From: a virus
Direction: 5' to 3' (one strand)
Length of the DNA stretch: 21,602 bases
IMG/VR virus record: IMGVR_UViG_3300027797_000164
Coordinates: 1 to 21,602 of that record
Below are positions 1 to 21,602 of this stretch, piece after piece (the first letter of the stretch is position 1; each line of letters begins with the position of its first letter). A program made the position numbers and the translations under genes. A model generated the notes under the pieces. It searched no databases and was not told the DNA's origin. It saw only the letters and a program-made list of their open reading frames with translations.

Positions 1-22
1 ATTTAAATTTTATCTTAATGAA

Positions 23-100
23 TTAACACATCTTCTCCGTTACACAAGGATTGTCTCCCTCCGTTCTCGCATTTAAAAGTATGTTATTCAAATTTTGCAT
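23..100 (-). CDS. possible 25-residue small protein
   Basis: A short minus-strand frame from ATG at 100 to TAA at 23. It is not recognised. Its only support is an upstream sequence (around 111-127, read on the minus strand) that closely matches the late-type promoter before the 17640 gene: an AT-rich TATATTTAATAAAA stretch followed by about 10 bases and ATG. The length is too small for codon statistics to help. It could equally be the leader of a non-coding transcript or chance. The rest of 1-181 shows nothing else. Confidence 0.25.
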   Translation of the reverse strand: MQNLNNILLNARTEGDNPCVTEKMC

Positions 101-181
101 TGTGTTGTCTTTTTTATTAAATATATCTCACTTTTTGAAAAGTTCAATAGTTAGTTAAAAATTTTAACAAATTGGTTTAGA

Positions 182-625
182 TTATTTTAATAATTTAACT
201 TTGAGACTTTCTAATAATGGTCGTTTCTCAACATTTTTGATGATTGTAACATTACTTACATTGTTAGGGTTTTCACCGTACTTGTTATGACCCTTATCGC
301 CTTTCATACAGTATAAAACTAAATTAACGATTGGGATTAACATTAACCACCCACTTTTACCTGTGTCGTGTATTCTTCTCACACAAACTGCGATAGATGG
401 GATAATCATTCCGATAAAATAAATGAAATTTAAAACACCTTGTCCACCACCATCTACAGGGATTACTGTACTGAACCCAAGATTCATTTCAAGAATTATT
501 AGTTCAAATACCATCAATCCAAATATGATTAACAAATTGAACAATTGGAACATCCAAAATTCTTTTCTACTTGTGCGACCTTTGAAGTTGAAGTAGTTTT
601 TGACAACGTTTAAATAAAATTTCAT
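182..625 (-). CDS. DUF805-family membrane protein
   Basis: A 147-residue membrane protein of the DUF805 type (YhaH/YhaI-like), whose function is not established. Diagnostic features are the N-terminal FKGRTSRKEFW segment (about residues 14-24), hydrophobic helices around 27-48, 64-82 and 92-107, the RRIHDTGKSGW segment between the second and third helices, and the GDKGHNKYGENP stretch near 110-121. It is a complete family member with a somewhat longer polar tail. It lies last on the minus strand, downstream of the 164-residue gene, and has its own near-consensus host-type promoter at 692-722. Small DUF805 proteins are common in bacteria, so the gene may have been acquired from a host; any role at the infected-cell membrane is inference. 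Confidence 0.85.
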   Translation of the reverse strand: MKFYLNVVKNYFNFKGRTSRKEFWMFQLFNLLIIFGLMVFELIILEMNLGFSTVIPVDGGGQGVLNFIYFIGMIIPSIAVCVRRIHDTGKSGWLMLIPIVNLVLYCMKGDKGHNKYGENPNNVSNVTIIKNVEKRPLLESLKVKLLK

Positions 626-691
626 TTTTAATAAGATTTAAAATATTTCCTACTCTTAAGCTTTTCGGATTCCTCTATTAGTTTGTGTTTA

Positions 692-722
692 CAAATCTAC
701 AATTTTAATTTAGACCGCCAAA
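692..722 (-). promoter_or_regulatory. host-type promoter for the DUF805 gene
   Basis: On the minus strand TTTG (719-722), a 19-nt spacer and TAGATTTG (692-699) match the Bacteroidota consensus TTTG/TAnnTTTG. It sits in the 3' end of the upstream gene and implies a leader of roughly 60 nt before the ATG at 625. Confidence 0.65.
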
Positions 723-1204
723 TTATTATTAAATAAAACTTCACCTTCTGTCATATATTCTTTTTTCACTTTTTCAATCAAGGATTTCAAAGCGGAGTTA
801 CCTTGTGTTGTTTTTTTAAGGTCCTCAAGTTTAGGACTACCTTTAAAACCAATCTTAGTATAAGACGTTCCGTTTTTTTTACCCCACACAATGTTAGTTA
901 AACACAACTTGTCAATTTTCTTTTGTTCCTTTTCTTTTTCTTTCTCGAATAGAATATCATCAATAACTGAATCAAGTGTTCGTGGATAACCAAACTCTTT
1001 TGGTAAAGTTTTACAATAGTTATAAACCTCATCTAAAACTTTAGACATACCTTCATTTAAAGGTTGGATATTTGTATTACCACCGTGTCCGTCATTTTGA
1101 GCGTATGCCGTTTTTTTACCATTTATAAAAACATCAGCCATAAAACAAGTACTTTCTTCGCTAAACATTTTGTTAATCTTTACATTTTTAAGTTCTATTT
1201 TCAT
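710..1204 (-). CDS. hypothetical protein, 164 residues
   Basis: An unrecognised soluble protein. The N-terminal half looks like a small beta-rich domain with a distinctive NDGHGGNTNI segment (about residues 37-46) following FMADVFINGKK. The middle (about 88-97) is a run of alternating Lys and Glu typical of a charged helix, and the C-terminal half is Lys-rich. There is no signal peptide or membrane helix. The nearby promoter box TATCTTTG at 1232-1239 leaves a leader of about 27 nt. It is the first protein gene downstream of the tRNA array on the same strand, so it may be partly co-transcribed with the tRNAs. Confidence 0.7.
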   Translation of the reverse strand: MKIELKNVKINKMFSEESTCFMADVFINGKKTAYAQNDGHGGNTNIQPLNEGMSKVLDEVYNYCKTLPKEFGYPRTLDSVIDDILFEKEKEKEQKKIDKLCLTNIVWGKKNGTSYTKIGFKGSPKLEDLKKTTQGNSALKSLIEKVKKEYMTEGEVLFNNNLAV

Positions 1205-1231
1205 AATATCTTGGTTTATTTATTTGTCTTA

Positions 1232-1262
1232 CAAAGATATGTATTTAATCCCGTTCTGCCTA
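1232..1262 (-). promoter_or_regulatory. host-type promoter before the 164-residue gene
   Basis: The minus-strand TATCTTTG box is at 1232-1239; the upstream -33 element is weak (TTAG near 1260). The box and its downstream context (ATATCTTTGT, one variable base, AGACAAATAAATA) are nearly identical to those at 2226-2233 inside the tRNA array, which supports a real, duplicated promoter. Confidence 0.55.
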
Positions 1263-1285
1263 ATCTTTTTTAATTTTTTTTTAAG

Positions 1286-1366
1286 TGGGTGAGGAGGGAT
1301 TCGAACCCCCACGCGATTAAGACCTGAGCTACAATCAGGCGAGCCAGCCAATTGCTCAACACACCC
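1286..1366 (-). tRNA. tRNA-Tyr (GTA), unusual copy
   Basis: Cloverleaf on the minus strand: acceptor GGGTGTG/CTCACCC with one T-T mismatch, D stem GAGC/GCTC, anticodon stem CCTGA/TCAGG with loop TTGTAGC, and T loop TTCGAAT. The variable region is about 12 nt, short for a class II tRNA. The anticodon by position is GTA (Tyr). A second, more canonical Tyr-GTA gene follows at 1445, so the identity or role of this copy is less certain. No CCA is encoded. Confidence 0.8.
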
Positions 1367-1375
1367 ATAAAGAAA

Positions 1376-1439
1376 ATATCGTAGATTGTCCTTCACAATT
1401 TAACGGCGGGTTTGAACTTAATCAACTCTCCTACGATAT
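1376..1439 (-). other. structured tRNA-array spacer closed by a 9-bp stem
   Basis: ATATCGTAG (1376-1384) and CTACGATAT (1431-1439) are perfectly complementary and enclose 46 nt between the two Tyr tRNA genes. The interior has no clear cloverleaf and no TTCRA T-loop in the right place. It could be a decayed tRNA, a processing hairpin or a small RNA; strand is assigned from the array. Confidence 0.4.
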
Positions 1440-1441
1440 CT

Positions 1442-1527
<86 letters not shown>

Positions 1528-1553
1528 ATAATATGACAATTAATGTCATTTCG

Positions 1554-1625
1554 CGCACCACCAAGGACTCGAACCCTGACCAAATGGGTTGGAACCATTT
1601 ATGCTAGCCATTACACCAATGATGC
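1554..1625 (-). tRNA. tRNA-Trp (CCA)
   Basis: Acceptor GCATCAT/GTGGTGC (two G-T pairs), discriminator G, anticodon stem AATGG/CCATT with loop TTCCAAC giving anticodon CCA, and T loop TTCGAGT. Confidence 0.92.
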
Positions 1626-1652
1626 GAATAATGAAATTTTTATATTTCATTG

Positions 1653-1726
1653 AGGACAGAGAGAGGTTCGAACTCTCGAATAATGGATTTGCAGTCCACC
1701 CCCTTAGACCACTCAGGCATCTGTCC
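1653..1726 (-). tRNA. tRNA-Cys (GCA)
   Basis: Perfect acceptor GGACAGA/TCTGTCC with discriminator T, as expected for Cys. Anticodon loop CTGCAAA; T arm GAGAG-TTCGAAC-CTCTC. Confidence 0.95.
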
Positions 1727-1731
1727 AATTT

Positions 1732-1833
1732 AATATTAAGTCGCGAGTAATCCATCTGTCGCTTATTACTAGAATCTTGTGGTTTACTTACTATAGTTCA
1801 TACCGTTACCACTAGGAAACCCAACTTAATATT
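1732..1833 (-). ncRNA. candidate three-way-junction RNA between tRNA-Val and tRNA-Cys
   Basis: The 110-nt spacer can fold into three arms: a closing 10-bp stem (1732-1741 with 1824-1833), an arm pairing 1746-1751 with 1765-1770, and an arm pairing 1776-1783 with 1808-1815 (7 of 8 pairs). It lacks the tRNA anticodon and T arms, although the part near 1800-1815 resembles a D loop (AGTGGTAACG on the minus strand). Interpretations are a phage small RNA, a processing element or a decayed tRNA. The folding was done by eye only. Confidence 0.35.
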
Positions 1834-1836
1834 TTG

Positions 1837-1908
1837 TAGCCCCTGTAGGACTCGAACCTACACTATCTTGTATGTAAAACAAGTACTTCACCTTTAAGCT
1901 AAAGGGCT
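1837..1908 (-). tRNA. tRNA-Val (TAC)
   Basis: Acceptor AGCCCTT/AGGGGCT, discriminator A, anticodon stem CTTGT/ACAAG with loop TTTACAT, T arm GTAGG-TTCGAGT-CCTAC. Confidence 0.93.
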
Positions 1909-1964
1909 ATTCACTAACTTTCTTGGTAGCGGCACCTTTACACGGCCGATAGTTCTACTTGTGA

Positions 1965-2042
1965 TGGTGACTCCGGTGAGAATCGAACTCACGACCCGTA
2001 CATTAAAAGTGTACTGCTCTAAACCAACTGAGCTACGAAGTC
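1965..2042 (-). tRNA. tRNA-Lys (TTT)
   Basis: Acceptor GACTTCG/CGGAGTC, discriminator A followed by encoded CCA (1965-1967), anticodon stem GTACA/TGTAC with loop CTTTTAA, T arm GTGAG-TTCGATT-CTCAC. The spacer before it (1909-1964) also contains short complementary arms. Confidence 0.95.
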
Positions 2043-2053
2043 ATTATTTTTTG

Positions 2054-2127
2054 TCGGAATGGTAGGGTTCGAACCTACGACCTTTCACGTATCAGGCGAA
2101 TGCTCTAACCAACTGAGCTACATTCCG
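2054..2127 (-). tRNA. tRNA-Ile (GAT)
   Basis: Perfect acceptor CGGAATG/CATTCCG, canonical D arm, anticodon stem TTCGC/GTGAA with loop CTGATAC, T arm GTAGG-TTCGAAC-CCTAC. Confidence 0.95.
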
Positions 2128-2137
2128 TTAATTTTTG

Positions 2138-2211
2138 TAGGGTAGACAGGACTCGAACCTGCATCTTCTTCGTCCCAAACGAAGTGGCTTAGCCAATTAG
2201 CCAACTACCCT
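2138..2211 (-). tRNA. tRNA-Pro (TGG)
   Basis: Perfect acceptor AGGGTAG/CTACCCT, anticodon stem CTTCG/CGAAG with loop TTTGGGA, T loop TTCGAGT. It lies just downstream of the internal promoter at 2226-2256. Confidence 0.95.
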
Positions 2212-2225
2212 ATTTATTTGTCTAA

Positions 2226-2256
2226 CAAAGATATGTAATCATTTTCATTCTCACAA
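2226..2256 (-). promoter_or_regulatory. internal host-type promoter of the tRNA array
   Basis: Minus-strand TTG (2254-2256), a 20-nt spacer and TATCTTTG (2226-2233), with the tRNA-Pro 5' end 14 nt past the box. It would drive the downstream half of the array (Pro to Tyr). The box context repeats at 1232-1239. Confidence 0.6.
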
Positions 2257-2277
2257 TACCTTTGTAATATTTTTTTG

Positions 2278-2347
2278 TACCGAGTATGGGTTTCGAACCC
2301 ACTTGACCATCCTTATGAGAGATAGTTCTTTTCCTCTAAGCCTCGGT
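2278..2347 (-). tRNA. tRNA-Met (CAT), possibly tRNA-Ile2
   Basis: Acceptor ACCGAGG/ACTCGGT with a G-A mismatch at the seventh pair, anticodon stem TATCT/GGATG with loop CTCATAA, and T arm GTGGG-TTCGAAA-CCCAT. The D arm is short (about 3 bp), so the gene is only 70 nt. The CAT anticodon could be elongator Met or lysidine-modified Ile; sequence alone does not decide. Confidence 0.85.
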
Positions 2348-2354
2348 GTTTCTG

Positions 2355-2442
2355 CGGAAGATGTAGGGTTCGAACCTACGTATCATATTTCAGACCTACT
2401 TGTTTAGCAAACAAGCCTCTTTACCAATTTGAGTAATCTTCC
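2355..2442 (-). tRNA. tRNA-Ser (GCT)
   Basis: Class II tRNA of 88 nt: perfect acceptor GGAAGAT/ATCTTCC, discriminator G, anticodon stem CTTGT/ACAAG with loop TTGCTAA, a long variable arm, T arm GTAGG-TTCGAAC-CCTAC. Confidence 0.95.
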
Positions 2443-2482
2443 AAATTACACCGACCTAGCTCGGTATCACACATCGGATACG

Positions 2483-2554
2483 TAGTCCCCCAAGGACTCG
2501 AACCTTGACTTTATCGTCCGTAGCGATAGGTGCTATCCATTACACCAAGGAACC
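2483..2554 (-). tRNA. tRNA-Arg (ACG)
   Basis: Acceptor GGTTCCT/GGGGACT with wobble pairs, D stem GTGT/GCAC, anticodon stem TATCG/CGATA with loop CTACGGA, T arm CAAGG-TTCGAGT-CCTTG. The spacer before Ser-GCT (2443-2482) holds a 5-bp hairpin ACCGA/TCGGT. Confidence 0.94.
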
Positions 2555-2570
2555 AAATAATAAGGTTGGA

Positions 2571-2638
2571 GACTTATAATCGACCATTATTAGGTCTGAG
2601 CCTTATAATCACCCATTATTAGGTCTGGACCTTATAAT
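2571..2638 (-). repeat. 29-bp tandem repeat with hairpin units
   Basis: CTTATAAT begins at 2573, 2602 and 2631, so the period is 29 bp, with two full units differing at a few positions and a partial third; a degenerate copy may precede it (2557-2572). Each unit can fold as a hairpin with arms around ATAAT and ATTAT. The partial third unit contains the stop codon of the remnant gene that ends at 2632. Confidence 0.75.
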
Positions 2639-2847
2639 TTTTCTTCATTTTGTTTAATGTAATCTAATGCAATGTGTATCAAACCATTGAGATATTGCCA
2701 TTTAGGACTTGCGTTCGGATAATGACCGAATATCTCAACTAATTTTTCTTCTTGCCATTTCCTTTCACTAATGATTGGAGATAACCATCGACCATTTTCT
2801 AAGTCGGCATTTACAAATGTTTTTTCTGTCTCTGCGATTTCTAAGTT
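2632..2847 (-). pseudogene. 5'-truncated gene remnant, 71 codons, no start
   Basis: A minus-strand frame stays open from a TAA at 2848-2850 to a TAA at 2632-2634 and reads as a convincing protein C-terminus: segments such as NADLENGRWLSPI and NASPKWQYLNGLIHI, Trp-containing, with a charged helical end. It contains no ATG, GTG or usable TTG near its beginning, so the 5' end is missing. The tRNA-His gene starts only about 15 bp beyond the upstream stop, and the 3' end runs into the tandem repeat. The simplest reading is a gene fragment left when the tRNA array was rearranged. A non-standard start is possible but less likely. The protein family is not recognised. Confidence 0.6.
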
Positions 2848-2861
2848 TTAAAAATTAATTG

Positions 2862-2936
2862 GGAGTATAGTGAGATTCGAACTCACCCTATTAGCACCAC
2901 AAACTAACGTGCTCGACCACTGACACTATATACTCC
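2862..2936 (-). tRNA. tRNA-His (GTG)
   Basis: Perfect 7-bp acceptor GAGTATA/TATACTC extended by the His-specific G(-1):C73 pair (2936 and 2862). Anticodon stem TTAGT/GCTAA with loop TTGTGGT; T arm GTGAG-TTCGAAT-CTCAC. Confidence 0.96.
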
Positions 2937-2938
2937 AT

Positions 2939-2990
2939 AAAAACCCCACTTCATCAGCTTAACGGACTGACTGCCATATGGAGGTGGGGG
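2939..2990 (-). terminator. terminator-like hairpin inside the tRNA array
   Basis: On the minus strand CCCCAC (2985-2990) pairs with GTGGGG (2945-2950), followed by a six-T run (2939-2944). The loop is large (34 nt) and holds smaller complementary pieces. It lies between Phe and His and could reduce read-through. A second hairpin TCCTG/CAGGA sits just upstream at 2994-3009. Confidence 0.4.
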
Positions 2991-3013
2991 TATCCTGTTA
3001 ATTCAGGACCTCG

Positions 3014-3086
3014 TGGGACAGGAGGGAATCGAACCCCCATTGCTTGTTCTTCAGACAAGTGCCTTGACCAACTTGGCAACTGACCC
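3014..3086 (-). tRNA. tRNA-Phe (GAA)
   Basis: Acceptor GGGTCAG/CTGTCCC with one T-T mismatch, anticodon stem CTTGT/ACAAG with loop CTGAAGA, T arm GGGGG-TTCGATT-CCCTC. Confidence 0.92.
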
Positions 3087-3095
3087 AATTTATTG

Positions 3096-3170
3096 TTGTC
3101 CCGGCAGGAATCGAACCTGCGATATCCACATTCAAAGTGTGGTGGCTCTGCCAACGTCGCCTACAGGACA
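3096..3170 (-). tRNA. tRNA-Gln (TTG)
   Basis: Acceptor TGTCCTG/CGGGACA, D stem GGC/GCC, anticodon stem CCACA/TGTGG with loop CTTTGAA, T arm GCAGG-TTCGATT-CCTGC. Confidence 0.93.
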
Positions 3171-3177
3171 ATAATGG

Positions 3178-3303
3178 TTACTTACGTAACCTTTTAATTA
3201 ATTTTCTCAACAATCTAAATTTTATTTTAACCTCTTTAGGTTGTTGTCTTAACAATACTCTACTTGACTCAAATGTTCCCGTCAATACTTCTTTTCTTTT
3301 CAT
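3178..3303 (-). CDS. small basic protein, 41 residues
   Basis: A minus-strand frame from ATG at 3303 to TAA at 3178 lies between tRNA-Ser(TGA) and tRNA-Gln. The product begins MKRKEVLTGTFESSRVL and ends with a Lys/Arg-rich amphipathic segment (about residues 24-41), so it is strongly basic. It fills the otherwise unexplained 149-bp gap between the two tRNAs and is co-directional with them. It has no recognised domain; nucleic-acid or ribosome binding would be a guess from charge alone. The gap also holds small hairpins, one of them around the stop codon (GGTTAC/GTAACC). Confidence 0.5.
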   Translation of the reverse strand: MKRKEVLTGTFESSRVLLRQQPKEVKIKFRLLRKLIKRLRK

Positions 3304-3319
3304 TTTACTTTTTATTTTG

Positions 3320-3402
3320 CGGAAGACGAGGGAATCGAACCCCCAAAGCTTTTACACCCAGCCGCTTTCAAGGCGGTGTCCTCGTCCATTCGGGCGCCTT
3401 CC
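3320..3402 (-). tRNA. tRNA-Ser (TGA)
   Basis: Class II tRNA: acceptor GGAAGGC/GTCTTCC, discriminator G, anticodon loop CTTGAAA (stem ACCGC/GCGGC, outermost pair A-C), long variable arm, T arm GGGGG-TTCGATT-CCCTC. First tRNA downstream of the promoter at 3446-3478. Confidence 0.92.
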
Positions 3403-3445
3403 GTATTATTATCTAAACCAATAAGTCAATGAACTTTTCTGTTGT

Positions 3446-3478
3446 CAAAGGTACAAATTTCATTTTGTACTTTCCAAA
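3446..3478 (-). promoter_or_regulatory. main host-type promoter of the tRNA array
   Basis: Minus-strand TTTG (3475-3478), a 21-nt spacer and TACCTTTG (3446-3453), placed between the terminator of the upstream unit and the first tRNA gene. Confidence 0.65.
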
Positions 3479-3487
3479 TTTTATTTC

Positions 3488-3520
3488 AAAAAAAAACCCC
3501 CGAACTTTTGGTTCAGGGGT
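3488..3520 (-). terminator. rho-independent terminator
   Basis: On the minus strand a hairpin (CCCC-GAAC / GTTC-GGGG, 3497-3520, with one internal mismatch) is followed by a run of nine T (3488-3496). It ends the small 39-residue gene and separates it from the tRNA promoter. Confidence 0.85.
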
Positions 3521-3546
3521 CTAATCAAATTAGTATTCGTTAATAC

Positions 3547-3666
3547 TTAACTTAATATGTTTTCTGAACCATATGACGTGCTAAACCACATCGGATACGA
3601 TACGCTACAAACGCGAATCTGTTTCGATGGACTTACTTGTTTAATATGTTGTTCAGTTGTTCTCAT
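3547..3666 (-). CDS. self-contained small gene, 39 residues
   Basis: A minus-strand frame from ATG at 3666 to TAA at 3547 beginning MRTTEQHIKQVSPSKQ and containing an aromatic, Ser-rich second half. It is not recognised. It is supported by its setting: a near-consensus promoter ends about 27 nt upstream and a strong terminator follows the stop by about 26 nt, so the transcript would be about 200 nt. The interior also forms a hairpin (CATCG/CGATG closing pairs, 3589-3630), so the product could instead be, or also be, a small RNA. Confidence 0.5.
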   Translation of the reverse strand: MRTTEQHIKQVSPSKQIRVCSVSYPMWFSTSYGSENILS

Positions 3667-3693
3667 TTTTTTTATTCTTTTAATATATATCTA

Positions 3694-3723
3694 CAAATTT
3701 AGTAAAAGTTCTTCGATTGTCAA
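3694..3723 (-). promoter_or_regulatory. host-type promoter of the 39-residue gene
   Basis: Minus-strand TTG (3721-3723), a 19-nt spacer and TAAATTTG (3694-3701). It lies downstream of the archaemetzincin-like gene on the same strand. Confidence 0.6.
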
Positions 3724-3731
3724 GTTTTTCT

Positions 3732-4295
3732 TTAATTTTTTCTACAATTTTCACAAAAATCGGTGTTAGTGTCATCATTATTACGATTTACCGACATAAC
3801 ACAATTCGGATTATCACAATGACGTAACCCTTGATTATGTCCTATCTCGTGAATTATCACACGTTTTAACTCTCTTGAATGGTTTTTACCTAGAATTACT
3901 ATATTACCAAACATTTCACCCTGACCCCCCACAAATTCATCCATATACTCAGAATAACATTTGTCATTAGTTACTATGATTTTATTAATATCATTATCAA
4001 AATCACTTAAACATTTATCGGAGTTAATTGAACCGTCAATATAATATTCAGGTCCTAAAACTATTGGGTCAATTATTTTAGTTGGTACACCATACGTTTG
4101 TTCGACAATTTGTTTTGTTTGAAGTAACGTTCTATAATTATAATGTCCCATCCCTTGAATTGTGATTGTGTCCCCATCGGTCATTTCTTTCACATCAAAT
4201 AATGATGATAACCCATTTGATGAGGTTTCTTCACACGAGAATAATCCTAAACTTAATGTCACCCCTAATAATACTTTTCCAAATAATTGTTTCAT
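3732..4295 (-). CDS. archaemetzincin-like lipoprotein metalloprotease
   Basis: A 187-residue predicted secreted zinc protease. Residues 1-21 form a lipoprotein signal peptide with lipobox LFSC (Cys21). The C-terminal part carries the archaemetzincin (M54) signature: HEIGH at 149-153, the third ligand region NQGLRH, then Cys160, Cys165, the Met-turn Met167 and a closing CxxC (Cys181, Cys184). The spacing between Met167 and the last CxxC (13 residues) is shorter than the usual 17, but all elements are present. The family is known from archaea, vertebrates and some bacteria; the phage-like setting is unusual. Lipidation predicts membrane anchoring and exposure in the periplasm or on the cell surface. 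A box TACATTTG at 4316-4323 lies 20 nt upstream. A cell-surface role during infection is inference. Confidence 0.85.
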   Translation of the reverse strand: MKQLFGKVLLGVTLSLGLFSCEETSSNGLSSLFDVKEMTDGDTITIQGMGHYNYRTLLQTKQIVEQTYGVPTKIIDPIVLGPEYYIDGSINSDKCLSDFDNDINKIIVTNDKCYSEYMDEFVGGQGEMFGNIVILGKNHSRELKRVIIHEIGHNQGLRHCDNPNCVMSVNRNNDDTNTDFCENCRKN

Positions 4296-4315
4296 ATTTC
4301 TAATTTTAGTTTTAA

Positions 4316-4323
4316 CAAATGTA
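4316..4323 (-). promoter_or_regulatory. host-type promoter box before the protease gene
   Basis: TACATTTG on the minus strand, 20 nt before the ATG at 4295. No clear TTG element is seen at the expected distance, so it is a partial match. Confidence 0.4.
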
Positions 4324-4334
4324 CAAAAATTATT

Positions 4335-4520
4335 TTAATTGTTGTTCTTCCATTCTTTCCAATAATCGAAATCTTTCAAATCCTCCAAAAATTTTTTAGG
4401 TACTGACACATATTCTTCAGAATCACTAATTTCTGACATCATAACCATAAAAGATTGACCATCTAAGGAACTACAGAATTTTCTGTGTTCTTCTTCTAAC
4501 AATTCGTGAAAACTCCCCAT
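4335..4520 (-). CDS. small acidic protein, 61 residues
   Basis: An unrecognised soluble protein beginning MGSFHELLEEEHRKFCSSLD, acidic overall with a Lys/Trp-containing end. Its ATG lies one base after the stop codon of the upstream 4522 gene, so the two are co-transcribed from the promoter at 4725-4755 and probably translationally coupled. There is no signal peptide, membrane helix or metal-binding motif. It may work with its operon partner, which is also a small single-domain protein. Confidence 0.6.
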   Translation of the reverse strand: MGSFHELLEEEHRKFCSSLDGQSFMVMMSEISDSEEYVSVPKKFLEDLKDFDYWKEWKNNN

Positions 4521-4521
4521 A

Positions 4522-4707
4522 TTATATTTTTTTAACTACATAAACGTGACCTGAATCCGAATTTGTTTGAAAAATGTCTTTCATTTTTTCCGCTTCACTT
4601 TCGGTTTCAAATTCCCAAACTTCAGTGTTTGAATTTAATAATACAACAGGTAAAGTTTTTCCTGTTTTTTTGTTTTTCACACTTTTGATGATAACATACA
4701 TACCCAT
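4522..4707 (-). CDS. small hypothetical protein, 61 residues
   Basis: The frame is open back to an ATG at 4857, but that extension is hydrophobic, crosses the promoter of the divergent HNH gene and looks non-coding. The start MGMYVIIKSV at 4707 (or the next ATG at 4701) is preferred because a near-consensus promoter ends 17 nt upstream. The product has a beta-alpha-beta look: a strand, a KNKKTGKTLP turn, VVLLNS, VWEFETESEAEKMKDIF and a last strand ending VYVVKKI. This resembles small phage proteins that carry one compact domain, but no family is assigned. Confidence 0.65.
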   Translation of the reverse strand: MGMYVIIKSVKNKKTGKTLPVVLLNSNTEVWEFETESEAEKMKDIFQTNSDSGHVYVVKKI

Positions 4708-4724
4708 AACATTTAATATTTTTG

Positions 4725-4755
4725 TAAAGATATATACAATTTTCATTAAATCAAA
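4725..4755 (-). promoter_or_regulatory. host-type promoter of the 4707-4335 operon
   Basis: Minus-strand TTTG (4752-4755), a 19-nt spacer and TATCTTTA (4725-4732), one base off the TAnnTTTG consensus. Confidence 0.6.
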
Positions 4756-4767
4756 CTTTTTAAAATT

Positions 4768-4799
4768 TTTGACTATTAATATTTTTAGACATATGTTTA
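4768..4799 (+). promoter_or_regulatory. host-type promoter of the HNH gene
   Basis: TTTG (4768-4771), a 20-nt spacer and TATGTTTA (4792-4799), 18 nt before the ATG at 4818. It is divergent from the promoter at 4725-4755. Confidence 0.55.
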
Positions 4800-4817
4800 A
4801 TAACAAAATAAATAAAA

Positions 4818-5309
4818 ATGGATAAGGTATTAGTATTAAACTCAGATTATACCCCAATTAACGTAACAACAACGATACGTGGGTATAATTTAGTTATCAA
4901 AGGTAAGGCGGAGATATTGAAGACGGGGGAAAAACCTATTGTAACCGGTAGTACACCTGTGCTTAGACCTTTGATTATTAGATTATTGAGTTACGTTAAA
5001 TTCAGAGTTCGTAACTTGAAAATAAATAGACACAGAATTTTTAAACGAGATAATTACGAATGTGCTTATTGTGGTGGTTCTAAACATTTAACAATTGACC
5101 ATATTGTTCCCAAATCAAGAGGTGGGGGTAATACTTGGACCAACTTGGTTACTTGTTGTAGAAACTGTAATAGAACTAAAGATGATAAAACACCTGATGA
5201 AGCGGGAATGAAATTAAAATATAAACCATTTGAACCTTCAATTTTTTCAAATGTGATTAACCCATCCATTGAGGACATTTGGGTTGATTTCCAAAAGACA
5301 TTTAGTTAA
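4818..5309 (+). CDS. HNH endonuclease
   Basis: A 163-residue HNH nuclease. After an N-terminal domain beginning MDKVLVLNSDYTPIN (the usual opening of this bacterial/phage subgroup) comes the HNH core: CAYC (Cys82, Cys85), the DH pair at 94-95, IVPKSRGG, an Asn near 109 and the second CxxC (Cys114, Cys117) followed by NRTKDD. All four zinc-binding Cys and the catalytic His are present. It stands alone on the plus strand between minus-strand units, with its own promoter. Family members act as free-standing DNA nucleases; homing, packaging-linked or host-DNA-cutting roles are all possible. It is not next to terminase genes here, which argues mildly against a packaging role. Confidence 0.88.
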   Translation: MDKVLVLNSDYTPINVTTTIRGYNLVIKGKAEILKTGEKPIVTGSTPVLRPLIIRLLSYVKFRVRNLKINRHRIFKRDNYECAYCGGSKHLTIDHIVPKSRGGGNTWTNLVTCCRNCNRTKDDKTPDEAGMKLKYKPFEPSIFSNVINPSIEDIWVDFQKTFS

Positions 5310-5337
5310 AAAACAAAGAGGTGTCTCTCGACACCTC
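5310..5337 (-). terminator. terminator of the virion-protein operon
   Basis: A perfect 8-bp stem GAGGTGTC/GACACCTC with loop TCTC (5318-5337). On the minus strand it is followed by TTTGTTTTTT (5308-5317), so it ends transcripts from the operon above. On the plus strand it sits right after the HNH stop but lacks a T run. Confidence 0.75.
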
Positions 5338-5381
5338 GTTGCTAGATTCGGAACACCCCCTTTCTTTTAAAATGGTTTATT

Positions 5382-5404
5382 CCTCCCGGGCACTACCCCG
5401 GAGG
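5382..5404 (-). other. stable GC-rich hairpin just past the last operon gene
   Basis: CCTCC-GGG/CCC-GGAGG stem with one bulge, 5 bp after the stop of the 5410 gene, without a following T run. In an AT-rich genome this is conspicuous; it may protect the 3' end of the operon message. Confidence 0.4.
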
Positions 5405-5409
5405 TAAGT

Positions 5410-7050
5410 TTAAGATAACGCTTTTTGTTTCATTGTATTAAAAACGCCGTCCATATTTCCACCAATTTTTGATAATGTAGGACATATCGCCGAAGCTAAC
5501 CCTCTTTCAATTGATTGTGCGAAATCAGTACTATCTAAACCTTGTACTATCGCATTTCTCAACACATCATAAAAACCACCTGTCAATCCTGCTTTATCTT
5601 TAACTTTGTCTAAAGATTCTTCAGCGATTGATTTAGCGATTAATGGTGTTAAATAATCACAAGTCAATATTTTACCTGAAGCGTAATCACCAATTGGAAT
5701 ATTACCGATTGCTTTAACTATTGTTCCGGCAATCCAACTATCAGTATCAATACCTAATTTATTCAAAATTGTCTCAACGATTTTTTCTTTGAAATACCCT
5801 AAAATACCTTCAGTACCTATCCCGAATAACCCTGATAATGAATCCATCAATCCTTCAGATACTAATTTTGGTGTTAAACCTAAATTAACTAAATCAAAAG
5901 ATTCGTGGATTAAATCAGATACTGAATCAATTTTAACTTTTTTTGATTCGGTAATCACATTAAAACGTGACTTTATTATTTTATTTTCTGAAACTAACGT
6001 TTTTTTTTTACTTTCAGACAACATACTTAGTTTTGTCTTAATGATTGATTTTAATAAATCATCTTTTGATTCTTTAAGTGCTTGTTCAAATTTACTTCTC
6101 AATCCAAAAGGTCCGTTATTTCGTTTTAAGAAATCAATCTCATCTTGAATCCCCATAATCCCTTTTAAATAGTTAGTTCCTTGTGTTGCACACATATATG
6201 AATTTTCTTTAGCATTTTCCACATCTGCAGGTTCAACCCCTCTAGTTTGAACTTTACCTGTTGCTAATTTATACAATAATTTAATAGAAATTTGACATTC
6301 TTTTCTACCCATTTTTGTCCCCTCAATACTAGCTAACAAATTTTTAACAGTTTCAGTTGCTTTACCTTTTTCTACATTAACACTTGATTTCCAAACTTGT
6401 AAACCTTTAACGGGTTTACCATTTTTTTGTAACGTTGCGGTAAATTCATCAACTAAACTAGCCCCACCATTTTTGTTTAACATATCTAAAGCGTCCTTAC
6501 CTGAATTATATTCGGCAGTACCATACTTTGGTTCTGTTAAAGTATAACCTAATTTTTTGAAGAACGCTTCAATATTCGGCATTTGATTAATGAATTCATT
6601 CGCAATTGAGGTTAATTGGTAAATAAAGTGTACATTAGGTTTAGTAAATAATTCAGGTTTAAGTGAATATAAATCAATTTGTTTATAAGTTCCTGTTCCT
6701 AATCCTTTTTTAACTTCATCACTTAATTTTGCAAATCCTTTATTTTGACCTAATAATCCTTCAATAAATTTAGTTTGGTCAGGACCTAACGGTGCTTCAA
6801 TTTTACCTTTTGCTGCCTCACAAGCCGAATATGACCCTGAGTTATTAAGTTTACCGTCAGCTGATAACGCTTCAAAAGTAAAATCGTTATACAAGTAAAC
6901 AACACCTTTACCCGGTACATTTTGAATTAATGCCGGTTTATTGTTGGATTTATTAACTCCCAATTGATACCCTTTCCAACCACAGTCAGATAAAATAACT
7001 GATAATGTTGGGTCTTGAGTTGATGCTTGTTCTTTTAATATTTTTCTCAT
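5410..7050 (-). CDS. probable virion protein with internal cleavage-like sites, 546 residues
   Basis: A large protein without a recognised domain. The frame is open to an ATG at 7113, but the start at 7050 (MRKILKEQAS) is preferred: it avoids overlap with the upstream gene and gives the short N-terminal Glu motif shared with other genes here. The N-terminal half has Gly, Asn and aromatic-rich segments and scattered Cys. Between about residues 340 and 400 lie five closely spaced hydrophobic-x-Glu sites (Glu at about 346, 355, 368, 383 and 399, contexts LSES, VSEN, ITES, IHES, VSEG), separating a lysine-rich linker from a Gly-rich C-terminal region with amphipathic helices. It is the last gene of the minus-strand operon 9811-5410. 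A head-packaged or tail-associated protein processed by a phage protease is inference. Confidence 0.7.
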   Translation of the reverse strand: MRKILKEQASTQDPTLSVILSDCGWKGYQLGVNKSNNKPALIQNVPGKGVVYLYNDFTFEALSADGKLNNSGSYSACEAAKGKIEAPLGPDQTKFIEGLLGQNKGFAKLSDEVKKGLGTGTYKQIDLYSLKPELFTKPNVHFIYQLTSIANEFINQMPNIEAFFKKLGYTLTEPKYGTAEYNSGKDALDMLNKNGGASLVDEFTATLQKNGKPVKGLQVWKSSVNVEKGKATETVKNLLASIEGTKMGRKECQISIKLLYKLATGKVQTRGVEPADVENAKENSYMCATQGTNYLKGIMGIQDEIDFLKRNNGPFGLRSKFEQALKESKDDLLKSIIKTKLSMLSESKKKTLVSENKIIKSRFNVITESKKVKIDSVSDLIHESFDLVNLGLTPKLVSEGLMDSLSGLFGIGTEGILGYFKEKIVETILNKLGIDTDSWIAGTIVKAIGNIPIGDYASGKILTCDYLTPLIAKSIAEESLDKVKDKAGLTGGFYDVLRNAIVQGLDSTDFAQSIERGLASAICPTLSKIGGNMDGVFNTMKQKALS

Positions 7051-7078
7051 TTTTATATCTGTTTTAATCAAATTAAGT

Positions 7079-8314
7079 TTATTTAAATAAATTTGAAGCG
7101 TTTTCTGCGTCAATATTAGTTAATTCAAAATTGGTTGCTGGATTTATTGTTGTTGTTGTAGTTGTTGAAGATGTTGATGACCCACAATTCGCTTTTATTT
7201 TATCATACACTTCTTTAGTGATTTCAGTACCATAACCTTTATCGGTTAATGCCTTTTCAGTTTTTGGACCAAACTTACCATCGGCACTTAAACCTAAACA
7301 ACCTTGAACTTCAGAAACTAATGTACTCTGACAACCTTTTTTGTATGGGTAATCAGTACAGTTAGAATATGTGGTTTTTCCTCCACCGTTTCCACCTCCA
7401 CCGTTTCCACCGCCGTTTCCACCACCATCGTCAGTTTGGTTTGGGTCTTCAACAAGACCGTTTTGATTTAACCAATCTTTCATTGCAAAATAAGTAACAC
7501 CTGCAACTGCGGCCCAAGCTAACATTTTTCTTTTTGAAATTACAAATTTACCTAAACTTTTATTATATTTTAAAAATCCTTTTTGGAACCATTGTTTTTT
7601 CTTCAAACTTGAAAGTTTACCTTTACCACTATTGTAGTATTCTTTAAACTTATCTTTAAATCTTTGAATGTAAGATTCTTTAGCCAACGCAGTAGTTTTA
7701 GATGATTGTTCAGCAGCTTTAGAACCACCTTCGAACGCTTTACCTGTTTCACCGACTTTACCTGTTTTTGCGATGTCTTCCGCACTTTTAAGTTTACCAC
7801 CTATACTTTCAGTTTGTTTAACAATTGATGTTATGGCTTCATCACTATATCCGGCAGTTTTTAACGCTTTCTCGTATTGTGCTTGACCTTGACTAAGTTC
7901 GGTTGCGTATTTAGATAAGAATTTTTGATTTCTAACTAAGTTACTTGCCGCGGCATCAACCAAAGTTTTGTTAGTGGTCTTAGAATGTAATATTGCCAAT
8001 TCTAATTCACCTTTCAGTGAACTTGTCAACTTATTTAATTTAATTGCACTTATTAATTCTTCGGCAGTTCTAACACCTGTTTTTGTTCCACCTTTAAATA
8101 ATTCAACTTCTTTTAAGGCATCAGCAACTTTGGAATCTTTCATCATTGTTTGAAGTACCCCTTCAAGTTCCTTTGCAACTAAAGACCCTGTACTTACCAA
8201 ATCTTTTATTACTCCACCACCTTCATTTAATATTTCGTCAATATTTTCTGTTAATGTTTTTTTATTGTCGTAATTCATTAACAATACTTGACGTTTTAGT
8301 TCATCGTTGTTCAT
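7079..8314 (-). CDS. virion-associated protein with peptidoglycan-binding domain
   Basis: A 411-residue modular protein. Residues 1-32 carry a leader with ILNEGG (Glu31) resembling the leaders of its neighbours. Residues 40-210 are helical and Lys/Ala-rich, then a basic segment precedes a hydrophobic helix at 264-279. A Gly/Asn-rich linker at 297-312 leads to a PG_binding_1-like domain at about 328-362 (VQGCLGLSADGKFGPKTEKAL), with Cys319, Cys328, Cys339 and Cys376 nearby. A Ser/Thr-rich tail follows. PG_binding_1 domains bind cell-wall peptidoglycan, usually attached to lytic enzymes; no catalytic domain is seen here. It lies 10 bp after the 8325 gene in the same operon. A role in DNA or protein delivery through the wall is inference. 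Confidence 0.78.
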   Translation of the reverse strand: MNNDELKRQVLLMNYDNKKTLTENIDEILNEGGGVIKDLVSTGSLVAKELEGVLQTMMKDSKVADALKEVELFKGGTKTGVRTAEELISAIKLNKLTSSLKGELELAILHSKTTNKTLVDAAASNLVRNQKFLSKYATELSQGQAQYEKALKTAGYSDEAITSIVKQTESIGGKLKSAEDIAKTGKVGETGKAFEGGSKAAEQSSKTTALAKESYIQRFKDKFKEYYNSGKGKLSSLKKKQWFQKGFLKYNKSLGKFVISKRKMLAWAAVAGVTYFAMKDWLNQNGLVEDPNQTDDGGGNGGGNGGGGNGGGKTTYSNCTDYPYKKGCQSTLVSEVQGCLGLSADGKFGPKTEKALTDKGYGTEITKEVYDKIKANCGSSTSSTTTTTTINPATNFELTNIDAENASNLFK

Positions 8315-8324
8315 CTTAATAATT

Positions 8325-9512
8325 TTATAATTTATTTGTATCGTAATCTGAGACTACTTTGGAAGCCGCCAATGCGGTTCCAATATCGGTTTCAGTTTTA
8401 CCTTGTTTATATTCCCCATAAGTCCCGACACCCGCAAGTAACGCTCCTGTACCAAGACCCGATTTAACACCTCCTCTAATATTATATTTGGCGGTGTTAG
8501 CACCTGTTTTACCTAATGCGTTTGTTATTGTTTTTGTTAAAGAATCAATAAAACCACCAAGTTTACCTAAGATACCATTAATGAATTTAGCACCTTTTGG
8601 GAACGCTTTAGATAAAAATGATGATACTTTTTGTAACATTCCTGGGGCTTTCTCAGCCGCACCTACCATACTTGTTAACGCCTGTTTACCAACACCTGTT
8701 TTGGCGAATTCGGCAATATCTTTAGCTCCCGTGGCAGCCGTTTTAACTGATTTAGCTGCCATACCTGTGGTTACTAAACCTAAGATATCAATACCTAAAA
8801 ATAATAGTCTTTGCCAAGTTGGTAATTGTTCTTCATAATTACCACTAACCATTTCATATATGTCTAACGCAACAATGATTCCCCATACTGACATTTGTAC
8901 CACTTTACCCGCACCTGCAGTGGCAACACCTGTTGCGACTAAAATTGCGTCAAGTAATAAACCAACAGGGTGATACATTGCACTTCTTATTTTTCTAAAA
9001 AGATATAAGACACCTTGACCTAATAATTTAAAGACTTCTTTCCATTCACCCTTACTTATTTTTTCAATTAATGACTTAGCACCTTTATATGTGTCTTTGG
9101 CGAAGTTTACGAACCCATCAACGGTTGATTTACCTGTCTTAACAACCCAATCTTTAAAACTACTTAATATCCCCTCATTAACTAATATTTTAACTGCGGA
9201 TTTCAATTCGTTTAAATTTTGTTTACCCTCAAGTAATAGTTTGTTATTTAAAACATTTTCAGCGTTTTCTTTTAATTGTTTAGATAAATTTGAAGTTGAG
9301 AATGTGTGGTGTAAAAATATTTTAAGAGTGTTATAGTCTTCCCAAATATTACCAAGTTTTACTTTATTTTTAACATCGTATAAGTCATCCAAAAACACAA
9401 CGTAATTTTCGTCAGGGGATAACCAATCAGTAATTACGAAATCGTCATTAGTACCCTCATACATATTTAATATATGTGACTTTTCTGACTCGTTAATAAT
9501 TAATTTACTCAT
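8325..9512 (-). CDS. probable virion protein with hydrophobic helices, 395 residues
   Basis: No known domain. The N-terminus MSKLIINESEKSHILNMYEG has the shared hydrophobic-x-Glu motif (Glu8). Two more such sites, LLLEG (Glu95) and LVNEG (Glu113), bracket a helical segment, so the mature part may start near 114. After that come amphipathic helices, long hydrophobic stretches near 183-222 and 236-252, and an Ala/Gly-rich C-terminal half with another hydrophobic stretch around 355-367. This layout suits a protein that can insert into or cross membranes, as phage ejection proteins do, but that is inference. A TATTTATA box is 14 nt upstream of the ATG. It is the second gene of the operon. Confidence 0.72.
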   Translation of the reverse strand: MSKLIINESEKSHILNMYEGTNDDFVITDWLSPDENYVVFLDDLYDVKNKVKLGNIWEDYNTLKIFLHHTFSTSNLSKQLKENAENVLNNKLLLEGKQNLNELKSAVKILVNEGILSSFKDWVVKTGKSTVDGFVNFAKDTYKGAKSLIEKISKGEWKEVFKLLGQGVLYLFRKIRSAMYHPVGLLLDAILVATGVATAGAGKVVQMSVWGIIVALDIYEMVSGNYEEQLPTWQRLLFLGIDILGLVTTGMAAKSVKTAATGAKDIAEFAKTGVGKQALTSMVGAAEKAPGMLQKVSSFLSKAFPKGAKFINGILGKLGGFIDSLTKTITNALGKTGANTAKYNIRGGVKSGLGTGALLAGVGTYGEYKQGKTETDIGTALAASKVVSDYDTNKL

Positions 9513-9526
9513 AATTAATTTTATTA

Positions 9527-9534
9527 TATAAATA
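9527..9534 (-). promoter_or_regulatory. late-type promoter box before the 395-residue gene
   Basis: TATTTATA on the minus strand, 14 nt before ATG at 9512, followed by TAATAAAA. Spacing and context match those at 11525. Confidence 0.55.
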
Positions 9535-9559
9535 CAGTCTAAACTAAAAAAGTAACCGT

Positions 9560-9811
9560 TTACAATAAAGTATTCGCTTTACCTCTATTTATTTTTACAA
9601 TGTCAGCCCATTTAGTTAAACCGATTTGATTTGCAGGTCCTCTAGTTACACCTGACTCCCATTTAGTGACAGTTGGATAAGCGGGTTTACCACCTCCACC
9701 ACCACCTGTACTCGGAGCTGCTGCCGCGGCATCTTGTTCCCCAAGTTCTCCCGAATCATCAAAATTTGTGAAATGGTTTAAAATTCCTATTATGTTGTCA
9801 ATATTACTCAT
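9560..9811 (-). CDS. small structural-like protein with Ala/Gly hinge, 83 residues
   Basis: A short three-part protein: an acidic helix (residues 1-27), a low-complexity hinge with five Ala and six Gly (about 28-41), and a C-terminal segment rich in Trp, Lys and Gly (PTVTKWESGVTRGPANQIG, then TKWADIVKINRGKAN). The tail resembles short conserved tails of hypothetical proteins in marine T4-like phages; that link is from memory and was not searched. It is the first gene of the operon 9811-5410, with a TATTTATA box four bases before its ATG. A role as a small virion or assembly protein is plausible. Confidence 0.7.
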   Translation of the reverse strand: MSNIDNIIGILNHFTNFDDSGELGEQDAAAAAPSTGGGGGGKPAYPTVTKWESGVTRGPANQIGLTKWADIVKINRGKANTLL

Positions 9812-9815
9812 ATTG

Positions 9816-9823
9816 TATAAATA
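9816..9823 (-). promoter_or_regulatory. late-type promoter box of the virion operon
   Basis: TATTTATA on the minus strand only four bases before ATG at 9811. If it works as a -10 element the message would be leaderless or nearly so. Confidence 0.45.
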
Positions 9824-9825
9824 TT

Positions 9826-9855
9826 TTTGTAATCTTAAATATTTTAGTATATTTG
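9826..9855 (+). promoter_or_regulatory. host-type promoter of the 9864 lipoprotein
   Basis: TTTG (9826-9829), an 18-nt spacer and TATATTTG (9848-9855), eight bases before the ATG at 9864. It is divergent from the virion operon. Confidence 0.65.
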
Positions 9856-9863
9856 TTGAAAAT

Positions 9864-10388
9864 ATGAATTGTATGAAATATATTGTAATAATCTTAATCT
9901 CACTGTTAACTTTAACGTCTTGTTATAAACAGTATTCTCAACCAAAAACATTATCATTAAGCGGTGAATACATCGTCGATAAAATCACTTACTCTAAAGT
10001 GGAGAATTCGACAACACCTGACGAAACTGTGTATTACGGTGGGGATATCTATGTAAACCCAAATGGGACATTTCCAATGGATAGTATTAGTGTCGGTTTT
10101 ACAAGATGGCACTTAGACTATAGTGTTATATCATTTAATCCACATACGTTGAATACAGGTCAAGTAATATGGGAAAAACAGTATTTCTATAATGTGGTAA
10201 ATCATTACACAAATTATGACTTGGGATATATTGATTTCACAATGGATAATGGGGGTAGAAGAATCTTCAAAATAATTGATGATGGTGTTGAAAACTTAGT
10301 ATTAAGAACTACAGGTCAATGGAGTTCGTATGGGGCTTCAGGTCCTGAAGAATCGGTGACACTTTATCTTACAAGAGTAGGTCCATAA
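9864..10388 (+). CDS. lipoprotein, about 174 residues
   Basis: The frame is open to an ATG at 9768, but that extension overlaps the divergent gene; the starts at 9864 (MNCMKYIVI) or 9873 (MKYIVI) give a proper lipoprotein signal peptide with lipobox LTSC and lie just past a consensus host-type promoter. The mature part begins YKQYSQ and is beta-rich with many Tyr and aromatic residues (LSLSGEYIVDKI, YGGDIYVNPNGTF, TRWHLDYSVI), ending LYLTRVGP. It resembles small lipocalin-like lipoproteins of Bacteroidota in style, but no family is assigned. An envelope protein expressed early from a host promoter could alter the infected cell surface; this is inference. Confidence 0.75.
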   Translation: MNCMKYIVIILISLLTLTSCYKQYSQPKTLSLSGEYIVDKITYSKVENSTTPDETVYYGGDIYVNPNGTFPMDSISVGFTRWHLDYSVISFNPHTLNTGQVIWEKQYFYNVVNHYTNYDLGYIDFTMDNGGRRIFKIIDDGVENLVLRTTGQWSSYGASGPEESVTLYLTRVGP

Positions 10389-10391
10389 AAA

Positions 10392-10414
10392 AACCCCTCT
10401 TTATCGGAGGGGTT
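10392..10414. terminator. bidirectional terminator between convergent genes
   Basis: Stem AACCCCTC/GAGGGGTT with a 7-nt loop. On the minus strand a run of seven T follows, strong termination for the 10738-10421 gene; on the plus strand the tail is TTAATAATTT, weaker, after the lipoprotein stop. Confidence 0.85.
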
Positions 10415-10420
10415 AATAAT

Positions 10421-10738
10421 TTAAAAAAGTTCTGACTTGGGTAATTTTTTTGGATTGACTAAGTAATATTCATTTAAGAATGACATTACCTCATCATCGT
10501 CAATATCATATTCTTCTGAATAATCAAAGTCATCGGAAAACTCGTCGTCAAAATCTTCACCAAACGCATCACTAATTTTATTTTTAGAGTCGAAATCAAA
10601 TCCAAACCCGATAGTTTCATCTAAGGAGATTTGGTCGGTTCTAATCTCATCTTCTTTGTCAAATAACAATCTAAATGTCACATCTAATGTTTCTGATGTT
10701 TCATTAATATAAAAGGACACTAATTCTTTAACTTCCAT
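10421..10738 (-). CDS. very acidic protein, 105 residues
   Basis: An unrecognised protein. Residues 1-45 look like a beta-rich fold (VKELVSFYINETSETLDVTF). Residues 46-85 are extremely rich in Asp, Glu, Phe and Tyr, such as FGEDFDDEFSDDFDYSEEYD. The last 20 residues are more neutral, ending in LPKSELF. A late-like box (TATTTTTT) lies about 20 nt upstream. It is the last of three acidic genes read in the same direction (12272, 11510, 10738). High negative charge could mean a DNA mimic, a basic-protein chaperone or a scaffold; the sequence does not decide. Confidence 0.65.
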   Translation of the reverse strand: MEVKELVSFYINETSETLDVTFRLLFDKEDEIRTDQISLDETIGFGFDFDSKNKISDAFGEDFDDEFSDDFDYSEEYDIDDDEVMSFLNEYYLVNPKKLPKSELF

Positions 10739-10790
10739 AATTTAATCTTTACTTAAAAAATATCTAAAAATTACTTAAAAGTTAAAATAT

Positions 10791-11510
10791 TTAATTATAT
10801 TTTTTAAACCTTTTAAACATATCCAACGATTTGGTTACTTGTTCCATAATTGGTTGAGAATCTTCTTCATCAAAATCACCCCCAAGTTCAATTGTAAATT
10901 CATCATCGTTTGACTCATCTTCGTCGCGAGTTAAATCAATGCTAAATTCTTCATCGTCAAAGTCACCGTCTTCGAATGGTATGATATCACCTAAATCAAA
11001 ATTTAAGATGTCGTTTTCAAAATCAACAGTACCGTGTTTAACGTCGTCTTCTCTATCGGCAATCATATCTAATGGTGGTCCAACCTCTTGTTCATCTAAT
11101 TCAAAATTAAAGTCAGTATCGTATTCTACTTCGTGTTTCGGCCAATCTTCAGATGGGTCTTCTTCATAATGAAAAGGTCTTTTAGCCGGTTTACTTAAAT
11201 GTTTTTTAATGTCAGATTTCGCAGATTTTTCGGCTTTATAATCAGATTCTTCATCAGAAAATAACCCGGTACTTTTGTTATCAAATCTCATTTCATTGAT
11301 ACTTTCATTGATACCGTAATTTTTATATTCACTAACTTCACCTTTGTTATTAACTGTGATACCTTCTTTATCTTTAGCCATATCAACAACATATAATGGT
11401 GTCATATTACTACCACCATATTGTGTCACATAACCATCGTAGATTGTTTTATGTTTGTCTAAGATGTTTTCTCTTTCCTCGTTTGTTACATTGAAAAAAT
11501 ATTGATTCAT
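10791..11510 (-). CDS. acidic protein with Glu-motif N-terminus, 239 residues
   Basis: An unrecognised protein in two parts. Residues 1-70 are mixed, beginning MNQYFFNVTNEERENILDKH, a variant of the N-terminal motif seen in the virion proteins, then a segment with TPLYVVDMAKDKEGITVNN that looks folded; INESINE follows near 67-73. Residues about 115-220 are a long acidic stretch broken by Phe and Leu. The last 20 residues are basic and amphipathic (MEQVTKSLDMFKRFKKYN). A TATTTATA box is 14 nt before the ATG, the same spacing as for the 9512 gene, so the two are probably expressed together late. A virion or assembly role is inferred from this. Confidence 0.68.
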   Translation of the reverse strand: MNQYFFNVTNEERENILDKHKTIYDGYVTQYGGSNMTPLYVVDMAKDKEGITVNNKGEVSEYKNYGINESINEMRFDNKSTGLFSDEESDYKAEKSAKSDIKKHLSKPAKRPFHYEEDPSEDWPKHEVEYDTDFNFELDEQEVGPPLDMIADREDDVKHGTVDFENDILNFDLGDIIPFEDGDFDDEEFSIDLTRDEDESNDDEFTIELGGDFDEEDSQPIMEQVTKSLDMFKRFKKYN

Positions 11511-11524
11511 AATTTTTGTTTTCT

Positions 11525-11532
11525 TATAAATA
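11525..11532 (-). promoter_or_regulatory. late-type promoter box
   Basis: TATTTATA on the minus strand, 14 nt before ATG at 11510. Confidence 0.55.
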
Positions 11533-11543
11533 TCATTTATTGA

Positions 11544-12272
11544 TTAATAATCATCTTCTTCATCATCCTCTTCATCTTCATACCCGTCTTCATAGTAATC
11601 TTCATCCTCGTCATCGTCATTCTCTGTCTTATCAAATTCTTTTGACATTGGGAACATCATATAAATTTGCATAAGAGTTGAAGTATCCCTTCTCATACGT
11701 CTATCAACTGATTGGGGGGTTATTTCTTTATCATCATCCTCAAGCATCGTCATAGCTCCTGAAATCATCACATTACGAACTTCATCGGCGTGTTCTATAG
11801 CGTATTTTAAAGCGTTTTTATTACTAATGTTTTTATATTTGATAAAATGTTCTAATCTTTCTTTACCACAAGATAAGAAATACCCTGACTCAAGCATATT
11901 AACAATACCTGTCGCTCGAATGGCGGTTAAAAATAACTTTAATATTTTCCAATGATAGTTTTTTAATATTTGACGATTTTTTAAAACAAAGTTCGACAAA
12001 GATTGTTGACTCTCAGTTAACTTTTTTTTAGGTTTAACTGACTCTGTACGTCTTTTTCTTCGGTTATTAAAGTCTTCCTCATATAACCAAATATCTTCAC
12101 CTGAGATTAAGTTAAGACGAGAACCATTGTCCCAATCAACGTAATATAAGTCATCCCCAAAAACATTACTTGAACTTAAAACAGTCCCCGCAGTTCCCGG
12201 TGGGACCGAAGAATAAGGGTCGGACATTTTGAGTACAACGACTCTATCTCCTTTTTGTAATTCTGGATTCAT
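11544..12272 (-). CDS. DUF4314-like protein with acidic tail, 242 residues
   Basis: Residues 4-65 resemble the DUF4314 type, a small beta-barrel-like domain: KGDRVVVLKMSDPYSSVPPG, then TAGTVLSS, YYVDWDNGSRLNLI and EDIW. A basic linker (NNRRKRR, KPKKK) and a KLTESQQSL segment with the hydrophobic-x-Glu pattern follow. Residues about 95-205 form a helical domain with NYHWKILKLFLTAIRATGI and several Met. The last 30 residues are almost all Asp, Glu and Tyr. DUF4314 domains occur in phage and plasmid proteins without a fixed function. A late-like box (TATTTATC) is 15 nt upstream, and the start region is divergent from the 12319 gene. Confidence 0.72.
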   Translation of the reverse strand: MNPELQKGDRVVVLKMSDPYSSVPPGTAGTVLSSSNVFGDDLYYVDWDNGSRLNLISGEDIWLYEEDFNNRRKRRTESVKPKKKLTESQQSLSNFVLKNRQILKNYHWKILKLFLTAIRATGIVNMLESGYFLSCGKERLEHFIKYKNISNKNALKYAIEHADEVRNVMISGAMTMLEDDDKEITPQSVDRRMRRDTSTLMQIYMMFPMSKEFDKTENDDDEDEDYYEDGYEDEEDDEEDDY

Positions 12273-12287
12273 ATTTTGTTTTTATTA

Positions 12288-12295
12288 GATAAATA
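12288..12295 (-). promoter_or_regulatory. late-type promoter box (variant TATTTATC)
   Basis: On the minus strand, 15 nt before ATG at 12272, followed by TAATAAAAAC as at other late boxes. Confidence 0.5.
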
Positions 12296-12307
12296 TAATT
12301 AATAAGG

Positions 12308-12315
12308 TATTTATA
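12308..12315 (+). promoter_or_regulatory. late-type promoter box
   Basis: TATTTATA three bases before ATG at 12319, divergent from the box at 12288-12295. Such a short distance suggests a leaderless message. Confidence 0.4.
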
Positions 12316-12318
12316 TGT

Positions 12319-12957
12319 ATGAAAAAAACTATTTTAATAACTGAAGCACAACAACGTGTAATTTTGTGCGAGTTGGCTAATAAGGAAATTGATAGTACAA
12401 TTGGTGAAAACGATAAATTAGTTAAACGAATTGCGTCCCAAGCCTCAGAACAAATTAAATTTGATTTAAGTATTTTAGGGACATTTAGTTTGGCGATTGG
12501 TGGTTTAATGGGTCCGTTGGAGAAATTTATCCGTGGAGAATACCCTCAAATGTCAACAATGGAAATTAGTTTATTGTTAGCGGGTGTTGGGTTCCAATAT
12601 ATGTTGGATAATAAAGTTCCGTTATCAAAATTAATCCAAAAGATTAAAAAAGATGGTTTGTATGATATCTACCAAAAAGTTCTTAAAAAATCTGACGTAT
12701 TAAAAGATTCTTTCTTATCATTTGTTGATAGCTTAGGGGTTAGTGTTAAAAAGACGGCAAATATTATGGGATATACATTCTTAATCCCATTAATACCTCT
12801 TATCTATAATATGGTTACTAATGGACAATTCAATGAGAATGATACCGTTGAAATAATTAAAAGATTGTCAGGGTTTGTTGGTCTTAATTATGGTGGTATT
12901 GGTCTAAAAGAATTGTTATCATTGATGATTAATAGATTTAGAAGTGAAAATAATTAA
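12319..12957 (+). CDS. membrane-associated protein with Glu-motif leader, 212 residues
   Basis: The N-terminus MKKTILITEAQQRVILCEL carries the shared hydrophobic-x-Glu motif (Glu9) and is predicted to be a removable leader. After a charged helix, residues about 50-65 (LSILGTFSLAIGGLMG) and 82-95 (EISLLLAGVGFQYM) are hydrophobic, and a third stretch lies at about 150-168 (NIMGYTFLIPLIPLIYNMV). Basic helices connect them. No family is recognised. The pattern of hydrophobic helices plus cleavable leader matches the 8325 gene and suits a protein packed in the virion that later inserts into a membrane; this is inference. Confidence 0.7.
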   Translation: MKKTILITEAQQRVILCELANKEIDSTIGENDKLVKRIASQASEQIKFDLSILGTFSLAIGGLMGPLEKFIRGEYPQMSTMEISLLLAGVGFQYMLDNKVPLSKLIQKIKKDGLYDIYQKVLKKSDVLKDSFLSFVDSLGVSVKKTANIMGYTFLIPLIPLIYNMVTNGQFNENDTVEIIKRLSGFVGLNYGGIGLKELLSLMINRFRSENN

Positions 12958-13029
12958 ATTCATTTGACTTTTATTTAAATTGATGTTATAATTTGTTTAT
13001 ACAATAATAAAATTAATAAATAAAAATTT

Positions 13030-13536
13030 ATGTTTAACAAAAATTATCCTAACTTATTTGAAAGTTATTTAACTAATGAAACTGATTTGTTCGAATCTTT
13101 CTTCAACCAAATTAACAACACTTTAAAACCAACAGTTGGGGAAACTAAAGCCGAAAACGGTGTTAATGAAGATGGTAGTAAATGGTACAAAACTACATTC
13201 ACATCTAAAGATGGTTCTTATACTCAATCGGTATATACCTCAACACCTAATTTGACAACTACTTGGTCACCAAAAAGAAAACCATCAAGTCCAGCATCAA
13301 AAACACCGTCATTCACAGATTCTGCGGTTTATGAACTAACAACATTGTTGAATAAAGCGGTTGAAACTCAAAATTATGAGGAAGCGGTTAGATTGAGAGA
13401 CGAAATCAAAACATATGAAAAATATGCTGACGAGATTATGACTCTTAAATCAAAATTGGAAACTGCGGTTTCAACTCAAAATTATGAAGACGCAATCAAA
13501 TGGAGAGACAAAATCAATAAATTTACTAATAAATAA
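13030..13536 (+). CDS. protein with two UVR-like repeats, 168 residues
   Basis: The N-terminus has two LFES-type sites (NLFESYL and DLFESFF, residues 9-26) recalling the leaders of the other virion-type genes. Residues 45-85 are Ser/Thr/Lys-rich. The C-terminal half has two copies, 36 residues apart, of a helix pair with the UVR signature: residues about 105-129 (VETQNYEEAVRLRDEIK) and 141-165 (VSTQNYEDAIKWRDKI). UVR motifs mediate UvrB-UvrC contact in nucleotide excision repair and occur in McsA and Clp proteins as interaction modules. No nuclease or helicase domain is attached, so it may be an adaptor that binds a host UVR partner. It is followed by a strong terminator. Confidence 0.78.
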   Translation: MFNKNYPNLFESYLTNETDLFESFFNQINNTLKPTVGETKAENGVNEDGSKWYKTTFTSKDGSYTQSVYTSTPNLTTTWSPKRKPSSPASKTPSFTDSAVYELTTLLNKAVETQNYEEAVRLRDEIKTYEKYADEIMTLKSKLETAVSTQNYEDAIKWRDKINKFTNK

Positions 13537-13555
13537 TATTAGTAAATCTTAAATT

Positions 13556-13587
13556 AAAAAAGGTCATATTACTATGACCTTTTTTTT
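13556..13587. terminator. strong bidirectional terminator
   Basis: A perfect 13-bp stem (13556-13568 with 13573-13585), loop TTAC, A run on one side and T run on the other. It serves the plus gene ending at 13536 and the minus gene ending at 13586. Confidence 0.92.
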
Positions 13588-14602
13588 ATCTCTGATAATT
13601 TAATATTTGGGTAATTACTTGTTGTTCTTCATCAGGGGTTAAACCGTGAATGTCTCTATGAGTATCGAACCAATCATTAACAACAACTTCCATTGGTACT
13701 TTTCTTAACTTTGAAAGTCGTTTAAATCCTTGATATTGTGCAGGAATTTCGTGTTCCTGAGTGTAATATTCTATGGGGGTGTCAGGTTCTTGTTCAACTC
13801 TATCAAATTCCCCGTGATATTCTTGTTTAGAATGTTCCATTTCGTGAGCCAAGACCTCATTTAATTCTCCGGCCAATTCGTATAGTTGTTTTGTTATCGT
13901 ATTTGGGTTGTATTCGATACCAATTTCAATAACATCGTCATCGGGTGAATAGTAACCATCAACTCTATACCCCCCAATAACATCATTAGTTTTCAATGTC
14001 AATTCTACAGAATACGTTTGTTTTGTATTTAAAAACTCATATTCGTGTTCACCGGTAATATCTTCAGGTAAATAAACACTACCTTCTTTTTTCTGTTTTA
14101 CAGTATTAAGGATGTCTTTAACGATAGTTCTAATTGCTAGTCGATTCATACGAATTTCATTTAATTGTTTTGTGTCCAACTCAAGTTCTGACGAATATAC
14201 TAAAATTTGTTCAATTTTAAAATGTTTAATTTGTAATGGTTCTAAAAATTCTAAAATTTCTTGTTCAATTTGTCCTAACATATACAATTGGTTCGTTAAA
14301 TCCATAATATCCATAATACCATTATTCTCATTAAAGTCAAAATTGCTCTCTTTAAAAAGAGTAAGGACTTTTTTAAATGTTTCATTTAAATTAAAGATGG
14401 TTACGGAAATTGTGTAAAATTCAGTCCAATCACCAATTCTTACCATTTTTTTATTTTTGGGTAAAAATTGGAACATATAATCAAATGAATAATAATCTTT
14501 TTTAAATTTAAAATGTTTTTTAACTAATCTTTTATTGATGTTATCAATAACCTTTTTTGGTAAAACTTTATTTACAGTTTTTATGTCTTTTTTGTCGTCC
14601 AT
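13586..14602 (-). CDS. HExxH zinc metallopeptidase-like protein, 338 residues
   Basis: Residues 1-170 are helical and Lys-rich with no recognised fold. Residues 198-232 form a beta-rich piece (YRVDGYYSPDDDVIEIGIEYNP) leading into the active-site helix LAHEMEHSKQE with HEMEH at 253-257. Downstream, YYTQEHEIPAQYQGFK (residues 279-294) supplies the Glu expected as third zinc ligand, as in other phage-encoded peptidases with an 'E-IPA' segment after HExxH. The C-terminal tail is helical. The enzyme may process phage or host proteins. A TATTTATA box is 18 nt upstream, so it is probably expressed late with the virion genes. Assignment to a named peptidase family needs a profile search. Confidence 0.78.
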   Translation of the reverse strand: MDDKKDIKTVNKVLPKKVIDNINKRLVKKHFKFKKDYYSFDYMFQFLPKNKKMVRIGDWTEFYTISVTIFNLNETFKKVLTLFKESNFDFNENNGIMDIMDLTNQLYMLGQIEQEILEFLEPLQIKHFKIEQILVYSSELELDTKQLNEIRMNRLAIRTIVKDILNTVKQKKEGSVYLPEDITGEHEYEFLNTKQTYSVELTLKTNDVIGGYRVDGYYSPDDDVIEIGIEYNPNTITKQLYELAGELNEVLAHEMEHSKQEYHGEFDRVEQEPDTPIEYYTQEHEIPAQYQGFKRLSKLRKVPMEVVVNDWFDTHRDIHGLTPDEEQQVITQILNYQR

Positions 14603-14620
14603 ATCTTAATTCAATATACT

Positions 14621-14641
14621 TATAAATACCAAATATGGTAT
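14621..14641 (-). promoter_or_regulatory. late-type box with adjoining inverted repeat
   Basis: TATTTATA (14621-14628) 18 nt before ATG at 14602. Just upstream on the minus strand ATACCA/TGGTAT (14624-14641) forms a 6-bp inverted repeat that overlaps the box and could be an operator shared with the divergent thioesterase gene at 14667. Confidence 0.45.
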
Positions 14642-14666
14642 TAAACTCAATCTCATTTATTTTTTT

Positions 14667-15077
14667 ATGGAATTAATATCAAGTCACCCGATTAAAAAGT
14701 CGGATTTAGGCTTTCACGGGAACCTATTCGGTGGGTCATTATTGAAGTGGATTGATTCGGCAGCTGCGGGATATGCGATGCAACTATGTGATACACCAAG
14801 AATGGTTACTGTCTCAATCGACAAATGTAATTTTGAAAAACCTGCTAAGGAAAATCAATTGTTAAAAATTTATGGTTACCCATCAAGAATTGGGAATACC
14901 TCAATAACAATTTATATGGAGGCTAGGTCACATAATGTTTACACCGGTAAACAAGAATTAGTGTTGAAAACAAATATCACGTTTGTTAGGATTGATGACA
15001 CAGGTTCCCCAATTCCAATAAGTGACAGAGTTAAAAATAAGATTAATAAGATACTCGAAGAGGTTGTATTAGTCTAA
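14667..15077 (+). CDS. acyl-CoA thioesterase, hotdog fold
   Basis: A 136-residue single-domain hotdog protein of the YciA/acyl-CoA thioesterase type, which hydrolyses acyl-CoA to CoA and free acid. The family hallmark HGNLFGGSLLKWIDSAAAGYA (residues 17-37) is complete, with Asn19 and Asp30 in the expected active-site positions, followed by VTVSID, FEKPAKENQLLKIYGYPSRIGNTSI and a terminal FVRIDDTGSPIP. Its length is normal for the family. There is no signal peptide, so it acts in the cytoplasm. It is alone on the plus strand between minus genes and overlaps the end of the 15069 gene by 9 bp. In a phage-like setting it would be an auxiliary metabolic gene that could change lipid or CoA pools; that role is inference. 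Confidence 0.88.
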   Translation: MELISSHPIKKSDLGFHGNLFGGSLLKWIDSAAAGYAMQLCDTPRMVTVSIDKCNFEKPAKENQLLKIYGYPSRIGNTSITIYMEARSHNVYTGKQELVLKTNITFVRIDDTGSPIPISDRVKNKINKILEEVVLV

Positions 15078-16247
15078 GAAATGAACCTTAATTTTAAGTT
15101 CTGACGAACCTTTAATGACTCTATGATAAACACCTTCAGGGATTACAATTTGTGTCCCTGGTGTTAATCTTTTTGGTAATTCATTATCAAATTGAATCTC
15201 CCATCCATCACCCTCAATAACTTCAACCAATCTATCTTCACGGTCTCGATGCCATTTTAATTCCTCATCATCAACACTTTCACTAAAAATTCTAATTTTA
15301 CAATCCTCGGTTATGATTTCATCGTAAGGTTCTTCTTTTTTCTTTGTAAATAAATGAAGTAATACAATTAATATCGAACCACCCGGTAACATAAATAAAC
15401 CGGCCATCCCTAACCTCTTTGCGGTTCTTTTAAAAACTAATTTTAACTCGTTAGATATTTGTTCACGTTCTTCTTTTGATAGATTTTTTTTCTTAGTAAC
15501 TAAATGTTTAAATGCTAGTTTAGCGTCGTCACTAGAATTTTTTAATTCTTCCTTAAATGTGGTTTTTATTCTATCGGTGTTTTTCTTAATTAAACTAATC
15601 GTGTCGTCAACCTTATTTTCATTTATTTCTTCATCTGAATTATCCGTATCCAATTCTTCAACATCCATATGTAATGAAAACCCTTCAAACTCATCATATT
15701 TTTTGACTATACGGGTTAAAGCAATATTAAGTGTTTTCTCCGCAGCTTTTATAAGTAAATCGTTATTTGGTTCAATTGTGTTTAACCTAACAATAACTCT
15801 AGCGGTCATCTTATCCATACCTACCCAATTAGTATTTTCAGGCCCAACAAATTCTACTTCAAAATAAGAATCCTTAGAATCATATCCTGACAAATAATTC
15901 TCCAATTCGGTTTTAAAATCTTCCGATAATGAAACTAATGAATCAAATCTTTCAGGAACATCTGTATTATAATATATTCGGTAATTAATTGAATTAACAA
16001 GTCTACTCATTCGTGCTAATTCACGAATTTTAGAATTAAAAACTTCTTCGTTTTTGTGAGCTTCCCAAAACCAATTAGAGTTTATATAAATGTCGAATCT
16101 TGGTTTTTCATTATATACGTCATACAATTCGTGAATTAATTCAACTCTTGGTAAGTCATTAATCACAACATTTAATTCTTTACTAGTTAATTTAATCGCG
16201 TATTTTATATATTTTTCAAATATATTTTTAACTTGTTCTTTTTCCAT
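15069..16247 (-). CDS. multidomain protein with LETM1-like segment and C-terminal cupin
   Basis: A 392-residue protein. Residues 1-205 form an unrecognised alpha/beta region. Residues about 215-305 are a charged helical stretch followed by GMAGLFMLPGGSILIVLLHLF (residues 280-300), a hydrophobic helix with the LPGGS turn typical of LETM1-like proteins. Residues 310-330 are a Ser/Asp linker and 331-392 a cupin: WHRDRED, IEGDGWEIQFD and TPGTQIVIPEGVYHRV, with His333 and His375 as possible metal ligands. Only part of the first cupin motif is conserved. It begins one base after the stop of the 16249 gene, so the two form an operon. The combination of a membrane helix and a cupin is odd; no function is assigned. 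Confidence 0.7.
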   Translation of the reverse strand: MEKEQVKNIFEKYIKYAIKLTSKELNVVINDLPRVELIHELYDVYNEKPRFDIYINSNWFWEAHKNEEVFNSKIRELARMSRLVNSINYRIYYNTDVPERFDSLVSLSEDFKTELENYLSGYDSKDSYFEVEFVGPENTNWVGMDKMTARVIVRLNTIEPNNDLLIKAAEKTLNIALTRIVKKYDEFEGFSLHMDVEELDTDNSDEEINENKVDDTISLIKKNTDRIKTTFKEELKNSSDDAKLAFKHLVTKKKNLSKEEREQISNELKLVFKRTAKRLGMAGLFMLPGGSILIVLLHLFTKKKEEPYDEIITEDCKIRIFSESVDDEELKWHRDREDRLVEVIEGDGWEIQFDNELPKRLTPGTQIVIPEGVYHRVIKGSSELKIKVHFLD

Positions 16248-16248
16248 A

Positions 16249-17640
16249 TTACCAATTTCTTGAAGATTTTAATCCTAATTTTTTTGCGTATCTACCAACA
16301 TTACAACTCCAATATCCTGCCATTGTTCTATCAGTCTTTTGGTCGCAATTATGTCTTGCTCTAAATGATTTTGCGGCTTTCTTATTATTATTTTTAACTC
16401 TTAAATTGGGGTCACCAAAAGTAACTTTCTTAACAGTTCCTTTACCTGTCTTAACATATACCGCGAATTTCTTTGGTCCACCTGGTGTTCTAAAAGGACT
16501 ACCTAATTTCACATTCTTACCTCGGTGTAATGCTTCATTAATCGAACCCTCCAATTCTTCGTGTTTGAATACTTCCGAATCAAAATCTCGACTTTCAATC
16601 GGCGCATATTCGAATGTGAAAGTGTCTCGACCAAATGGGTCACGGTCATCAATATCAATTCTTTCTAAATCTTTTTTGAAGTAGTAAGGTTTATTTTTAT
16701 TAATAAAAACAAAATAATCAAAATCTAAATCTAAAAATCTTTTGAAATGTGGAACACCGGTAACTCTAAAATGTCTAATAGAAGTTTTAAACAGAATATT
16801 ATATATATTACCCATTAAGAATAATTTAGTAATACCATCAAATGTTATACTAAAGTATCTCATAGACCCCATTTTTTTAATGATTTTTACTACGTGGTCT
16901 TTATCTAAATTTAAATTCTCTCTAAGTTCAGTTTCCTCCTCACTTTCTTCCTCATACATTGGTGCGTCCAAATAAACTTCTTCACCACCCTCAAGGATTA
17001 CTTTTTTACCTAAATCAGACTCAACTAACCAACTATCTTCTTCATTTAATGTGATTAAATTTTTATTGTATAATTTTCTAACTTCATTAATGATGTTGAA
17101 GAAATTCTCAGAATAAATTCTAAATACGTTTTCAGATAATGAAATTTCATTTTCTAAATGATATTTTAACTCCGTAGAAACATTAACTTTTTCAGTTAAT
17201 TTCATAGGTGTCTTTTTACCCCATTTTTCACCTTTACCTTTGGTCCCACAAGCCGACGGTGTTGGTCTACAAGCCGGATATTTTGACCTATCCTCACCTT
17301 CACTTCTACCACAAGACTTACAAGTTTTTTTACCACTGGAATCTGTACGACAAGTGTTACAGTCAACCCAACCTTGTGATTTGCCTTTACCCCCTTGTCT
17401 TGAAAACCATCCGTGTAATCCTGATTCCTTTTCTTTACTGTAGTCAGTCTTTTTTGCTTCATCAATTGGTTCAACTTCTTCTTTCCAAATTTTACCTTGA
17501 CGACATTTAACTACCGCACCTGACGCATACGCTGATGGCCAAGTATCATATTTTTGTTTGGCTAATCTAACACATCTATCGTCCTTTTTTTTCTTGTTAG
17601 ATTCATTAAGGACCTCATATATTAATTTATCAATATTCAT
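16249..17640 (-). CDS. Cys-rich multidomain phage protein, 463 residues
   Basis: The N-terminus MNIDKLIYEVLNES carries the hydrophobic-x-Glu motif (LIYE, VLNES). Three modules follow that resemble segments seen in hypothetical proteins of marine T4-like phages. Residues 21-52 have WPSAYASGAVVKCR. Residues 74-131 have GLHGWFSRQGGKGKSQGW and cysteines at 94, 97, 107, 110, 124 and 131 with YPACRPTPSAC, probably zinc-binding (DUF5872-like, from memory). Residues 385-457 have KKFAVYV, VTFGDPN, SFRARHNCD and AGYWSCNVGRYAK. The middle (about 145-370) is acidic and has several more hydrophobic-x-Glu sites. A late-type box lies 17 nt upstream and the cupin gene follows directly. It is probably a virion or assembly protein. 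Confidence 0.75.
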   Translation of the reverse strand: MNIDKLIYEVLNESNKKKKDDRCVRLAKQKYDTWPSAYASGAVVKCRQGKIWKEEVEPIDEAKKTDYSKEKESGLHGWFSRQGGKGKSQGWVDCNTCRTDSSGKKTCKSCGRSEGEDRSKYPACRPTPSACGTKGKGEKWGKKTPMKLTEKVNVSTELKYHLENEISLSENVFRIYSENFFNIINEVRKLYNKNLITLNEEDSWLVESDLGKKVILEGGEEVYLDAPMYEEESEEETELRENLNLDKDHVVKIIKKMGSMRYFSITFDGITKLFLMGNIYNILFKTSIRHFRVTGVPHFKRFLDLDFDYFVFINKNKPYYFKKDLERIDIDDRDPFGRDTFTFEYAPIESRDFDSEVFKHEELEGSINEALHRGKNVKLGSPFRTPGGPKKFAVYVKTGKGTVKKVTFGDPNLRVKNNNKKAAKSFRARHNCDQKTDRTMAGYWSCNVGRYAKKLGLKSSRNW

Positions 17641-17646
17641 ACTTGA

Positions 17647-17677
17647 TTGTTTTATTAAATAAATATCCCTATCTTTG
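17647..17677 (+). promoter_or_regulatory. host-type promoter giving a leaderless kinase message
   Basis: TTG (17647-17649), a 20-nt spacer and TATCTTTG (17670-17677), then four bases and ATG at 17682. The start site of such promoters normally falls a few bases after the box, i.e. at the A of the ATG. Confidence 0.6.
17658..17665 (-). promoter_or_regulatory. late-type promoter box (variant TATTTATT)
   Basis: On the minus strand, 17 nt before ATG at 17640, followed by TAATAAAAC. It overlaps the divergent host-type promoter of the kinase gene, so the two may compete. Confidence 0.5.
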
Positions 17678-17681
17678 GGTT

Positions 17682-18086
17682 ATGAATAATAAATATCTAT
17701 ATATCCTAAGAGGTTTACCAGGAGCGGGTAAAAGTACATTAGCAAGAACTATCGGAGCCGTTTATTTTGAGGCTGATATGTTTTTTTTGGAAGGTAAAGA
17801 ATATAAATTTAACCCAACCAAATTAAAGGACGCGCACGCTTGGTGTCAAAACCAAGTTAGAATATCTATGAAGAATTCCGATTCAAAATTGGGGGATAGT
17901 AAAATTGCCGTTGCAAATACTTTTACACAAGAATGGGAAATGCAACCATATATTGATATGGCGAAAGAATATGGGTTTACCGTATTTACGTTGGTGGTTG
18001 AAAATCGTCACGGTGGAACAAATGTTCACAACGTTCCCGAAGAAGTAATTGATAAAATGAAAGAAAGATTTGAAATTAAATTATGA
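17682..18086 (+). CDS. P-loop kinase (AAA_33-like)
   Basis: A 134-residue P-loop protein. An in-frame ATG exists at 17643 but the promoter box lies inside that extension, so the start is MNNKYLYILRG at 17682. The Walker A motif is GLPGAGKST at residues 11-19. ADMFF (about residues 31-35) is the usual acidic site after strand 2, and NTFTQEWEM at about 86-94 is the typical substrate-side segment of AAA_33/polynucleotide-kinase-like enzymes. The C-terminal segment VVENRHGGTNVHNVPEEVID fits the lid region of phage Pnk-like kinases. The product probably phosphorylates a small molecule or nucleic-acid end; the substrate is not visible. Its stop overlaps the next gene as ATGA, so translation is coupled. 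Confidence 0.85.
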   Translation: MNNKYLYILRGLPGAGKSTLARTIGAVYFEADMFFLEGKEYKFNPTKLKDAHAWCQNQVRISMKNSDSKLGDSKIAVANTFTQEWEMQPYIDMAKEYGFTVFTLVVENRHGGTNVHNVPEEVIDKMKERFEIKL

Positions 18087-18313
18087 AACTAATTAATATA
18101 TTTTTTAAAACTGTCCAAATATATATTGCACTTAAAATATGTGCGGCATTGTACTTGGTACATTACTTACCTAAACAACATTCAATAGATAGTGTAATAT
18201 GGTGGGTTTCTGTATTAATACTTGATATGTGGTTAAATTTAGTCGTATTCAGTGATGATACGGTTAATATCACTATTAAAGAACCTGAGAAGACTGATGA
18301 CGAAAAAGAATAA
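18083..18313 (+). CDS. small membrane protein, 76 residues
   Basis: Its ATG overlaps the kinase stop (ATGA). Two hydrophobic helices are visible, about residues 8-29 (FKTVQIYIALKICAALYLVHYL) and 39-57 (VIWWVSVLILDMWLNLVVF), followed by an acidic cytoplasmic-type tail (EPEKTDDEKE). It is not recognised. Co-translation with a kinase suggests a shared transcript but not necessarily shared function. The convergent 18314 gene ends one base away. Confidence 0.65.
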   Translation: MKLINIFFKTVQIYIALKICAALYLVHYLPKQHSIDSVIWWVSVLILDMWLNLVVFSDDTVNITIKEPEKTDDEKE

Positions 18314-18532
18314 TTATTTAGAACGACTTCGAAATAAGAAATATAATCCAAAGAGTAATCCCGAAATACAATATAATACGAGATTTGCTTTCATTAAACT
18401 TCCTGTTAGAGTAATAAGATAATATTGAACCACGTCGAACCCGAAAGGATTGAAAAACATCGCTAACACAAGACATTTTACTGCCAGATTTTCCATAAAG
18501 ATTTTCTTCCAAGTCTTGATTTGTTTCCCCAT
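18314..18532 (-). CDS. small membrane protein, 72 residues
   Basis: An N-terminal basic stretch (KQIKTWKKIF) followed by hydrophobic helices at about residues 15-36 and 38-67 and a closing RSRSK, all typical of a small inner-membrane protein; holin or superinfection-type roles are possible but not shown. A longer frame in another register (start 18566) covers the same bases but reads less like a protein. No clear promoter is visible. It converges with the 18083 gene. Confidence 0.55.
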   Translation of the reverse strand: MGKQIKTWKKIFMENLAVKCLVLAMFFNPFGFDVVQYYLITLTGSLMKANLVLYCISGLLFGLYFLFRSRSK

Positions 18533-18601
18533 CGTCCATAGATTTTAATTTAAGATTTATGCACATAATCGCATTTTCTTGTCTAAATATAAATACGTTA
18601 A

Positions 18602-18609
18602 TATTTATA
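18602..18609 (+). promoter_or_regulatory. late-type promoter box
   Basis: TATTTATA 23 nt before ATG at 18633. The inverse TATAAATA also occurs just upstream (near 18588). Confidence 0.45.
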
Positions 18610-18632
18610 AAAGAATACTAAAAAATTCTATT

Positions 18633-19160
18633 ATGAAAAGATATATTATCGACGAAAACAAACTTCGTGAAACAATACGTAAAAGATTACTTGAACAATC
18701 TTCTAGTGAAGAAAAACAAGAAGAACAAAAACCAAGATGTTTAACTAACAACATAATCCCATTGGACCATATTGTTGGTAAAGTTAATGACGTTCAAACA
18801 TACGCACCCGGTGTAACTAAAAGAGGTGGTGGAATTAACTCAATGGTGGATACTTTAGGTATTTTAAATAACCTTAGATTGTTTAAAGACATATCTGATG
18901 GTGGGTCTCATTTATCATATGAAATGATGAACCATTTAAATCAATATCGTAACAAAAACTATTATGATGAAACAACAGGTAATTGTCATAAGGCGATAGA
19001 TAAAGTGGTTGAGTTGTATAAAGAACACGAACACGGTACAGAATTAGTTAAAGACATAGAACGTGTATTAAATCTTCAAACTAAAGATGATGAGTTAACA
19101 CCATCTTCAAGAGCAAAAGAATATTTGAAACAATGTTTAAACCTTATCAAAGGTAAATAA
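18633..19160 (+). CDS. protein with Glu-motif leader, 175 residues
   Basis: The frame opens at an ATG at 18579, but the start MKRYIIDENKLRE at 18633 follows the late-type box and gives the shared N-terminal motif, with LLEQSSSEE at about residues 19-27 as a second possible cleavage site. The mature part is helical and charged, with GVTKRGGGINSMVDTLGILNN near 60-80 and a NCHKAIDKVVELYKEHEHG segment near 114-132. There is no membrane helix or known domain. A strong terminator follows. By its leader it belongs with the candidate head-packaged proteins; its function after delivery is unknown. Confidence 0.7.
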   Translation: MKRYIIDENKLRETIRKRLLEQSSSEEKQEEQKPRCLTNNIIPLDHIVGKVNDVQTYAPGVTKRGGGINSMVDTLGILNNLRLFKDISDGGSHLSYEMMNHLNQYRNKNYYDETTGNCHKAIDKVVELYKEHEHGTELVKDIERVLNLQTKDDELTPSSRAKEYLKQCLNLIKGK

Positions 19161-19199
19161 AAAAATCCGATTAGGACCGTTACCGTTATGGTGACACTT

Positions 19200-19232
19200 A
19201 AAGGGGAAGGTTCGCTACCATTCCCCTTTTTT
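19200..19232 (+). terminator. rho-independent terminator
   Basis: Stem AAAGGGGAA-GGT / ACC-TTCCCCTTT with a 5-nt loop and one bulge, followed by T6, ending the 18633 unit. Confidence 0.9.
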
Positions 19233-19241
19233 AATGCGTGA

Positions 19242-19249
19242 TATTTATT
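19242..19249 (+). promoter_or_regulatory. late-type promoter box (variant TATTTATT)
   Basis: 13 nt before ATG at 19263, followed by AATAAAAAC as at the other late boxes. Confidence 0.5.
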
Positions 19250-19262
19250 AATAAAAACAGTT

Positions 19263-19544
19263 ATGAAACAAAAAATTAAATGGTTCTTTACCGAATTAAT
19301 GAATATGTATTCAGGTAAAAAGTCTTACTTCTCAAAAAAGAGAATTGAGTCAGGGATTGCGTTTGTAATCGCACAATGGGGGATGATATTTTTCTTATTA
19401 GAAAAACATTCAACATTAAGTATGGGTGAATTTGTTTTATGGGCAACAGTTGAATTCGCGGTTGCTGGTTGGATGGTGACTAAAATCCAAAAAGAAAAAG
19501 CAACAAATACAGAAAATACGGATGAAACAGAAAACCCTCAATAA
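19263..19544 (+). CDS. small membrane protein, 93 residues
   Basis: A basic N-terminus (MKQKIKWFF, YSGKKSYFSKKR), two hydrophobic helices at about residues 30-46 (IAFVIAQWGMIFFLLEK) and 57-73 (FVLWATVEFAVAGWMV), and an acidic C-terminal tail (NTENTDETENPQ). The family is not recognised. Similar two-helix genes occur downstream at 20634 and at the end of the window. The stop codon lies in the loop of its own terminator. A late-type box precedes it, so a lysis, tail-anchor or membrane role late in infection is plausible but unproven. Confidence 0.7.
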   Translation: MKQKIKWFFTELMNMYSGKKSYFSKKRIESGIAFVIAQWGMIFFLLEKHSTLSMGEFVLWATVEFAVAGWMVTKIQKEKATNTENTDETENPQ

Positions 19545-19557
19545 AGAGGGTTTTTTT
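19531..19557 (+). terminator. terminator overlapping the stop codon
   Basis: Stem AAAACCCTC/GAGGGTTTT (19531-19539, 19546-19554) with loop AATAAA that contains the stop codon of the 19263 gene, then a T run to 19557. Confidence 0.85.
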
Positions 19558-20080
19558 ATAACAAAAATTTAAGGATTTGTTCTTTAATTCCGGATTGTTT
19601 AATCCCCTCTTTCATTTTTTTAGTATGAACGAAGTTAGGTAAAGCACTTAAATCTAAATCATCAATAGTCACCCAATGTGTTACTTCAGGGTGGTTATTT
19701 AACCAATTGGTAATCTCAGTTACTCTGTTACTTTCTAAGTCACTCATTGTCTTTAAAACAACATTTGGCGTAAAATCAATTGGGGATTTAGTTACACCAT
19801 ACACTTTGAACATATCTTGTAATTGTTCCAAAGTACAATGTAGTTTCCAATCAGATGATACAACAATCTCAGCGTCAGTTAATTCCAACACCTCATTCAA
19901 TACTTTAACCGCTTTTGCGTTGAAGTTATCCATCTTGATATGTGCGGGAATTTTTGGGTCATTGACATACCCTTCACTTTCAGGGTTCGCCAATTTCCAT
20001 TTTTTAATCTTTTTAATGCGTCCACCCCACTCGGTAGATAAACACATTACACCATCGTTATCTAAAAATATTACTTTCAT
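19556..20080 (-). CDS. HAD-superfamily phosphatase-like protein (HAD_SAK-like)
   Basis: A 174-residue protein of the HAD fold. Motif I is FLDNDGVM with nucleophile Asp7 and acid/base Asp9; motif II is the VVSSDWK strand (Ser75/Ser76); the acidic motif IV is IDDLDL (Asp140, Asp141). NRVTEITNWL at about 118-127 matches the helix before it in HAD proteins linked to 'Swiss Army knife' RNA-repair systems. The cap is small. It probably removes phosphate from a nucleotide, nucleic-acid end or small molecule. It starts 3 bases after the stop of the 20084 gene, so both come from the promoter at 20571. Pairing with a kinase elsewhere in the window (17682) would fit end-healing, but that is inference. 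Confidence 0.82.
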   Translation of the reverse strand: MKVIFLDNDGVMCLSTEWGGRIKKIKKWKLANPESEGYVNDPKIPAHIKMDNFNAKAVKVLNEVLELTDAEIVVSSDWKLHCTLEQLQDMFKVYGVTKSPIDFTPNVVLKTMSDLESNRVTEITNWLNNHPEVTHWVTIDDLDLSALPNFVHTKKMKEGIKQSGIKEQILKFLL

Positions 20081-20083
20081 AAG

Positions 20084-20566
20084 TTATTTAATTTGGTATG
20101 CAAAATAAATTTCTTTTCTCAATTTTATTGCGTCTTCGTAGTTACCGATAACAACACCATTCTTAATTGTAAATGCGTGACCTTTAACTATGATGAAGAA
20201 TGTTCCTTCAGGATTCTTCTTAATGAATGTTCCAACAGTCATTTTTCTTTTAACAACCTCACCCTTTACTTTAACATCGTAATGTAATGCTCCGTATGTT
20301 CCACCAATCGGTTTAATTTTCTTGTAATTACAAGTATAACGAACTTCCGCTAATTTGTTAAGTGTTGCGAATGTACCACGAGTCCCTTGTCTTGGTTGTC
20401 TACCAAATTTCTCAGAGATTATCTTCCACGCTTTGTCATAAGGAATATCAAACGATGATGCGAATGCTCTTACAACACAATCATTAGTCTCTGATTTAGC
20501 GATTGATGAATCCTCGTATCCTTTAATCGCTTTAGATGTTATTTCGTAGGGTGCCTTTGTTTTCAT
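20084..20566 (-). CDS. cysteine-peptidase-like phage protein, 160 residues
   Basis: Residues 27-34 are ETNDCVVRA, with Cys30 at the start of a helix as in papain-like peptidases, followed by FDIPYDKAW and a GTRGTF segment. The second half has VGTFIKKNPEGTFFIIVKGHAFTIKNGVVIGN, with His130 in a strand and Asn142 shortly after, giving a Cys-His-Asn arrangement. Such NDCxVRA...GHAF proteins are widespread in phages and bacteria; peptidase activity has been guessed from this pattern rather than shown, as far as I know. The ATG follows the promoter box by four bases. It forms an operon with the HAD gene. Confidence 0.75.
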   Translation of the reverse strand: MKTKAPYEITSKAIKGYEDSSIAKSETNDCVVRAFASSFDIPYDKAWKIISEKFGRQPRQGTRGTFATLNKLAEVRYTCNYKKIKPIGGTYGALHYDVKVKGEVVKRKMTVGTFIKKNPEGTFFIIVKGHAFTIKNGVVIGNYEDAIKLRKEIYFAYQIK

Positions 20567-20570
20567 ATAT

Positions 20571-20599
20571 CAAAGATACAAAAATTTCTCAAAGTACAA
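20571..20599 (-). promoter_or_regulatory. host-type promoter giving a leaderless message
   Basis: Minus-strand TTG (20597-20599), an 18-nt spacer and TATCTTTG (20571-20578), then four bases and ATG at 20566. It would drive the 20566-19556 operon. Confidence 0.65.
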
Positions 20600-20633
20600 T
20601 AACCTTGGGGATAAATTTTTTGATATCTATTGA

Positions 20634-20837
20634 CTATTCGGATTCCTTTTCTTTCAGTTTTTTTTCAAGTTCAACAATTTGTGAGAACCCACTTAATGCA
20701 AACATACCAGCACAAGCCCAAGCAATCATTTCCCAAGTTGAGTTACGAGAAACATAAGCATCATATAACGAGAAAATACCACCAATTAATAATGAGTACT
20801 TGTTAAGTACCTTCATTACTCTTTCAAATTTTTCCAT
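20634..20837 (-). CDS. small membrane protein, 67 residues
   Basis: A short basic start (MEKFERVMKVLNKY), two hydrophobic segments (residues 14-29, SLLIGGIFSLYDAYV; and 33-53, TWEMIAWACAGMFALSGFSQIV), then a charged helix EKKLKEKESE. Not recognised. A late-like box (TGTTTATT) lies about 15-25 nt upstream on the minus strand. The size and layout fit holin-type or membrane-modulating phage proteins, without specific evidence for either. Confidence 0.65.
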   Translation of the reverse strand: MEKFERVMKVLNKYSLLIGGIFSLYDAYVSRNSTWEMIAWACAGMFALSGFSQIVELEKKLKEKESE

Positions 20838-20914
20838 ATCTAAATCTTTTTAATAAACATAAACTAAATTATTGATTATTTCAAAACACCTTACTAATTA
20901 TTCGAAAAAAGTAT

Positions 20915-20922
20915 TAACTTTG
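20915..20922 (+). promoter_or_regulatory. host-type promoter box of the 55-residue gene
   Basis: TAACTTTG, then four bases and ATG at 20927. The upstream -33 element is weak (TTAC near 20891). Confidence 0.5.
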
Positions 20923-20926
20923 TTGT

Positions 20927-21094
20927 ATGGCAAAAAAAGTAATTGAGACGGAACATAAAAAATGGGAGAGAGTGTATGAGTTTGATGACTACACAACCAT
21001 TTGGAAATTTGATAGTAAAAGAAGTTTAATCAATCCGGTTGAGGTTGAAATAAAATATAAGTCAGAAAGGAAAAAGACGATTAAGTCAGATTAA
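20927..21094 (+). CDS. small basic protein, 55 residues
   Basis: A plus-strand frame from ATG at 20927 to TAA at 21092-21094. It begins MAKKVIETEHKKWERVYEFD and continues with DYTTIWKFDSKRSLINPVEV and a Lys-rich end (KYKSERKKTIKSD). The alternating charged and aromatic residues suggest a small beta-sheet fold. A promoter box TAACTTTG ends exactly four bases before the ATG, the same geometry as for the kinase and cysteine-peptidase-like genes, which supports a real, leaderless gene. It converges with, and overlaps by four bases, the coiled-coil gene that ends at 21091. Its function is unknown. Confidence 0.65.
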   Translation: MAKKVIETEHKKWERVYEFDDYTTIWKFDSKRSLINPVEVEIKYKSERKKTIKSD

Positions 21095-21602
21095 CAATCT
21101 TTTGGATTGTCCTTGGTTGCGTATTTAACCCCCATAATAGTACCGACGATACTAAATGCGTTTGTTAATAGGATTCCGAACATATTACTCCAAGCAGGTC
21201 CGATTGTGTTAACTTCCCTATTCATAATGATTGAGAAGACATACATACCTGTAGTAACGATTGCAATAAACGCAATAACCCCTAACGCAACTTTAACGAT
21301 ATTACCCATCAATTCGGTTTGGGTTTTTTTCTGTAATAAATCTAAATCGGTTAATGCGTTAGTTTTTGCGTGTTCAGCGTCTTCCCGAGCCGAAACAGTT
21401 CGTTCCATTTCATCTTGAAGTTCTTGTTGAATTCTTTCATTCTCTTCTTTCCAAGATAATAGTTCGTTATTTTGATATTCAATTTGTTTTTTATCAAATT
21501 CCGAACTATCTAATGTGGTTTGTAATTCACCTAAAATACGAGTATTCTCGGTATTTAATGTTTCGAGTTCATTGTTCTTTTTTTGAATTTGTTTAGTAAT
21601 TT
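21091..21602 (-). CDS. coiled-coil membrane protein, partial (5' end outside window)
   Basis: The frame is open without a stop from the window edge to TAA at 21091-21093, so at least 169 residues are present and the ATG at 21408 is internal. The first about 110 residues are a Gln, Glu, Lys and Asn-rich coiled coil (for example KKNNELETLNTENTRILG, later WKEENERIQQELQDEMER). Two hydrophobic helices follow (GNIVKVALGVIAFIAIVTTGMYVF and FGILLTNAFSIVGTIMGV) with a short basic tail ending DNPKDC. Coiled coil plus terminal membrane helices is seen in spanin-like, tail-associated and membrane-tethering phage proteins; none can be singled out here. Confidence 0.75.
   Translation of the reverse strand, partial: ITKQIQKKNNELETLNTENTRILGELQTTLDSSEFDKKQIEYQNNELLSWKEENERIQQELQDEMERTVSAREDAEHAKTNALTDLDLLQKKTQTELMGNIVKVALGVIAFIAIVTTGMYVFSIIMNREVNTIGPAWSNMFGILLTNAFSIVGTIMGVKYATKDNPKDC

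Follow-up and report, generated by a model that had tools for sequence, protein, structure and literature searches.

In a genome fragment from an uncultured T4-like phage, six proteins begin with a leader, as do about 10-32 proteins per contig among its relatives. The leader is probably a lineage-specific capsid-targeting propeptide, by which the carriers would be packaged, cut by a gp21-family protease and injected. The fragment, IMGVR_UViG_3300027797_000164, is referred to as the window, i.e. the whole stretch of 21,602 bases that was analysed. The leader, its boundary at a Glu residue, the non-homologous bodies behind it, the selection on the peptide, the presence of the protease and the capsid-like type of site were read directly from the sequences.

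Genomic context

Cultured phages gave no DNA match to the window. Relatives were found via the 17640 protein (up to 91% identity) on contigs of up to 187 kb, and further contigs of up to 296 kb were recovered via the capsid protein of one of these relatives. Where present in the relatives, the T4-like head cluster comprises terminase, portal, S77 protease, scaffold and a gp23-type capsid protein. The whole cluster is absent from G001, the closest long relative, and the window contig itself contains no prohead protease. By capsid protein, Microcystis phage Mel-JY01 and Flavobacterium phage immuto are the closest cultured relatives, and a capsid relative is encoded by at least 599 IMG/VR contigs. 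No relative of the 12319 protein was encoded on any bacterial genome contig, which therefore gives no host link.

Thirteen tRNA genes were counted in the window. Their cluster (1285-3170) adjoins carrier genes; the T4 genes ipI, ipII and ipIII likewise flank a tRNA cluster. Other genes encode a predicted lipoprotein with the zinc-protease motif HEIGHNQGLRH (3732-4295), a second predicted lipoprotein (9792-10388), an HExxH (HEMEHS) protein without leader (13586-14602) and a small protein matching phrog_18230 of unknown function (14667-15077). The start of the latter is nearly identical to that of the G002 copy, and its sequence looks like that of a hotdog-fold thioesterase.

Conserved glutamate sites in the window proteins

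Gene starts were called mechanically, at the first ATG. All ORFs of the window were scanned with the pattern [LIVMF][LIV]xE[SAGQN]. Of the 23 ORFs that encode 90 aa or more, six have a site within their first 32 residues; shuffling of the residues gave 1.0 ± 1.0 such ORFs, with a maximum of 5 in 300 shuffles. The scan returned exactly the six proteins for which the original prediction had claimed leader sites, and these sites are kept in orthologs: ILKE7/Q in 7050, ILNE31/G in 8314, IINE8/S in 9512, LITE9/A in 12319, VLNE13/S in 17640, and IIDE8/N together with LLE21/Q in 18633 (the slash marks the predicted cut). The features are as follows, with scores in bits from the leader matrix described below:

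16249-17640, minus strand: carrier 1 (463 aa), leader MNIDKLIYEVLNE/S, site [VI]LxE kept in orthologs
17599-17640, minus strand: leader of carrier 1, residues 1-14, site after E13
8325-9512, minus strand: carrier 2 (395 aa), leader MSKLIINE/SEKSHILNMYE/G, 26.8 bits
9171-9176, minus strand: codons E113-G114 of the processing-like site LVNE113/G in carrier 2, from the alignment
7079-8314, minus strand: carrier 3 (411 aa), leader MNNDELKRQVLLMNYDNKKTLTENIDEILNE/GG, sites conserved in most orthologs
5410-7050, minus strand: carrier 4 (546 aa), leader MRKILKE/Q, sites conserved in orthologs
5854-6015, minus strand: multi-site linker of carrier 4, residues 346-399, five sites, from pattern scan and alignment
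12319-12957, plus strand: carrier 5 (212 aa), leader MKKTILITE/AQQRVILCE/L, 20.0 bits, both sites kept in orthologs
18633-19160, plus strand: carrier 6 (175 aa), leader MKRYIIDE/NKLRETIRKRLLE/QSSS, [LI]xE kept in 10 orthologs
10791-11510, minus strand: possible carrier 11510 (239 aa, acidic), leader-like helix NVTNEERENILDKH, score 7.6, no conserved site

Orthologs keep the hydrophobic residue at P3 and the Glu at P1; P2 and the flanks or linker vary. The sites are conserved as [VI]LxE in 17640, [IVL][IL]xE in 7050, [LI]xE in 18633 and I[TN]E and [IL]xE in 12319, and the orthologs of 8314 have LTE followed mostly by [ILV]xE. The internal sites claimed earlier were also present and conserved, at E346, E355, E368, E383 and E399 of the 7050 product and at E95 and E113 of the 9512 product (LLLE95/G and LVNE113/GILSSF), the last two being invariant in seven aligned sequences. 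Only two other matches to the pattern occur in the window, E217 of the 17640 product and E107 of the 17682 ORF. Two looser variants that had been proposed as well were taken off the cargo list because the site is not kept. In the UVR-repeat protein 13030 (13030-13536, plus strand; UVR E=1.1e-17), rejected as a carrier, LFES turns into FDS or YGN in orthologs, and 11510 has a leader-like helix, but its orthologs show no conserved [LI]xE.

The body of carrier 1 contains a conserved RLAKQKYDTWPSAYASGAVVKCR segment followed by a C-terminal phrog_7595 domain (PHROG matches). Carrier 3 ends in a weak peptidoglycan-binding-like repeat (PG_binding_1 E=0.023, below cut-off), and the C-terminal part of carrier 2 is helix-rich and partly hydrophobic. 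In carrier 4 the five-site linker separates two predicted regions, with pLDDT below 50 for residues 327-416 in a low-confidence model. AlphaFold modelled both the 9512 and the 7050 family with low confidence (pLDDT 43.5 and 54.9, respectively) and placed the sites in coil or low-confidence linker; a PDB profile search with the 9512 family gave chance-level matches only. The predicted neo-N-termini GILSSF, GLMDSL and GLWSSF (after E113 in the 9512 product and E399 in the 7050 product) recur in several carriers, and neo-N-termini of the GLW/GLF type follow predicted sites 13 times against 3.9 in shuffles. These segments are possibly membrane-active helices.

Prohead protease and capsid protein of the relatives

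The original prediction had pointed to the rest of the genome for a gp21-like protease. A gp21-family (S77) enzyme was indeed found in 17 of 24 relative records (seven of the 14 first relatives and all ten further relatives) and in all six analysed relative contigs that have terminase and portal. It is 33% identical to T4 gp21, keeps the NHP and SSRG motifs with the conserved His and Ser, and matches the Peptidase_S77 profile above the cut-off (E 1e-23 to 1e-39). The capsid proteins (MCPs) of the relatives carry L-[IL]-[NST]-E/[AS] (LINE/A and variants), with Glu in 79 of 80, and LINE/A aligns with FLTE/A of T4 gp23. A capsid-only pattern, [LIM][ILV][NST]E[AS], was defined without the leaders. 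Its density was 0.0021 per position in residues 1-15 versus 0.00006 beyond residue 150 (~35-fold), and 53 proteins have it among their first 45 residues, versus 3.9 ± 2.0 in shuffles. The predicted leader site is of the same type as the MCP site of the lineage.

The loose site alone is not diagnostic, because the crAss-like phage phi14:2, which has a different head, also shows an N-terminal excess (7 vs 1.9 expected; the different-head controls were small, two half genomes). The N-termini with the loose site in phi14:2 are unlike each other, and the diagnostic features are the shared leader and its boundary.

The leader and its carriers

In the longer relatives the leader spans about 20 residues with the consensus MKxxIxLTExxxxRIxKxxIxE (alignment of one representative per body cluster) and is found on ~6-13% of the proteins. 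A leader matrix was trained on 18 N-termini of one genome, with a hit defined as at least 14 bits, and held-out leaders were found in other genomes. At this threshold it retrieved 15 of 316 proteins in G001, 16 of 142 in G003, 8 of 122 in G008, 25 of 357 in G015, 11 of 224 in G016 and 18 of 309 in G017, and none of 1651 and 2955 internal-Met decoys or of 7950 shuffles. Clear scores in the window were limited to 9512 and 12319; 7050, 8314 and 17640 have other leader types, assigned by site conservation alone, and the G002 ortholog of carrier 6 reaches 34.1 bits. A tblastn search of phage records with the leader as a short-peptide query yielded no matches, and a description of it in environmental T4-like phages was not found in the literature accessible without subscription.

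The 130 carriers form 82 body clusters with no detectable homology between clusters. Only nine Pfam families matched the 81 carrier representatives, including Phage_lysozyme, SLT transglycosylase, a TseH-like effector and DHH/SET (PF00959, PF01464 and PF25218 among the matches), versus 51 families in 81 random non-carriers of 80-420 aa, including PhoH, IMPDH, DnaG, sigma-70 and gp32. Wall hydrolases are expected among injected proteins; endolysins could explain single cases. L251 (16449-18695) encodes a leader-bearing protein of 748 aa in which DHH and SET domains occur. Non-structural genes, in which the cargo reading expected the motif to be rarer, proved free of the leader: it was present on none of 40 replication and metabolism homologs of annotated immuto genes, a result of modest power (~3.3 expected), and on none of 49 core-structural homologs of immuto genes, versus 138 of 1685 proteins overall.

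It is unlikely that the carriers are components of the prohead core or scaffold, like T4 gp22, gp67 and gp68, which would be cut up during maturation and not delivered as intact cargo. The multi-site proteins would suit such a role, the 7050 product with five sites in about 55 residues and the 9512 product with three, and the core proteins of T4 undergo cleavage at many L/I-X-E sites (PMC9026906). In most carriers, however, the sites are confined to the leader, folded wall hydrolases are found among them, and the number and diversity of the body clusters are unlike those of a scaffold.

The best-defined leaders, class A (38 proteins), mostly show 2-3.7 bits per position up to the Glu, with 0.94 bits at P2, 0.98 at P1' and then about 0.2 or less. 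Their terminal residue is Glu in 37 cases and Gln in one, never Asp. Judged by this alignment, the boundary of the leader is the terminal Glu, where conservation in class A ends exactly. The second site is missing in 10 of 100, and some class C members are paralogs with a leader that runs into the body. A paralogous family of G002 (90040-105505; L079-L080), LLGGWxNFCKVFxIESPMDFLHLFDDL, has an ITEN leader and no second site.

Class A leaders also resemble amphipathic helices that contain K/R and are capped by TE, which would suit a docking or membrane-binding helix for another intracellular partner, the Glu being a feature of the helix. We regard this as improbable in view of a terminal Glu that is never exchanged for Asp and coincides with the end of conservation, the same site type in the capsid protein and the recognised nonstructural genes without leader.

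Within-genome class A pairs are 64% identical in the leader and 6.7% identical in the next 18 residues, and their identical leader residues use a different codon in 39% of cases versus 52% if independent. Since the leader is kept while codons differ and the bodies are non-homologous, selection acts on the peptide. That the leader spread through shared ancestry or recent DNA copying (paralogy or a spreading cassette) as a peptide without function is very unlikely. Some carriers are indeed paralogous (a 16-member family), carriers are clustered in G001, G002, G015, G016 and G017 (not in G003 and G008), and the codon divergence lies somewhat under independence, but 82 non-homologous bodies and a peptide retained despite codon change argue against copying. 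The strand-helix half of a ribbon-helix-helix (RHH) DNA-binding domain, whose strand and helix A IRLTESDLxRIV presumably resembles superficially, is scarcely credible, with no RHH family match among the 81 carriers, no second helix and conservation ending at the Glu.

Comparison with other phages

In T4, gp21 cuts L/I-X-E and a capsid-targeting sequence (CTS) of 10 residues suffices for packaging (PMC9026906). T4 Alt is cut at ITE-6 (PMC5694885), which resembles the short ITE sites of this lineage. Like the leader, the T4 CTS (IPI, IPII, IPIII and Alt) is a short peptide at the N-terminus of proteins that are otherwise unrelated, and it has a phi-x-E end (...FIAE/A in IPII and IPIII, ...TITE/A in IPI), and the genomes of the relatives share the S77 protease and the T4-type MCP site. 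In contrast, the peptide sequences are unrelated (the leader matrix gives T4 IPI-III -11 to -18 bits), the T4 peptides comprise 10-19 residues versus ~22 in class A, those of this lineage being mostly longer, and a handful of T4 genes face 10-32 per contig here. In T4, exchange of the Glu for Asp prevents processing but leaves targeting intact. The leader thus appears to work like a CTS, but its sequence is not homologous to that of T4, so it is not a member by descent.

In phiKZ and SPN3US (gp175/gp245 protease), ejection-protein propeptides are similarly cut after Glu by a gp21-related protease, with multiple sites within (PMC5694885, PMC9026906), whereas the motif is S/A-x-E or A-x-E, not L/I-x-E, and the propeptides often exceed 100 residues and have no shared consensus leader. 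In P1 DarB, an N-terminal signal is on its own enough to direct a reporter to the capsid (PMC9024508), but this is reported for one protein, the P1 head is of another type, and the likeness is by description. Flavobacterium phage immuto (cultured, Immutovirus) is T4-like, with an annotated prohead protease, and several of its proteins share leaders of its own (MENFDLKKFLVENKLT, MKKSQLREIIRKEL, MKKQILSEQFRRMQ...ITES). These differ in sequence, and none of the immuto proteins with 90 aa or more reaches 14 bits with the matrix of this lineage. The related T4-like phages G010-G012 also have leaders of their own, which, together with immuto, suggests that the leader of each lineage co-evolves with its core.

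Proposed processing and significance

In the T4-type mechanism the leader binds the core, is cut after Glu, and the body is released into the head (PMC9026906; PMC5694885; PMC3012670). By this precedent we infer core binding, cleavage, packaging and injection for the carriers, which would be made as pro-proteins. During prohead assembly the leader (short strand, ITE/LTE helix cap, amphipathic helix and [IL]xE end) would bind the scaffold core and thereby bring the carrier into the head. Next, the gp21-family (S77) protease of the phage would cut after the leader Glu, as expected for the MCP at LINE/A; the leader would be released, and the mature body would stay with the DNA and be injected at the next infection. 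Additional fragments would be released by cleavage at the internal sites of products 9512 and 7050. The T4-like cargo set of the original prediction gains from the protease in the relatives, the MCP-type site and the leader-free nonstructural genes, and loses the UVR protein and 11510. A point against packaging is that a head loaded with tens of cargo types would go beyond the Alt and three IPs of T4.

In T4, a handful of proteins enter the host together with the DNA. One leader consensus could quite plausibly serve as a genome-readable address label in a large uncultured T4-like clade, listing tens of injected proteins per phage. If so, the injected list would include cell-wall hydrolases, membrane-active and nuclease-like proteins, and the injected proteome of T4-like phages would exceed its known size several-fold. 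Being readable from sequence, such a leader would yield, for abundant uncultured phages, a set of injected proteins that can be tested, as well as new tags for packaging proteins into phage heads.
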